From Marinifilum fragile JCM 15579 (lineage in GTDB: Bacteria; Bacteroidota; Bacteroidia; Bacteroidales; Marinifilaceae), in the NCBI RefSeq assembly GCF_001310955.1, contig NZ_BAZX01000013.1, positions 62,001 to 126,000 on the forward strand: a stretch of 64,000 nt of DNA, in the 5' to 3' direction. Under the pieces are notes generated by a model that was given only the letters and a program-made list of their open reading frames with translations, was not told the DNA's origin and ran no database searches. Every line of letters starts with the position of its first letter. The first letter of the stretch is position 1. The translations under genes and the position numbers were made by a program. This document shows positions 1-64,000 of the stretch, piece after piece.

Positions 1-62
1 CTTGTATTTGGGTAATCTTTTTGCAAAATCAGATAAAAAATAAATTCTTAAAGAAGAATAGA

Positions 63-1160
63 ATGAACATTTGGAGAGATGAGAGAGTTGTAATGACTCT
101 TGATGCTGGAGGAACGAATTTTGTTTTTTCGGCGATGAAAAGTGGGGAAGAAGTAGTTGAGCCCATAAGAAAACCATCTAATGCAGACAATTTAGATTTG
201 TGTTTGCAAAATATTGTTGACGGGTTTCAAGAAGTGTCCAATAAATTGAATGAGAAACCAGTTGCAATTAGTTTTGCTTTTCCTGGACCTGCGGATTATA
301 AAAATGGGATTATTGGAGATTTACCTAATTTACCTGCATTTAGGGGAGGTGTTGCATTAGGGGCAATGCTACAGGAAAAATTTGACATTCCTGTATTTAT
401 TAATAATGATGGTGACTTATTTGCATATGGTGAAGCATTAGGTGGTGTCTTACCTGAAATTAATAGCAAGTTGGTAAAGGCTGGAAGTCCAAAACGATAT
501 AAAAATCTTATAGGAGTTACTTTAGGAACTGGATTTGGTGGTGGTTTGGTCCACAATGATGAATTGCTAATTGGGGATAACTCAATTGCTACTGAGGTTT
601 GGTTAACAAGTAGTCGTATTTACCCAGAACGTTTTGCTGAAGAGGGAATAAGCACAAGAGCTATACAAAGAGAGTTTCTATCTAATGCAAAAAGCGAATA
701 TCCTATAGATTTAATGCCAAAAGATGTTTACGATGTGGCAATGGATCAGAGCAATCCTGATAGTGATGCAGCATTGGAATCATTTAAAATTTTTGGAAAA
801 TGTTTGGGTGATAGCTTAGCTAATTTATTGACAATTACAGATGGAATAGCTGTTATTGGGGGAGGCCTGACAGGTGCTCATGATTTATACATGCCAGCTG
901 CATTGGAAGAAATGAATGGCAAATGTTATACTTCAAGCGGAGATGCTTTACCAAGACTGGTTCAAAAAGTTTATAATATTGATAATGAAAATGAATTCGC
1001 TGAGTTTGCAGCAGATCATTCAACAGAAATAAAAATTCCTGGTACTGATAAAACGATAAAATACGATCCAAATCCACGTTTGGCTGTATGCTCTAGTAAA
1101 CTAGGAGCAAGCAAAGCCATTGGTATTGGGGCTTATGCATTTGCATTGAAAAATTTGTAG
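63..1160 (+). CDS. ROK family sugar kinase
   Basis: Predicted cytoplasmic ROK-family kinase that would phosphorylate a hexose released by the adjacent glycan locus (mannose, glucose or GlcNAc; the substrate cannot be read from sequence). Visible: the N-terminal ATP phosphate loop DAGGTNFVF, the VTLGTGFGGG motif in the middle, and the adenosine-side IGGGLTG motif near the C-terminus. The usual ROK zinc motif CxCGxxGCxE is absent, and the GEIGH-type stretch reads ATEVW. About 365 residues, longer than the typical 300-residue ROK enzyme. I prefer the ATG at 63 with an AAAGAAG purine stretch before it over an in-frame TTG at 21. The gene converges on the regulator and ends at a shared terminator. 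Confidence 0.85.
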   Translation: MNIWRDERVVMTLDAGGTNFVFSAMKSGEEVVEPIRKPSNADNLDLCLQNIVDGFQEVSNKLNEKPVAISFAFPGPADYKNGIIGDLPNLPAFRGGVALGAMLQEKFDIPVFINNDGDLFAYGEALGGVLPEINSKLVKAGSPKRYKNLIGVTLGTGFGGGLVHNDELLIGDNSIATEVWLTSSRIYPERFAEEGISTRAIQREFLSNAKSEYPIDLMPKDVYDVAMDQSNPDSDAALESFKIFGKCLGDSLANLLTITDGIAVIGGGLTGAHDLYMPAALEEMNGKCYTSSGDALPRLVQKVYNIDNENEFAEFAADHSTEIKIPGTDKTIKYDPNPRLAVCSSKLGASKAIGIGAYAFALKNL

Positions 1161-1238
1161 TAGTAGTGTGATATCCGGATTGAGAAATTTAGAAAACTCT
1201 TTCCGGATTTCTCATACAATAGTGTTAAAGATTAGATT

Positions 1239-1273
1239 AAAAAAGCCTGACTCGTAATGTGTCAGGCTTTTTA
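1239..1273. terminator. Bidirectional rho-independent terminator
   Basis: The arms GCCTGAC (1245-1251) and GTCAGGC (1261-1267) are flanked by A-run and T-run, giving a stem that works on both strands between the converging ROK kinase and regulator genes. Confidence 0.85.
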
Positions 1274-1278
1274 TTTGA

Positions 1279-3807
1279 TTAATTTTCTTTCGATACAATA
1301 TCCTTAAATGTAAATTGGTATTCCTCGTTGTAGAATTTCAGATATAGTTTCCTATAGTGCTCAAATGTTTCTATTGCCAAACTGTGTTTTCCTTGCGATG
1401 CCAACAAATGACACTTTGTTTTTAGGGCAGTTTCATTCATTTGATCAAATACGAATATTACGTTGGATATAGCGAGACTAATTTTTTTGTCAAGATTTTC
1501 ATCTTTAAGAATTTCTTCCAAAGTGCTAACTATTAATCCTGTATTAAAGTCCTTGAATGAATCTAACCACTCAGGGAAGATATCTTGTAGCATTGAACCT
1601 CGCTGAAGGATGATAATGATTTCGGCTAAATTTTCAATATTACCTTGTTCTCTTATTAATTTTATAGTATTTCGCACATATTCTAAATCGCAGAATATAT
1701 TTTCAGGAAGAATTATTTTCCAATAATTATTATCAAAAACAACTTCTGTACCTGGTAAATCTTCAAGAATACTTCTCAGCTTTTTGATATTAACACCTCT
1801 GTTATTTTTTGCATTACTTTCTGATTTGTCAGGCCATAAATATTCCTGTATTCTTTTGGAAGATATTCCTTTCCCTTCATTAATTGTATTTAAAAGGATC
1901 AACAGAAATAGTTCTTTCAGAGTTGGACTAAATCTATAAGTAATATCTTTCCCTCTATTATCAAAAACCTGAAAGCCTCCGAATAAAATAATGGCATTGT
2001 GTTTGGGTGCTTGATAATCAGATATTGGGTCTTCAAATATTTCGGTAGAAGTATAATTTGTTTTGAATTCATTCTTTTTACGATCCATTCTAACTTTCCT
2101 GATAATAAATAATCCAAGAAGAATGATACAAATAACAAGAATTGAGTAAAAAATCTTAACCGAAAGAGGCAAGCCTACTCCGTTAATATCAAAATTGTCT
2201 TTATTTCCAGGTTCGTAACTTATTGTATAGATATTAACTTCATAGGTCATATCTTTTTTTCGGTGAGAGGTAACGGCAATAAGTTTATTCTCACTATTCC
2301 AGTAGTATAGATCCGCAAAAGATTCAATATCAAGAAAATTATATGGGATACTATCTCCAATAAATGCAATGCCTGGCTCGTTGATAAAACCTTTAATAGC
2401 CCTTAAATAGGTATTTTGTTTTGTTGATGGAAACATTAAAGTGTAGAAACTACTATCTGTTTCAGTAACCTTCAGGCTGTTAATTGGCAGATACTGAAAT
2501 TGTTCGTCACATTTGTAGTCCCATAAATATGTTATCTCTTGATTTTTAAAATCGATTTTATGCAAATCGTAATAAAATTCCTTTCCTAAGATTTGCTTGC
2601 CCATAGAATTTCCCAGACCGCCAAAAAGGTAGTAACAGTTTGGGTTTTTTCCAGACTGTCCTAACGAAGCAAGATACCTTGGTTTAATTGTATCTCCAGC
2701 AAACTTTAATTTATCCCAATTGTTAGTTTCAGGATTAAATGATAGGATATCATTGAAGTAAGAATAATACCCATATCCACAAATAGTTGTAATGTTTTTA
2801 GTTTGGGGATGTAACAATTTGTTGTGATGCCACAGTTTTGGAGTGTCATGCTCTGTAGACTCAATATTGTTGTTCCACGAGTTATTAACCGAATCATAAG
2901 TGGAAATCAAGTTATGGTTGAAACTGTATGTTGTTATATCTCCACTATTGTTATAAATAATTTGCTGAGCTTTTTCAAAACAAGGAAACCCATTAACCTT
3001 TTCATTTACTTTTGTTAGACTTTTGCTTAATGGATCAAAGTTCTGTATTGTTCCATTCATGAAAATGAAATTGATTTGTTCATTTTTCTTGTCGTACAAC
3101 AACGAAGGCAATGAAGAAAAATTCAAACTTTGTATTTTTTTCCACTTGTTGTGATAATCAATTACCCAATCAGGATTGTAAACTTTAGCAGTTTTACTGG
3201 AAAGAATGTCTTTAACCAAGAAATTATCTGTTTTCTTGAATGGCCATAGATGTTTAGGTGCACCATCTATTCTAATGCTTAAATCTTTTATCGAAATAGA
3301 AGGTACTTCATCAATAAAGAATCCGTATTTATTGATGACACCCAATGATAATGCAAAATCAGAATTCTGAGGAAAATTAAGATCTGATTGCAGTTTTTTG
3401 TCAGCAAATTGCAAATTAATTTTATTATTAATCGCATCTATATTTAGCTCAAAATCAACCCATCTGTTATTCTGTATTTCTTCTTCCTTCAGGTCTATAT
3501 GAAATTTGGTTTCTCGCTTATTGTATATCACAAATAAGTCTGGCATTCGATAAGTAACCTGAATTAGATTTTTATTATGAGTTTCCTTAAGAGAAAGTAT
3601 TTCACCATAATGAGTTTCAGATTCCCGAAAGGATAAATTAAAATGAATGGTAAAGTTATTGGTATAGGAAATATTGCCATTGTGTGTAATATCAATGCCA
3701 GTTCTATTTTCTTTGCTTACTTCATTAGATTTAAAATAAACTCCATGATCTGCGAACAAATCTGGAATAAATACTAACAGAAGAATTAAGAAATTAATTA
3801 ATCGCAT
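1279..3807 (-). CDS. Membrane-spanning sensor/transcription regulator (LamG-kelch-TM-winged helix)
   Basis: Candidate one-component regulator of the glycan locus. Order in the 842-residue protein: signal peptide (about 1-19), LamG/concanavalin-like domain (about 25-180, ending at a WPF motif), kelch/beta-propeller-like region (about 225-540), one transmembrane helix (about 552-570), a basic linker, an OmpR/SARP-type winged helix (about 605-700, with LKELFLLILL and IQEYLWPD), and a helical BTAD/TPR-like tail (about 705-835). The sensor half would lie in the periplasm and the DNA-binding half in the cytoplasm. It is divergent from susC across a 396-bp gap, which supports local control. There is no histidine kinase or receiver domain, so it is not a hybrid two-component system. 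The target and ligand are inference. Confidence 0.8.
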   Translation of the reverse strand: MRLINFLILLLVFIPDLFADHGVYFKSNEVSKENRTGIDITHNGNISYTNNFTIHFNLSFRESETHYGEILSLKETHNKNLIQVTYRMPDLFVIYNKRETKFHIDLKEEEIQNNRWVDFELNIDAINNKINLQFADKKLQSDLNFPQNSDFALSLGVINKYGFFIDEVPSISIKDLSIRIDGAPKHLWPFKKTDNFLVKDILSSKTAKVYNPDWVIDYHNKWKKIQSLNFSSLPSLLYDKKNEQINFIFMNGTIQNFDPLSKSLTKVNEKVNGFPCFEKAQQIIYNNSGDITTYSFNHNLISTYDSVNNSWNNNIESTEHDTPKLWHHNKLLHPQTKNITTICGYGYYSYFNDILSFNPETNNWDKLKFAGDTIKPRYLASLGQSGKNPNCYYLFGGLGNSMGKQILGKEFYYDLHKIDFKNQEITYLWDYKCDEQFQYLPINSLKVTETDSSFYTLMFPSTKQNTYLRAIKGFINEPGIAFIGDSIPYNFLDIESFADLYYWNSENKLIAVTSHRKKDMTYEVNIYTISYEPGNKDNFDINGVGLPLSVKIFYSILVICIILLGLFIIRKVRMDRKKNEFKTNYTSTEIFEDPISDYQAPKHNAIILFGGFQVFDNRGKDITYRFSPTLKELFLLILLNTINEGKGISSKRIQEYLWPDKSESNAKNNRGVNIKKLRSILEDLPGTEVVFDNNYWKIILPENIFCDLEYVRNTIKLIREQGNIENLAEIIIILQRGSMLQDIFPEWLDSFKDFNTGLIVSTLEEILKDENLDKKISLAISNVIFVFDQMNETALKTKCHLLASQGKHSLAIETFEHYRKLYLKFYNEEYQFTFKDIVSKEN

Positions 3808-4203
3808 GATTAAAAAAGAGAGAGTTGGTTAATAATTAAATATCCTTTGTGAAAATCAAAGATATTCAAATCTTATTACAGAATAAAGAAAGATGCTATA
3901 AAAAACTTGTAGAAGGCGCAATTTATATGGTTGTTTAAGGAATTCCTGCCTCTTAAATTCACATCCAATGTTCATCCTCCAGTTTAAATAATTATAAAAG
4001 CAATTCAATTCTTCAGATTTTCAAAAAACAAATCGGAATTAATGAATCTAATCTGCTGAAAACTAACTTGTAGTGCGGTGGTTAATGTATTTGATTTAGT
4101 GATTAATTCAATATTAATCGTGAATTAATACGTTTGCGCTAATATTGGCTCCAGAAAAAATCACATGATTTTGTTTTCATTGTATAATTAATATTTACTA
4201 ACT
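3808..4203. promoter_or_regulatory. Divergent intergenic region between regulator and susC
   Basis: 396 bases with no gene. It holds the candidate susC promoter and inverted repeat (listed separately). On the minus strand there is a TATCTTTG box (3857-3864), which fits the Bacteroidota TAnnTTTG element about 50 bases before the regulator start. No convincing -33 element was seen for either direction. Confidence 0.5.
4102..4136 (+). promoter_or_regulatory. Candidate susC promoter with inverted-repeat operator
   Basis: TACGTTTG at 4129-4136 matches the Bacteroidota -7 element TAnnTTTG. A perfect 9-base inverted repeat, ATTAATTCA (4102-4110) and TGAATTAAT (4121-4129), with a 10-base spacer, sits where the -33 region should be and overlaps the first base of the -7 box. 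Between the arms lies part of ATATTAATC, a word found again upstream of the third GH92 gene. An operator role is inference. Confidence 0.5.
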
Positions 4204-7200
4204 ATGAAGAAATGCTATTTAAGTAATCTTCATTCCATCTTAACTAACCCATTAAGCTTTGGAAGGAAGATTAGCAGTTTAGCTTTGCTAGTTGCAGTTT
4301 TAGGTTCGCCTTTTGCCGCAAATGCAAACGTTAACAGTTTATTTGAAGACAATTCAACCGTAGCTGTGCAGAAAACTGTGACAGGTACAGTTGTTGAAGA
4401 GTCTGGAATGTCACTGCCTGGTGTGTCTGTTGTTGTAAAAGGTACAACAGTTGGAACTGTAACTGATGTTGATGGTAAATTTCAAATTGCTGTCGATGAA
4501 TCAAGTGTATTGGTATTTAGTTTTGTTGGAATGACAACACAGGAAATTACAGTAGGTTCTCAATCTGTAATTGACGTTGTTATGGCAGCTGATGCTTTGC
4601 AGGTTGACGAAGTTGTAGTAACTGCTTTAGGTATTAAAAGAGAAAAGAAAGCTCTTGGTTATGCAGTACAGGATGTAAAGGCTGATGATTTAACTCAAAC
4701 AGGTAATGCTGACCTTGTTACTTCATTACAAGGAAAAGTTGCTGGTGTTCAAATTAGTCAATCTGGAGGAGGCGTTGGTGGTACTTCTCGTATCGATATT
4801 CGTGGGGCCAGTTCGTTGATTGGAAACGATGAACCTCTTTGGGTTGTTGATGGAGTGCCATTTGATAATGGTAACAGCCGCGATGGTAGTGTCTGGGGAG
4901 GTACTTCTCGTGCTGGTGGTGCATTCGATTTGAATCCGGAAGATATTGAATCGGTTTCTATCTTGAAAGGTCCTAATGCTGCTGCGCTTTATGGAGAACG
5001 TGGTGGTAATGGAGTTGTATTGGTTACTACTAAAAAAGGTACCAGAGGTAAAGGATTAGGTATTTCTTATTCAGGAAGCTATACTATTTCTGAAGCTGCA
5101 TATATGCTTGATTTACAAGAAAAATATGGTCAAGGTAATAATGGAGTATATGATAAGAATTCAACGGCTTCTTGGGGACCAGAAATGACAGGTCAAATGT
5201 TAGAATCTTGGACAGGGGAAACAATTCCTTACGAAGTTCAAAAAGATCGCTTGAAAGATTTTACCAGAACAGGAACAAACCAAAAACATAGCTTAGCCTT
5301 TACAGGAGGTAATGATGAAGGTTCGTATCGCGTGTCTATTGGTAAAGATATCATGAATGGCATTTATGAAGATCATAAAGTTGAAAAGTTAACATTTGAT
5401 TTAAGAGCCGATTACGATATTAATACTTGGTTAAATATTGATACAAAAGTATCTTTCTTCAATACAAAAGGTAAGGAGAGACCAGAAATTGGAAATTATA
5501 GTTATGTGTCTTATTTCAACACCATGCCAATGAATATTCGCAACCAGGATTTGGCTCCAGGTTATGAAATTCTTGGTGGTAATCACGTTGAAAAATTATA
5601 TACTACTGCAAATGCAAACTATAGAAACCCATACTTTTTGCAAGCTCAAACAACAAACAATGATGAGAAGAACAGAACCTTTGGGTATGTTGCTGCTAAC
5701 TTAAAATTGACTTCAGATTTAAAAGCCAAATTCAAATATGGTATGGATTTCTATCAATTTGAAGCGGTTGAAGGGTATATGTTTGCTGATAATGTAGATT
5801 CTAGTAGACCAAATTATAACCCATCTCAATCGAATTTTAAAGAAGAAAATTATGAGTTTTTATTGTCTTACAATAAAGAACTTAACGAAGATTTTACTAT
5901 TGGTTTAAATGTTGGAGCTAATAGTATGAAAAACAGATTCAGAGAGTTAAAAGCTACTTCTGGACATTTATCTTCTGAGAATGATTTCTTTTTAGGAGCT
6001 GGATCAAACATTAATGCTTCGGAAAGTATTGTAGAGGAAGAGGTGAGATCTTTATATGGTTTTGGTCAAGTGGCATACAAAAATATGATATTCCTTGATT
6101 TTACAGCTCGTAATGACTGGTCTTCAACACTTACTTCTTCAACCTCAGAATTTGATAATTCTTACTTCTATCCATCGGTTAGTTTAAGTGGTTTGGTATC
6201 TGATATGATTGATATGCCAGAATGGGTGTCATTTGCTAAGATTAGAGGTTCATGGGCAAAAGTAGGTAAGGCTACTGATCCTTTGTTAACTGCACAAACC
6301 TATTCTATTGGTAACTGGAACTATGGTCAATCAACAGGTAATGTACCAGAGAATGGTGTACAAAATAACTTAAAGCCAGAATTATCAACTTCATATGAAA
6401 TTGGTGCTGATTTAAGATTCTTGAATAATCGTGTAGGAGTAGATTTTACATACTACAATGAAAGAACTAAAAACCAAATTCTTCTTGTACCAGCGGTACA
6501 AAGTTCAGGATTTAAGAATATTCTTTCTAATGCTGGTTTAATTGTGAACAAAGGGGTTGAGTTAATGTTGACAACCGTACCTGTTAAAACAAATGATTTA
6601 ACCGTTGGCTTGAACTTTAATTTTGCTAAAAATGAAGGGATAATGGAGGAATTAACCAAAGATGTTCCAAGATATCCTTTTGATATGTCAGTATACGCCT
6701 ATCCAGGTCAAAAGCTTGGTCAGATTGTTGGTAGTGTTTATGATCGCGATGAAAATGGTGAAATTATTATCGATAACAATGGTTTGATGACTCTTGCACA
6801 GGAGGATGAGATTATTGGTAACCTTCAGCCTGACTGGACAGGGTCTATTAATTTAAATGTTGATTATAAAGGTCTTTATTTATCTGCTTTAGTTTCGATT
6901 CAGCAAGGTGGAGACATTCTTTCATCTTCAGAACAAGGAGCTGTAAGTGCTGGTACTGCTAAACGAACACTTGCAAATAACCGTATGGCTTTCTTCGCTG
7001 ATGGAGTTTCAGTTGATGGCGGCCCTAATAATGTTATTATATCAGCAGAGGAATACTGGAGACAATTGTCAAAGGTAGATGAAGAATTTATGTACGACGC
7101 CTCGCATATGAAGCTAAAAGAATTGGCAATCGGATATAATATTCCAAAATCGATTTTGAGTAAAATCCCTCACAATCCTGTAAAATCAGCAAGAGTTGCA

Positions 7201-7356
7201 TTAGTAGGTAGAAATCTTTTCTATTTCTATAAAGATACTCCAGGTACAGCTCCTGATGCAAGTGCTTTTAGTACTCTTTACCAAGCACAAGCATATGATT
7301 TTTCTCCAGTTCCTTCAACCAGAACATATGGGTTCTCGATTAATGTTGGATTTTAA
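4204..7356 (+). CDS. SusC/RagA-family TonB-dependent outer-membrane glycan transporter
   Basis: Outer-membrane beta-barrel that imports glycan fragments with its SusD partner using TonB energy. Seen in sequence: signal peptide ending near AANA; a carboxypeptidase-D-like N-terminal domain with the typical TGTVVEESGMSLPGVSV pattern and DVDGKFQI; the TonB-box/plug region beginning about EVVVTALGIKREKKALGYA; the SusC motif RGASSLIGNDEPLWVVDGVP; and a long barrel ending in aromatic-terminated strands (FSINVGF). At 1050 residues it has the family's usual length. The SusD gene starts 18 bases after its stop. It is first in the PUL operon, behind a TAnnTTTG promoter box. Confidence 0.97.
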   Translation: MKKCYLSNLHSILTNPLSFGRKISSLALLVAVLGSPFAANANVNSLFEDNSTVAVQKTVTGTVVEESGMSLPGVSVVVKGTTVGTVTDVDGKFQIAVDESSVLVFSFVGMTTQEITVGSQSVIDVVMAADALQVDEVVVTALGIKREKKALGYAVQDVKADDLTQTGNADLVTSLQGKVAGVQISQSGGGVGGTSRIDIRGASSLIGNDEPLWVVDGVPFDNGNSRDGSVWGGTSRAGGAFDLNPEDIESVSILKGPNAAALYGERGGNGVVLVTTKKGTRGKGLGISYSGSYTISEAAYMLDLQEKYGQGNNGVYDKNSTASWGPEMTGQMLESWTGETIPYEVQKDRLKDFTRTGTNQKHSLAFTGGNDEGSYRVSIGKDIMNGIYEDHKVEKLTFDLRADYDINTWLNIDTKVSFFNTKGKERPEIGNYSYVSYFNTMPMNIRNQDLAPGYEILGGNHVEKLYTTANANYRNPYFLQAQTTNNDEKNRTFGYVAANLKLTSDLKAKFKYGMDFYQFEAVEGYMFADNVDSSRPNYNPSQSNFKEENYEFLLSYNKELNEDFTIGLNVGANSMKNRFRELKATSGHLSSENDFFLGAGSNINASESIVEEEVRSLYGFGQVAYKNMIFLDFTARNDWSSTLTSSTSEFDNSYFYPSVSLSGLVSDMIDMPEWVSFAKIRGSWAKVGKATDPLLTAQTYSIGNWNYGQSTGNVPENGVQNNLKPELSTSYEIGADLRFLNNRVGVDFTYYNERTKNQILLVPAVQSSGFKNILSNAGLIVNKGVELMLTTVPVKTNDLTVGLNFNFAKNEGIMEELTKDVPRYPFDMSVYAYPGQKLGQIVGSVYDRDENGEIIIDNNGLMTLAQEDEIIGNLQPDWTGSINLNVDYKGLYLSALVSIQQGGDILSSSEQGAVSAGTAKRTLANNRMAFFADGVSVDGGPNNVIISAEEYWRQLSKVDEEFMYDASHMKLKELAIGYNIPKSILSKIPHNPVKSARVALVGRNLFYFYKDTPGTAPDASAFSTLYQAQAYDFSPVPSTRTYGFSINVGF

Positions 7357-7374
7357 TTGATAAAGAAATTTGTT

Positions 7375-8933
7375 ATGAAAAAAATTAATATAATATTATT
7401 CGCATTAGGGCTAATCATGTTGGGCAGTAGTTGTTCTGATGATTTTGATGACTTAAATGTCCCTTCGGATGCGACAACTTCAGTTGAACCGAAGTTCTTC
7501 TTTAGTCCTTTAGTTCAGGCTGTTTTTGATAACTACCAGCGTAATGTAAACTTATATCCTGATTTGTATTCACAGTATTGGGCGAATACAGTTAGTGGTT
7601 TTGGTTCACCACGCTATGAGTATGTAGATGGTTGGATTGGAAACCAATGGAGTGAGCACTATACAAAAGATTTACGTAGAGCGAATTCAATTCAAGATTT
7701 ATTTGGAGAAGACCCTTCATACGTTGATGCGATTGCAATCAAAGAAATTTGGATGTGTTATTGGTGGTCTAGAATTACTGATACATACGGTGATGTTCCT
7801 TATTTTGATGCAAGTAGCGGCGAGGCTGTTCCTTATAATAATCAAAAGGATATTTACTACGATCTATTTGCAAGATTGAATACAGCAATTAATGCAATTA
7901 CTGGTAATGCAGATCAATACACATATAATGATGGGTATGACCTAATTTATGATGGTGATGCAATGCAATGGCAAAAGTTTGGTAATTCATTGCGTTTAAG
8001 ATTAGCAATGCGTATTTCAAATGTTGATCCAACAAAAGCGCAATCTGAAGCTCAAGCTGCTGTTTCTGGTCCAGGTGGTCTTTTAGCAAGCAATGATGAT
8101 GTTGCAAGAGTTGGAATGTGGAGCCAAGGATGGTACGACTATTTGCATCAAATGGCTTGGAATTGGAATAACATTCGCATGTCAAAAACCATGTCTGATA
8201 ATCTTTACAATCAATCAACTGCAGGAGAGGATCCTCGTACCCCAAGATGGTTTGCTTACCAGGTAGAAGGAAAACCAACAAGCAAAGAGGATGCAGGATT
8301 TGACCGTTATTACGGAATCGAGAATGGTTATAACCTTGTTCCTTCAGATGCAGACGAAAACTTTGCGACAATTAACCTGGAAGGTGGATATATTGACTTC
8401 GTTGGAAATGGTACTGATGATAAAATGTATTGTCCTGTAATGTTCTATTCTGAAGTACTTTTCTTGCAAGCTGAAGCTGCAATGAGAGGCTGGATTGCAG
8501 GTGATGCAAATGCATTGTACCTAGAAGGAGTTCAGGCTTCAATGGATTATGTAGGGGTTGATCCAACTGCAGCAGCTGATTATATAGCTGGTTTACCAGC
8601 CTATCAGGTGCAAATGAAGCCTCATTAAAGCAATTGATTACACAAAAATGGGTAGCAAATTTCCCAAATGGTGTTGAAGGTTGGGCCGATTTTCGTAGAA
8701 CGGATTATCCTGATATTACTCTTCCAAAGGATGGTGTAAGTGGTAGTGCAACCGTGGCACCTGGAACTTGGGTGAAGCGTGTTAGATATCCAATTAATGA
8801 GCACTTGCAAAACAGTGAGAATATGCCAGCTACTCAAAATACTCCAGAAACAGATAGAATGGATATCAAAGTTTGGTGGGATACTGCTGACACTAAAACT
8901 AAAACAAGTGGTTTAATGAGTAGTAATTTTTAA
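7375..8933 (+). CDS. SusD/RagB-like surface glycan-binding lipoprotein (frameshifted)
   Basis: Surface lipoprotein that lids the SusC barrel and binds glycan. The signal ends in the lipobox LGSSC. I prefer the ATG at 7375 over an upstream in-frame TTG. The body shows the SusD-like helical pattern (KEIWMCYWWSRITDTYGDVPY, EVLFLQAEAAMRG). The first frame stops at 8628, and the C-terminus (LITQKWVANFPNGVEGWADFRR, then PINE) continues in another frame to 8933. Adding one G at the GG of 8607-8608 gives Y-Q-G-A-N-E-A-S-L-K-Q-L and restores a 519-residue protein of normal length. Sequencing error is the simplest reason, though real inactivation is not excluded. Confidence 0.9.
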
Positions 8934-8953
8934 ATCTAAGTCTGTTTAAAAAT

Positions 8954-10813
8954 ATGAAAGCAATAAAATTAAATATAAAATCGTGGTCTTTCCTAGCTGC
9001 CTTTTTGATGGTATTTACCTTCACAGCTTGTGATGATGACGATAATAAAGGAGGCAACTTCAATACTGCTTCTATAGAGACATTAATTACCGAAGCTGAA
9101 ACTCTAATCGAGACTACAGAGGAAGGAATTAATGCAGGTGATCAAAAACCAGGTTCAAAAGCTGAGTTACAATCTGTAATTGACTGGGTGCGCTGGAAAA
9201 TAGAAAATGCAGAAAATCAGGAGGATATTTCTGATGCAGCTGTGAAATTACAGCGCTACATCGATATATTTAAAGCAAATATTGTTGCTGTTGCAATGCC
9301 ATGGATTCAGCAAGAAAATGAAACCTGGATACAAATTTCGGATAATATCAAACCGATATTTAAGGAAAGTTTTACCATTGAAACTCAGATTTATGTTGTT
9401 GACTTGAACCAAAAAGGTTATTCAAATAATATTTTCGCAACTGAGCAAGATGGTCCTGATAGTGGTTTTGTAATCAGATACTTTAATGACGGAGTTATTC
9501 ATCTTAACGTAGGTACAGCTGATGGTTGGAGAGATGTTAAGACTGATCCTGGTGTAATGAAATCAGGTGAATGGATGCAAATTGCATTTGTTAACGAAAT
9601 TACAAGTCAAAAACTATATGTAAATGGGGTTGAAGTGTTGTCACAAACACAAACTTATTTGCCAGGTGCTGACAAGAGCTTTGTTATTGGTAATGGACCA
9701 ACCTGGACAGACCGTGTTGTGAATGCTGTAGTTAAAGATGTTAGAGTTTGGAAAGGTGCTCGTACTGATTCAGAAATTGCTGATAATAAAACAGCTACTT
9801 TAACTGGAACCGAGGCTAATCTTGAAATGTTTTTACCATTAAGCGCTGATTTAGGTTCTGAATTTAAAGATGTTACTGGTAATTATACTGCAAAATTTCA
9901 GGGAAAAATAGAATGGGTTGCGGAACCACCAGTGATTGTTTTAGACAAAACAAAACTTGAAGCTGCCATTGTTGAAATTACAGAATTTAAAGCTGAAGTG
10001 GTAGAAGGTGATCAGGATGGTGATTATCCTGTTGGAACTATTGCTTACATTGATGAGTTAATTGCAGATGCTAATGAAGCGCTTGCTAAAGAAGGTCGTC
10101 AAACTGCATTGGATGAAAAGGCTGAAGGTTTACAAAGTGCAATTAAACTGATAAATTCTATGTTGGTAGCTGATACTGATGGTATTCTAGTTGATAGAGA
10201 CGTACCTTCTGCTATTGGATTAAGAATTACACCAAATTATACCCCACAAGGTGATTATACTGTTGAGTTTAATGTTAAAGTAAAATCATTGTTTGGTTAT
10301 GGAACAGGTGAATTCTTCAACAATGGAGAATATGGAGTTTGGGTATATGGATATGATGAATTGACTGAAGAGAATGTCCTTAAATCAGGTGGTTTGTGGA
10401 ATTTCACAAATGCTGGAAACGGATGGCAAGGTCCTAAGACAGATCCTTTGGTTATGAAAACAGGAGAGTGGCAACATGTTGCTCTTGTTCATGATGATAC
10501 TGCTCGTACTACCAAAATCTTTGTTGATGGTGTTGAAAAAGCCGTATTTGAAGACATAGGTGCTCCTAATGTATCTGGATGGGGTGAAATGTGGCTAGGT
10601 AATGGCTGGGGTAAAATGGATGGCTACATCAAAGACTTCCGTTTATGGGATGTTGCTCGCGATGCAGCTGATCTTGATTCAGAAATTACTGGTACTGAAA
10701 CAGGTTTGAATGTTTACTTACCACTTAATAGAGTTAAAGGCGTGAAGTTTACTGATGAAACTGGAAATTACAAAGCACATATGAGAGGAATCTCATGGAA
10801 TGTTGTTGAATAA
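8954..10813 (+). CDS. SusE/F-position surface glycan-binding lipoprotein with duplicated FIVAR-LamG units
   Basis: Third gene of the operon, 20 bases after susD. The lipobox FTAC puts the mature Cys at about residue 26, followed by an acidic DDDDN stretch typical of surface-exported lipoproteins. The protein is an internal duplication: a helical FIVAR-like segment (about 38-108), a LamG/concanavalin-like domain (about 110-320), a second FIVAR-like segment (about 330-405) and a second LamG domain (about 410-619). Both LamG units keep the same GWRDVKTDPGVMKSGEW / GWQGPKTDPLVMKTGEW core. It probably binds glycan at the surface beside SusCD. Ligand unknown; no catalytic motif seen. Confidence 0.85.
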   Translation: MKAIKLNIKSWSFLAAFLMVFTFTACDDDDNKGGNFNTASIETLITEAETLIETTEEGINAGDQKPGSKAELQSVIDWVRWKIENAENQEDISDAAVKLQRYIDIFKANIVAVAMPWIQQENETWIQISDNIKPIFKESFTIETQIYVVDLNQKGYSNNIFATEQDGPDSGFVIRYFNDGVIHLNVGTADGWRDVKTDPGVMKSGEWMQIAFVNEITSQKLYVNGVEVLSQTQTYLPGADKSFVIGNGPTWTDRVVNAVVKDVRVWKGARTDSEIADNKTATLTGTEANLEMFLPLSADLGSEFKDVTGNYTAKFQGKIEWVAEPPVIVLDKTKLEAAIVEITEFKAEVVEGDQDGDYPVGTIAYIDELIADANEALAKEGRQTALDEKAEGLQSAIKLINSMLVADTDGILVDRDVPSAIGLRITPNYTPQGDYTVEFNVKVKSLFGYGTGEFFNNGEYGVWVYGYDELTEENVLKSGGLWNFTNAGNGWQGPKTDPLVMKTGEWQHVALVHDDTARTTKIFVDGVEKAVFEDIGAPNVSGWGEMWLGNGWGKMDGYIKDFRLWDVARDAADLDSEITGTETGLNVYLPLNRVKGVKFTDETGNYKAHMRGISWNVVE

Positions 10814-10832
10814 TAATTACTTACAATTTATT

Positions 10833-10858
10833 TGGGAGCTGCCTTCCGGTAGCTCCCA
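10833..10858 (+). terminator. Hairpin after the surface lipoprotein gene
   Basis: TGGGAGCT (10833-10840) pairs with AGCTCCCA (10851-10858). Only a weak T stretch follows, so it may be a partial terminator or an mRNA-stabilising hairpin separating the binding-protein genes from the enzyme genes. Confidence 0.55.
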
Positions 10859-11030
10859 TTATCAATATAGCCTAGGGGTAAAAATCAGAATGATAGGTTT
10901 GCTTCTACCTAATATAAAAAGAAGGATTGTTTTGTAGCCTTTTATCAAAAGGTGTATTAAATTAGACAAATATTAGAGCGATAAGCTTATTATATATCAA
11001 CCTTATTACAGAACTTTATAGTAAAACCAA

Positions 11031-13307
11031 ATGCAAAAATTTAAATCAATCAAAACACTAGGATTGTCATTGTTGTTGGGTGCATTCGCATCCTGCCAGC
11101 TAACTGATGGTAAGACAAATGATGATAGTTTAACTCAATATGTCGACCCATATATTGGATCAGGTGGACATGGTCATGTGTTTGTTGGAGCCAGTGTACC
11201 TTTTGGGGCAATTCAGGCTGGACCTAGCAATTTTCATAAAGGATGGGATTGGTGTTCATCTTATCACTATTCAGATAGTATTATTAAGGGATTTTCACAT
11301 CTGCATTTGAGCGGAACAGGTTGTACCGATTTGGGTGAGTTTTTAATTATGCCAGCTGTTGGTGAATTGAAAATAAATCCAGGTTCTCAAGAAAATCCAG
11401 AAGAAGGTTATGCTTCCTATTACAGTCATGATACTGAAAAAGCCGAAGCTGGTTATTATAAAGTGTTTTTGGATACCTATAATGTAGGTGTTGAAATGAC
11501 AACTACCGAAAGGGTTGCCATGCATCAAATTACCTATCCAAAATCAGAACAATCCAGATTGATTATTGATTTAAAAGAAGGTAATGGAGATCAGGCAACA
11601 GAAACTTTCTTTCATAAGGTAAATGATACAATTGTGGCAGGCTATCGCTTTTCAAAAGGTTGGGCTGCAGATCAACGTGAGTATTTTGCAATGGTTTTGT
11701 CAAAGCCAATAAAAGATATCGTGGTTTATGATGCAGATGAAAAATTAAAGGGAGATGCAGGAAAAGGGAAAGCTATCAAAGCCTTTCTTAATTTTTCCAC
11801 AGAGTCTTTTGAGAAACTTCAGGTGAAGTTTGGAATGTCTCCAGTTAGTATGGAAAATGCTTTGCTAAATATCAAAACAGAAATGCCAAATTGGAATTTC
11901 AATGAGATTCTTGCCGCGAACAAAGCCAAATGGAACAAAGAACTTGAAAAAATTCATATTGAGACTCAAAGTGAGAAGGATAAAAGAGTATTCTATACTG
12001 CTATGTATCATACACTAATTGCTCCTAACATTTTCGATGATGTGAATGGTGATTACAGAGGAACCGATAAAAAGGTTTACAACAATACCAACAGTACCAA
12101 TTACACTTTATTCTCATTATGGGATACTTATAGAACTGCTCATCCATTGTATACAATTACACAACAGGAAAGGGTACCCGATATGATCAATTCTATGCTT
12201 GAAATTTACAAGCATCAGGGTAAGCTCCCAATTTGGCATTTGAGAGGAAACGAAACCAATACAATGGTTGGATATAGTGCAGTGCCTGTGGTTGTGGATG
12301 CTTGCCTTAAAGGTTTTACTGGTTTTGATATCAATTTGGCATATGAAGCTGTAAAAACTACAGCAATGGGTGATTTTGAACCAGGAGTTAAAGAATTACA
12401 GAAGTATGGATACATTCCTTGCGATATGATGCACGAATCTGTTGCAAGAGCCATGGAATATGCGATTAGCGATTGGGGAATTGCCCAGTTGGCGAAAAAA
12501 TTAGGTAAGCATGAAGATGCTAAGTATTTTACAGAACGAGCTAAAGCTTACCAAAAATATTTCGATCCAAATGACAAATTCATGAAAGGTAGAATGAAAG
12601 ATGGTAGCTGGAGAACTCCATTCGATCCTGTATCAGCTCAGCACAGAGTAAATGATTACTGTGAAGGAAATGCATGGCAATACCTTTGGTTAGTTCCTCA
12701 AGATCCGGAAGGACTAATTCAATTGTTTGGTGGGGATAAACCATTTCTAACAAAACTAGACAGCTTATTCTCTATTTCTTCAGACTTGGAAGAAGGAGCT
12801 TCTGCGGATATTACTGGATTAATTGGACAATATGCTCACGGGAATGAACCAAGCCATCACATAACCTATTTGTATGCATTTGCAGGAGAACAGTATAAAA
12901 CTGCTGATAAAGTAGATTATATCCTTAACGAATTGTATACCGATAAGCCTGATGGATTATGTGGTAATGAAGACTGTGGTCAAATGTCAGCTTGGTACGT
13001 AATGTCGTCGATGGGTTTTTATCCAGTAAATCCTTCTAATGGTGCTTATGTATTCGGTAGACCTTTATTTGATAAAGTAAGCATTAATCTAAGTGCAGAC
13101 AAATCATTTACCATTCTTGCCAATAACAATAGTAAGGAGAATATGTATATCCAGTCGGTGAAATTAAATGGCCAGGATTATACCAAGTCATTCATTACTC
13201 ATAAAGACATCATGAATGGTGGTGAGTTGGTGTTTGAAATGGGGCCAAAACCAAATAAAGAATTTGGTTCTAAAATGAAGGATAGACCGAAATCAGTTGT
13301 ATACTAA
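11031..13307 (+). CDS. GH92 alpha-mannosidase lipoprotein (first copy)
   Basis: Calcium-dependent inverting exo-alpha-mannosidase that removes terminal mannose from N-glycans or mannan. Lipobox FASC. The GH92 start is clear (YVDPYIGSGGHGHVFVGASVPFG). Other family marks are SHLHLSGTGC, LFSLWDTYRTAHPL, HESVARAMEYAISDW (the Glu at about 469 is the likely acid), HGNEPSHH, and GNEDCGQMSAW at about 645-655 (base region). 758 residues, normal and unbroken. Of the three GH92 genes here it is the only intact one. The HGNEPSHH motif is the form seen in alpha-1,2-mannosidases as I recall, but linkage should be treated as unproven. Confidence 0.95.
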   Translation: MQKFKSIKTLGLSLLLGAFASCQLTDGKTNDDSLTQYVDPYIGSGGHGHVFVGASVPFGAIQAGPSNFHKGWDWCSSYHYSDSIIKGFSHLHLSGTGCTDLGEFLIMPAVGELKINPGSQENPEEGYASYYSHDTEKAEAGYYKVFLDTYNVGVEMTTTERVAMHQITYPKSEQSRLIIDLKEGNGDQATETFFHKVNDTIVAGYRFSKGWAADQREYFAMVLSKPIKDIVVYDADEKLKGDAGKGKAIKAFLNFSTESFEKLQVKFGMSPVSMENALLNIKTEMPNWNFNEILAANKAKWNKELEKIHIETQSEKDKRVFYTAMYHTLIAPNIFDDVNGDYRGTDKKVYNNTNSTNYTLFSLWDTYRTAHPLYTITQQERVPDMINSMLEIYKHQGKLPIWHLRGNETNTMVGYSAVPVVVDACLKGFTGFDINLAYEAVKTTAMGDFEPGVKELQKYGYIPCDMMHESVARAMEYAISDWGIAQLAKKLGKHEDAKYFTERAKAYQKYFDPNDKFMKGRMKDGSWRTPFDPVSAQHRVNDYCEGNAWQYLWLVPQDPEGLIQLFGGDKPFLTKLDSLFSISSDLEEGASADITGLIGQYAHGNEPSHHITYLYAFAGEQYKTADKVDYILNELYTDKPDGLCGNEDCGQMSAWYVMSSMGFYPVNPSNGAYVFGRPLFDKVSINLSADKSFTILANNNSKENMYIQSVKLNGQDYTKSFITHKDIMNGGELVFEMGPKPNKEFGSKMKDRPKSVVY

Positions 13308-13388
13308 GGAATCAAGAAAATTATTGAATTGATTTTAATTGAAGAAAACAGTTGTATCACTTGTTGATTTAACTACTAAAAGATAAAA

Positions 13389-15684
13389 ATGAAGAGAGCA
13401 AATATTCTATTAATTCTGATAGCATTTTTGGCATCGTGTGTGGGTGAAAAAGAGGCGATAAAATCCAATAAAATTTCCAGTGTAGACATGGTGAATCCGT
13501 TAATGGGAACAGATTCTGAACATGCACTTTCCAACGGAAATACTTATCCTGCCATTGCAGTACCCTGGGGAATGAATTTTTGGACACCGCAAACCGGTAA
13601 AATGGGTGATGGTTGGACTTATGCTTACGATGCAAAGAAAATTAGAGGTATTAAACAGACACATCAACCTAGTCCATGGATTAATGATTATGCAGCTTTT
13701 TCATTCATGGCTGTTACAGGAGATTTAAAGTTTAAGGAAGATGAGCGTGCTTCTTGGTTTTCGCATAAAGCTGAGGATGCTAAACCATATGCTTACGAAG
13801 TTTATTTGGCCGACTATGATGTAAAAGCTGAAGTAAGCCCAACGGAACGCGCTGCTATCTTTCGATTTACATTTCCAGAAAATGAGAACTCATACATTTT
13901 GCTAGATGCATACAATGAAGGTTCGGAGGTGAAAATTATTCCTGAAGAAAGAAAGATTGTAGGATATTGTCGTAACAATAGTGGCGGTGTGCCAGATAAT
14001 TTTCATAACTATTTTGTCGCTGAATTCGATAAGGATTTTGAAATTGTTCATACCTGGAATGGCGACAAATTAAAATCAGGATCAAAAGCTGCTTCTGGCG
14101 ATCATGTTGGTGCGGTTATTGGATTTAAAACTAAAAAGGGTGAAGAGGTCCACGTAAAAGTGGCATCTTCGTTCATTAGTAAAGAGCAAGCTCAATTGAA
14201 TTTATCGAGAGAAATTGGGAATAAAAACTTTAATCAGGTTAAAGAAGAAGCAAAACATGCTTGGGAAAAGGAATTTGCTAGGATTAAAGTAGAAGGAGGA
14301 ACAGATGACCAATTGAAAACATTCTATTCCTGTCTTTATAGAGTGTTATTATTCCCAAGAAAATTTTATGAGTACAACGAAAAAAATGAAATAGTTCATT
14401 ACAGTCCTTATAATGGTGAAATACTGCCTGGCTATATGTTTACAGATAATGGCTTGGGATACATTCCGGGCAGTATTTCCATTTTTTACAGTAATGTATC
14501 CAGACCTGAACGCTCAAATTATGGAAGGATTGGTTAATACTTACAAAGAGAGTGGATGGTTACCAGAATGGGCAAGTCCTGGACACCGAGGTTGTATGAT
14601 TGGGTCCAATTCCGCATCCCTTATTTCGGATGCTTATTTAAAAGGGATTCGTGGTTATGATATTGAGACTTTGTATGAGGCAATTGTCAAGAATACAAAC
14701 GGATATAACAAAGAGATTACCTCAGTGGGTAGATATGGTGCAGAATACTATAATAAATTGGGATATGTGCCTTATAATATTGGTATTCATGAAAATACTG
14801 CAAGAACATTAGAATATGCTTATGCTGATTTTTGTGTTTGGAAATTGGCACAGGAACTAGGTCGTCCGCAGGAAGAAATCGATCTTTTTGCCCAAAGAGC
14901 TCAGAATTTTAAGAATGTATTTGACAAGGAATCTGGACTAATGCGAGGTAAAAATGAAGATGGCACCTTCCAGACACCGTTTAATCCTTTAAAATGGGGT
15001 GATGCATTTACCGAAGGAAACAGCTTGCATTATACATGGTCTGTTTTCCAGGATATTAATGGTTTGGTTAATTTGATGGGTGGAAAAGAACAGTTTATTT
15101 CTACTTTGGACGGAGTATTTGAAATGCCTCCAAAATTTGATGATTCCTATTATGGATTTACCATCCACGAAATTCGTGAAATGCAAATTGTAAATATGGG
15201 AAACTATGCTCATGGGAATCAACCTATTCAGCATATGATTTACTTGTATAATTTTGTGGGGCAACCATGGAAATCCCAGGCAAGAGTTCGTGAAGTGATG
15301 GACAAATTGTATACTCCTCAAGCTGACGGTTATTGCGGTGATGAAGATAATGGACAAACTTCTGCATGGTACGTGTTTAGTTCCATGGGATTCTATCCGG
15401 TATGTCCGGGAACTGACGAATATGTTTTTGGATCGCCACTATTTGATAAAGTGACCTTGACATTGGAGAATGGAAATACCTTTACTATTTCGAGTTCAAA
15501 CAATTCAAAAGAAAATGTATTTATTAATGATATTAGTTTAAATGGAAAACAGCACAATTTGAACTATATCAAGCACTCAGACATTCAAAAAGGAGGAGAG
15601 CTTAGATTTGATATGTCTGCTCAACCTAATAAAGAGCGAGGAGTACTTCAAGAAAGTTATCCATACTCAATGAGTACTAAATAA
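13389..15684 (+). CDS. GH92 alpha-mannosidase lipoprotein (second copy, frameshifted)
   Basis: Second exo-alpha-mannosidase, with lipobox LASC. The N-terminal part runs in one frame to about 14453 (VNPLMGTDSEHALSNGNTYPA, FYSCLYRVLLFP). The C-terminal part is in another frame from about 14456 (WDTFRAVFPFFTVMYPDL, IHENTARTLEYAYAD, HGNQPIQH, GDEDNGQTSAWYVFSSMGFYP). Two missing bases (or one extra) at GGCTTGGG, 14451-14458, would restore the expected DNG-F-WDTFRA. Restored length is about 765 residues. It differs from the first copy at HGNQPIQH (Gln for Glu) and carries DEDNGQ, so a different linkage or a capped mannose is possible. A terminator follows. Confidence 0.92.
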
Positions 15685-15723
15685 GAATGTAGTATTAGAA
15701 TAGTATTCTGATATAGTTAGTTT

Positions 15724-15758
15724 AAAAAGCTCATTGATTATTCTTTGAGCTTTTTTTT
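15724..15758 (+). terminator. Rho-independent terminator
   Basis: AAAAAGCTCA (15724-15733) pairs with TGAGCTTTTT (15746-15755), followed by more T. It separates the second GH92 from the GH125 gene, implying a new transcript or partial read-through. Confidence 0.8.
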
Positions 15759-15798
15759 GAACATTTAGAACTATTATAGCCAACATAACTCAACCCAA

Positions 15799-17225
15799 AT
15801 GAAAAGAAGAACCTTTTTAAGAAACTCACTACTATTTACAGGAGGTTTAAGCCTGGTAGGCACAAAAGGATTTGCCATTAGTAAGGATTTAAAATACATA
15901 TCGAATAGGCCTGAAGCGAACAAAAGAAATTTTGTGAGTAAAGCTGTAGATAACAAGATAAGGGAAGTGAAAAAAGCCATTGCCAATGAGGAACTGGCCT
16001 GGATGTTTGAGAATTGCTTTCCCAATACTTTGGATACTACCGTAACTTATTCTGAAGAGAATGGCAAACCAGATTCTTTCGTAATTACTGGGGATATTCA
16101 TGCAATGTGGTTAAGAGATTCTACAGCTCAAGTGTGGCCATATTTGCCTTTAGTAAATGATGATGATCAACTCCAGAAATTGTTCCAGGGACTGATTAAT
16201 CGACAAAGCAATTGTATCAATATCGATCCGTATGCCAATGCGTTTAACAAAGGGGCAGAAGGTTCACATTGGGAGAGTGATTTAACGGATATGAAGCCCG
16301 AGCTGCATGAACGAAAGTGGGAAATCGATTCACTCTGCTATGCCATCAGACTGGCCTATCATTATTGGAAGAAAACGGGTGATACATCATGCTTCGATTC
16401 AGATTGGGTGAATGCCATGAAGTTGGTGGTGAAAACTTTTAAAGAGCAGCAGAGAAAAGAGAATCAAGGACCATACAGATTTGCAAGAAATACGAGTAAA
16501 CCAACCGATACATTACCAGGCAATGGTTATGGAAATCCTATCAAACCGGTTGGATTGATTGTTTCTTCGTTCCGACCATCGGACGACGCTACCATTCTGC
16601 CATTTTTAATTCCTTCCAACTATTTTGCAGTGGTATCATTAAAACAGTTGAATGAGATTTTGAACCACCTGAATATAGAAAAAGAGCTAGCAGATTCGGC
16701 ATTGGAGATGGCGAAGGAAGTGGAATTGGCACTTGAAAACTATGCAAGTTCGAATCATTTAAATAAAGGGGAAACATTAGCATTTGAAGTGGACGGTTTC
16801 GGAAACCAGATGCATATGGATGATGCAAATATTCCTAGTTTGCTATCTCTTCCATATCTGGGTGCATTGGATGCCAAATCATCCCTTTACCAGAATACAA
16901 GAATGTTTATTTTAAGTGACAATAATCCTTGGTTTTTCAAAGGAGAATATGGCGAAGGAATTGGAGGCCTCATGTTGGTGTAAATATGATTTGGCCAATG
17001 AGTATCATTATGCGAGCTATGACTTCCGATAAGGACATGGAGATAATAAATTGCGTGAAAACTTTAATGAGAACGCATGCGGATACAGGATTTATGCATG
17101 AAACTTTTCACAAAGATGATCCTATGAATTTTACAAGATCGTGGTTTGCATGGGCCAATACTTTGTTTGGTGAGTTGATATTAAAAATCTACAATGAGAG
17201 GCCACATTTATTAAAGCAGGTGTAA
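15799..17225 (+). CDS. GH125 exo-alpha-1,6-mannosidase (frameshifted)
   Basis: GH125 enzymes remove alpha-1,6-mannose from mannan or N-glycan after GH92 trimming. Visible: an N-terminus with a twin Arg (KRRTFLRN) and hydrophobic core, DIHAMWLRDSTAQVWPYLPL, DPYANAFN, HERKWEIDSLCYAIRLAYHYW, GLIVSSFRPSDDATILPFLIPSN, and, after a frame change, GVNMIWPMSIIMRAMTS and MHETFHKDDPMNFTRSWFAWANTLFGELI. The first frame stops at 16983. One missing base in GGAGGCCTC (16963-16970) restores EGIGGPHVGVN and a 475-residue protein. The late Glu in MHETF fits the position of the family's catalytic base. The GH65 ATG follows after one base, so the two are cotranscribed. Confidence 0.93.
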
Positions 17226-17226
17226 T

Positions 17227-19262
17227 ATGATTTCCTATTTCAATAAAATTAGGCTGCTATTTGGCTGTGTACTTTTTGTATTCAGTTCGATGGCTCAAAA
17301 ACAAGAAGGAGATGAATGGAATATTGTAGCCAAGGATTACTCTAGTTATGCTGGGATCTCTGTAGCTAATGGTCGTATTGGAATTGTGCCATCGGAGCAG
17401 CCGGGTAAAACAAAATCCATCATTCTAAATCATGTTTTCGATAAGGAATCAGAAAATGGTGTGAGCAAAGTATTATTGGGAATTAATTTTGCCAATTTGG
17501 AAATTGTGATTCATGGAGACACGCTAAGCACCAAAAACTGTAGCAGATGGAAGCAGGTTTTGAATATGAAAGAGGCCGCTTTTATTACTTCTTGTAGGTA
17601 TAGAGAAGACGTGGACTTTACTTTTACATATTATGCCTTACGAGGCATGCCTTACAGTGGAATGATAGATGTGAAAGTTACCCCTTTAAAGGACAATATA
17701 AAGATGCAGGTAGCAGGACAGATTATTTGTCCTGCAGAGTATAAAAATGTTGATTCCGCCTACAGGGTTATGAAAGATTTGGACGCCAGAATGCCTGTAT
17801 TACAAACTATTGCAGATAGTCCTTTCGGAAAACACCAATTGGCTACAACTGCTTCCTTTATTTTTCAAGATAAAACACCAGATTTAAGGCACCAAGTTTG
17901 TGATTCGCTCCATCACGAATTGGTTTTTGATAAGAACTTGAATAGAGGTGAAAATTACCAGTTTGCATGGACAGGTGCAGTTTGTACTTCCCGGGATTTT
18001 TCAGATCCAAAGAGTGAATCGGAGCGATTGGTGATCTATCAGCTATTGGGTAATAAACAAGTAGTGATTGATCGTCACAAGAAGCTTTGGAATGATTTAT
18101 GGCAAGGCGATATTGTAATAGAAGGAGATTTGGAATCTCAACAGGATGTTCGTTTGGCACTGTATCATTTGTATTCTTTTGCTAGAGATGATTCTAATTT
18201 AAGCATTGCACCTATGGGTTTATCTTCCCAGGGATATAATGGACATGTCTTTTGGGATACTGAACTTTGGATGTATCCACCCATTCTTGTTTTCAATCAA
18301 GCCATAGCAAAATCATTGTTGAACTATCGATTTGATCGATTGGAACCAGCAAAAATAAAGGCTCAAAATTATGGTTTTGATGGTGCAATGTTTCCATGGG
18401 AATCCGATGATACAGGGGAGGAAGCTACTCCAACCTGGGCTTTAACAGGAACTTTCGAACATCATATTACTGCAGATATTGGGATTGCTTTTTGGAATTA
18501 CTATCGCATAACTGGAGATAAACAATGGCTGGCTTCCAAAGGATATCCTTTGTTGAAAGAGGTGGCGGATTTCTGGGTGAGCCGAGCAGTGAAAAATAAT
18601 GATGGATCCTATTCAATCAATAATGTGGTTGGTGCGAATGAATTTTATCATCATGCCAATGATAACGCTTTTACCAATGGCTCTGTAAAAACTGTTTTGA
18701 CTTTTGCAGAAAAAGCTGCAGGCCGTTTGGGAATAATACCAAATTCTATGTGGAGTGAAGTGGCTGATGGGTTGATGTTTTATTATACCAAAGATGGGGT
18801 GACAAAGGAGAACCGAGAATACAAAGGCGAAATCATTAAACAGGCTGATGTTAATCTATTGGCTTATCCGTTGGAAATTGTAACAGATCTTAAAGCCATT
18901 CGAAAAGATTTGGAATATTATGAGCACAAAATGGCCCCTGAAGGACCGGCAATGTCTCATTCAATACTATCTGTACTTTATTCACGAATGGGAGAAGCAG
19001 AAAAGGCTTATGAATTGTTCAAGAGAGCTTATGTACCCAATAAAAGAAAACCATTTGGGGCTTTATCAGAATCGGCATATAGCAACAATCCCTACTTTGC
19101 AACAGGAGCTGGGGGAATGCTACAGGCCGTGATCTTTGGATTTGGAGGATTACACCTAACAGACAAAGGAATAGAGCAAAAAAATCCATGCTTGCCGAAG
19201 CAATGGAAAAGATTAACAATTAAAGCGTCGGTCCTGATTTTAAAATATTTGAGGTTAAATAG
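17227..19262 (+). CDS. GH65-family alpha-glucosidase or alpha-glucoside phosphorylase (C-terminal frameshift)
   Basis: GH65 members cleave alpha-glucosides by hydrolysis or phosphorolysis. A signal peptide (ending FSSMAQ) makes this one exported; known phosphorylases are cytosolic, so hydrolysis is favoured. Family marks: GYNGHVFWDTELWMYPP, NNVVGANEFYHHANDNAFTN (the Glu at about 472 is the likely acid), KQADVNLLAYP, and the C-terminal sandwich LPKQWKRLTIK. As read, the end is out of frame and runs to a stop at 19272, overlapping GH97. One missing G at 19225 gives IKGVGPDFKIFEVK and a stop at 19260-19262, 6 bases before the GH97 ATG, for 678 residues. Exact substrate unknown. Confidence 0.88.
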
Positions 19263-19268
19263 AACGTT

Positions 19269-21275
19269 ATGAAAAGAGTATTATTTGCACTGGCAATTTC
19301 ATTATTTATTTGTGCATGTACCAGTATCAATCAGGTTGGTTTACAATCACCTTCCGGAAATATTGCTTTTGAGCTGAAAGTAAACGAAGTAGGTCAAATG
19401 TATTATTCATTGCAATTAGAAGATAAAAAGGTGATATCATCATCAAGCTTAGGAATGAGCTTGAAAAATGATTCGTCTTTTAGTAATGGATTGCAAATCA
19501 TAGATGTTAAAAGAGAAAGTAAAAATGAAGATTGGAAGCCTGTTTGGGGACCTAACGAAAGCATCAATGAACATTACAATGAATTGATGGTTTCAATGCG
19601 AAATCATGCAGACAAGAAGTTGAATCTTTATGTACGTCTGTTTGACGATGGCTTGGGCTTTAGATATGAGATTCCAAAGCAGCCAGGAATTGATAGCATC
19701 TTCATTGTGAAGGAGCTGACTGAATTCAATTTTGTGAACAATGGAACAGCTTGGACCATACCTGCCAATTACGAAAGTTATGAGATGCTGTACAGAACCA
19801 CCAAAATAGACCAGGTGAAGGATGCCAACACACCTGCCACTTTTAAAACAGACAATGGCAATTATTTCAGTATTCATGAGGCAAACCTGACGGATTATGC
19901 AGGTATGACCTTGAAAAATACAGGAGGTACAAATTTCCAGGCAGAACTGGTGCCATGGCCTGATGGTGTGAAAGTAAAAGCCAAAGGAAGTGTAAAATCG
20001 CCTTGGAGAACCATTACCATAAGCAAATCGGCAGCGGGTTTGGTTGAATCTGATTTGATTCAAAATTTAAATGATCCATGTGCATTGGATGATACATCTT
20101 GGATTGAGCCAATGAAATATATTGGTGTATGGTGGGGAATGCATTTGGGAGTTGAGACTTGGATTATGGGACCCCAACATGGTGCTACTACCGAAAACAT
20201 GAAGAGATATATAGATTTTGCTGCAGAAAACGGTGTACATGCAGTTTTGGCTGAAGGTTGGAATACTGGATGGGAAAATTGGGGGAAACCACGAGCTTTT
20301 GACCAGCAAACACCTTATGCCGATTACGATTTTGATGAAATTGTAAGATATGCAAAAGAAAAGAATATTGAACTTGTAGGGCATCACGAAACAGGTGGAG
20401 ATTACATTTTTTATGAAGAGTGCATGGAGGATGCCTTTGCCAAACTGCATGATAATGGCATCAGAACTTTAAAAACAGGTTATGCTGGTCCGATTCCAAA
20501 TGGTCACTTTCATCACGGACAAAAAATGGTTCAGCATTACAGAAAAGTGGTTGAAACGGCTGCAAAATACCAATTAATGCTTGATGCACATGAACCAATC
20601 AAAGCGACAGGAATTAGTCGTACCTATCCAAATATGATGACACGTGAAGGTGCAAGGGGAATGGAGTGGAATGCCTGGAGCGAGGGAAATCCTCCTGAGC
20701 ATCATGTAATTCTGCCATTTACAAGATGTTTGGGTGGGCCAATTGATTATACGCCTGGTACATTTGATATTCTCTACAAGAATAGGAAAGAATATACCAA
20801 ATGGAACAGCAATGATAAAGGAAACAGCAGGGTAAACACAACAATTTCCAAACAATTGGCTCTTTGGGTTTGTTTGTACAGTCCTTTGCAAATGGCATCA
20901 GACTTGGTGAGCAATTATGAAGGTCATCCGGCATTTAAATTCTTTGAAATGCTTCCTGCCAATTTTGATGAATCAAAGGTCCTATTGGCCGAAATTGGAG
21001 ACGTATATTCAGTTGCACGTCGAAAAGGCAAGAGCTGGTATATTGGAACCATTACCGATGAGAACAGGCGAAATGTTGAGCTTGAATTATCCTTTTTAGA
21101 AGATGGTAAGAAGTATATGGCAAATATCTTTGAGGATGGAGACAATGCAAATCTCAAAAATAATCCTACGGATATTAAAATTCGAAAAGTACAGGTTGAT
21201 TCGAAAAGTGTTCTGCCTGTAAAAATGATAGAGAGTGGAGGTCAGGCTGTTGCAATTGTCCCAATTGTGGATTAA
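19269..21275 (+). CDS. GH97 inverting-type alpha-glucosidase lipoprotein (SusB-like)
   Basis: SusB-like alpha-glucosidase, anchored by the lipobox ICAC. Order: beta-sandwich N-domain (LQSPSGNIAFELKV), (beta/alpha)8 barrel (YIGVWWGMHLG, LAEGWNTGWENW, GHHETGGDY, LKTGYAGPIPNG, LDAHEPIKATGISRTYPN, EGARGMEWNAW) and a C-terminal sandwich. In retaining GH97 enzymes the KTGYAG region carries an Asp nucleophile. Here it has Gly, as in SusB, so the inverting mechanism is expected, with the Glu of HEP and others as base/calcium ligands. 668 residues. It lies in the GH125-GH65-GH97 run. An alpha-glucosidase with mannosidases suggests a glucose-capped alpha-mannose glycan. Confidence 0.93.
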   Translation: MKRVLFALAISLFICACTSINQVGLQSPSGNIAFELKVNEVGQMYYSLQLEDKKVISSSSLGMSLKNDSSFSNGLQIIDVKRESKNEDWKPVWGPNESINEHYNELMVSMRNHADKKLNLYVRLFDDGLGFRYEIPKQPGIDSIFIVKELTEFNFVNNGTAWTIPANYESYEMLYRTTKIDQVKDANTPATFKTDNGNYFSIHEANLTDYAGMTLKNTGGTNFQAELVPWPDGVKVKAKGSVKSPWRTITISKSAAGLVESDLIQNLNDPCALDDTSWIEPMKYIGVWWGMHLGVETWIMGPQHGATTENMKRYIDFAAENGVHAVLAEGWNTGWENWGKPRAFDQQTPYADYDFDEIVRYAKEKNIELVGHHETGGDYIFYEECMEDAFAKLHDNGIRTLKTGYAGPIPNGHFHHGQKMVQHYRKVVETAAKYQLMLDAHEPIKATGISRTYPNMMTREGARGMEWNAWSEGNPPEHHVILPFTRCLGGPIDYTPGTFDILYKNRKEYTKWNSNDKGNSRVNTTISKQLALWVCLYSPLQMASDLVSNYEGHPAFKFFEMLPANFDESKVLLAEIGDVYSVARRKGKSWYIGTITDENRRNVELELSFLEDGKKYMANIFEDGDNANLKNNPTDIKIRKVQVDSKSVLPVKMIESGGQAVAIVPIVD

Positions 21276-21310
21276 TTTACCTTTTGATTTGATTAATGAT
21301 TCATCTGTAC

Positions 21311-21358
21311 GATTAATCTATATATTAATCATCATTTAATCTGGAAAAGCTTAATTTG
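21311..21358 (+). promoter_or_regulatory. Candidate operator/promoter upstream of the third GH92 gene
   Basis: Contains the palindrome GATTAATC (21311-21318) and ATATTAATC (21322-21330) followed 3 bases later by ATTTAAT. The second word and its follower resemble the segment overlapping the susC promoter repeat. TTAATTTG (21351-21358) is a one-mismatch -7 box. Regulation by the same factor as susC is inference. Confidence 0.4.
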
Positions 21359-21381
21359 AACCAAAGATTAGAAATTAGTGA

Positions 21382-21430
21382 ACCGATCGGGAAGTGCTTG
21401 GCTAGCCATAATCCCGTTCGGTATTATTTT
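21382..21430 (+). terminator. Hairpin with T-run between GH97 and the third GH92 gene
   Basis: ACCGATCGGGA (21382-21392) pairs with TCCCGTTCGGT (21412-21422) with one mismatch. An inner palindrome TGGCTAGCCA sits in the loop and ATTATTTTT follows. It can terminate the GH97 transcript. If the promoter lies at about 21330-21360, it would instead be in the leader of the GH92 gene. Confidence 0.7.
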
Positions 21431-21460
21431 TAAACTCACGATTACAATAAAACCTAAATA

Positions 21461-23700
21461 ATGAAGCGCTTTATAGGAATTTCAATTCTACTGTTTTTTT
21501 GTTTTAATGGCTTTGGCCAATATACCGAGTATGTAAATCCCTTTATTGGAACCACGAATTTCGGAACTACAAATCCAGGTGCCATTGTGCCACGAGGAAT
21601 GGTATCAGTAACACCATTTAATGTTTCTGGATCGGTTATCAATAAATACGATAAGGATGCACGCTGGTGGTCTACACCATACTCTTGGGATAACTCTTAC
21701 CTTACCGGATTTTCTCATGTAAATTTGAGTGGAGTAGGTTGTCCGGAACTTGGTGTTATTTTATTGATGCCTACAACAGGAAAGGTTAATGCAGATCACA
21801 AGCAATATGGTTCCGTCATGAAAAATCAGGAAGCAACACCTGGTTATTATGCTACAGAACTTGAAAAGTATAATATAAAGGCAGAATTGAGTTCTACAAA
21901 ACGAACAGGAATCAGCCGCTATACTTTTCCGAAAGGAGAAGCCAATATTCTTTTAAATCTTGGTTTAGGATTGACCAATGAGGTAGGTGCCAAGATAAGA
22001 ATCGTCAATGACAAAGAAATTGAAGGTTCAAGAATGACAGGTACTTTCTGCTACAATGATGGGTCGGAACGTCCGGTTTATTTTGTTGCCCGATTCAGCA
22101 AACCTGCAAAGAAATTCGGTGTATGGAAAAATATGCCTGAACTGCAGGCAGAAGCAGCCTGGAGTAAAACTTCAGGGGAATATAAATACTATAATGGATT
22201 TACCCGCGAAATGTTTGGTAACGAAATTGGAGCTTATTTCACATTTGATACGGAAGAAAAAGAACAAATTATTGTAGAAGTTGGAGTTTCCTATGTTAGC
22301 ATTGAAAATGCTCGATTAAACCTTAAAGCTGAATCGAATAATTTTGATTTTGAGAAAACAAGAGTGCAAGCTGAAAAAGAGTGGAACGATATTTTAGGAA
22401 GAGTTAAGGTTGAAGGTGGAACAAAAGATCAGAAAACCATTTTTTACACAGCTTTGTATCATACTCAAATCCATCCGAATATCATCAACGATGTCAATGG
22501 ACAATATCCGGCCATGGAATCTTTCGAAATTAAAGAAACAAAGGATTGCAATCGATATACAGTTTTTTCCTTATGGGATACTTACCGAAATTTTCATCCA
22601 TTAATGGCACTGCTTTATCCACAGGAACAGTTGGATATGGTACGCTCAATGGTTGATATGTACAAGGAAAGTGGATGGTTGCCTAAGTGGGAGTTAAATT
22701 CAAAAGAGACACACGTAATGGAGGGTGATCCATCAATTCCGGTAATTGTTGATTCTTACTTGCGCGGGTTAACCGATTTCGATGTGGAAGCAGCATACGA
22801 AGCAATGTATAAGTCGCTACCATCGAAGGTGCCAAAAACAAGTTGCGTCCCGATATCGATCATTACCTGGCAGAAGGATATGTGCCAATTGAAGAGGAAT
22901 TTGATAATTCGGTATCACATGCGTTGGAATATTATATTGCTGATTGGAACCTGGCTCAATTTGCAAAGGCATTGGGAAAGAAAGCGGATTATCAGAAGTT
23001 TTTAAATCAATCCTTAGGATATCAAAACTACTATTCGAAAGAATTTGGTGTATTGAGACCAAAGCTTGCTGATGGTACTTTCCTGAAGAATTTTGATCCG
23101 AAACAAGGAGAAAACTTTGAACCATGTCCAGGATTCCACGAGGGAACATCATGGCAATATACTTTTTGTGTACCGCACGATATTGAAGGTCTAACGAAGT
23201 TAATGGGTGGCAAAAAGAAGTTTGTAAACAAGCTTCAGAAAGTATTTGATGAGAATCTTTACGATATGGCAAACGAACCAGACATTCATTACCCATTCCT
23301 ATTCAACTATTTTAAAGGTGAAGAGTGGAGAACTCAGAAAGAAGTTCGCCGTTTGATTAATAAATACTATAAAAATGCACCTGATGGAATTCCAGGGAAT
23401 GATGATTGTGGAACGCTTTCGGCCTGGATCGTTTACAGCATGATGGGAATGTATCCGGTTTGTCCAGGTAATACAGACTACGCATTAAGCTCACCAGTTT
23501 TTGATAAAATTACCATTGAACTGAACCAGGAGTTTTATCCGGGAAAGAAGCTGGAAATCCTTTCGAAGAAGGGCAATGCAGATGATATCTTCATTAAAAG
23601 CATTAAACGAAATGGTTCAAATCATTCAAGCTACTTTATCAATCATGCTGATTTGGTAAAAGGAGGAACAATCGAATTTGAATTAAAATCAAGCAAGTAA
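21461..23700 (+). CDS. GH92 alpha-mannosidase (third copy, frameshifted)
   Basis: Secreted or periplasmic exo-alpha-mannosidase with an ordinary signal peptide (ending GFGQ), unlike its two lipoprotein paralogues. Marks: YVNPFIGTTNFGTTNPGAIVPRG, SHVNLSGVGCPE, VFSLWDTYRNFHPL, then after a frame change EEEFDNSVSHALEYYIADW, ANEPDIHYPFLFNY and GNDDCGTLSAWIVYSMMGMYP. One missing G at 22816 (AAGTCG to AAGTCGG) restores A-T-I-E-G-A-K-N-K-L-R-P-D and a 746-residue protein. ANEPDIHYPFLF replaces the HGNE/Q form of the other two, so a different linkage preference is likely. The symporter gene follows after 19 bases. Confidence 0.93.
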
Positions 23701-23719
23701 AAAAACTAAATAGAATATA

Positions 23720-25600
23720 ATGAATCTATCAGTACTCGACATATCCATTATTATCGGATACATTGTTCTAACCATTGTAATTGGTTACTTGTTGTCGGCA
23801 AAGGCATCAAAAAACTTATCGAACTACTTTTTGGGAGGAAATAAAATTCCCTGGTACATGCTTGGAGTTTCCAATGCATCGGGAATGTTCGATATTACCG
23901 GAACCATGTGGACGGTTACCATACTGTTTGTTTATGGTTTAAAATCGGTTTGGATTCCTTGGCTATGGCCAGTTTGGAACCAGATTTTTTTGATGATGTT
24001 TTTGGCCATTTGGTTGCGTAGATCGAATGTAATGACTGGTGCCGAGTGGTTAAAAACCAGGTTTGGAGATGACAAAGGTTCACAATTATCACACCTAATT
24101 GTGGTACTATTCGCCATTGTTAGTGTTGTTGGTTTTATCACTTACGGATTTGTTGGAGTAGGAAAGTTTGCACAAACATTTTTTCCTTGGAATCTGCAAA
24201 CCTATGTGATGGGAATTACCATTAGCTCGGAAAATATGTATGCCATTATCATAATGGGTGTAACCACACTTTACGTGATAAAAGGGGGGATGTATTCGGT
24301 GGTATTTACTGAAGTTTTACAGTTTGTGATTATGACTATTGCCTGTATCATGGTAGGTGTAATTGCTATTTCTTTGGTGAGTCCTGAACAAATATCTGCA
24401 GCAATTCCTGAAGGATGGAAAGATATATTCTTTGGTTGGAACCTGGATTTGAATTGGGATCATTTGATACCTGCCGTAAACAACAAAATTGAAACTGATG
24501 GTTATTCATTGTTCTCGGTATTGATGATGATGATGATATTCAAAGGAATGTTAGTAAGTATTGCTGGTCCTGTTCCTAGCTACGATATGCAGAGAATCCT
24601 GTCGACAGAAACACCTAAGGATGCTGCAAAAATGAGTGGTATTGTTTCCTTGGTACTTTTTGTTCCAAGATATTTGATGATTACTGGTTTAGCCGTACTT
24701 GCCTTGGTGTATCTCGCACCTGAATTCAATAAAATGGGCGACAATATCGACTTTGAAATGGTATTGCCTTATGCACTGAATAATTTTATACCTGTGGGAG
24801 CAAAAGGTTTGTTGCTGGCAGGTTTGGTGGCAGCCTTCATGTCTACCTTTGCTGCAAATGTCAATGCAGGTCCAGCTTACATTGTAAACGATATTTACAA
24901 GAAATTTATCAACCCGAATGCATCGCAAAAGAAATACATTCGAATGTCGTATTTGGCATCCTTCGCAGTAGTTGCAGTTGGTATTTTCTTTGGATTCTTT
25001 GCAGAAAGTATCGATACGGTAATGAAATGGTTGGTAGGAGCATTGTTTGGAGGTTATACTGCTTCCAACCTGTTAAAATGGATTTGGTGGAGATTTAATG
25101 GATATGGCTACTTTACTGGAATGTTAGCTGGTTTGTTGGCTTCATTAATTGCACCATTGGTTTTCCCTGAGGTATCACCAATTTATGCCTTCCCATTCAT
25201 TTTCATCTTTGCTTTGGCAGCCTCTATTATTGGCAGCTTGGTGACCAAACCAGAACCGGATGAGGTACTGATTAAATTCTATGACAGCGTTCGCCCTTGG
25301 GGATTTTGGAAACCAGTTTATCTTAAATTGAAAGAACAAAAGCCAGAGGCGAAACCCAATAAGGATTTCTGGAGAGATATGATGAACTGTACAATTGGTA
25401 CAGGTTGGCAAATGATGTTGGTTCTAATTCCAATCTATTTGGTGATTGGTGAATTCATGTCATTAACATGGGTTATTGTGCTGTTTGCCGTTTCGAGTGT
25501 TGTGCTATACTTCACTTGGTACAAGAGATTGAAAGACTATCCAGATGATTACAAGTGTGAAGTAAAAAAAGAAGAAGTTAAAGAAACAGAATTGGTTTAA
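23720..25600 (+). CDS. Sodium:solute (SSS/SGLT-type) symporter
   Basis: Inner-membrane sodium-coupled sugar importer of about 626 residues with some 14 hydrophobic helices, starting [23 protein letters not shown]. Family marks are the early [42 protein letters not shown] and the later [26 protein letters not shown]. Between the GH92 and GH130 genes, with 13 bases to the latter, it most likely brings the disaccharide Man-beta-1,4-GlcNAc or mannose into the cytoplasm. Substrate is inference from context. Confidence 0.92.
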
Positions 25601-25613
25601 TACTAAAATCAAA

Positions 25614-26582
25614 ATGACTAATAAAATTAATATGCCGTGGGAGGAACGTCCTGAAGGATGTTTGGATGTGATGTGGAGATATTCTCAAAATCCTGTAATT
25701 GGTAGGTACGATATACCTAGTTCCAACAGTATTTTTAATAGTGCCGTTGTACCTTTTGAAGATGGTTTTGCAGGTGTATTCCGTTGCGATAACAAGGCCG
25801 TTCAGATGAATATTTTTGCTGGATTCAGTAAGGATGGAATCAATTGGGAAATCAATCACGAGCCTATAGAAATGGTGGCTGGTAATACTGAAATGATTGA
25901 ATCGGATTACAAATACGATCCACGCGTTTGTTGGATTGAAGACCGATATTGGATTACATGGTGCAACGGATATCATGGACCAACCATTGGTATTGCATAT
26001 ACTTTCGATTTTAAGACTTTCCACCAGTGCGAGAATGCATTTCTTCCATTCAACAGAAATGGTGTGTTGTTTCCTGAAAAAATTGATGGCAAATATGCCA
26101 TGTTAAGTCGCCCAAGCGATAATGGCCATACTCCTTTTGGTGATATTTACGTTTCCTACAGTCCTGACATGAAGTATTGGGGTGAGCACCGTTGTGTAAT
26201 GAAGGTAGCCGATTTTACCGATAGCGCATGGCAGTGTACAAAAATTGGAGCAGGTTCAGTACCCATTCGTACCGAAGAAGGCTGGTTGATGTTTTATCAC
26301 GGGGTAATCAATACCTGTAATGGTTTCCGTTATTCAATGGGGGCGGCTTTGTTGGATTTGGAAAATCCTGATAAAGTATTGTATCGTTCTAAGCCTTATT
26401 TATTGGCTCCTGCAGCACCATACGAATTGGTTGGTGATGTACCAAATGTGGTATTCCCATGCGCTGCCCTAATGGAAGATAACAAAGTTGCGGTGTATTA
26501 CGGAGCTGCTGACACGGTTGTAGGTATGGCTTTTGGATATGTTGATGAGATTATTGATTTCTTGAAGAAGAATTCATTATAG
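25614..26582 (+). CDS. GH130_2 beta-1,4-mannosyl-N-acetylglucosamine phosphorylase
   Basis: Cytoplasmic inverting phosphorylase without signal peptide. It would split Man-beta-1,4-GlcNAc with phosphate to mannose-1-phosphate and GlcNAc. Five-bladed propeller marks: [52 protein letters not shown] (catalytic Asp at about 102), and [25 protein letters not shown] with the phosphate-binding Arg. 322 residues, as in the subfamily that includes the Bacteroides N-glycan enzyme. It is last in the locus, after the symporter, and gives the strongest hint that N-glycan core is the substrate. Beta-1,4-mannobiose or mannosylglucose activity is the main alternative. Confidence 0.92.
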
Positions 26583-26598
26583 TTAGATTAGATTTAGC

Positions 26599-26637
26599 AA
26601 AAAAAAGGATGAGACCATTTGGTTTCATCCTTTTTTA
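26599..26637. terminator. Strong bidirectional terminator at the PUL end
   Basis: A-run plus GGATGAGACC pairs with GGTTTCATCC plus T-run (26601-26635, with G-T wobble). It closes the PUL and also serves the converging minus-strand gene. Confidence 0.9.
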
Positions 26638-26654
26638 TTCAATATTGTTAAGCT

Positions 26655-27200
26655 TTACCCCAAAAGAAAAAAGTAAATTGCAGTTAATGTAAAAGGTATA
26701 CTAAGCAACATCAGAATCATGAAGTTTTTCATTGTTGAAGGTTGATCTTCTTCATTGTATTGTGGATTTTCCTCTTTCATTCTTTCTTTAATAAAAGCAG
26801 TAATTGCATCGTCAGCCATGGTTCTTTTTTGAGTGTGGGAAGGCATGAAACAAATCTTTTTTGTATCTCCCGACTTTTGGTCAAAATACTTGATGGTCAT
26901 GAACCATGGACCAGCCAAATCAAACTTGGAAACACTTTCGATGTCAGCATAGGGAATTAGCTTTCTTTCTCTGCCCTTAACCAGTATTCCTTTTTCTAAG
27001 GTGGTAATTTTCTTTAACCTAAATGGCACTTGAATAAAGAAAATAGAGAGCCATACTGACATAATTGCAAAGGCTATTTTAAAGCCATCTGGTGCTGTAT
27101 CCACAAATCCAGAAGCCAGGAAGGATGTCCCAAATCCTAAAATAAATAGAAATGGAAAATAGTATTTAAAGAATACCGTTTGTTTTGAGCTTGCGTACAT
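26655..27200 (-). CDS. Small membrane protein with PH-like domain, function unknown
   Basis: 181 residues. Two N-terminal membrane helices (about 10-30 and 38-60), then a soluble stretch with the pattern of bacterial PH-like domains (ITTLEKGILVKGRERKLIPYADIESVSKFD), a Lys/Glu-rich helix, and a C-terminal membrane helix (about 158-180). I cannot name a pathway. It converges on the PUL terminator and shares no operon with its neighbours. Confidence 0.7.
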   Translation of the reverse strand: MYASSKQTVFFKYYFPFLFILGFGTSFLASGFVDTAPDGFKIAFAIMSVWLSIFFIQVPFRLKKITTLEKGILVKGRERKLIPYADIESVSKFDLAGPWFMTIKYFDQKSGDTKKICFMPSHTQKRTMADDAITAFIKERMKEENPQYNEEDQPSTMKNFMILMLLSIPFTLTAIYFFLLG

Positions 27201-27457
27201 AGGTTTAGAGTGTTAGTAGGTTTGATTTCTGGTACAATATACATTTAAAATTTCTATTGTAAAAGAAGAGTTGTAACACTTAATTAGTGCAATATATAAA
27301 TAGACTCAAAAGATAGATAAAGTCAATTGGTTTGAGTGCTTATGATATTTGAATGTAGAGTGGTTGGTATGATTTTATTTTATAAGATGTTCTGTGTAAG
27401 TATTGTTATATATTAACAATAATTTTTTAGGTCAGGAGTAAAAAAAGTTTAGGATTA

Positions 27458-27589
27458 ATCGTGGTTCGAACCACGATGTAGTGTGTGTGTTAGGTAATTT
27501 CTTAAAAGTTTTAATAGCAGGTGTGTTTTTAACCACGATTTGGTGTGCTTTTTTTAATCAGAAGATTAAAATTTTTAAGCTACATCGTG
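27458..27589. repeat. Palindrome cluster around CCACGAT
   Basis: ATCGTGGTTCGAACCACGAT (27458-27477) is a perfect 20-base palindrome. AACCACGAT recurs at 27531-27539, and CACGATGTAG (27472-27481) has its exact inverse CTACATCGTG at 27580-27589. It could be a structured RNA, a regulator site or a decayed element. Confidence 0.65.
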
Positions 27590-27784
27590 CTTTTACCCAC
27601 GGTAAAGGTGTCTCGAGCCATGAAATTCATACTTCGAAGCTTGAATTTGATATCTCTTTTTAAAATTAGAGTGCTTTAATGCTCGATTTTGATGCTTCGA
27701 TTCCTGAATTTTATGAATCTATCTAAGAGAATAGGACCAAAAACATGAAAAATCAATTCCATATTAATGATTAAGTGGGTTTTA

Positions 27785-27812
27785 TATAAAAAGAGACTCT
27801 CCATTTGGAGAG
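27785..27812 (-). terminator. asnB terminator
   Basis: On the minus strand CTCTCC, a 4-base loop, GGAGAG and then TCTCTTTTTAT lie 29 bases beyond the asnB stop. Confidence 0.75.
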
Positions 27813-27840
27813 CCCCTGCTGAATATTTAAAAGAAAATAT

Positions 27841-29529
27841 CTATTGAATTGTTTTCTTCTCTTCCTTATAGCCATCATTATGAACCGCATTTACGGCACG
27901 TCCTGAAGGATCTGCATTGTTCTGGAAAGATTCGTCCCATGCCAATGCTTCGGCAGTACTACAGGCTATCGATGGTACTGAAGGTACACATGCTGCTGCC
28001 GTATCTGAAGGGAAATGCTCTGCAAAAATCACTCTGTAGTAATACTCTTCCTTCGACATTGGTGGATTAACAGGGAATCGATAAGCTGCATTCTTCAATT
28101 GCTCATCGCTAATTTCATTCTCTGCAATATCACGTAAGGTATCAATCCAGTTGTATCCAACACCATCAGAAAATTGTTCTTTCTGTCTCCAAGCCACTTC
28201 TTCTGGCAAGTAATCTTCAAATGTTTTACGGATTATCCATTTCTCCATTTTTCCATCCTTGGCCATTTTATCCTCAGGATTAATTCTCATGGCAATGTCA
28301 AGGAATTCTTTATCAAGGAAAGGAACACGACTTTCTACACCCCACGAAGCCATTGACTTGTTGGAACGTAAACAATCGTACAAATGAAGTTTGCTTAGTT
28401 TACGAAGCGTTTCGGTATGGAATTCCTTTGCATTAGGTGCTTTGTGGAAATACAGGTATCCACCAAACATCTCATCAGCACCTTCGCCCGAAAGCACCAT
28501 TTTAATTCCCATCGATTTAATCACACGAGCCATCATGTACATAGGAGTTGAGGCACGAACGGTGGTTACGTCATAGGTCTCCAAATGATAGATTACATCA
28601 CGAACCGCATCCAAACCTTCCTGAACGGTAAATGTAATTTCGTGATGAACCGTTCCGATATGGTCTGCCACCTTACGTGAGGCAGCCAAATCCGGCGATC
28701 CTTCTAATCCAATAGCAAAAGAGTGCAACTGTGGATACCATGCATCTTGCTGATCACCAGATTCTACACGCTTGGAAGCATATTTCTTGGCAATGGCCGA
28801 AATAACCGAAGAATCTAATCCTCCCGAAAGAAGAACACCATATGGTACATCAGACATCAACTGACGGTGAACTGCATCTTCCAGTCCTTTGCGAAGGGCT
28901 GCCATATCAGTTTCGTTGTCTTTCACTTTCTCATAGTCCATCCAGTCGCGCTGGTACCATTCTTTAACTTCACCATCCTTGCTGTACAAGAATTTACCTG
29001 GCAAGAATTCTTCAATCTTATTGCAATAGCCTTCTAATGCTTTCAATTCAGAAGCTACATAGTAATTGCCATGCTGATCCCAACCCTGGTACAATGGAAT
29101 AATTCCCATATGATCGCGACCAATCAAATAACAATCCTTCTCTTTATCGTACAAGGCAAATGCGAATATTCCATTCAAATCATCAATAAAATCAATCCCT
29201 TTTTGCTTGTACAATGCCAAAATCACTTCGCAATCAGACTTGGTCAAGAACTCATAGGATCCGTTCATCTGATTTCGAATGTCCATGTGATTATAGATTT
29301 CACCATTAACAGCCAAGATCAAATTACCATCTTTGCTGTAAAGGGGTTGTCCTCCCGATTGAGGATCTACAATCGATAGTCTCTCGTGCGATAAAATCGC
29401 TTTTTCATCACAAAATATACCTGACCAATCGGGACCTCTGTGACGAATTTTTTTGGACATTTCCAGTACCTGAGGGCGCAATTTCTGTGCATCCACCTTC
29501 AAGTCGAATACTGCTACGAATCCACACAT
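27841..29529 (-). CDS. asnB: Asparagine synthase B (glutamine-hydrolysing)
   Basis: Makes asparagine from aspartate, ATP and glutamine in the cytoplasm. The start MCGFVAVFD places the nucleophile Cys at position 2. The class-II glutaminase domain continues with IRHRGPDWSG, LSHERLSIVD and LAVNGEIYNH. The synthetase domain has the pyrophosphate loop VLLSGGLDSSVIS, SGEGADEMFGGY, and ESRVPFLDKEFLDIAM. 562 residues, normal length. Transcribed alone with its own terminator. Confidence 0.97.
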   Translation of the reverse strand: MCGFVAVFDLKVDAQKLRPQVLEMSKKIRHRGPDWSGIFCDEKAILSHERLSIVDPQSGGQPLYSKDGNLILAVNGEIYNHMDIRNQMNGSYEFLTKSDCEVILALYKQKGIDFIDDLNGIFAFALYDKEKDCYLIGRDHMGIIPLYQGWDQHGNYYVASELKALEGYCNKIEEFLPGKFLYSKDGEVKEWYQRDWMDYEKVKDNETDMAALRKGLEDAVHRQLMSDVPYGVLLSGGLDSSVISAIAKKYASKRVESGDQQDAWYPQLHSFAIGLEGSPDLAASRKVADHIGTVHHEITFTVQEGLDAVRDVIYHLETYDVTTVRASTPMYMMARVIKSMGIKMVLSGEGADEMFGGYLYFHKAPNAKEFHTETLRKLSKLHLYDCLRSNKSMASWGVESRVPFLDKEFLDIAMRINPEDKMAKDGKMEKWIIRKTFEDYLPEEVAWRQKEQFSDGVGYNWIDTLRDIAENEISDEQLKNAAYRFPVNPPMSKEEYYYRVIFAEHFPSDTAAACVPSVPSIACSTAEALAWDESFQNNADPSGRAVNAVHNDGYKEEKKTIQ

Positions 29530-29748
29530 AAAAATTTAGTTTAATAGTTACTTAAAAGTCGCCAAATGGGGATTTGACGACTGGTTAATTTTGATATACT
29601 ATTTGAAAATACAACTTTATTATTAGAATACCTTGTAAAATTTATGCGTTATCGTTTGCGAATGATTAAAATCTACTAGTATGCCCTTATTGAGAAGGTG
29701 TGAGGGTGGGAAAATGTAGTTTTTCAAATTGATTTGAATGTAAAAAAA

Positions 29749-29770
29749 AGGACACTTTTTACAGTGTCCT
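29749..29770 (-). terminator. Terminator after the TlpA-like gene
   Basis: AGGACACT (29749-29756) and AGTGTCCT (29763-29770) form a perfect stem. On the minus strand it is followed by an eight-base T-run. Confidence 0.85.
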
Positions 29771-29776
29771 GGGTGC

Positions 29777-31202
29777 TTAATTCTTTTTCAATTTGTTATC
29801 CAAAAATAATTTCAGATTATCAATATCGAGTCGCTTTGCTATAATTTTTTTGTCTTTATCGAGCAAGTACATGGTTGGTGTACTATATACATCATAGAAA
29901 ATTCTGAAGTTGGTTTGAAATTCAGGATCATAACAATTGATAAAATCATAAATGTCGTAATCGTGAATGGCATTTTCCCACAATTCCTTCTGATCTTGAG
30001 TACAAACTGCAAATACTTTTAGGCCTTTGTCTTGGTATTTGTCTAAGATTTCTGTTTTCAATTTAGGAGTAACCTTCTTGCAGTGTCCGCAATCAGGTTC
30101 CCAAAAATAAAGTACTGTTAGTGGGGCCTCAACCTCGTGTAGTCTTACAAATTCGCCTTCAGGAGTTTGCATTAGCAAATCCTGCGATTTCATTCCAATT
30201 AGATTGAACTGAGTTTTGATAACCCTTTCTCTAATATTTGCCATTAGGGTAGAATCAGCATGTGGCTTGTCCACTTAAATAGTATTTCTTTGCCAGGTTT
30301 ACAAAAGCAGCATCCATACCCATTACCTTACTCTTTACTGCGTAGTTTAAGGCATATTGAGTTAAATACTGGAAAAAAGTTGTGTCTGGACGTGCATTTT
30401 CAATCAATTTTACTGACTCCTTTACAATGGAATCAGGACTTTGAACGAGTATTTTTTCGTAAAAGAAATCCAGCTTCTTTTTTAATATTGGCGTTCTTAG
30501 GTACCTGTTATCAGTAAGGTTTACATGATCAAAGTAATGATCTTTATTGTATAAATAGGATTTGCGTTGAATTACTTTGTCACGATCAGGTGTATTTTCC
30601 GGAACTTCACTCTTGAAATCAGGAATTTTAGGAGACAAAGTAAACTGAGCAAATTTCTGGACAAATGAATTTTCTGGGAATTCAGACTTTAACTTTTCGA
30701 TGTAAGCTCGTACTTCAATATCAGTATTTTTAAACTGCTTTCTGAAGTTCTCCTTTTCAGCATCGTTGGCTGCTTTTGTGTATGCTTCCTGTATGGCTTT
30801 CGACTTTTCATTCTGGGACTTCATAAACTTCTGAAAGTTGTGAAATCCATCAGTTTCTTTGGATCCCTCAACCGATATACTTCCAATAAAATCTTTTGGA
30901 TCGGCCGAAATTGAGAATTCCTGATCTTCGCCGATCAACAAATCAAAGTATTTTTGACTTGGCAAATAAATTACATAGATGCCTTGATCTAGAACCTTGT
31001 TTTTGGAGAATTTACCCTTACCATTAACCAATTGTGTTGTGTCATCGGCAAAAATTCTACCATCGAAATAATGGGCCAGGTATGCTGTGGAATCATTACA
31101 GTTTAGTAATTGTACTGAGATATCGTATTTCTGAGCATTTAAATTAGTGGCTATAAATGTGCAGAAAATCAGTACACAAAGAGAATTGAATATGTTTTTC
31201 AT
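29777..31202 (-). CDS. TlpA/ResA-like thiol-disulfide oxidoreductase with DUF4369-like N-terminus (frameshifted)
   Basis: Periplasmic thioredoxin-fold protein. Signal peptide ends NLNAQ. The N-terminal half (about 25-120) resembles the DUF4369-type beta domain, followed by a helical stretch of the kind in Bacteroidota TlpA relatives. The C-terminal thioredoxin domain has LYFWEPDCGHCKKVTPKL, with CGHC as the active pair, and the cis-Pro segment STPTMYLLD. The first frame ends at 30255 (GQATC), and the rest resumes as ADSTLMANIRERV. An indel near 30259-30264 (two bases missing, or one extra in the GG) restores about 475 residues. Likely role: reduction of envelope disulfides. Partner unknown. 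Confidence 0.88.
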
Positions 31203-31393
31203 TTGTAAATATCTATTGATAATTATAAAGTCAGCGAAAATTACAAAACTTTTTCAAGTGAATGGATATTTTTATTGACTTAAAAGTTTAACGATATCTT
31301 AAAAGAAATGTTAGGTGATTGTGTTGGTAAGTTTAATTTACTTGTAGTTTAGACCTTATTACCATTTGACTGATCCAGACTTTAAAAAGGAAA

Positions 31394-31419
31394 ACCTGCC
31401 AGAAAACTCTGACAGGCTT
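31394..31419 (-). terminator. Peroxiredoxin gene terminator
   Basis: CCTGCCAGA (31395-31403) pairs with TCTGACAGG (31408-31416) with one mismatch. On the minus strand TTTTCC follows. Confidence 0.6.
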
Positions 31420-31442
31420 AAATTTATTACCCAGCGTTAAAA

Positions 31443-32177
31443 CTAGTGAGCAATTGTTTCCTTTTTTAGGATTTTATCCCAAATATCTTCTTCTTTCAGT
31501 TTTTTGGTACAGAAAAACCAATCGTAGCATTTTACATCTTCGTCAGTATTTTCCATTCTGTCTTTAGCCACACCACATGATCCTGCAGGTGGCACTATGA
31601 CTTCATCTCCTGGTTTCCAATCAGCAGGAGTGGCAACAGAAAACTTATCCGCAGTTTGCAATGCTATGAGCACTCTGTAAATTTCATCAAAATTACGGCC
31701 AAGGCTTAGTGGGTAATAAATTATGGTTCGGATAATGCCATGAGGATCAATAAAAAAAACAGCTCTAACAGCCTTGGTGTTGTCTTCACCTGGTTGGATC
31801 ATTCCATATTTGTTGGCCACCTCCATTTTGATATCTTCAATTAGCGGGAACTGTACCTCTATGTCCTTCATTCCTTTGTATTCAATTTTTTCCTTAATGG
31901 TTCTCAGCCAGGCAATGTGGCTATACAATCCATCTACCGATAGTCCGACCAAATCACAGTTGGCTTGATTGAATTGGTTTTCCATTTTTGCAAAGGTCAT
32001 GAATTCAGAAGTGCAAACCGGAGTAAAATCTGCTGGATGACTAAATAGAATTACCCATCTACCTCTGTAATCATCTGGAAAGTGTATGTCGCCTTGAGTT
32101 GTAACAGCTCTAAATTCAGGTGCTTTATCTCCAATTCTTGGCATGTTAACAGTTTTAAGTTCTGTATGTTCGTTCAT
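31443..32177 (-). CDS. Peroxiredoxin (Prx6/archaeal-type thioredoxin peroxidase)
   Basis: Reduces hydrogen and organic peroxides. The peroxidatic Cys is in HPADFTPVCTSEF. The C-terminal extension has AGSCGVAKDR and DVKCYDWFFCTKKL, so further Cys residues are available for disulfide relay as in the 250-residue archaeal-type enzymes. 244 residues, no signal peptide. The upstream gap has a perfect 8-base inverted repeat (32319-32338). Confidence 0.93.
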   Translation of the reverse strand: MNEHTELKTVNMPRIGDKAPEFRAVTTQGDIHFPDDYRGRWVILFSHPADFTPVCTSEFMTFAKMENQFNQANCDLVGLSVDGLYSHIAWLRTIKEKIEYKGMKDIEVQFPLIEDIKMEVANKYGMIQPGEDNTKAVRAVFFIDPHGIIRTIIYYPLSLGRNFDEIYRVLIALQTADKFSVATPADWKPGDEVIVPPAGSCGVAKDRMENTDEDVKCYDWFFCTKKLKEEDIWDKILKKETIAH

Positions 32178-32318
32178 ATTCTAAGCTTTTGATGTTTATT
32201 GGTTTGAGTTGATTTTGAATATGTTTTTCTCCAAGAGAAAACAATGCGTCTCATGATTCGAAACATCAGGGAATACAGATTAAGGTAATGATCTGCTGAA
32301 GTATATTAAAGTTAGTTC

Positions 32319-32338
32319 ATTGACATATGGATGTCAAT
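32319..32338. promoter_or_regulatory. Short perfect inverted repeat upstream of the peroxiredoxin gene
   Basis: ATTGACAT (32319-32326), a 4-base spacer and ATGTCAAT (32331-32338), about 140 bases before the peroxiredoxin start. There is no T-run, so an operator is as likely as an RNA hairpin. Confidence 0.35.
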
Positions 32339-32402
32339 AGTTAGGTAGGTGTAATTACTTAATTTTAAATAAGTTTTAATTAAAGGCAAGTGTTCTTAAA
32401 TA

Positions 32403-32783
32403 CTATTTTTTTACATGAACTTGGTCTATATCCAGCCAGTTCAATGCTTCTTCTTCAGTATAAAATACTTTGGCATTTTGAATTCGTACCTGAATTTCGA
32501 AAAGCATAGCCATAGGAGTGTCGTAACTGTGGCTAACCAGAATAGCACATTTATTTAGGATTGGACTGTACTTTTCATACTCGTCAATATAGTCGTCTAA
32601 ATCTTTAATATTCAAAAGAACTTTGGCCCGGGTAAAATCAGAAATCACATTGTAGGATTCATTAAATAATTCATCCTTTCGCGTGCTCAAGGTATGTTGA
32701 ATTAAGTCATTCCATTTGAAATAACCATAGTAGTATTCCTTGATGAGTTTTAAATCAGGAAATATTTCGTATTTGAACTTCAT
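32403..32783 (-). CDS. STAS/SpoIIAA-like small protein, function unknown
   Basis: 126 residues, soluble. The pattern is a beta start (KYEIFPDLKLIKEYYYG), a helix, VISDFTRAKVLL, a helix, KCAILVSHSYDTPMAMLFEI, and a final VFYTEEEALNWL, which matches the SpoIIAA-like fold common in Bacteroidota. It lies 53 bases after the FRG gene on the same strand and may be cotranscribed with it. No partner can be named. Confidence 0.7.
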   Translation of the reverse strand: MKFKYEIFPDLKLIKEYYYGYFKWNDLIQHTLSTRKDELFNESYNVISDFTRAKVLLNIKDLDDYIDEYEKYSPILNKCAILVSHSYDTPMAMLFEIQVRIQNAKVFYTEEEALNWLDIDQVHVKK

Positions 32784-32836
32784 ACCTTAGCTTTTAATTA
32801 AAGATAGAAAGATCAATCTTTCCTAGCAAAAAAGAT

Positions 32837-33670
32837 TTACTGATGGTTGGTTTCCAAACTTATATTTTTCTGTTTTTTAGGATCTGTTGGAGAATAATGT
32901 CTGGTTAGCCATTTGCTCAATCCATCCATTCCAGGGAAAAGAACTCGTTCGTTAATGTTTACCTGGTCTAGTTTGTCACGAATTTCCCATTTCATATCAG
33001 CTGGAATTCGTATCCTGAAATACAATTCTGGTTTATCCATCAACCATGAATCTAGTATTGAACTTGAATGTGACATGAAGGTAAATATTCCATATTGATT
33101 TACAATTCGATCATCCAATGAGGGAGGTTCAAATGCTACTACAAAATCACTTTTCTCATTCGACAATTCCCTTAAATCCTGATAAAGTTCGTGCAACATT
33201 TCAATGGTAAAACTGTTGGAACCAATTTGATTGAGCTTGTTTTGTAATTGTTCCGGCAAGTAATTCTTAAGGTTTTCATAGTTAAGCGCCCAAATTACAC
33301 CGTCGTGATTGTATTTTTCGATTTCGGCGGTTGCAAAATGCAAAGCTACATAAGGAGAGTAGGTCCAATCTAATAATCGAGTTGGTAAACCATGATGCTG
33401 AGCCAGGGCCAACCATTCCCAATCTAATTTGTTATTGATATCAGGGCGAAAAGAATACTTTTTAAAATTTCTTAAAAGATGAAACTCCAATTCTTTAACG
33501 GGACCTTTCAAACGAATCAATGAAGTTTTTAGTTGATAGTCAAAATTTGATAGCCCTCTGTATATATAAGGGGATCTTATTCTGTTTATCTTGTGATTAT
33601 AAGAATCGGTAAAGAGAACCTCTTGCAGTTCGGACCAAGAAGTAGGAACAATTTCTTTCTTCAATTCCAT
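32837..33670 (-). CDS. FRG-domain protein
   Basis: 277 residues with the FRG domain over about 12-190: YIYRGLSN, the helix with WEWLALAQHHGLPTRLLDWTYSPYVALHFA, then DGVIWALN. No transmembrane segment or second known domain. FRG proteins occur in diverse contexts, some linked to phage defence and ADP-ribosyl-like folds, but nothing in the neighbourhood ties this one to defence. Biochemical role unknown. Confidence 0.8.
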   Translation of the reverse strand: MELKKEIVPTSWSELQEVLFTDSYNHKINRIRSPYIYRGLSNFDYQLKTSLIRLKGPVKELEFHLLRNFKKYSFRPDINNKLDWEWLALAQHHGLPTRLLDWTYSPYVALHFATAEIEKYNHDGVIWALNYENLKNYLPEQLQNKLNQIGSNSFTIEMLHELYQDLRELSNEKSDFVVAFEPPSLDDRIVNQYGIFTFMSHSSSILDSWLMDKPELYFRIRIPADMKWEIRDKLDQVNINERVLFPGMDGLSKWLTRHYSPTDPKKQKNISLETNHQ

Positions 33671-33754
33671 AGAATAGATTGTTAGTGATTTTACTACTTA
33701 AAATTGGGAATAATGATTAACATTTAAGTAATGAAAACCTTAATTTTTTGCATA

Positions 33755-33790
33755 AAAAAAGTTACTTCGATGTGAAGTAACTTTTTATTA
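33755..33790. terminator. Terminator downstream of the DUF4382 gene
   Basis: GTTACTTC (33761-33768) and GAAGTAAC (33774-33781) with flanking A- and T-runs. Positioned to stop the minus-strand lipoprotein gene. Confidence 0.8.
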
Positions 33791-33812
33791 ATCTTTATTA
33801 AGCAGCTTAATA

Positions 33813-34616
33813 CTAATTATTTTGTACTACAGCATCAATCTCAATGCTTCCAGCATCCGTAATGTTACCTATAGTTACTGCAATATTTTCTACTTCTTTT
33901 TTATTGTAGCCTTCAATAGGTTCAACTGCTAACTTATATGTTCCAGCTTCCAGGCCTTTGATTAGGAATTCCCCATTTTCCTCAGCTATTGTTGATATGG
34001 TATCCAACCCGATTACAGCATGAATTGTTGGAAGTGCTTCAGCAGGAGAGATGGTTCCACTAATAGCTCCTGTAGTGGCTTCATTAAAAGTTCTGATTAC
34101 TGGTTTTAATTTATAAGTGCCATTACCGGTTGTAACAATTGAACGAGCCGCATCAAAGTCTATCCAAAGTTTGTATTCGATACCAGCAATAAAATCATCG
34201 TGAATCTGGAATTTCAAACCAGAAGTTTGAGCAGAAGGAGTATCTAAATCGTGTTCTACACCATCTACAACAATTGTGTTATTTTCGCCAAGAATCAATC
34301 TCATCTGAGAAACTTTACCACTAGGCATATCCTGATCAACCAAAAGTGTATCAATACCATTATTGAATTCAAGTAAATCATAAACCCCAGGTTTTAACAA
34401 GTTCATTTCTTGCCATCCATTTTCTTCACTTTCATCAGAAGAAGAATGAATTTGTATTGCTTGAATATCAATATTTACTTTATCAAATTGAGCAGGGGCA
34501 TCTGTTAGTCTAATTTTAACCGGGGTTGTTGATTTCGTATCATCATCTGAGCATTGCACGAAAATCATGGCAACAATTAGCAGTGATAGAAAACTTAACG
34601 GTTTTAAAACTTTCAT
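33813..34616 (-). CDS. DUF4382 lipoprotein with carboxypeptidase-regulatory-like domain
   Basis: 267 residues. Lipobox FVQC then SDDD. A DUF4382 domain over about 32-165 (VKIRLTDAPAQFDKVNIDIQAIQIH, YDLLEF, MRLILGENN), then a short beta domain of the carboxypeptidase-regulatory type (GAISGTISPAEALP, GEFLIKGLEAGTYKLAVEP). Probably envelope-anchored; function unknown. Confidence 0.85.
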   Translation of the reverse strand: MKVLKPLSFLSLLIVAMIFVQCSDDDTKSTTPVKIRLTDAPAQFDKVNIDIQAIQIHSSSDESEENGWQEMNLLKPGVYDLLEFNNGIDTLLVDQDMPSGKVSQMRLILGENNTIVVDGVEHDLDTPSAQTSGLKFQIHDDFIAGIEYKLWIDFDAARSIVTTGNGTYKLKPVIRTFNEATTGAISGTISPAEALPTIHAVIGLDTISTIAEENGEFLIKGLEAGTYKLAVEPIEGYNKKEVENIAVTIGNITDAGSIEIDAVVQNN

Positions 34617-34925
34617 AGTATGTGTATTTATTTGTTAATAATATAGAAAATACAAACGATGAAAACATGAATTTGTTTCATCGTTGTATAATCAGAAATG
34701 CCAATATATATGCCAGTTTTAAGCCATAAACATACAATTGATGGATTATCAGTCTACTGTATTAGTCAGTAAAAATTATTCCTTGTGTTTAAGAAATGTA
34801 GAAATTGGGGAAAACTTCCCATAATTGTCCATTTTTTCTACAAATTTGGGGTATTCTTTTTACCTATGATTCTGTTGTAAGTAATGTATGTAGTAAGTAA
34901 ATCACAAAGAATACCCCGTATCGTT
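34617..34925. other. 309-base gap with long-loop inverted repeat
   Basis: No gene. Holds GGGGTATTCTTT (34848-34859) and its perfect inverse AAAGAATACCCC (34906-34917), 46 bases apart, directly beyond the HMA gene, and one copy of the 14-base word also found at 42258. Could be a terminator with a large loop. Confidence 0.6.
34901..34914 (+). repeat. 14-base direct repeat, left copy
   Basis: ATCACAAAGAATAC, identical to 42258-42271. The two copies flank the metal-efflux operon. Confidence 0.6.
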
Positions 34926-35264
34926 TTATTTTCTTTCGTATTTGCAGCAAGAATGAAGCTTGTTATACACTTCATCTTTTGCCTTTACCTTTTCGGTGTC
35001 ATATCCAACTTTAGCAATGGCTTTGTGAATTGCATCCAAGCTGGTTTTTTCAGTATCAAAACTTACTTTTATCATTTTGGTTTTCTTGTCCCAATCAGCC
35101 ATTGTAACTCCTTCAACTGATTTTGCTGCAGTTTCAATTGTCTTTTCACACATTCCACAGTTTCCAAAAACTTTAAATGTAACTTGTTTATTTTCTGCAT
35201 GTGCCGAGTATGAAAGACTTAGCATTGCAACGATACCTACTAATAATAAAAATTTCTTCTTCAT
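34926..35264 (-). CDS. Periplasmic heavy-metal-associated (HMA) metallochaperone
   Basis: 112 residues with a signal peptide (ending AHAEN) and one HMA domain: VFGNCGMCEKTIETAAKSVEGV contains the CxxC copper site, and KVGYDTEKVKA ends the fold. A C-terminal HSCCKYERK adds two more Cys. Last gene of the metal-efflux operon, 36 bases after the adaptor gene, so it probably passes copper or silver to CusB in the periplasm. Confidence 0.9.
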   Translation of the reverse strand: MKKKFLLLVGIVAMLSLSYSAHAENKQVTFKVFGNCGMCEKTIETAAKSVEGVTMADWDKKTKMIKVSFDTEKTSLDAIHKAIAKVGYDTEKVKAKDEVYNKLHSCCKYERK

Positions 35265-35300
35265 TTTGTTCTAATTTAAATTTGACTTGTTTATTTATTT

Positions 35301-37082
35301 TTAATGTTGATGTCCCTGGTGTATTGATTTTGGTTCTTCTTTGATTAAAGTATCGGTTACTTCTCCGCAATGAAGCATCATATCTCCAAAATATGGATTC
35401 ATGATTTGCTGCTCTAAACTTAACCAATAAGCCCCTGTATCATTGTCGGCCATTGGACAATATTGTATGTATAACTTCTCCGCTCCAGTTCCCAGTGATT
35501 TCAAGCTTGCAATTAATGCTTCATTAAATGGTTTGAATGCTTTTCGTTGCTCTTCCATGTTTTCATTTTTGAGAATATCAGCTAAATGAACATGAAGCAA
35601 TTCATATTTTTCTGTCCAGAACTTCATGGCTTTTCCTTTAAGGTCAAGGTTGGAAGGCTTCATTTGCATTAAGGCTTTCATCACAGCTTTAGCTGCCTGA
35701 CTGGTTTCTGTAGCCTTTGTTTCTACCATGGCTTCTTTCATTGTCAGATATGATTGTAGCAAATCTTTCAACTTCGCATTGAATGTCTCTGTTGCATATT
35801 GCTGAAGATTTGGAGTTCCAGGCTCACTTTCTGGGCGATTCATCATGCTATATTTGTTGTTCAGTTGTGCTGCAGCGTCAATGGTAAAGGTACCTTTGCT
35901 AACTACCTCTTCACCTTCTTCAAGTCCTTCCTTAAGGATATAGGATTCTCCCAATGATTCGCCAAGCTCAACATCGCGCATTTCAAAACCCCCGTCAACT
36001 TTAACATAGACAACAGATCGTTTACCCGTCCACATTACTGCCGATTTTGGAACAATCAATTCGCTTCCTTTATGTTTCATGTCTGCATAAATAATTCCAT
36101 TAGCAAACATTTCTGGTTTTAAAAGAAGATCTAGGTTGTTAACTTCTGTTCTAACTTTTAGAATTCGCTTCTTTGCATCGATTACCGGATCAATATAGGT
36201 TATTGTGGAATTGAAGGTCTTTGAAGGAAAAGCCGAAATGGTGAATTCTATTTCATTGCCTTTTTGAATGAATGGCAAATCCTTTTCATAGGCATCAAAA
36301 ACGATCCATACTTTTTGCAAATCAGCAATTTCAAATAGTTTACTCCCACCTTTTGCATATGCTCCTTCTGCTACATTTCGCTTGATAACATAGCCTGTTA
36401 CATCGGCTTTAATCTCAAAATACTCTTGAATTTTCCCACTACTTTTGATTTGTTCAACTTCTTTTGTAGTAAGCTTCCAGAATTTAAGTTTTTGCTCTGC
36501 TGCTTTCACCAATTCAGGATAAGTATCCTTGGTTTTTAAAGCTTGAATCAGTTCTTCCTGGGCACTAATTAATTTAGGTGCATATACTTTTGCAAGTGTT
36601 TGACCTTTTCTCACCTTTTCACCTTCGAAGTTCACGAATAGCTTTTCAATTCTTCCATCAAAGTGAATTGCCTGTGAGCTGATTCTTCTCTCATCAATGC
36701 TAACTTTTCCATTCAAGTGAATTTCTTTACTGCTTTTACCGCTTTCTACTTTTGTGGTTTGTACATTGGCCAACTTAATGGCATCTGGATTCATTTCGAT
36801 TACGGCAGGAGAGGAGTTTCCACCTGATTTGTCCAATGGAATTAAATCCATTCCACAAATTGGACAATCACCTTCATTGGGTTGTTGAATTTGTGGATGC
36901 ATGGAGCAGGTCCAAACTGTAGCTTCAGCAGCACTACCTTCCTCCGCATGTTGATGTCCTTCATGTGAATGATTGCTTTCGGTTTTTCCTCCAAAAATCA
37001 ACCATCCCAATAGCAATCCGACAAGTAGGACAATTAATTTTTGTTGCCAGTTGGTTGATATGTATTCTAGTATATTTTTCAT
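35301..37082 (-). CDS. cusB: CusB-type RND efflux periplasmic adaptor with metal-binding and DUF3347 domains
   Basis: 593 residues. N-terminal anchor helix (about 14-32), His-rich HSHEGHQHAEE, a heavy-metal-binding domain with CSMHPQIQQPNEGDCPICGMDLI (about 58-82), then the adaptor: GKVSIDERRISSQAIHFDGRIEKLFV, hairpin, lipoyl-like and barrel domains, and a C-terminal DUF3347-like helical domain (about 425-590) ending HQGHQH. It links CusA to CusC and can take metal itself. 49 bases after the cusC stop. Confidence 0.92.
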   Translation of the reverse strand: MKNILEYISTNWQQKLIVLLVGLLLGWLIFGGKTESNHSHEGHQHAEEGSAAEATVWTCSMHPQIQQPNEGDCPICGMDLIPLDKSGGNSSPAVIEMNPDAIKLANVQTTKVESGKSSKEIHLNGKVSIDERRISSQAIHFDGRIEKLFVNFEGEKVRKGQTLAKVYAPKLISAQEELIQALKTKDTYPELVKAAEQKLKFWKLTTKEVEQIKSSGKIQEYFEIKADVTGYVIKRNVAEGAYAKGGSKLFEIADLQKVWIVFDAYEKDLPFIQKGNEIEFTISAFPSKTFNSTITYIDPVIDAKKRILKVRTEVNNLDLLLKPEMFANGIIYADMKHKGSELIVPKSAVMWTGKRSVVYVKVDGGFEMRDVELGESLGESYILKEGLEEGEEVVSKGTFTIDAAAQLNNKYSMMNRPESEPGTPNLQQYATETFNAKLKDLLQSYLTMKEAMVETKATETSQAAKAVMKALMQMKPSNLDLKGKAMKFWTEKYELLHVHLADILKNENMEEQRKAFKPFNEALIASLKSLGTGAEKLYIQYCPMADNDTGAYWLSLEQQIMNPYFGDMMLHCGEVTDTLIKEEPKSIHQGHQH

Positions 37083-37131
37083 TGTGCTTTATTTTTAGTC
37101 ATAAGACAGAACTATTCGAATTCTCAAGACT

Positions 37132-38367
37132 TTAGTTTGCATCTAAATATTTAAACTGTGCCAAGCTTTTCTGTACTTGAATCTGTGCTTCAATTTGCTT
37201 CTGTTCATAAATCCAGATTTTTTGCTGCATATTCAGAACTTCTTCATAGCGCTTCACAGAACTTTCGTAGCTACTTGACAGGATCTCAAAAGATTGCTTT
37301 GCTTTGGTAAGCAGATTTTCATATAAAGCAACATCTCTGCTTCCAGTTCTATACTGTTCCAATGCTTGCTGTTTCTCAAGTTTTAATTGATTGAGTTCAG
37401 AAGTTTTCTTTTCCTGAAACTCCTGTTGTTTCAATTGATTGACTTTGATGGCAGCTTTGTATTTCTTTCGAAAGATTGGAATGCTTACAATAAGCATAGG
37501 CATTATTGCATCCTGACCATTGTGTGCTACATCCATATCATTTCGTTTGGATAGAATTGCATAATCCAATCCTAACCCAAATTTAGGCATAGCGTTAAGT
37601 TTCGATGCTTTCTCACCAAATTGAGACGCTTGTATCATTTGTTCCCAACTGTTAATTCTATTGTGATTGGCAAATTGCAAATCCTCATTAGGTAATGTGC
37701 TTGATAGCAAGAAAGAATTGTCCTCTGGAGTATTCACTTGCATGTTAAGATCCCGATTAAGGAGTTTGTTGAAAGCAGTCTGTTGTGTAAAACGCTTATC
37801 GTTGAACAGTTCCACTTTTGAAATCAATTCTTCTTTTAGCATTTGGATATACAATACATTTACCATGTCAGTTTGATCACTTTCATAACGTTTTAAGCCT
37901 TGCTTTTCCAATAAATCCAAGACCTCAACTCTTTTTTGCGTGAAGTGTATCTTCTGATCAGTTAAGATTAAATCCAACCAAGAGTTGGTGACATTCAATT
38001 CCAGTTTTGAGCGAGCATCTAGATAATTCAAATAGATAGCATGGGCCTGCAAACTGGCTTGTTGTTCTTTTGCACCCAAAGTTCCGAACCATGGAAACAT
38101 TTGCGAAATTGACAGCTTAGCCTTCTGAGCTCCTACACGTGTCTCTATAGGTTGAATAAAAACACCCGCAGAGAAAGTTGGATCAGGCAAAGCTTTTACT
38201 TGTGGAATCTGTTCCAATGCTTGTTGGTATTTCAGATCCATGGCTTTTAAATCAGGGTTGTTTGCAATTGCATATTCAATATGGTATTGCAAGTCTGACT
38301 TACTTTCTTGTGCAAATAACTTGGTACCAGTCAGCAGTACCACTACGGTTATTAATAAAAATCTCAT
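37132..38367 (-). CDS. cusC: CusC-type TolC-family outer-membrane channel
   Basis: 411 residues. Signal peptide ends LFAQ. Two outer-membrane efflux repeats of long coiled helices (about 25-215 and 230-411). Starts with an ATGA-type overlap on the end of cusA (38364-38367), showing translational coupling. Forms the outer exit duct of the tripartite pump. Confidence 0.9.
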   Translation of the reverse strand: MRFLLITVVVLLTGTKLFAQESKSDLQYHIEYAIANNPDLKAMDLKYQQALEQIPQVKALPDPTFSAGVFIQPIETRVGAQKAKLSISQMFPWFGTLGAKEQQASLQAHAIYLNYLDARSKLELNVTNSWLDLILTDQKIHFTQKRVEVLDLLEKQGLKRYESDQTDMVNVLYIQMLKEELISKVELFNDKRFTQQTAFNKLLNRDLNMQVNTPEDNSFLLSSTLPNEDLQFANHNRINSWEQMIQASQFGEKASKLNAMPKFGLGLDYAILSKRNDMDVAHNGQDAIMPMLIVSIPIFRKKYKAAIKVNQLKQQEFQEKKTSELNQLKLEKQQALEQYRTGSRDVALYENLLTKAKQSFEILSSSYESSVKRYEEVLNMQQKIWIYEQKQIEAQIQVQKSLAQFKYLDAN

Positions 38368-41300
38368 ACCAAACCCCCTTTCTTCAGTTGGAATTCTTTG
38401 TACATGGCATATAGTGTAGGAACAACAAATAGTGTTATCAATTCAATTGTCATACCTCCGAAAGCTGGTATTGCCATAGGTATCATTACATCCGATCCTC
38501 TACCGGTAGAAGTTAATATTGGAAGTAAAGCCAAGAGGGTAGTGGCAGTTGTCATCAAGCAGGGACGTATACGTTTTGAACCTGCCTCGATTACCGATTG
38601 CCTGATTTCTTCCTTTGTTTTTGGCTTGTTCTTTTCAAATACCTGTTCAAGATAGGAAGCCATAATAACACCATCATCGGTAGCTATACCAAAAAGGGCT
38701 ATAAATCCAACCCACACTGCAACCGACAAATAGACGGGATGTATCTGGAACAGTTCCTGTAAATTGATGCCAAGTACAGAAAAGTTCAGAAACCAATCTT
38801 GTCCGTAAAACCAGATCATGATAAAACCACCTGCAAATGCAACTGCAATACCACTAAATACCATTAATGTGGGAGCAATACTTCTAAACTGGAAATACAA
38901 AATCAAGAAGATGATTACCAATACAATTGGAATAACAATTCCCAATCGTTTTTCTGCGCGAATCTGATTTTCGTAATTGCCAGTAAACTTATAGCTTACA
39001 CCAGCAGGTACTTTCAAATCACCACTTTCTATTTTATCTGCCAGATAAGACTGAGCAGCTTCTACAATGTCAACTTCAGAATATCCTTCCTCTTTATCAA
39101 AAATTACATATCCTACCTGAAAAGTATTTTCGCTTTTAATTACTTGTGGACCTTGTACATATTCTATGGTTGCCAGATCCTCCAAAGGAATAGATTTGCC
39201 TAAACTTGTTGGAATTAGAATTTTCTTCAATAGATCAGGATCATTCCTCAATTCACGCGGATATCTTACCCGAATCGGGTAGCGTTCTCTTCCTTCAACC
39301 GAACTCGTTAAAGTCATTCCGCCAACTGCAACCGATAAGTGTTTCTGCACATCTTCCACCTGTAAGCCAAAACGAGCAATAGCCTTTCGATCAATTCTGA
39401 TTTCTAGATAAGGTTTTCCAATCATTCGTTCGGCAAAAACAGAAGCATCATTAACCCCTGGTATATCTTTCACCAATTTTTCAAGCTGTAAACCAAAATG
39501 TTCTATTTGTTTAAGGTTATTACCAGAAACTTTAATACCAATTGGTGCTCGCATTCCTGTTTGCAACATCACCAATCGAGTTTCTATTGGTTGTAATTTT
39601 GGAGCTGATGTAACACCAGGTATTTTGGTGGCATTTACAATTTCCTGCCAGATGTCATCTGGTGATTTGATATGATCTCGCCATTGACGGTAAAATTCTC
39701 CGAACTCATCAGGAATTAATTCACCATTCTCATCCTTAAGGAAGTTGCCATCATCATCAACGGCAAAGCGGATTTTTTTACCATACTTATCGGTTTTGTA
39801 TTCGCTTTTGTAATTGATGACATTTTCATACATGGAAATAGGAGCAGGATCTAAGGCTGATTCCACACGACCCAATTTCCCAACGACCATATCTATTTCT
39901 GGAATATTGGCAACTGCCATATCCAATCGCTTTAACACACGTTTATTCTCTTCTATTCCTGCATGTGGCATAGATGTTGGCATCAAAAGGAATGATCCTT
40001 CATCCAAAGCAGGCATAAATTCTTTTCCGATGCCAGGATACTTGTGGTACATGCTCTTCCATGTTGAAGTGGAAGTAATGTTAATTCCCACTTTATCCAA
40101 TCCACGAGCTACAAAGCCAAAGGTATTTCCAAATCCCAGCCAAATAATGACTCCCCACAAAATAAGAAGTGCTGGAACAGATAGAAACAGGAATTTAAAA
40201 CGCAAGGCCCAGGATAAAATTCGCTGATAGTAGCGCATGAATAACAGAAATACGACTAGTAATAGTGTAATACTAAGAACTACAAACAAGAAATTCGAAG
40301 CCATTGAGTTGGATGCTCCCAAAGGCAACCATTCTCTAGCCAGAAGGAATGAAACAGTCAATGCAATTACAAGCAGATTGGCCTGAAATAAGTACTTTTG
40401 ATATTTCTTGTAGAATTGCGCAGCAAGGTTGATTCCTCCCAAAACTACCAAGGTAATTCCAATCCAGGCTGATGAGGCAAAGATTATATATATTCCAATC
40501 AGGATCAGCAATCCATTAAGGGCAATTTTTATTCTTCTCTTTTCCGTTTTAATGGCGAATAGCAATGTGCCATGGCAGGCAGAATAATTATTGCAACCAC
40601 CAGTGCCCCAAACAGCACAAATGTTTTGGTAAAAGCCAATGGTCTGAAGAGTTTTCCCTCTGCTGCTTCCATGGTAAATACCGGAATGAAACTGATAATG
40701 GTAGTTAATACCGCTGTGATCACAGCAGGTGCAACTTCTGTTGTTGCTTCGTATATTACCTGTTTGAGATTTTTATCGGGATTCTTCATTTCTAGATGTC
40801 GAATCATATTTTCTGACAATACAATTCCCACATCTACAATTGTACCAATGGCAATGGCTATCCCCGAAAGGGCAACAATATTGGCATCTACATTAAAGTA
40901 GCGCATTGCAATAAAGGTCATTAATACAGCTATGGGAATTAAGGCCGAGATTAAAATACTTGCCCTTAAATTCATAACCATAATGATGATCACAATAATT
41001 GTAATGATGATCTCCAGTGTCAATGCATCTTCCAGAGTTCCTAAAGTTTCATAGATCAACTGAGTTCTGTCGTAGAATGGCACAACCGTTAATTTGGAAA
41101 TGGTACCATCAGCTAGTTCCTTTTCAGGCAATCCAACGGAAAGCTCTTCAATCTTGTCTTTTACATTGTTAATAACCTCTAAAGGATTTGCACCATATCG
41201 TGCTACTACAACTCCACCAACCACTTCGGCACCCATTTTATCTATAATACCTCTGCGGTCCGATGGGCCATAACTTACTTTGGCAACGTCTTGAATACGA

Positions 41301-42142
41301 ACCGGTGTATTGTCTGTCATTTTAACAACCGCCTCTTCCAAGTCTGCCAATTGCTTTACATAGCCAATTCCACGCACAAAATATTCGGCCTGATTAATTT
41401 CTATGGTTCGGGCACCGATATCAAGATTGGATTTCTTCACAGCATTCATCACCTGCATAAGGTTGACCCCATGTGCTTGCATGGCTGCAGGATCAACATC
41501 TACCTGGTATTCTTTTACAAATCCACCAATAGATGCAACTTCAGAAACCCCTTTGGCAGAGGCCAAGGCATATTTTACCTGAAAATCTTGAATGCTTCTC
41601 AATTCCTGAAGGTCCCAACCTCCGGTTACTTCACCTTCGGGAGTTCGACCTTCCAATGTGTACCAAAAAATCTGCCCCAGAGCAGTAGCATCAGGACCGA
41701 GTGTTGGTTGAACACCATCAGGCAAAAGATTTTGCGGCAGAGAGTTCAATTTTTCTAGAATTCTCGACCTGCTCCAATAGAATTCAATCCCTTCGTCAAA
41801 AATGATGTAGATACTGGAAAATCCAAACATGGAGGAAGAACGTATGGTTTTCACCCCAGGAATCCCAAGTAATGATGTTGTTAAAGGATAGGTAATCTGA
41901 TCCTCTATATCTTGTGGAGAGCGACCCATCCACTTTGTAAAAACAATTTGCTGATTCTCTCCAATATCAGGAATGGCATCAACCGCCACCGGATCTTTGG
42001 GCAGAAAATCGATCTTCCAGGGGAATGGCGATGTAATCAGTCCCCAGGCAATGCATACAACCAATAATATGGTTGTAATCAGTTTGTTCTCTAGAAAGAA
42101 CTTAATGATTTTGTTAAGCATATCTTCTTGTAGTTTAACCAC
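38364..42142 (-). CDS. cusA: CusA-type heavy-metal RND efflux permease (frameshifted)
   Basis: Proton-driven inner-membrane pump for copper/silver. The N-terminal half (MLNKIIKFFLENK, DIGENQQIVFTKWMGRSPQDIEDQI, AIGTIVDVGIVLSENMIRHLE) ends early at 40529. The C-terminal half resumes at KIALNGLLILIG and contains MPTSMPHAGIEENKRVLKRLD, and TDDGVIMASYLEQVF. One missing base in the A/G-rich stretch 40535-40546 rejoins them, about 1259 residues. The AIG..VD.....EN motif fits the monovalent-metal class as I recall it. It is longer than E. coli CusA (about 1050) because of extra hydrophobic helices in the middle, common in Bacteroidota. Confidence 0.93.
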
Positions 42143-42271
42143 AAAGGAAGTTCAAAGAAAGCCTTAAATACACACAAAGGAGAATACAAAGTATTGAGTA
42201 CTTTGTGATACTTAATGCTGCACTTTGGTATCCTTTGAGGTAAAAAATAATTTATTTATCACAAAGAATAC
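42139..42271. repeat. CACAAAG-type repeat and hairpin cluster upstream of cusA
   Basis: CACAAAGGA occurs at 42140-42148 and 42173-42181, ACAAAGTA/TACTTTGT form a stem at 42186-42206, and ATCACAAAGAATAC at 42258-42271 repeats 34901-34914. This lies between the small Cys-rich gene and cusA within the operon. Confidence 0.55.
42258..42271 (+). repeat. 14-base direct repeat, right copy
   Basis: ATCACAAAGAATAC, identical to 34901-34914, upstream of cusA and inside the operon leader of the small Cys-rich gene's 3' side. Confidence 0.6.
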
Positions 42272-42281
42272 AACTACAAAA

Positions 42282-42656
42282 TCATAAACGAAATACCTGA
42301 TTCAATATGCATAAATCAGGCAAGGGAGGAGGAAAAAATTCTTCGATTGTAAATGAATTTGTTGAAACTTCTGTTCTTACAAATTGTAGCAATACAGGAA
42401 TACTTGCATATAGCAAATCCATCTGTGCAACATCGTCTAATTCAAAAGAAGAAGCCAAATAATCAGCTTCAACCTTTATGATTTCAGAAGATTTATCGCA
42501 ACATCCACAAGGAGTTTCGCAACAAGAATCCGCTTCAACAAAAATAGCAGTAGAGAAAAGTTCTCCACCAGAATAATGCTTGTTAATGCTTACTCCAGCT
42601 GTTGAGATCAGCAGGAGAAAAACCAAAATGATATGTCCAAGTTTTTTTGATAGCAT
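42282..42656 (-). CDS. HYC_CC_PP-like small Cys-rich exported protein
   Basis: 124 residues with a signal peptide. Motifs INKHYSGG, the paired-Cys segment SCCETPCGCCDKS and the C-terminal FFPPPLPD match the HYC_CC_PP pattern known beside Bacteroidota metal-efflux genes (here HYS rather than HYC). First gene of the cus operon, 139 bases before cusA, behind a good promoter. Probably a periplasmic copper binder; this is inference. Confidence 0.8.
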   Translation of the reverse strand: MLSKKLGHIILVFLLLISTAGVSINKHYSGGELFSTAIFVEADSCCETPCGCCDKSSEIIKVEADYLASSFELDDVAQMDLLYASIPVLLQFVRTEVSTNSFTIEEFFPPPLPDLCILNQVFRL

Positions 42657-42679
42657 ACAATTAATCGCATTATTTAATA

Positions 42680-42708
42680 CAAAGCTAGTTTAATTTACAA
42701 ATAACAAA
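42680..42708 (-). promoter_or_regulatory. Candidate cus operon promoter
   Basis: On the minus strand TTTG (42705-42708), 17 bases, then TAGCTTTG (42680-42687), close to the Bacteroidota TTTG-N19-TAnnTTTG consensus and about 24 bases before the first start codon. Confidence 0.6.
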
Positions 42709-42915
42709 AGAAAAATTTATACTCTTAACAAAGGATTAACTTTTAACCGCATATTCCCATTGGCTGGATTTCTTTTGATTCGAAAACGTTTGAATGTTAA
42801 ATAAGCTTAAACGATCTCATTTTTTGAGACGATGTTGAAGAATAATAAAGGATAATAATTAAAATTGTTGACCATCCCACTCAAAATAGTTTAAAGTACA
42901 CACAAATTTTAAAGT

Positions 42916-43398
42916 ATGGAAAAATTAAAAGCACTTGTCAAATGGACAAGATTGGGCTTATTGGGTCTATTTGTAATTGCAGTAGGAATAGAGCTAAGTT
43001 TGGGAATTTTAGTAAGTTATTACGAATTTGAAGCTCCAATTCTGATACCAGGAAATGAAAGGTTTTGGTTTAATCTCGTAGGTGTAGCAATAATTTTGCT
43101 TGAATTGGTAGCTGGGTGGGCCTTGTATCGAAGCAAGATAAAATACATTCAAGTTCTTGATCAATTAGATGAGAAATTGAAAATATTTGGTAGAATTTAT
43201 TCCTTACAATTGCTTTTGGTTTGTGCTGGAGGAATAACTGCATTATTTTCATTTGAGATAACCCATGATATCCTATGGTATTTGCCTTGGTTGATTTGTA
43301 TGTATGTGATTGGAAAAAACTTTCCGTTCAATCTTAATCTTTTTCATGCCATGGGAATTGTAGAAGAAGAGGAAAGAAAACTATTCTATAAAGGGTAA
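42916..43398 (+). CDS. Multi-pass membrane protein, function unknown
   Basis: 160 residues with about four hydrophobic helices (about 14-35, 52-70, 95-112, 120-137), and short charged ends. No motif recognised. Preceded by AT-rich sequence and not in an operon with the helicase. Confidence 0.65.
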   Translation: MEKLKALVKWTRLGLLGLFVIAVGIELSLGILVSYYEFEAPILIPGNERFWFNLVGVAIILLELVAGWALYRSKIKYIQVLDQLDEKLKIFGRIYSLQLLLVCAGGITALFSFEITHDILWYLPWLICMYVIGKNFPFNLNLFHAMGIVEEEERKLFYKG

Positions 43399-43481
43399 AT
43401 TATCGACTTCCTTATTTATTTCATTGTTCATTTGTGTAATTATCTTGTAGGTATTACTCCCTTTCAGGTTTGAATTAATTG

Positions 43482-43531
43482 ATAATTCATCATTTATAAT
43501 TCATCATTCTTAATTGTTTGTATTACTTTTG
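43482..43531 (+). promoter_or_regulatory. Helicase promoter with tandem repeat
   Basis: ATAATTCATCATT occurs twice in tandem (43482-43494 and 43496-43508), followed by TACTTTTG (43524-43531), a perfect TAnnTTTG box 23 bases before the GTG start. Confidence 0.6.
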
Positions 43532-43554
43532 CAGCCAATTTAATACAAAAAGCT

Positions 43555-44676
43555 GTGGAAACTTTTAAGGAACTAGGTGTAAATAAGAACATTGTTAAGG
43601 GATTAAACGAATTGGGAATTGTTAATCCTACTCAAATACAATCAGAAGTAATTAAGGTATTGTTGAATGCGGATACCGATTTAATTGGTCAGGCGCAAAC
43701 GGGTACTGGTAAAACCGCTGCTTATGGTGTACCATTATTACATCGTGTGAACCCTAAGGTTGAAAAAGTACAAGGATTAATTCTTTGTCCAACGCGTGAA
43801 CTTGGTTTACAGATCGCCAAACAGTTGTTTAAGTTTACAAAACATAGCGAGAAGACGTTCACAGAATGCATATATGGTGGAGCACCAATCGAAAAGCAGA
43901 TTGCTAACTTGCGTCGTCCAACACATATAATTGTAGCTACACCAGGTCGTTTAATCGAATTGGTAAAGAAGAAGGCAGTTGATTTGACCCATGTAAAAAC
44001 AGTAATTTTAGATGAGGCTGACGAAATGCTAAGCATGGGTTTCAAAGATCAATTGAATGAAATTTTGACTTACCTTTCGAGAGTAGAGAACAAATGGTTG
44101 TTTTCGGCTACCATGCCTGATGGGATTAAACAGATCATCAAACGACACATTTCAAAATCGGCTCATCGCATTCAGATCAGTGGAAAGAATGTGGTGAATA
44201 AGAATATCAAGCATCAATTTGTATTGTGCGATGATCATGAGAAATTATCAGTATTGATGCAATTCTTAAAATCGGATACCAAAGCCAGAGGTGTTGTATT
44301 CTGCAAAACCAAAGAAGCAGCTCAGAAACTGAATCAGCAGTTGCAATCGCAAAAAGTGAAAGTGGATGCCATTCATGGAGATCTAAAACAGATTGAGCGT
44401 AACAAGGTAATGCGTGCTTTTAAAAATGAGAAATTAAGAGTTTTGGTGGCAACCGATTTGGCCGCACGGGGTATTGATATTGAAGGACTGGCATTTGTAG
44501 TACATTATCAGTTACCTGATAAAGAAGAGTATTACACTCACCGAAGCGGAAGAACTGCTCGTGCCGGAAAAGAGGGAGTTTCTTTATCATTGGTAAACCA
44601 CAAGGAGATGAAGAGCCTGCGTTATTTCCAGAAAGCATTGAATATTGGTTTTAGCCAGATTCGTGCAAAACGTTAA
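43555..44676 (+). CDS. DEAD-box ATP-dependent RNA helicase
   Basis: 373 residues starting at GTG. The short Q motif PTQIQ is near residue 26, so no room remains for a much later start. Motifs in order: AQTGTGKT, PTRELGLQ, ATPGRL, DEAD, SATM, GVVFCKTK, VATDLAARGIDI, HRSGRTARAGK. No C-terminal RNA-binding extension, so a minimal core helicase for mRNA or ribosome remodelling, perhaps cold-induced. Expressed from a nearby TAnnTTTG box. Confidence 0.95.
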   Translation: METFKELGVNKNIVKGLNELGIVNPTQIQSEVIKVLLNADTDLIGQAQTGTGKTAAYGVPLLHRVNPKVEKVQGLILCPTRELGLQIAKQLFKFTKHSEKTFTECIYGGAPIEKQIANLRRPTHIIVATPGRLIELVKKKAVDLTHVKTVILDEADEMLSMGFKDQLNEILTYLSRVENKWLFSATMPDGIKQIIKRHISKSAHRIQISGKNVVNKNIKHQFVLCDDHEKLSVLMQFLKSDTKARGVVFCKTKEAAQKLNQQLQSQKVKVDAIHGDLKQIERNKVMRAFKNEKLRVLVATDLAARGIDIEGLAFVVHYQLPDKEEYYTHRSGRTARAGKEGVSLSLVNHKEMKSLRYFQKALNIGFSQIRAKR

Positions 44677-44755
44677 TAAAACCATGAATATTTAATTTAT
44701 TCATGTAACAATAATTATTGGTGATGATACGTATTGCGTATCAGATAATCATATA

Positions 44756-44796
44756 AAAACCTCACTGAAATATAATTTTCAGTGAGGTTTTCTTTT
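44756..44796 (+). terminator. Helicase terminator
   Basis: AAAACCTCACTGAAA (44756-44770) pairs perfectly with TTTCAGTGAGGTTTT (44777-44791). A second small stem GATACG/CGTATC lies just before at 44726-44741. Confidence 0.9.
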
Positions 44797-44832
44797 ATAG
44801 GATGTACATTAATCATCAATAATGATTTGAAC

Positions 44833-44865
44833 AAAAAAGCTGCCTCAAAATGATATTGAGACAGC
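44833..44865 (-). terminator. S8 protease terminator
   Basis: GCTGCCTCAA (44839-44848) and TTGAGACAGC (44856-44865), one wobble pair, followed on the minus strand by TTTTTT. Confidence 0.85.
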
Positions 44866-44887
44866 TTTCGATGAATCTACTTAATTA

Positions 44888-47800
44888 TTAACGTTTGATT
44901 AATTTCTTGGTTTCACTGTTCCTTTCATCTTCAAGGATGATAAGGTATGTACCTGAAACAAGATCAGACACATTTACTTCAGTAGTGTTAGATACTACCG
45001 GAATTATTTTGATTAGATTACCATGCATACCTACAATTTTAATCTTACCTCCAGCACTTCTGGTTTCGATTTTTACGTAATCACGTGCTGGGTTAGGGCT
45101 TAATATTAGAAGATCAGTTGGAGCTTCGTTACCCAGAGGATCTGAAATTGTAAGATTGGTCAACTTAGCGGAAGAAGAAGTATTTGTAATGTTAACGGTG
45201 TAATCTTCTACTTCACCATAGCTAAATGTTTCGCAAGGATCCGCTGCAGAGTTGTATTTCATGGTCACACGCATTCGGGTGTTCCCAAGACTTGCATCGC
45301 TAGGAACCATAAATGTTCCTGATAAAGTTCCGCTACTGCTAGATGATCCACTTACCATTAATTCGTTGGAATCGAATGTGCCATTTTGATTAAAATCGAT
45401 CCACACGTGCCAGAATTCTGTATAAGTGGTACTGCGGAAACCAGCACTAAAGTAAATGGTTTGAGAACTACCAGGAACCAAATCAGTGCTCAGGTTTGTA
45501 TAATCGGCATAACCACCATCGTTTCCTGTGCTGTTATTGATATTTCCCAATTGAACCAAATCGATCCATTCGTAGCTCGAATTGTTTCCTTTAGAGGAAC
45601 AATAGTTCAGGCTGGCAGCATTTGTAGTTAAATTATAGGTGCTTGAATAGTCGCTTGAACCGAAACTGTTATTGGCTCTTAGTCTGTATTCATAGGTAGT
45701 TGATGCATTTGCACCAGTATAATCGTAACTTGTAGATGTTGTGTTGAATGAACTCCAATTTCCGCCTTGCTCCCTGATATCGATATCGTAAGAGCTGGCA
45801 GTAGAAACTGCATTCCAATTGATTGTAAAAGAATTGGTCGTAATGTTGCTGGCCGTAATTCCATCAGGAGTTGGAGGAGGATTTTGACTGGCTGCCTGAA
45901 TATTTACCGTATAATCCTCAACTTCGCCATAAGAGAAAGACTCGCAAGCGGTTTGAGAAGCATTGTATTTCATGCTCACACGCATTCTGGTTGTTCCCGA
46001 AACGCTTGAAGGAATGGTAATGGAACCAGTTACAGTAGTTTTGCTCAAGGAACCGGCATCAAAGGCCAACTCATCGGAATCATTAAACGTACCATCCTGA
46101 TCGTAATCAATCCATATTTTCCAATACTCATTGTATGAAGATCCTGAGAAAGCAGGACTCAAGGAAATATTATACTGATCGCCTGCATTCAAATCAACAG
46201 TCAATGATGTGAAATCTGTATAATTGGCTGCTCCCGATGTATTATTGAAAGTTCCAATGGTCACATCCGAAATCCACTCGTAAGTGGAGTTGTTGCCTTG
46301 AGAATCACAATATACCAACTGAACGTCAGAGGTGGTAGTAGAAGCGATTGCAGAATAATCACTACTTCCGGTATCGTTGTTCGAACGAACTTGATACTCA
46401 TATACAGTAGAAGCCTGTAGGTTTGTTATGTTCTGACTGAGGTTACTGGTATTGTAATTGACCCAGCTTCCGCCTTGCGGACGAACCTGTACATCGTAAT
46501 CATTCGCATAATTGGCAGCATCCCAACTTAGGCTAAATGAATTGGAGGTAATGTTGCTCACTGCGATATTTGCAGGAACATCTGGTAGAGGAGGCAAGGC
46601 AGAGGTGCTTACATTGCCAATGGATGTATAATCACTATTGCCGGCACTGTTAACGGCTCTTACCTGGAATTCATAAGTGGTTTCGGCGGTAGCTCCCGTG
46701 TACGAATAAGCATTGCTTGATGAAGTATAATTACTCCAAATTCCGCCACTTTCTCTTATCTGAATATCATATGAACTTGCTCCTGAGCTTGCATCCCAGT
46801 TAAGATCAAACGAAGTAGCTTTTACGTTACTTGCTACAAGACCAGTTGGAGTTGCAGGAGGGTTGCCGTCGGAAAGAGCTGCAAAAGCATTCATTCGCCC
46901 ACTTCCCAATTTACCTATGAAAGTAGGAATGGTAGCATCGATATTGTCAGCAGTGCTCATCAATTTGTTGCGCACCTCTTGAGGAGTGATGTTGCCATAG
47001 TATTTTGAAACAATTAATGCCGCAACCCCTGAAACGTGAGGGCAAGCCATTGAAGTTCCCTGCATCACACCATATTGGTTATTCGGTAGTGTTGAATGAA
47101 CAGCAGTCGGATCGGTGTTTGATGAAATTAACTCACCACCCGGAGCCGCAATATCCACCCAAGTGTCGTAATTGGAATACCATGCTTTCTCGTCTTTGCA
47201 ATTTACTGCACCAACAGCCAAAGCACTTTCATAACATCCCGGATACCATAAACCAGAGTCATCATCATTACCTGCTGCAATAACCACCAAGCCTCCATTC
47301 ATTGCTTCACCAGGACCACCTGCATTGGCAATAAAATAATCGATCGCATCCAGCACAGCCTGATCGTAAACACCTTTATTGCTATATCCCCAACTGTTTT
47401 GAGAGATTACAGCACCATTATCAGCTGCATAAGTAAATGCTTCGGCAAATCCACCATTTGAGGTGTCGGTGAAAACATTACAAGACATCAGGCGAACCCC
47501 ATTGTTGTTACCATTACCACCAGCAACACCAGCAACACCAATACCATTATTGGTTTCGGCAGCTACGGTTCCTGCTACGTGTGTTCCATGATCTCCAACC
47601 GATATGGTTCCCGTGTTGTTAGCAAAGTTGTATCCGTAAACATCATCTACATAACCATTGTTGTCATCATCAATACCGTTTCCGGCAATTTCTCCTGGGT
47701 TAACCCACATGTTTCCGGCCAAATCTTCGTGGTCCCAATCCACGCCACCATCCTCGATGGCAACAATTACATTGGGATTACCAGTTTCAATTTCCCATGC

Positions 47801-48387
47801 TTCCAATAAGCTGATATCAGATCCTGGTGTACCACCGTTTTGACCTGTGTTTTCATAGTGCCATTGATCTGGAAAGCGTGGATCGTTAGGGGCTGTACTC
47901 AAGCTTGGAGGACTTGCCTTTGGCAATTCGGTAGGGGAGTAATGCTGTGCGAAACCAGCTTTGCTTCAGGAATTGCCTGCGCCATCGAAATTTCAGCAAT
48001 GTTACTGTATTGCGCAATCAATTGCTTGACAGGCGTGCTGGAATTGAACTCGATATCGTACCATAGGTGCAAACCAAACTTACGGTGCCTGGCCTCATGT
48101 TTACCCGCATCGCGGAAAACGCGTTTCATCTTGTAAGCTGCGAACTTTTCATTCAGCTTATCTACGGCCTTCATTTTGGTTACAACATAAGCATCCTGAG
48201 GTCGAGCTTTTAGTTGGTGACCTTTTTCAAGATTTTCTGAAAGTACATCCACTTTCGCTTGAATGGTTTCTGAGAATTTTACCCGGATAACACCTTTGTA
48301 AAGGCCTTCGGAATTAACAGCACGCTTTTGCGCAAAACCTACTTGAAAGAGCAGTAGTAGGACAATAAAAAATGTAAAATTTTTCAT
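44888..48387 (-). CDS. Secreted subtilisin-like S8 protease with FnIII, GEVED and T9SS sorting domains (frameshifted)
   Basis: Extracellular protease of about 1166 residues. Signal MKNFTFFIVLLLLFQVGFAQ (I prefer this ATG at 48387), a propeptide, then the S8 domain: AIEDGGVDWDHEDL (Asp), DHGTHVAGTVAAETNNG (His), GTSMACPHVSGVAALI (Ser). After it: fibronectin III repeats (PATPTGLVASNV, PDVPANIAVSN, PPTPDGITASN) alternating with two GEVED domains (SYGEVEDYTVNI twice), and a C-terminal sorting domain (LSPNPARDYVKIE to TKKLIKR) for type IX secretion. The N-terminal 160 residues are in a different frame; one missing base near 47924-47940 (AATTGCC or CCCC) joins them. Confidence 0.93.
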
Positions 48388-48902
48388 AGAATTAAATTTA
48401 AATTGTGATTGGTTTTCGTTGGGCAATGGTCAATTTATGATATTTTTTCGAAATGATGAAAAATATTTATTGTCTAATATGTGATTTGTTGTCGAAAAAT
48501 TATAAATGAAAATTCTGTAAGCCTGATGATATAAGAGATTGGTGGGTTTGAAAAAATATTAGGTTAATGTTGAATTTTTTACAAATTGATTTTAGTATTT
48601 ATAAAAAGTCATTTGGTAATCAGAAAAAGTTCGTTGGTGGTTGTTTTTGTATTTTCTGAGCCGAAATTTATAGGGTGATTAGAAATCAAGGTTAAGGAGG
48701 GTGGATTTTGTGGAATGTTAGGGTGTTATCGGTCTGAAATGCTGGGAAGATATGGTTTTTGTTGATTTACCTTTAAATATATGTTTATATATTGCGACGC
48801 ATTTGTTCTGTTTTTCCTACAAATGCAATTGAACGATATGTTGTATGATTTTTTCGATGCTTTAGGGAGGATTACTTAGTTTTTAAAAAACGAATCATCC
48901 CA

Positions 48903-49205
48903 TAAAAATGCATCGGACAGGAAGATTTTAGATCGATTTACTTTTGTAGAAGGGGATAAAATGTTGCCGATATGCCCATTGTTTTTTGCAGAAGGCTCTG
49001 CGATGAGGAATTGATATCCTTCAATTTTTAAAAATGCATTCGTCACTAAGATGATACAGTAATTTATTTTTGTAGAAGCCTATAAAATCCAGCCTATGTT
49101 CCCATTATTTTTTCACGATGCACCCTTCATGATGATTTTATACCCATCTACTTTTGTGGGAAGGGGTAAAATGGTGATAAAATGGCCTTCCTTTTTTTGC
49201 AATTC
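48903..49205 (+). repeat. Three degenerate repeats each with a TAnnTTTG box
   Basis: TAAAAATGCAT at 48903 and 49029 and the boxes TACTTTTG (48939-48946) and TATTTTTG (49065-49072) are both offset by exactly 126 bases. A third copy has TACTTTTG at 49149-49156. Each box is followed by GTAGAAG/GTGGGAAG and then TAAAAT. Confidence 0.65.
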
Positions 49206-49622
49206 GTAGGTAGCTATGATTTGATATGCTTCAAATTTTTTAGAAGGCAAATAAATGTAGCTGGCAAATCCATTTTAGAAAAACGAAAGGGGAATTGATG
49301 GGATTTGATATACTTCTCAAAAAAACGAAGGAGGTATCAGCAGCATGTTGAATCCTATTTTATAAAAAAAGAATGAAAGCAGTTAGATCATATATGCTTT
49401 TGGAGTAAAATTGGACTTTTAAAATATGTTATGCAGCATAATGTTTTGGTGGAAGAACGGTTTGTTTAGGCTTTTTAAGTTGATTTTGATTGGCGTAACG
49501 TATTGATGTTTATTTTATTGTCTTGATAAAAATGGAAAGTCTGTTTAATTTTATATGGTGTATGTATCACATACATAATTCAACCATGACAATGTGAATC
49601 AGAGCTGTTTATTTACCCACAG

Positions 49623-49656
49623 GTAACCCCAAAAGTGATGAGGTTGCTTATTTTTT
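49623..49656 (+). terminator. Hairpin with T-run in the DUF6261 leader
   Basis: GTAACC (49623-49628) pairs with GGTTGC (49642-49647), one wobble, then TTATTTTTT. It ends 20 bases before the start codon, so it may be a terminator or an attenuator. Confidence 0.4.
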
Positions 49657-49675
49657 AATTTTAAATTAGAAGCAA

Positions 49676-50413
49676 ATGAAAGTGGAAAAATTTAGTGCTG
49701 CACGATTCAGAAATGCAGAATTGATTTCATTGGGTGATGACAGTGTGCGTATTTGCAAGGTACACGATTGGAGTACATCACCGGTTCAAGCTCTTTATGC
49801 GAATACAGAAAGTTCGTTGAGCAAGTTTAAAACTCAGGTTAATAAGGCTTCAACAACGAGTGAAACCGCCGAGGTTCGTGAGTTGGATGCACAATTTAAC
49901 CATTCGTGGCGGGCTGGTAAACTGTATTGCCAGGCCTACCTGTTAAGTCCGGTTAAAGCTGAACGCGAAGCTGCCACTGTATTGTATGATTTGGCAAAAA
50001 CACATGGTATTAATCTACACAACGAAAGTTTACCGGTGCAAAATGCCAATGCTCGTTTGTATTTAAAAGATTGTGAAACGATTCAAAACGTAAAGGATGC
50101 CATTGCTGCGATTCAATTCCAGCCTTTTGTAGATCGAATCAAAACCAATCTTGACAATGTAGAGGCAGGCATCGTAAACCGTGATGAAAAAGCGAGTAGC
50201 GAACATCGCGAAATCGACATCAAGGAGTTTCGTGTGAAACTGACCAAGGATCTCAATAGCCTTTATCAGTATCTGGAACTAATGTCGGAGTTGAACGGCG
50301 AAGGCGAATTTACCGATATGCTCATGCTAATTAACGAAAGCATCCGCAAAATTGAGCATTCGATTAGCATCAGAAGCAAACAGGCGAAAGAGGAGGAGGT
50401 AGTAGAAGAATAG
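49676..50413 (+). CDS. DUF6261 family protein
   Basis: 245 residues, soluble and largely helical, beginning MKVEKFSAARFRNAELISLGDDSVRIC, which fits the DUF6261 family of Bacteroidota. It has no signal peptide. The last third is charged and probably coiled, ending EEEVVEE. Function unknown. Monocistronic, with a strong terminator after it and a repeat-rich leader before. Confidence 0.8.
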   Translation: MKVEKFSAARFRNAELISLGDDSVRICKVHDWSTSPVQALYANTESSLSKFKTQVNKASTTSETAEVRELDAQFNHSWRAGKLYCQAYLLSPVKAEREAATVLYDLAKTHGINLHNESLPVQNANARLYLKDCETIQNVKDAIAAIQFQPFVDRIKTNLDNVEAGIVNRDEKASSEHREIDIKEFRVKLTKDLNSLYQYLELMSELNGEGEFTDMLMLINESIRKIEHSISIRSKQAKEEEVVEE

Positions 50414-50434
50414 TTTGAAAGTAATGGATATGAA

Positions 50435-50473
50435 ATCGCCCCACTGGATTTATTCTGGTGGGGCGAGTTTTCT
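50435..50473 (+). terminator. DUF6261 gene terminator
   Basis: TCGCCCCAC (50435-50443) pairs with GTGGGGCGA (50457-50465), followed by GTTTTCT. Confidence 0.85.
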
Positions 50474-50489
50474 ATGATTTAGTTCTTTT

Positions 50490-52182
50490 TTATTTCTGTG
50501 TAATACCCTTATCAGTTGTATTTTTAATTACCACAATAGCCTTTTCCAATACTTCATCTTTTTGGGCTTTTATACCTTCAAGAGTTGGTTTTACCTCAAT
50601 ATCGGGAATAATCCCAATGCGTTGTGTTTCCCTACTATCAGGATAAAATACGCCAATGCCGGTCATGTAGCTTTTAAATTCACCTGGAATATTTAACAGG
50701 GAAACATTACCATCGGCACCTGAGGTCTGACTTCCTATTACAATTGCGTTAGGAGCAGTTTGCAGACACATGGTGGTAAATTCGGCATGGCTTTGTGTTG
50801 TTTCATTCACTAGAATTACAACTTGTCCATTGTATTTAGGACCTTCCTTACCACCACATTTTATGCTTTGAGTCCAGGTGAATTTACCTGGATAATTCAG
50901 ATTGGGTATGGTAAACTTCACAAATTCCTTCGGTTTTTCATTCAGATAGTTGGAAATATCGTACATGCTTCCTCTAGGATAGTTTCTAACATCAAAAACA
51001 ATGGCTTTGGTATTCATCAGGCTGTCCATCATAGCAGGAACATCCTTGCGATCCAGTATTCCCATATTTACGTATCCTATGTTGTTTTCTAGTATTTTCC
51101 ATTTGGGATCATTGCTCTTTTCAGGACTGAATTTACTAAAAGGATACCTTCTGATGATTTTACAATGACTCTTTCCTTCGCGAATAAATTCAATATTAAG
51201 GGAATCGGTAGAACCGTTGAAAATGCAGTTGTATGCATTTCGTAATTTCACCGAAGCATTGGATGCATGAATGTATTTGTTCCTTTCTTGAAGAATTTTT
51301 GATATGGATTTACCATCAACTTTTGTAACGATATCACCTATTTGTAAATCATCTTCTTCAGCAAGCATTCGGTCATAAAATCCTGTAATTATTGCCTGAT
51401 CATCTATGATTTTAAATCTTGCGGGTATCCATTGCAATCCAAAATACTGATTGGTGTGGCAGGTTCTTAATCCTGCATGACTGTCGTTAATCTTTACAAC
51501 CAGTTCCAACATTGCCAAATGAAATTCCTCTTCCGATTGGCAGTTCGTAAACTTTGGAATCATTTCCAATAATACTTCATCCCAATTCTGATCCATCTGG
51601 TATTTGTATGGGAAAAAGTACTCAATGATGTTCCAGTATTTGAACAAGCTTAATAATCTGTACTCTTTTTTTGTCCAGTCAAAGTTGTTGTGTAAAGGTC
51701 TCATTTTTCAGTTGAATGTTCCCAACATATGGTGTAGAAGAAACATAGTAATGATCTCCCTGCGCGCGATTTTCTTCTATGAATTTTAATTTGGTACACA
51801 ACTCTTTGCTAAATATTTCTTCGTTGCTAATCCAAGCGAGGTTGAAGTTCTTGTTAAAATATTGATCCGCAGGTATTGTATCTACAATGGTAATGTTTGG
51901 TACTTCCCCTAAAGAGTTGATTAGTTCTAAGTATACTTTCGATAATTCCTCTCGGTTGCCTGCTTCTTTTATTTGAGGCAGGACGGTGAACAATTGTTTG
52001 TCCCAATAAAAAGGATCCTTTCCAATATTTGGGTGATAATATTTCAAAAAGCCCCAAATCTTTGCTGTGCTTGCTAATTTTTTGGTTTCCCAAAGTCTGT
52101 TTTGTGTTTGAAAATAGGAAACAGTAAGATAGGATAACAGACCAATAATTATAATGGTCATCAGTAATCTTGATCTCTTCAT
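50490..52182 (-). CDS. S41-family (C-terminal processing-type) peptidase (frameshifted)
   Basis: Envelope serine protease with N-terminal anchor helix (about 7-25), then a helical pro-region with LWETKKLASTAKIWGFLKYYHPN, a second WTKKEYRLLSLFKYWNIIEYFFP segment, a PDZ-like part (DDLQIGDIVTKVDGKSI) and the protease core NIGYVNMGILDRKD, AIVFDVRNYPRG, and VNETTQSHAEFTTM, where the Ser is the likely nucleophile. The first frame stops at 51679; the rest begins M-R-P-L-H-N-N-F-D. Removing one A from the five-A run (plus strand T at 51703-51707) joins them, about 564 residues. Confidence 0.88.
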
Positions 52183-52572
52183 GTTGTGTATAGTATTTTG
52201 TTTATGTTGAAATGATTACCTAAAACTAATAATTATTATTAGTAAATATTGTTATGGTTAAATTAAAAAAAGTTAAAAAAAGTATTTATATGTATCCTAT
52301 TGGGAAATATATGTTTATACGATTGTATTTGAAATAAACATCAGTAAATAATATAAGAGTCCACCAATTGTTTTTGCAACAAATGCCAGGCGAATTGAAA
52401 GTATCGCATGCAAAATTGCCTGTTGAACTTATTTTGTTGGGGTGGTTTGGAAAGGAATCAATACCTTAGTAAGGCGTTGTGATGAAAAATAAAATATTTT
52501 GCATCAAGCGCAAGTTTTTTTGTGAATGGGTGTCTAAGCTATTAAATTCACAATCATAGTATAGAAATCTCA
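52183..52572. other. 390-base gap upstream of the sigma factor gene
   Basis: No gene. AT-rich start-side of the divergent S41 gene and, at its right end, the candidate ECF promoter (52507-52537). Nothing else recognised. Confidence 0.6.
52507..52537 (+). promoter_or_regulatory. Candidate autoregulated ECF promoter, copy 1
   Basis: AGCGCAAGTTTTTT (52507-52520), 10 bases, TGTCTAA (52531-52537), 35 bases before the sigma factor start. The same arrangement recurs at 53147-53177. Confidence 0.7.
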
Positions 52573-53148
52573 ATGAAGGAACAGGAGTTAATCGAAGAAC
52601 TCAAACTTGGAAATCAAGCAGCCTTTCGCCATTTGGTGGAAAGCTACCAATCGATGGTAGTGAATACCGCAATGGGGATGATCCACAATATGGCAGATGC
52701 CGAAGATGTGGCACAGGAGGTTTTTATTCAGGTGTACAATTCCATCTATGATTTCAGGCTTGAGTCGAGTTTAAAGACCTGGATCTACAGAATTACTATT
52801 ACTCGTTCGCTAAATGCTATTCGCAGTAAGGGAAGAAAGAGTTTCTTTACCAGATTGGAGGATTTATTTTTTACGAAACGTGAGGTTGGTATTGGAGAAA
52901 GTAGCTTGCCTAATCCTCAAAAGAGATTGGAAGAAATGGACCATAGCGAAGCCATTCAATCGGCAATGAATACACTTCCTGATAATCAGAAAGTAGCTTT
53001 TACACTTAGTAAGTATGAAGACTTAAGCTACAAGGAAATTGCGGAGGTGATGCAGGTTTCGAAATCCTCGGTAGAATCATTGCTGTATAGGGCAAAGGTG
53101 AATCTACAGAAAAAATTATTGGATTATTACAAAAATTTTAATGAGTAG
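52573..53148 (+). CDS. ECF-type RNA polymerase sigma factor
   Basis: 191 residues. Region 2: FRHLVESYQSMVVNTAMGMI, ADAEDVAQEVFIQVYNSI and WIYRITITRSLNAIRSKG. Region 4: LPDNQKVAFTLSKYEDLSYKEIAEVM and SKSSVESLLYRAKVNLQKKL, a helix-turn-helix for the -35 element. Followed by a zinc-finger anti-sigma gene, so activity is probably held by a membrane anti-sigma factor until envelope stress. The candidate promoters on both sides suggest autoregulation. Confidence 0.95.
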   Translation: MKEQELIEELKLGNQAAFRHLVESYQSMVVNTAMGMIHNMADAEDVAQEVFIQVYNSIYDFRLESSLKTWIYRITITRSLNAIRSKGRKSFFTRLEDLFFTKREVGIGESSLPNPQKRLEEMDHSEAIQSAMNTLPDNQKVAFTLSKYEDLSYKEIAEVMQVSKSSVESLLYRAKVNLQKKLLDYYKNFNE

Positions 53149-53177
53149 CGCAAGTTTTTTCTCAAGTTAGTGTCAAA
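53147..53177 (+). promoter_or_regulatory. Candidate autoregulated ECF promoter, copy 2
   Basis: AGCGCAAGTTTTTT (53147-53160), 10 bases, TGTCAAA (53171-53177). It begins on the sigma factor stop codon and ends 16 bases before the anti-sigma ATG. Confidence 0.7.
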
Positions 53178-53193
53178 TACTAAAACAAGAACA

Positions 53194-53631
53194 ATGAACT
53201 GTAAGGATTTAAAAAGCAAATTGATTTTTTATGTGGAGGGGGAACTCTCTGCAGATGAAATGAGAAGCTTTCGTCATCACCTTAATCACTGCAAGGAATG
53301 CAGTAATAGTGTGAGTTTGCTCAAGGAAACCTTTGGTGCCATTGAGAAAGAGAAAGCAATGGAGGTGAATCCTTATTTACTGTCAAAAACCATGAACAGA
53401 TTAAAAGAGCAGGAGAGAGGACAGTATGAATCAAAGCTATCTCAAGTTCTTCGACCAGTATTTATTGGGTTCATGTTTATGGTTGCAATAGGAGGAGGTA
53501 TTTTTATGGGAGCAAATTTTGCTGGTGAACCTTCGCCAATTAAGCACTCCGATTTAATTGATCCCTATTTTAACGAAATGCAGGGCGAAAGTATTGAAAT
53601 GTTCTTCTTAAATGATATGCCAGATGAATAG
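53194..53631 (+). CDS. Zinc-finger anti-sigma factor
   Basis: About 145 residues from the ATG at 53194 (an upstream in-frame GTG at 53170 lies inside the candidate promoter, so I reject it). N-terminal putative zinc-finger MNCKDLKSKLIFYVEGELSADEM and HHLNHCKECSNSV (HxxxCxxC), then a linker, one transmembrane helix (about 97-118, VFIGFMFMVAIGGGIFMGA) and a short periplasmic tail. Expected to bind the ECF sigma factor at the inner membrane. Confidence 0.9.
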   Translation: MNCKDLKSKLIFYVEGELSADEMRSFRHHLNHCKECSNSVSLLKETFGAIEKEKAMEVNPYLLSKTMNRLKEQERGQYESKLSQVLRPVFIGFMFMVAIGGGIFMGANFAGEPSPIKHSDLIDPYFNEMQGESIEMFFLNDMPDE

Positions 53632-54151
53632 ATCGAGAAAAATATGGATGTGGCTTGCTTTAATCCTTTTGGCAACCAACTTGTCAACCATCGGTTCGTT
53701 TTGGTATCACACTTACCAAGAAAAAAAGGAAGTTGTAAAGCCTGAGATGCCTGTGGAATATCGCATTCGATTCTTGAAAGATCAATTGGGTTTGAATGAG
53801 GAGCAGAAAAATTATTTCAAATCTTTAAACAGAGATTACAATCGAAATGCGAATCAAATCATGCTTAGCTTGAATGCCCTACGTCAGGAAATGTTGGAAA
53901 ATTTAGGTGAGGAAACTTGCGATTCAGTACGAATGAAAGAGATCGCAAATGAAATTGGAGAAAAGCATGAAGAATTGAAATTGGCTACGGTTCAATTTTA
54001 TTTGGATATGAAAGGGGAGTTGAATAAGGAGCAACAAACCAAACTCTACGATTTGTTTAGTAGCTTAATACAAAAGAGTGAAGAGGTAAAAACACCAAGA
54101 GGAAAAAGAAAAGGAAGGGGAGAAGGCAAAGGTCATGGTCCCTGGCATTAA
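53624..54151 (+). CDS. CpxP/ZraP-like membrane-anchored periplasmic protein
   Basis: About 175 residues. The ATG at 53624 overlaps the anti-sigma stop by 8 bases, showing translational coupling. N-terminal anchor helix (WMWLALILLATNLSTIGSFWY), then a helical heavy-metal-sensor-type domain with FLKDQLGLNEEQKNYFKSLNRDY and LNKEQQTKLYDLF (both LxxxQ-type), and a basic Gly/Arg/His tail (KRKGRGEGKGHGPWH) that may bind metal. Likely a stress sensor or chaperone feeding the sigma module. Confidence 0.85.
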   Translation: MNRSRKIWMWLALILLATNLSTIGSFWYHTYQEKKEVVKPEMPVEYRIRFLKDQLGLNEEQKNYFKSLNRDYNRNANQIMLSLNALRQEMLENLGEETCDSVRMKEIANEIGEKHEELKLATVQFYLDMKGELNKEQQTKLYDLFSSLIQKSEEVKTPRGKRKGRGEGKGHGPWH

Positions 54152-54247
54152 AAATCAATAAATAATATAGATAATAAACCAATTTAGAGAGTGATGAACT
54201 GTCGCTTTCAGGGCATTCTATGCCCAAAAAATTAAAAACAAACAGAT

Positions 54248-54721
54248 ATGAAACGAACATCTTTAATCAAAAAACTAGGAAGTAGCTTAATCATTATTCT
54301 TTTGCTAACACTGTCATTTGGTACCGATGCTCAGAGCAGACGAAATGCAGATTGTACTCAGATCAGTAATTTGAGTGAGCAGCAGAATGATCAGTTAAGT
54401 GAATTGAAAACCAAGCATTTTAAGGTGATGGATGACTTGCGTGCCAAAAGACGAGCATGTACCACAACCGAAGAAAAAGCGCAGGTGAGAAATGAAATGC
54501 AGGCTGAAGTGAACAGACACAAGAAGGCTGTGAATGAAATTCTGACACCAGAACAGAGAGCTCAGTATGCACAAAGTACTCCAAGAGGAGGATGTGCATA
54601 TAACAGAAGTGGACGAAGAGGTGGTAATGACAATTGCAATGTTAATACCAACTCTTGTAGAAGGGGTAAAGGTCGTATGGGAAAAGGTGCTTGCCGATCC
54701 AATAACCGACGAAACTTTTAA
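54248..54721 (+). CDS. Spy/CpxP-like secreted protein with Cys/Arg-rich tail
   Basis: 157 residues with a signal peptide (ending TDAQS). The helical core (LSEQQNDQLSELKTKHFKVMDDLRAKRRAC, ILTPEQRAQYAQ) has the LTPEQ-type motif of Spy/CpxP proteins. The last 50 residues are low complexity, rich in Gly, Arg, Asn and Cys (GGCAYNRSGRRGG, CNVNTNSCRRGKG). It follows the cluster by about 95 bases. A periplasmic chaperone or metal binder is likely; not shown. Confidence 0.8.
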   Translation: MKRTSLIKKLGSSLIIILLLTLSFGTDAQSRRNADCTQISNLSEQQNDQLSELKTKHFKVMDDLRAKRRACTTTEEKAQVRNEMQAEVNRHKKAVNEILTPEQRAQYAQSTPRGGCAYNRSGRRGGNDNCNVNTNSCRRGKGRMGKGACRSNNRRNF

Positions 54722-54807
54722 GAGGAAATAAACTCTGATATGTGGAATTAATCGTGGAGGTGCTGTGGTTGATTCGGTATGACATTAACTTTAAAATTTA
54801 AGATCAA

Positions 54808-55548
54808 ATGAAGAACAAAATGACAAAATTTGCTGTAGCAATTATTGCGGTACTTGGATGGTTTGCCTGCGATAATGAGAATGATAATGTGGAGAATGAG
54901 ATGTTGAACGATTTGCCTTTGGTTGAAGTAACAACAGATGGTTATACCAATGTGTTGACATCGAATCTGAAAACAGTTTTGGCTAGCGAAACAACAAGCC
55001 CGCTGAGTGGTGAAGAAGAGGGCTTGTTGTTGATGAGAGAGGAAGAGTTGCTTGCTCATGACGTGTATAGCTTGTTCGAAGAACTGTATGAATTGAAAAT
55101 TTTTAGCAATATCACAAGTTCAGAAGCAACTCATGCTCAAGCCATGCTTGATTTATTGAATCTGTTTGGATTGGAGGATCCAGCTACGGGTGTTGCTGGA
55201 GTTTATACCAATGAAACATTACAAACCCTATATGCTGAATTAACTGAAAAGGGAAAAGTATCGGTGGAGGAAGCACTTAAGGTTGGTGCCTTTATTGAGG
55301 AAGTTGATATAAAGGATTTGGAAGAGTTGATAGGTGAAACTGAAAATGAAGAGATCTTGTTGGTATATGATAATTTACAAAGAGGATCAAGAAATCACTT
55401 GCGTGCTTTTGTAAAAGTTTTGAAATCATATGATATTGTCTATGTGCCAAGTGTATTGACTCAGGAGGATTTTGATGCGATTATTAATTCTGATATTGAA
55501 AAAGGAAATGGTTGCAGAAATTCTTATAGATATCAGCATGGTAAATGA
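54808..55548 (+). CDS. DUF2202 ferritin-like lipoprotein
   Basis: 246 residues. Lipobox GWFAC then acidic DNENDN. A four-helix ferritin-like DUF2202 domain (about 75-215): LLLMREEELLAHDVY, NITSSEATHAQAMLDLL, and NLQRGSRNHLRAF, where Glu and His could bind a di-metal centre. Last in the ECF cluster and the probable effector, perhaps against metal or oxidative stress. Function of the family is unproven. Confidence 0.85.
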   Translation: MKNKMTKFAVAIIAVLGWFACDNENDNVENEMLNDLPLVEVTTDGYTNVLTSNLKTVLASETTSPLSGEEEGLLLMREEELLAHDVYSLFEELYELKIFSNITSSEATHAQAMLDLLNLFGLEDPATGVAGVYTNETLQTLYAELTEKGKVSVEEALKVGAFIEEVDIKDLEELIGETENEEILLVYDNLQRGSRNHLRAFVKVLKSYDIVYVPSVLTQEDFDAIINSDIEKGNGCRNSYRYQHGK

Positions 55549-55639
55549 GGGAATTAATGAGAGTAAGAATTAGGTAATGGTAGTAGTGGCAACAACTGAA
55601 ATATAGGAAGTTGCTAAAAAAAAAGTGGATTTTTAAAAT

Positions 55640-55680
55640 GGAAACACCTCTCTGGAATTTACTGGAGAGGTGTTTTTATT
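55640..55680 (+). terminator. Terminator of the ECF cluster
   Basis: AAACACCTCTC (55642-55652) pairs with GAGAGGTGTTT (55665-55675), then TT. Inner bases extend the stem. Confidence 0.9.
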
Positions 55681-55892
55681 TGTATAAGCTAAAGAAATAT
55701 TCTGATTGAAAATGATTTAGTCTCCTTTTTTGGGGATTAAGGGATTGAGTGTGGAAGAATCATACAGTTGTATATCGATTTTACATGTAACTAATACGAG
55801 TAACTGGAAGCTGTTTTCTTGGCTTTAAAGCTTTGAGATTAGGGTTTTTTCCTTAAGTTTGATTTGAAATCATAAAAAATCAAATTAGACAA

Positions 55893-56207
55893 ATGGAAAT
55901 CAGAAAAAACGAGACACAATTGGTGTGTATCGCCAAATTTATAGCCAACGAAGGTGAAGTTGATCAGTTGATTCAGAATCTACATAAATTAATTCCAATT
56001 ACATTGCAAGAGGGTGGATGCATTCGCTACGAATTGAATCAATGTATTGATGAGCCAAACAGAATCACTTTCATCGAAAAATGGTACGATCAGGTAACTT
56101 TTGATGCGCATTGCAATAAGCCTTATATCGTAGAATTCTTTAATGATGGTAAACCACATCACGTAAAAGAGTTTGAAGTGACATTGCATAAAGAGTTGTT
56201 GCCGTAA
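55893..56207 (+). CDS. Antibiotic biosynthesis monooxygenase (ABM/YgiN-type) fold protein
   Basis: 104 residues, single ABM domain: LVCIAKFIANEGEVDQLIQNLHKLIPITLQEGGCIRYEL, ITFIEKWYDQVTFDAHCNKPYIVEFF. Dimeric ferredoxin-like fold; family members act on quinones, haem or as stress proteins. Substrate unknown. Stand-alone gene. Confidence 0.9.
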   Translation: MEIRKNETQLVCIAKFIANEGEVDQLIQNLHKLIPITLQEGGCIRYELNQCIDEPNRITFIEKWYDQVTFDAHCNKPYIVEFFNDGKPHHVKEFEVTLHKELLP

Positions 56208-56299
56208 AGAATTACAAATTACAATTTGGCAGTTTAAGATTCCTACTAAAAGTTTGGATTCTCAGTTACTAATCTCTTTTTGAGGTGGTTCAATAAAAT

Positions 56300-56338
56300 A
56301 AAAGGGAAATCGGATACAATCCAATTTCCCTTTTTCTA
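56300..56338. terminator. Bidirectional terminator
   Basis: AAAGGGAAAT (56301-56310) pairs with ATTTCCCTTT (56324-56333), with an inner GGAT/ATCC stem, between the converging ABM and acetate transporter genes. Confidence 0.85.
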
Positions 56339-56364
56339 TTTTATAATAAAAGAATAAACGCTGC

Positions 56365-56961
56365 TTATTTTGTTGCAGTGCTTAATTCTTTTTCTCCAGC
56401 TTTAAGCCACGCTTCGCCAACTCCTAAAATGTTTCTTCCTGCAACACCATTGATAATAATGGCTGCCATCATGTACCAAGCTGCAAGTGCACACACAATT
56501 AATACGTAAGCTGCAGCTGTATTCATAGCTGGGAATCCAAAGTGTCCTAAATCCAAAAGGATGAACCCAAGTAATAAAATACTAAAGGTAGTTGCCATGG
56601 CTCCATGAATGAATAGTGAAGCAATCCATAGAATCATTGTGAAGAAAGTGTAAGCAAGAAGGAAGAAGCCCACATCAGTTCCTGAAGATTTATAGATACC
56701 AAAGTGGTTCAATACCCATACAATTCCGATACTGATCCAGAAAGCTCCATAAGCTGAAAATGCTGCAAAACCGAAGTTGTTACCGTTTTTGTGTTCTAAT
56801 AAACCTGCACACAATTGTGCAATTCCTCCAAAAGCAAAACCTACTGCCAATACTGGACCTAATCCGCATAGTCCTAGGTTATGAAATTGTAATAAAAGGG
56901 TACTTAACCCAAAACCTCCTAATCCGACAACTGCCGGATTTCCTAAATTTACGTTGTTCAT
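56365..56961 (-). CDS. satP: Acetate/succinate uptake transporter (AceTr, GPR1/FUN34/YaaH family)
   Basis: 198 residues with six membrane helices. The signature NPAVVGLGGFGLSTLLL stands for the family's NPAPLGL, and FSAYGAFWISIGIVW matches FAYGGFW-type. Exchanges acetate/succinate with protons across the inner membrane. Standalone gene. Confidence 0.92.
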   Translation of the reverse strand: MNNVNLGNPAVVGLGGFGLSTLLLQFHNLGLCGLGPVLAVGFAFGGIAQLCAGLLEHKNGNNFGFAAFSAYGAFWISIGIVWVLNHFGIYKSSGTDVGFFLLAYTFFTMILWIASLFIHGAMATTFSILLLGFILLDLGHFGFPAMNTAAAYVLIVCALAAWYMMAAIIINGVAGRNILGVGEAWLKAGEKELSTATK

Positions 56962-57237
56962 CGCTTAGTTAATTTTATCCTAGATTGAGCGGCAAAACTA
57001 AGAAAATGCAAAACAGCTATTTAAAGCGATTTGTAGTTTAAAAACATATCTTCTATGCAATATTTTGCTTTGAAAAATGTAAGTTCATGATCAACAGTGT
57101 TGTGTAGATGGTATAGACTTTATTGTAATTTGATGTTGTGTTGTACAATAGTTGTTGTAACAATTAGATTGATAGATTTTTATGCAAAAATATACCTCAA
57201 GATTTAATACTAAGGATTTAAGTGAATTTATCCGTTC

Positions 57238-57417
57238 TTATTTTTCAGGAGTATTACTCGTGTAGAAAGTGATTTCACTACCATTTATGATGTCAGTGTG
57301 CTTTGTTGTGAAGTTATTAAGAGTTTTACCGTTTACTTCAACTTTGTCCACAAAAACATTTTCCTTCGATTGATTTATTGTATTCACAACAAATGGGTTT
57401 CCATTTATGAGGAGTGA
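57238..57417 (-). pseudogene. Fossil C-terminal fragment of a GH92 alpha-mannosidase
   Basis: The frame reads NQSKENVFVDKVEVNGKTL, KHTDIINGSEITFY and SNTPEK. It matches the C-terminal sandwich of the intact GH92 genes here (NSKENVFINDISLNGK, KHSDIQKGGELRFDMS). The rest of the gene is missing; upstream (57418-57525) another frame gives a GVTFTITAPN-like stretch, consistent with decay. No signal peptide or start. A remnant, not a functional gene. Confidence 0.7.
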
Positions 57418-57663
57418 ATTTTTGTTGTAACAAAGATGGATAGGTAAAAACTTAAGTTTGGTGCAGTGATGGTGAAAGTGACTCCTGATTGTAGCACATT
57501 TAATCCTTTTTACTATAGGTTCCATGAGGTGCAGAATAAAGATGATTTGTTTTGAGAAAAATATTTTGTATAGAATTTCAATATCCTTAATTTAGTCTTT
57601 CTGTTAAATTTAGTTATTGATAATAAAAAACTATTGATATCACTTTAAACCAATTTTTTAAAA

Positions 57664-58749
57664 ATGAGAAAAATTCAATTAATCTTATTTGCTGTAATTA
57701 TTTGTATTGGCAATAACGCTTTTGCTCAATATTCGAGCAATAAATTTATGGTAAAATCAGGCTATGTGGAAATGAAATTGGATGGTGCAACAAAAGGGCA
57801 GCGTTTGATATGGTTTGATGATTATGGGAAACTTTACAAAGAAGAGGTAAAGTCCGAAACAAAAGTTAAAGTTTTTGGAATTGAATCCTCAGAAAAAAAG
57901 CACACATTAAAGATTGTCAAGGATGGTGTGATTTATGAGGTAAATCAATTGAATCATACCGGAACAAAACTGGAAACCCTTATTTCACCCGAATATTATT
58001 CAGCCCTGGAAAATATGTCGGATGATCAGAAAAAAGAGATTGCGGATGAATTGTTGGAAGCCTTTGGAGGCCAAAGATTAGGCACTTCAGAGTTTTTTAA
58101 CAGAACCTGTGAAAAAATTAAGGTTTTGGGAGCAACAGTTTGGATTTATAAAGGAGTTGTTTTAAAATCCGAGGCAAAAATGATGGGCATTGAGAACCAT
58201 GAAATTGCGCTTAAGTTTGATGAGAATATAAAAATTCCATCTTCAACTTTTGAGATTCCTGAAGATATAAGTTGGAATGAACCTGAAATGAGATTGGGAC
58301 AATCGCTGGACATGTTTGCAGGAGAAGAGATGGAGTATGATTCGGAAGATGATGAAATGTTTCCAGTTGAATATCCATACAATGAATTTCAGGATGCTAT
58401 TGAGAAAGTAAAATACAGCAACTTTAAAAAATCAGCCATTTTTAATGTGGATGGGCAATATATTGCGTCTTTTACAAAAACAATGACAGAAAACTTTACC
58501 ATTGTGGCTAGTTCTAATAAGGATGTTGATTCAGATATAGCGCAAGAGGAATTGGCAACTTACAGTCATTTTACACATCAAGGGAAAAAAATGCATTTTG
58601 GGGATGCTATTGATGAGGATGGAAGCAATATGAATGCTTCTGCATTGATTATTGAGTATCCTTCAGAAGATATGATTATATCCATTGTGAGTATGCCAAA
58701 AATGACAAAATCTCAAGCCTTAACAATCGCGGACCAACTAAAGTTTTAA
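57664..58749 (+). CDS. Secreted protein of unknown function
   Basis: 361 residues with a signal peptide (ending NAFAQ). N-terminal beta-rich part (SGYVEMKLDGATKGQRLIWFDDYGKLYKEE) resembling a DUF4412-type domain only loosely, an acidic middle (about 220-245, EEMEYDSEDDEMF), and a C-terminal part with TIVASSNKDVDSDIA and SIVSMPKMTKSQALTIADQL. No motif lets me name an activity. Single gene with strong terminator. Confidence 0.75.
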   Translation: MRKIQLILFAVIICIGNNAFAQYSSNKFMVKSGYVEMKLDGATKGQRLIWFDDYGKLYKEEVKSETKVKVFGIESSEKKHTLKIVKDGVIYEVNQLNHTGTKLETLISPEYYSALENMSDDQKKEIADELLEAFGGQRLGTSEFFNRTCEKIKVLGATVWIYKGVVLKSEAKMMGIENHEIALKFDENIKIPSSTFEIPEDISWNEPEMRLGQSLDMFAGEEMEYDSEDDEMFPVEYPYNEFQDAIEKVKYSNFKKSAIFNVDGQYIASFTKTMTENFTIVASSNKDVDSDIAQEELATYSHFTHQGKKMHFGDAIDEDGSNMNASALIIEYPSEDMIISIVSMPKMTKSQALTIADQLKF

Positions 58750-58754
58750 AATAA

Positions 58755-58792
58755 AGTCCCGGCTCTAAACTGAGCCGGGAAATTTTTTATCT
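58755..58792. terminator. Strong bidirectional terminator
   Basis: TCCCGGCTC (58757-58765) pairs with GAGCCGGGA (58772-58780), followed by AATTTTTT. GC-rich against its AT-rich surroundings, between converging genes. Confidence 0.92.
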
Positions 58793-60409
58793 TCCAACCA
58801 ATTCTAGTTCACGACTGGATATCTCTCGCATTTCTACTTTTCGAATTTTTCCTGTAACCGTTGTTGGAAATTCTTTCGTGAATTTAAAGTACTTCGGAAT
58901 TTTATAGGTAGCAATTTGTCCTTTGCAATACTTGCGAAGTTCATCTTCACTGACAGATTTTCTTTCCTTGAATTTAATCCAGGCCATTACCACTTCGCCA
59001 TATTTGTAATCAGGAACGCCAATTACATATACTTCACTAATAGCCTCGTGTGTATGTAAATATTCTTCAATTTCGAAAGGGGAGATGTTCTCACCACCTC
59101 TAATAATCATGTCCTTAATTCTACCGGTAATGGTAACATAGCCTTCTTCATCCATACTTGCTACATCACCAGTATGCATCCAACCTGCATCGTCGATAAC
59201 AGCTTTGGTTGCTTCTTCGTTGTTCCAGTATTTTAACATTACTGAATAGCCTCTGGTGCAAAATTCACCACTTTCTCCTCTGGGTACTATTTTTCCGCTT
59301 GTAGGATCAATGATTTTGATTTCCTGATGAGGGTGAACGCGACCTACTGTGCTTACTCTTTTATCCAATTGGTCATCTACGAAAGTTTGAGTGGACACAG
59401 GTGAGGTTTCCGTCATTCCATAGCAAATGGCAACATCTTTCATATTCATTTTTTCTTGTACCTCGCGCATCGCTTTTTCAGGACAAGAAGCTCCGGCCAT
59501 AATGCCAGTTCTCAAACTACTCATGTCGTATTTTTCGAAGTTGGGATGTTCCAATTCGGCAATAAACATCAGAGGAACACCGTATAAAGAGGTACATTTC
59601 TCATCCTGAACGGTTTTTAAAACGGTTTCTGCCTCAAAGGCTTCGCCAGGAATAATCATTGCTGAACCATGTGTAATGCAGGCAAGGTTTCCCAGTACCA
59701 TCCCAAAACAGTGGTAAAAAGGAACAGGTATACAGACTCTATCTTTTTCCGTGTAATGCAACCTTTCGCCTATAAAGTAACCATTGTTCAGAATATTGTG
59801 ATGAGTTAATGTGGCTCCTTTGGGAAATCCTGTTGTACCAGATGTGTATTGAATGTTAATCGGATCGTCGAATTGTAATGTAGCTTCAATGTCTTCAACT
59901 TCTTGGGTAGAGATTCTTTTTCCAGCTTCAATTAAAGCTTGCCAATCTCTATCAAGAATTACAATTTGCTTTAGGTGGATACAGGATTTTCGAACTTCCT
60001 GAATGATTTCAAAGTAATTTGTCTTTCTAAAGTTTTTGGACATGATTAGCAGACTAATCTCCGATTGACGCAAGGCAAATTTCAATTCTGATGCTTTGTA
60101 GGCTGGATTTACATTGACCAATATGGCGCCAATTCGGGCAGTTGCAAATTGCACGATTACCCACTCGTGGCGGTTTGGAGACCAAATCCCAATGCGATCC
60201 CCTTTTTTTACACCAAAAGCTAACAGGCCTTTTGCGATTTCTTCAATTTGGTTCCAGAACTCTTGATAGGTGGCACGATAATTTTGATAAGGAACAACTA
60301 AAGCTTCTCTGTCTGGGAATTGCTCCACGGTTCTTCTTAATCTTTCAGTAATGGTTTCGCCTAAAAGTGGCATTTCTGAGCTACCATGCTCATACGATAG
60401 TTTATTCAT
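58787..60409 (-). CDS. AMP-binding acyl-CoA synthetase
   Basis: 540 residues. ANL-superfamily motifs: [20 protein letters not shown] (ATP loop), [50 protein letters not shown] (hinge) and [11 protein letters not shown] with the late catalytic Lys. Closest to medium/long-chain fatty acyl-CoA ligases; chain length cannot be read. Standalone gene. Confidence 0.92.
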
Positions 60410-60610
60410 GTTTATGGTTTTGCGCAGGAGAATTATTTCAATTCACCTGGTTTAAGATTATTAACAAAACCATCTTTTGCTCGAAAGAAAATTTGAGCAC
60501 TTTGATTAGGAAGTAAATTTAGTTGTGTGATTTGTGTGAAATCGGCTGCAAGTTATAAAAATTGAGACTAGAAAGAACTTCTTTATAGAATAAATTGTTG
60601 GGATAATTTC

Positions 60611-61084
60611 TTAATCTTCCCAAACAATGGTCTTCATATCTTCCCAGAACGGTCCAAATTGAATTTCCGAAATTTTTCCATCATCCAACCAAAGGTGCAG
60701 ATTTTCATTTGGGAAGTAGATTAATTCATGAGTAGGAAATTCTTCGGAATCAGCCTTTTCAAATTCTGGTTTACTGAGCTGAAAAAGATCTAGTTCGTCC
60801 AAAAGATTACGCTTTGATAATCCTATTTTTATGAAGTTAAAGATATGGTATTGTGTGTGATAGATTGAAATATAGCTCAATCTGAACTGATCAACAGATT
60901 CAAAAGTAAAACTTAACCCTTTGCTGTTATAAAATAGGGTAATACTATTTTCACTTGGAGAAAGTGAATATTCTCCAACTTCATCAGCTTTACCCAATAT
61001 TTGTTCAATTTCAGCCTGCATCATTCCAAAATTGACTCCAGAGATGCCTTTGCCTAATATGATTTCGTTTTGGTCCATATTCAA
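60611..61084 (-). CDS. Small soluble protein coupled to the oxidoreductase gene, function unknown
   Basis: 157 residues, no signal peptide or membrane helix. Starts IILGKGISGVNFGMMQAEIEQILGKADEV, a helix-strand pattern seen in several short uncharacterised families. The ATG overlaps the stop of the upstream oxidoreductase by four bases (ATGA), so it is translated with it. No assignment. Confidence 0.75.
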   Translation of the reverse strand: MNMDQNEIILGKGISGVNFGMMQAEIEQILGKADEVGEYSLSPSENSITLFYNSKGLSFTFESVDQFRLSYISIYHTQYHIFNFIKIGLSKRNLLDELDLFQLSKPEFEKADSEEFPTHELIYFPNENLHLWLDDGKISEIQFGPFWEDMKTIVWED

Positions 61085-62058
61085 TTTTCAAAAGGATATT
61101 TTAATTTGATCTGATCTCTAATTTTATCAAGAGTTGATAATATTTTTTTGCTCTTCCAAATAGGAATAACTGAACTTTCCAATCTACCTTTTTTAATTAG
61201 TTCTCCAACCGCATAGGCTTCGTAGTTGTACCCCATCTCTTTACTTTCATCTTCAAACTCCAATACTTCATCATCAACAACTAGTTTGGTTTTTTTTGCC
61301 ATCCAAAACTTCGGAATCTCAATGCGGCCTTTGGTACCGTAAATAACGGCTTCATTCTTCATATTAGAGCGAAAAGAACTGGAAATTTGTGCCAATCCAC
61401 CATTCATATACTTCAACTGAATACTATTGTACTCGTCAACACCAGTATTGCCTATATGTGCTAAACTTTGAATGGTGTCTATCTTGTCATTAAAAACCAA
61501 CTCAGAAATGGCAACACCATAAATTCCTATATCAAGTAATGCACCACCAGCTAAATTGGGATTTGCCAGCCTGCCTTCTTTGTTCATATTACCAATAAAA
61601 CCAAAACTTACCTGCAACTGCAGCACATCACCTATTTTACCCGAATGTATCCATTCCATGGTTTTTAATATGGCAGGTAAATAATAGGTCCATATGCCTT
61701 CCATAAAGAATAAGTTCTTTTCTTTTGCCAAGCGACTTAATGCTTCAAATTCTTCAGAATTAACACAAACCGGCTTTTCGCACAGCACAGCTTTGCCATT
61801 GTTAAGACATAAGCTTGCATGTTCAAAATGAAAGTTGTGAGGAGTGGCCACATAAACAACTTGAATATCTGGATTCTCCATCATCTTTTCGTAGGATGAG
61901 TAAGAGTGTTTAATATTATATTGACTTGCAAAATGATTTGCTTTTGCTTCTGAACGAGAAGCTACAGCGATGATTTTACCATTGGGTACAACTTTAAAAT
62001 CATTTGCAAACTTACCTGCGATCTTTCCAGCCCCTAAAATTCCCCAGTTTACTTTCAT
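61081..62058 (-). CDS. Gfo/Idh/MocA family NAD(P)-dependent oxidoreductase
   Basis: 325 residues. N-terminal Rossmann fold with GILGAGKIAGKFA, VASRSEAKANHFA, VYVATPHNFHFEHA and the typical LCEKPVCVN (Lys of the catalytic site). C-terminal domain: GGALLDIGIYGVAISELVF. Acts on a sugar, inositol or related polyol; substrate unknown. Confidence 0.92.
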   Translation of the reverse strand: MKVNWGILGAGKIAGKFANDFKVVPNGKIIAVASRSEAKANHFASQYNIKHSYSSYEKMMENPDIQVVYVATPHNFHFEHASLCLNNGKAVLCEKPVCVNSEEFEALSRLAKEKNLFFMEGIWTYYLPAILKTMEWIHSGKIGDVLQLQVSFGFIGNMNKEGRLANPNLAGGALLDIGIYGVAISELVFNDKIDTIQSLAHIGNTGVDEYNSIQLKYMNGGLAQISSSFRSNMKNEAVIYGTKGRIEIPKFWMAKKTKLVVDDEVLEFEDESKEMGYNYEAYAVGELIKKGRLESSVIPIWKSKKILSTLDKIRDQIKLKYPFEN

Positions 62059-62294
62059 TGTTCTTTATTTTGATTATTAAAGATATGATTTTGCAAAAAA
62101 CTTTACATGAAAACGAATAAATAATTTTTAGTAATTATTCCACTTCAATAATAAATGTAAAAGAAAAATGAAGAAAATGTTCACTATAGGTTTTAATAGG
62201 TAAACACGATTTAGCAAGAGTAAAAAGAGGATAAAAACTTTATCAATACAGTAAAATCACTATTTTTACATCTTCAAAATCAATACAAGTAAAA

Positions 62295-63608
62295 ATGGCA
62301 AAAGATTTTCGACCAACCGACTATATTTTGGAGTCGTTAGAAACAGGCAAGAGATTTGAGGACGAAGGATGGACTCTTGATGCTCCTGGTGAAGACAAAC
62401 CTTGTTTAATTAGAGCAATTTACGATAAAAAACAGATTGAAGTAAAAAACAATTCTTTAGGAATTTATAAATTCTCCGATTGGTTGCCAGTTCACAAAAC
62501 ATTGGAAGGATCTTCTGCACCTGCAACCTACAAGAGTGAAGGCTTGGCAAAGTATCTTGGATTGAATAATCTTTACATTACTTTTAGTGGATATTGGCCG
62601 GAAAAAGGAGCTAATTTCAGAACTTGCTCTTTCAAAGAAACTGAAGCTTACTCGGTTGGAGGGCGTTTAAATGATGATAATAATATTTTGGTAGTGGCAT
62701 CGGCTGGAAATACAGCAAGAGCATTTGCCAGAGTATGTTCAGATAATGATATTCCATTGCTATTGTGTGTACCAGAAGACAATATTAATGCACTTTGGTT
62801 TGATGAACCAATAAAGGACAATGTTAGACTTATAGTTACCAAATCGGGAAGCGATTATTTCGATTCGATTCACCTTTCGAATTTAGCGTGTCAACTTGAT
62901 GGGTTTATTGCCGAAGGTGGAGCAAAAAACGTTGCTCGTCGTGATGGTATGGCATGTACAGTTAATTCAGCAGTAACCGAAATAGGCAAGATTCCTGATT
63001 ATTATTTTCAGGCAATTGGATCGGGAACAGGTGCCATTGCTGCCTGGGAAGCAAACCTTCGTTTTATTGAAGATGGAAGATTTGGATCTAATAAAATGAA
63101 ATTAATGGTTTCTCAAAATACTCCTTTCTTGCCAATGCACGACGCATGGAAAGAAGATTCAAGAGAAATGTTGCCATTGGATGATAATTTGGCGAGAAAA
63201 CAAGTTGAAGAAATTACAGCCAAAGTATTGTCGAATCGTAAGCCTCCATACTCGATTGTTGGAGGATTGTACGATGCAATGAAAGATGCTGGTGGAGATG
63301 TGCTAAAAGCAACAAATGAAGAAGCAGCTGAAGCAGCTAGAATCTTTGAAGAAACAGAAGGTAATGATATTCACCCTGCAGCAGCCGTTGCAACAGCAAC
63401 TCTTATTAAGTATGCCAAAGAAGGAAAATTAGACAAGGATGCTTGTGTAATGCTTAATATTACAGGTGGAGGAGAAGAACGCTTCAAAAGAGAAAAAGAA
63501 GTGGTTTATTTAAAACCTTCTCATGTTTTCGATATCAATCCTGATTTGAGTGAAGTGAAGGATGTGATGGAAAAACTTTTCAAGATGGAAATTGATACAA
63601 TAGTATAA
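62295..63608 (+). CDS. Cysteate synthase (PLP-dependent, threonine-synthase-like)
   Basis: 437 residues. Makes cysteate from O-phosphoserine and sulfite. PLP-fold type II signs: NFRTCSFKETEA (Lys of the Schiff base), VVASAGNTARAFARVC, QAIGSGTGAIAAWEANLRF, and NITGGGEERFKRE. Similar to threonine synthase, but the length, the SGYWPEKGANFRTCSFKE block and the Bacteroidota context fit cysteate synthase, the first step to capnine/sulfonolipid. Threonine synthase is the main alternative. Single gene with terminator. Confidence 0.8.
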   Translation: MAKDFRPTDYILESLETGKRFEDEGWTLDAPGEDKPCLIRAIYDKKQIEVKNNSLGIYKFSDWLPVHKTLEGSSAPATYKSEGLAKYLGLNNLYITFSGYWPEKGANFRTCSFKETEAYSVGGRLNDDNNILVVASAGNTARAFARVCSDNDIPLLLCVPEDNINALWFDEPIKDNVRLIVTKSGSDYFDSIHLSNLACQLDGFIAEGGAKNVARRDGMACTVNSAVTEIGKIPDYYFQAIGSGTGAIAAWEANLRFIEDGRFGSNKMKLMVSQNTPFLPMHDAWKEDSREMLPLDDNLARKQVEEITAKVLSNRKPPYSIVGGLYDAMKDAGGDVLKATNEEAAEAARIFEETEGNDIHPAAAVATATLIKYAKEGKLDKDACVMLNITGGGEERFKREKEVVYLKPSHVFDINPDLSEVKDVMEKLFKMEIDTIV

Positions 63609-63614
63609 AACGAA

Positions 63615-63642
63615 GAAAGCAGGCTTAAAGCCTGCTTTTTTT
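63615..63642 (+). terminator. Terminator after cysteate synthase
   Basis: AAAGCAGGC (63617-63625) pairs with GCCTGCTTT (63631-63639) and a T-run follows. Confidence 0.9.
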
Positions 63643-63659
63643 ATGTCTGTTTTTTTCTT

Positions 63660-64000
63660 TTAGTTGATAAGCGATTGTACAATATCAATTGAATCGCTTA
63701 TGCATTTTGAGCAAATGGATTCTTTGGTATCGTTATCTTTACAATATTGTTGACCTTCTTCAGTATTTAAGTCACATTTTATAATGTCTCTGCAATCCAA
63801 AGATTGATGTTGTTGTGTAAATCTTCGATTAAACTCTTGTATCATCGATCTGTTGTTATCCGTTTGCAAGTTATGATTCGAATACTTTTCACAATTATGA
63901 ATTCCGATAACCATAAAAGCACCTGTAACTGCACCACAGGTTTTTTGTAGTCGTCCCATTCCTCCTCCAAAACCACTGGAGATTTGAAAAGCCAAATTGT
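63660..64000 (-). CDS. C_GCAxxG_C_C family redox protein (5' end cut by window)
   Basis: About 112 residues present; the start lies beyond the window. The motif QISSGFGGGMGRLQKTCGAVTGAFMVIG fits C_GCAxxG_C_C (its first Cys seems replaced by Ser at QISSGFGGG), with later Cys pairs (CRDIIKCD, CKDN, CSKC). These proteins are putative redox-active or metal-binding. Function unknown. Confidence 0.8.
   Translation of the reverse strand, partial: NLAFQISSGFGGGMGRLQKTCGAVTGAFMVIGIHNCEKYSNHNLQTDNNRSMIQEFNRRFTQQHQSLDCRDIIKCDLNTEEGQQYCKDNDTKESICSKCISDSIDIVQSLIN

Follow-up and report, generated by a model that had tools for sequence, protein, structure and literature searches.

A gene at the edge of a PUL in a 64,000-nucleotide stretch of Marinifilum fragile DNA (the window) encodes what is probably a membrane-anchored one-component activator, with a SARP-type domain that would act on an array of TTAA repeats in front of susC. 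With a little less assurance, we propose that it represents an undescribed class of Bacteroidota nutrient-locus regulators. These would be single-pass transmembrane SARPs with interchangeable exported sensors (N-domain plus kelch, N-domain alone, or at least one LamG), up to at least six per genome, reading local 11-bp TTAA arrays phased to the -10 of adjacent operons, among them those of SusC, GH92 and GH125. The literature searched, with most subscription journals outside that search, held no described Bacteroidota SARP/kelch membrane regulator.

The regulator gene and its PUL

The regulator gene lies on the minus strand (1279..3807) and encodes 842 aa: a signal peptide, an N-terminal beta domain, a kelch propeller, a transmembrane helix, and a winged helix with a BTAD-like domain, as in SARPs. 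The minus-strand ORF is genuine; the plus-strand reading of the same stretch is stop-rich. The full frame is kept in nine Marinifilum/Labilibaculum contigs at 57-91% identity, and relatives in other families of the order share 25-31% identity, with almost the entire length aligned. An earlier note on this DNA had described a single chain of 842 residues that joins a sensor, a membrane helix and a DNA-binding domain beside a PUL. The ORF and its conserved frame agree with this description, and the PUL is of the GH92/GH125 type.

The gap at 3808-4203 separates the regulator gene from the divergent susC, its predicted target. SusC is a SusC/RagA TonB-dependent transporter (4204..7356, plus strand; TIGR04056, E 3.7e-201) with Plug and CarbopepD_reg_2 domains, and its Pfam list lacks a signalling (STN) domain. 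All further PUL genes are on the plus strand. The SusD-like gene (7357..8628, PF12771) shifts frame near 8595-8601 and continues in a different one as far as 8930. In M. flexuosum DSM 21950, which shares the repeat array described below, SusD is encoded in a single frame. A protein with two Laminin_G_3 stretches according to Pfam (8954..10813) lies between SusD and GH92. The catabolic part (11031..26582) holds three GH92 genes, GH125, a GH65 of the kojibiose-hydrolase type, GH97, an SSF transporter and GH130. Two of the three GH92 genes are each split into two frames. Because of the frame changes in SusD and these two genes, the locus may be non-working in this strain, or the assembly may be faulty there. 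The window also has a ROK-family protein of the sugar kinase or regulator type (21..1160, plus strand; PF00480, E 3.6e-21), and a 181-aa ORF at 26655-27200 that gave no match.

Putative exported sensor and predicted membrane topology

The signal peptide (3751..3807, minus strand, about residues 1-19) is the second-highest hydropathy window of the chain. The propeller (2209..3168, minus strand, residues 214-533) was recognized by the kelch model, which matches 18 of 18 aligned members, and by structural similarity to the LZTR1 kelch domain (Z 18.8, 267 residues, rmsd 3.7). Repeats and fold both place it among the kelch propellers, with a Pfam score in the window protein of 35.2 bits, under the curated cut-off of 50.

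The sensor had been proposed to combine LamG with a propeller; the propeller held, and LamG gave no Pfam match. Neither the full set of Pfam matches of the window protein (E up to 1) nor the listed 25 of 28 families for 18 members contains it. The N-terminal domain (3169..3747, minus strand, residues 21-213) is a lectin/LamG-like candidate. Profile-profile alignment to true LamG domains by hhalign gave a probability of 12% (P 0.0023), and a PDB profile search had no match up to E 10. Its model is beta-rich, with middling to low confidence, and the Foldseek top match of the periplasmic part was NanB sialidase at a low TM of 0.25. True Laminin_G_3 is present in members of other architectures (L120, L175, L163). 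Across the family, the helix-SARP chassis is constant and the sensor parts vary.

The transmembrane helix (2101..2157, minus strand, residues 551-569) is the best 19-residue hydropathy window of the regulator, which matches the single helix previously placed at about 552-570. The AF2 model has a helix at 548-578. A basic stretch follows: there is one K/R in the preceding 15 residues and seven in the following 15, so that the positive-inside rule predicts the C-terminus inside; an outside location, which would have counted against a cytoplasmic DNA-binding domain, was not indicated. The same holds for 65 of 70 members, which have a hydrophobic window above threshold at the helix site and more K/R after it than before, with five exceptions. 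Between the helix and the DNA-binding domain, residues 574-597 form a linker with pLDDT < 50.

SARP-like C-terminal part

Structure prediction gave the C-terminal part the expected winged helix, followed by a BTAD-like domain, at a pLDDT of about 80. The Trans_reg_C-like winged helix (1708..2004, minus strand, about residues 602-700) has helices at 628-644, 650-657 and 663-681 and strands at 688-692 and 695-699. The BTAD-like helical domain of the AF2 model covers 1294..1695 on the minus strand (about residues 705-838). Leading Foldseek matches were AfsR (8k60, 8hvr) and EmbR, with E-values of 1.0e-5 to 1.5e-5, similar to those of propeller chains matching the other half of the regulator. The top four VIA-align rows were likewise AfsR/EmbR (Z 13.3, 13.2, 12.2 and 11.9 over 228-233 residues), and the next row was an unrelated fold with Z 8.2; for helical folds, a Z under about 13 can reflect merely a common arrangement. 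The AfsR match had Z 13.3 and rmsd 5.0 over 228 aligned residues, the EmbR match Z 12.2 and rmsd 4.9 over 231. In the model, the window protein thus has the winged helix and BTAD fold of SARPs, in that order.

No Pfam or NCBIfam model matched the C-terminus of the window protein above cut-off (Trans_reg_C: E 0.016, 15.7 bits vs 26.2). Of 15 C-terminal members, four had a BTAD match at E up to 1, the best of them at 0.0068, and the close member L170 passes the BTAD cut-off (24.3 vs 22.1 bits). Since both models stay below their curated cut-offs in the window protein, we class it as SARP-like and not as a curated SARP. The C-terminal profile also led to distant homologues. Four of nine were scanned, and all four were canonical SARPs, with BTAD at E 5e-23, 3.7e-25 (together with AAA), 1.2e-12 and 2.4e-12.

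A putative operator upstream of susC

Upstream of susC, TTAAT recurs on the plus strand at 11-bp spacing, at 4103..4107, 4114..4118 and 4125..4129. These repeats begin 37, 26 and 15 bp before the proposed -10 element TAATATTG (4140..4147, plus strand), which has one mismatch to TAnnTTTG. A further TTAAT (4082..4086, plus strand) lies 58 bp before this -10 and 21 bp before the next repeat. Another -10 candidate, TACGTTTG at 4129-4136 (plus strand), is a perfect motif out of phase with the array. It was initially favoured and then ranked second, because at other loci TTAA is most frequent at 15, 26/27 and 38 bp upstream of the -10, the phase of TAATATTG.

In nine aligned sequences, 44 of 46 columns are invariant at 4102-4147 vs 33 of 272 at 3808-4079. 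The leader at 4148-4203 is likewise conserved (42 of 56 columns invariant). The nine sequences come from close relatives. Dinucleotide shuffling of the gap, repeated 5000 times, never produced three TTAAT at 11 bp, and the exact triple occurs in one place of the 4.7-Mb genome, beside the regulator gene. With one mismatch allowed, the pattern is no commoner in its own genome than its reverse (16 vs 13).

SARPs have heptameric direct repeats over the -35 region as their sites, in the classical case in units of 11 bp and sometimes three in number (PMC10972967, available excerpt). The array in 3808-4203, the gap singled out in the earlier note, with 11-bp direct repeats near the -10 of a neighbouring operon, is likely a SARP-type operator, as judged from its sequence.

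TTAA repeats at other loci

The simpler repeat derived from the window was tested on intergenic DNA of 69 member loci, with the window excluded and separately from the full-pattern scans described below. Controls were 40 regions set at round coordinates in seven genomes. At 11 bp, 114 TTAA pairs were counted in the member loci, compared with a mean of 28.1 for other spacings; the 40 control loci had 25. Arrays of three with 11/12-bp steps were present in under half of the member loci, 25 of 69 vs 3 of 40 controls (Fisher P 5.7e-4). The looser test of any TTAA pair was weak (42/69 vs 16/40, P 0.028), and by ratio TAAC at 12 bp outranks TTAA at 11 bp in the same 69 loci.

Pair density fell with distance from the member gene, from 15.9 through 10.8, 8.1 and 6.6 to 5.2 per 10 kb at zero to four genes. 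The fall was uneven: at five genes the density was back at 14.1 per 10 kb, a value from 7 pairs, before it dropped to 3.2 and 3.3. The phase to the -10 was also preferred: for TTAA placed 15, 16, 26, 27, 37 or 38 bp ahead of an exact TAnnTTTG motif, there were 67 cases at the 254 motifs of member loci vs 25 cases at 250 in controls. Such in-phase sites precede SusC in eight loci. Among ten other targets scanned they precede GH92 (3), GH125, GH43, a GxGYxYP hydrolase and others.

Because the full pattern of three repeats and a phased -10 derives in part from member loci, finding it near members is not independent evidence. In one scan, all five exact matches were no more than 10 kb from a member. 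A search of 393 genomes for the exact three-repeat pattern, which the window's own site fails, gave 36 sites. Of the fourteen in member genomes, nine were in the DNA up to 10 kb from a member, which amounts to at most 0.98 Mb, and five in all the remainder; the other 22 were spread over 21 genomes that yielded no family member at E 1e-5. The loci L236-L242 contain seven sites of this kind that are distant from known members, and neither a member (E 1e-3) nor a SusC (E 1e-10) was found there. A motif exclusive to the family is thereby ruled out, and because of these sites other regulators, likely of the OmpR/PhoB type, seem to use similar ones.

Hence the repeats could serve a different protein, for example a cytoplasmic response regulator of the OmpR/PhoB type, while the membrane protein acts elsewhere or jointly. 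OmpR-type regulators bind TTAA-like 11-bp repeats, and 11-bp direct repeats such as those found here fit their sites as well. We consider this reading unlikely, if the best placed of the alternatives. Pair density peaks next to the family gene, and exact sites in member genomes are more often near a member than elsewhere (a partly circular count). The loci of nine canonical-SARP homologues lack the excess: their 17.7 kb contained 3 pairs with 11-bp spacing. The genes of the window PUL that were scanned with Pfam include no response regulator.

Family members and neighbouring genes

Up to at least six members per genome were found in order- and phylum-wide profile searches. At most six candidates per genome were scored, and member tallies are lower bounds. 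Neighbours were surveyed for 75 members, including the window together with its near relatives L005 and L006 and omitting L001-L004, L007-L009 and the duplicates L164 and L165; on the control side, the scan covered 77 of the 80 neighbouring genes listed. SusC was found within one gene of 14/75 members vs 0/40 control genes; for a distance of up to three genes the counts were 23/75 vs 4/40. SusC or SusD within three genes gave 24/75 vs 6/40, and SusD within one gene 0/75 vs 2/40. For the association with SusCD that the earlier note expected of homologues, the picture is mixed, with SusC enriched near members. Adjacency to SusC as a family-defining feature is ruled out: no SusC was found within three genes of 52/75 members, a count in which some contigs end early and the in-house profile may miss some genes.

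GH92 occurred in 17/70 member loci vs 1/40 controls (P 0.0017), whereas GH125 and SusD-like proteins of the window's type were not enriched (each 3/70 vs 1/40). Other member neighbours were GH43, FGE-sulfatase-like proteins, NapC/NirT and further genes.

Proposed mechanism

We propose that the exported beta domain and kelch propeller sense, most likely, a mannan-derived oligosaccharide or its carrier protein in the periplasm. The signal would cross the single helix, by a change of oligomer or conformation, to the cytoplasmic winged helix and BTAD domain. This SARP-type part would bind the TTAA(T) direct repeats, one helical turn (11 bp) apart, directly upstream of the susC -10. There it would replace the -35 contact and switch on the divergent susCD-GH92-GH125 genes. 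The glycan-sensing role suggested earlier is part of this model.

Because the repeats lie directly against the promoter, a bound protein could also block polymerase, and the regulator might be a repressor that covers the core promoter until a ligand releases it. This is improbable, given that a preferred -10 phase with a replaced -35 region is the usual activator layout and that SARPs are usually activators (PMC10972967, available excerpt). Equally improbable in our judgement is a membrane-anchored precursor from which proteolysis frees the SARP domain to diffuse to its sites. The low-confidence linker behind the helix would suit such a cleavage, while the single exact triple beside the gene is what a tethered local regulator needs, a weak argument as a freed domain could act there too. 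Coincidence, with AT-rich DNA (in which TTAA is frequent) and the shared ancestry of nine closely related sequences making the array, and another role for the C-terminal domain, is very hard to reconcile with the window-excluded test in other genera, where other spacings and other AT 4-mers served as internal controls.

Comparison with known systems

The membrane-anchored activator proposed here resembles the SARPs AfsR and EmbR in its modelled winged helix and BTAD fold, and in the predicted control of a neighbouring gene cluster. Direct repeats in 11-bp steps a short way upstream of the -10 are a further likeness (SARP side: PMC10972967, available excerpt). In AfsR, the SARP unit is N-terminal (PMC1262709, available excerpt), whereas the window protein has it at the C-terminal end, after an exported sensor and a membrane helix. 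The TTAA repeat core, the Bacteroidota -10 and the glycan or other nutrient loci also differ from SARPs.

Bacteroides SusR is likewise a single-chain membrane protein with a periplasmic sensor, a cytoplasmic DNA-binding part and a neighbouring sus locus under its control. The available excerpt of PMC3878776, the source of this description, also states that its DNA-binding part has no significant similarity to other known ones, and gives predicted repeats 67 or 77 bp apart, in contrast to 11 bp here; the two are set apart by description. HTCS such as BT4663 also join an exported sensor and a DNA-binding domain in a single chain beside PULs (same excerpt). Their kinase, receiver and AraC domains are absent from the full Pfam list of the window protein (E up to 1), and from the listed 25 of 28 families for 18 members. 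ECF sigma/FecR-type anti-sigma pairs also control SusCD loci through the envelope (same excerpt). Here, the scanned genes of 21-26582 had no match to ECF sigma or FecR-like anti-sigma factors, and the window SusC has no signalling domain in its Pfam list.

CadC/ToxR-type regulators combine an OmpR-type winged helix, a single membrane helix and a periplasmic part in a single chain, with the winged helix N-terminal. In the window protein, by contrast, a signal peptide comes first, and the winged helix is C-terminal with a BTAD-like domain, on the side predicted to be inside. BTAD genes also adjoin contractile injection loci, another setting (PMC8213781, available excerpt).

SusR, HTCS and ECF/anti-sigma are the three kinds usually named for Bacteroides PULs (PMC3878776, available excerpt). 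If our reading is true, another envelope-to-promoter switch is added to them. Chassis and DNA address (TTAA arrays in -10 phase) would then make the targets of members predictable from sequence, and the SARP design of actinobacterial antibiotic clusters would be seen in a different phylum, at the output end of a transmembrane sensor.

Architecture and output fold of the regulator

The regulator gene (1279-3807, minus strand) is divergent from susC (start 4204), with a gap of 396 bp. The protein reads as a signal peptide, an N-terminal beta domain, a kelch propeller, one helix, a short basic linker, a winged helix and a BTAD-like helical domain. M. breve has a protein 91% identical to it, showing the window to be Marinifilum-like. 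One copy was found in its own genome, searched at 94% completeness.

No curated profile matched the C-terminal part above cut-off. In the AF2 model, residues 601-840 had a pLDDT of ~80 and the remainder was poor. For this segment, Foldseek gave AfsR and EmbR, both SARPs (winged helix plus BTAD), as leading matches. They also gave the best four structural alignments (Z 13.3 to 11.9, 228-233 residues, rmsd 4.9-5.1); propellers matching the other half of the protein started at Z 8.2 in the same list and went lower. A profile of the C-terminal part also retrieved nine distant homologues (E > 1e-30). All four that were scanned were canonical BTAD proteins, two of them with AAA and TPR. The closer relative L170 passed the BTAD cut-off with its own sequence.

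Family spread and sensor variety

Relatives with the SARP-like part (members) were found in 25 of the 56 genomes of Marinifilaceae and in at least 29 of 393 Bacteroidales genomes (both E 1e-10). At E 1e-5, at least 23 of 395 Bacteroidota genomes had matches, 12 of these only weak ones of the canonical kind. Copy number per genome reached at least six (G649).

Among 73 members with E < 1e-30, a few of them cut by contig ends, N-domain and propeller profiles both matched in 48, the N-domain only in 8, the propeller only in 2 and neither in 15. A true Laminin_G_3 domain preceded the helix in three members. In 65 of 70 members, the SARP part is preceded by a hydrophobic window with more K/R after it than before. 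Together, these results indicate that varied predicted sensors sit on a constant helix-SARP chassis.

The Laminin_G_3 members, L120 (G143:C5), L175 (G807:C1) and L163 (G768:C28), are a good entry for sensor-ligand study. L119 and L166-L170 are short (480-582 aa) and had no propeller match. In G166:C15 and G761:C5, one in-frame TAA lies within the C-terminal profile match and may merely mark the gene end.

Candidate operator upstream of susC

Across nine relatives, 44 of 46 columns were invariant at 4102-4147 of the divergent gap, compared with 33 of 272 at 3808-4079. Conservation was likewise seen in the leader (4148-4203; 42 of 56 columns). On the plus strand, the block holds TTAAT at 4103, 4114 and 4125, and TAATATTG at 4140, the proposed susC -10; a further conserved TTAAT lies at 4082 (plus strand). 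The triple array appeared in none of 5000 dinucleotide shuffles of the gap, and the exact triple occurred at one place in its own genome. With one mismatch, it was no commoner there than its reverse (16 vs 13).

Repeat arrays at other loci

The window-derived repeat was sought between the genes of 69 other member loci, leaving the window out. TTAA pairs at exactly 11 bp numbered 114, against a mean of 28.1 for other spacings and 25 in the control loci (40 regions in seven genomes). Spacings of 12, 22 and 23 bp were also raised, which is expected of arrays with steps of 11 or 12 bp. Three-repeat arrays with such steps occurred in 25 of 69 member loci and 3 of 40 controls. The density of 11-bp pairs peaked at 15.9 per 10 kb beside the regulator gene and fell to 5.2 four genes away; it was 14.1 at five genes (an outlier of 7 pairs) and 3.2-3.3 further out, compared with 2.9 in controls. 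TTAA pairs were not in excess around the nine weakly matching canonical homologues.

TTAA was also raised 15, 26/27 and 38 bp before exact TAnnTTTG, the -10 motif (17, 9+13 and 12 in member loci; 6, 4+2 and 2 in controls). Counting the window twice, once per candidate -10, such in-phase sites made up 28 rows from 21 of 70 member loci; among control loci, 3 of 40 had them. The gene behind was SusC in eight loci. Ten of 19 other targets were scanned, and included GH92 (three), GH125, GH43, MocA oxidoreductase, GxGYxYP hydrolase, esterase-like, CotH and DUF4988 proteins.

A scan of 393 genomes for the exact three-repeat pattern with phased -10 found 36 sites, spread over 30 genomes; the reversed pattern had 2. 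Fourteen lay in member-bearing genomes, and in nine cases a member was no more than 10 kb away. Since member loci had been used to refine the pattern, this closeness is partly circular; the test on 69 loci is not. The other 22 lay in 21 genomes in which no member was found (E 1e-5, all candidates scored), so other regulators, perhaps of OmpR/PhoB type, seem to use the same layout. These genomes with exact arrays in phase with TAnnTTTG are G077, G110, G601, G780, G743 and 16 more.

Gene neighbourhoods and the window PUL

SusC lay within one gene of 14 of 75 members (0 of 40 control genes) and within three genes of 23 (4 of 40). It adjoined eight of the nine close relatives of the window protein; the ninth (L007) stops at a contig edge. 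A TonB plug was found in 6 of 69 neighbours upstream and 7 of 72 downstream, compared with 2 of 77 control genes, and GH92 occurred in 17 of 70 member loci (1 of 40 controls). Neither plain sulfatases (3 of 69 upstream and 2 of 72 downstream neighbours, 3 of 77 control genes) nor GH125 (3 of 70 loci, 1 of 40 controls) were enriched. Downstream neighbours matched FGE-sulfatase in 5 of 72 and NapC/NirT in 5 of 72, as totals without distinguishing loci. Judged by its neighbours, the family serves nutrient loci of several kinds, and the latter two may mark a reach beyond glycans.

The window PUL encodes three GH92, GH125, GH65-type, GH97 and GH130 proteins, an SSF transporter and ROK. The activities of these GH families suggest that its substrate is alpha-mannan or a related mannose glycan. 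Three of its genes have frame changes. The SusD frame shifts near 8595-8601, giving two frames (window 8595-8930), and is single in six relatives (519-529 aa); the change is either a sequencing or assembly error or decay. Of the three GH92 genes, two (13389-15684; 21461-23700) each fall into two overlapping frames.

Proposed mechanism and relation to known regulators

SARPs usually act as activators; they bind direct repeats of heptamers across the -35 region, the classical unit being 11 bp and some sites having three repeats (PMC10972967). The window has the same repeat geometry, and activation of susC is proposed on this ground; its -10 is of the Bacteroidota type. An exported sensor with a membrane-tethered SARP domain, activating susC via the TTAA array, is the probable explanation as a whole. 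A ligand would control this activation through the tethered domain; we infer the ligand, the signal-induced change and the sign of control. Somewhat less firmly, we consider it likely that these regulators form an undescribed Bacteroidota class, combining transmembrane SARPs, interchangeable sensors and local phased TTAA arrays. Confidence in both was slightly lowered by the distance-profile outlier and the weak one-mismatch result. The literature covered, which included few subscription journals, yielded no description of a SARP/kelch regulator from Bacteroidota.

SusR is likewise a single-chain membrane regulator (PMC3878776). Its predicted repeats, unlike those in the window, are spaced by 67 or 77 bp, and the same paper describes its DNA-binding part as unlike other known ones.
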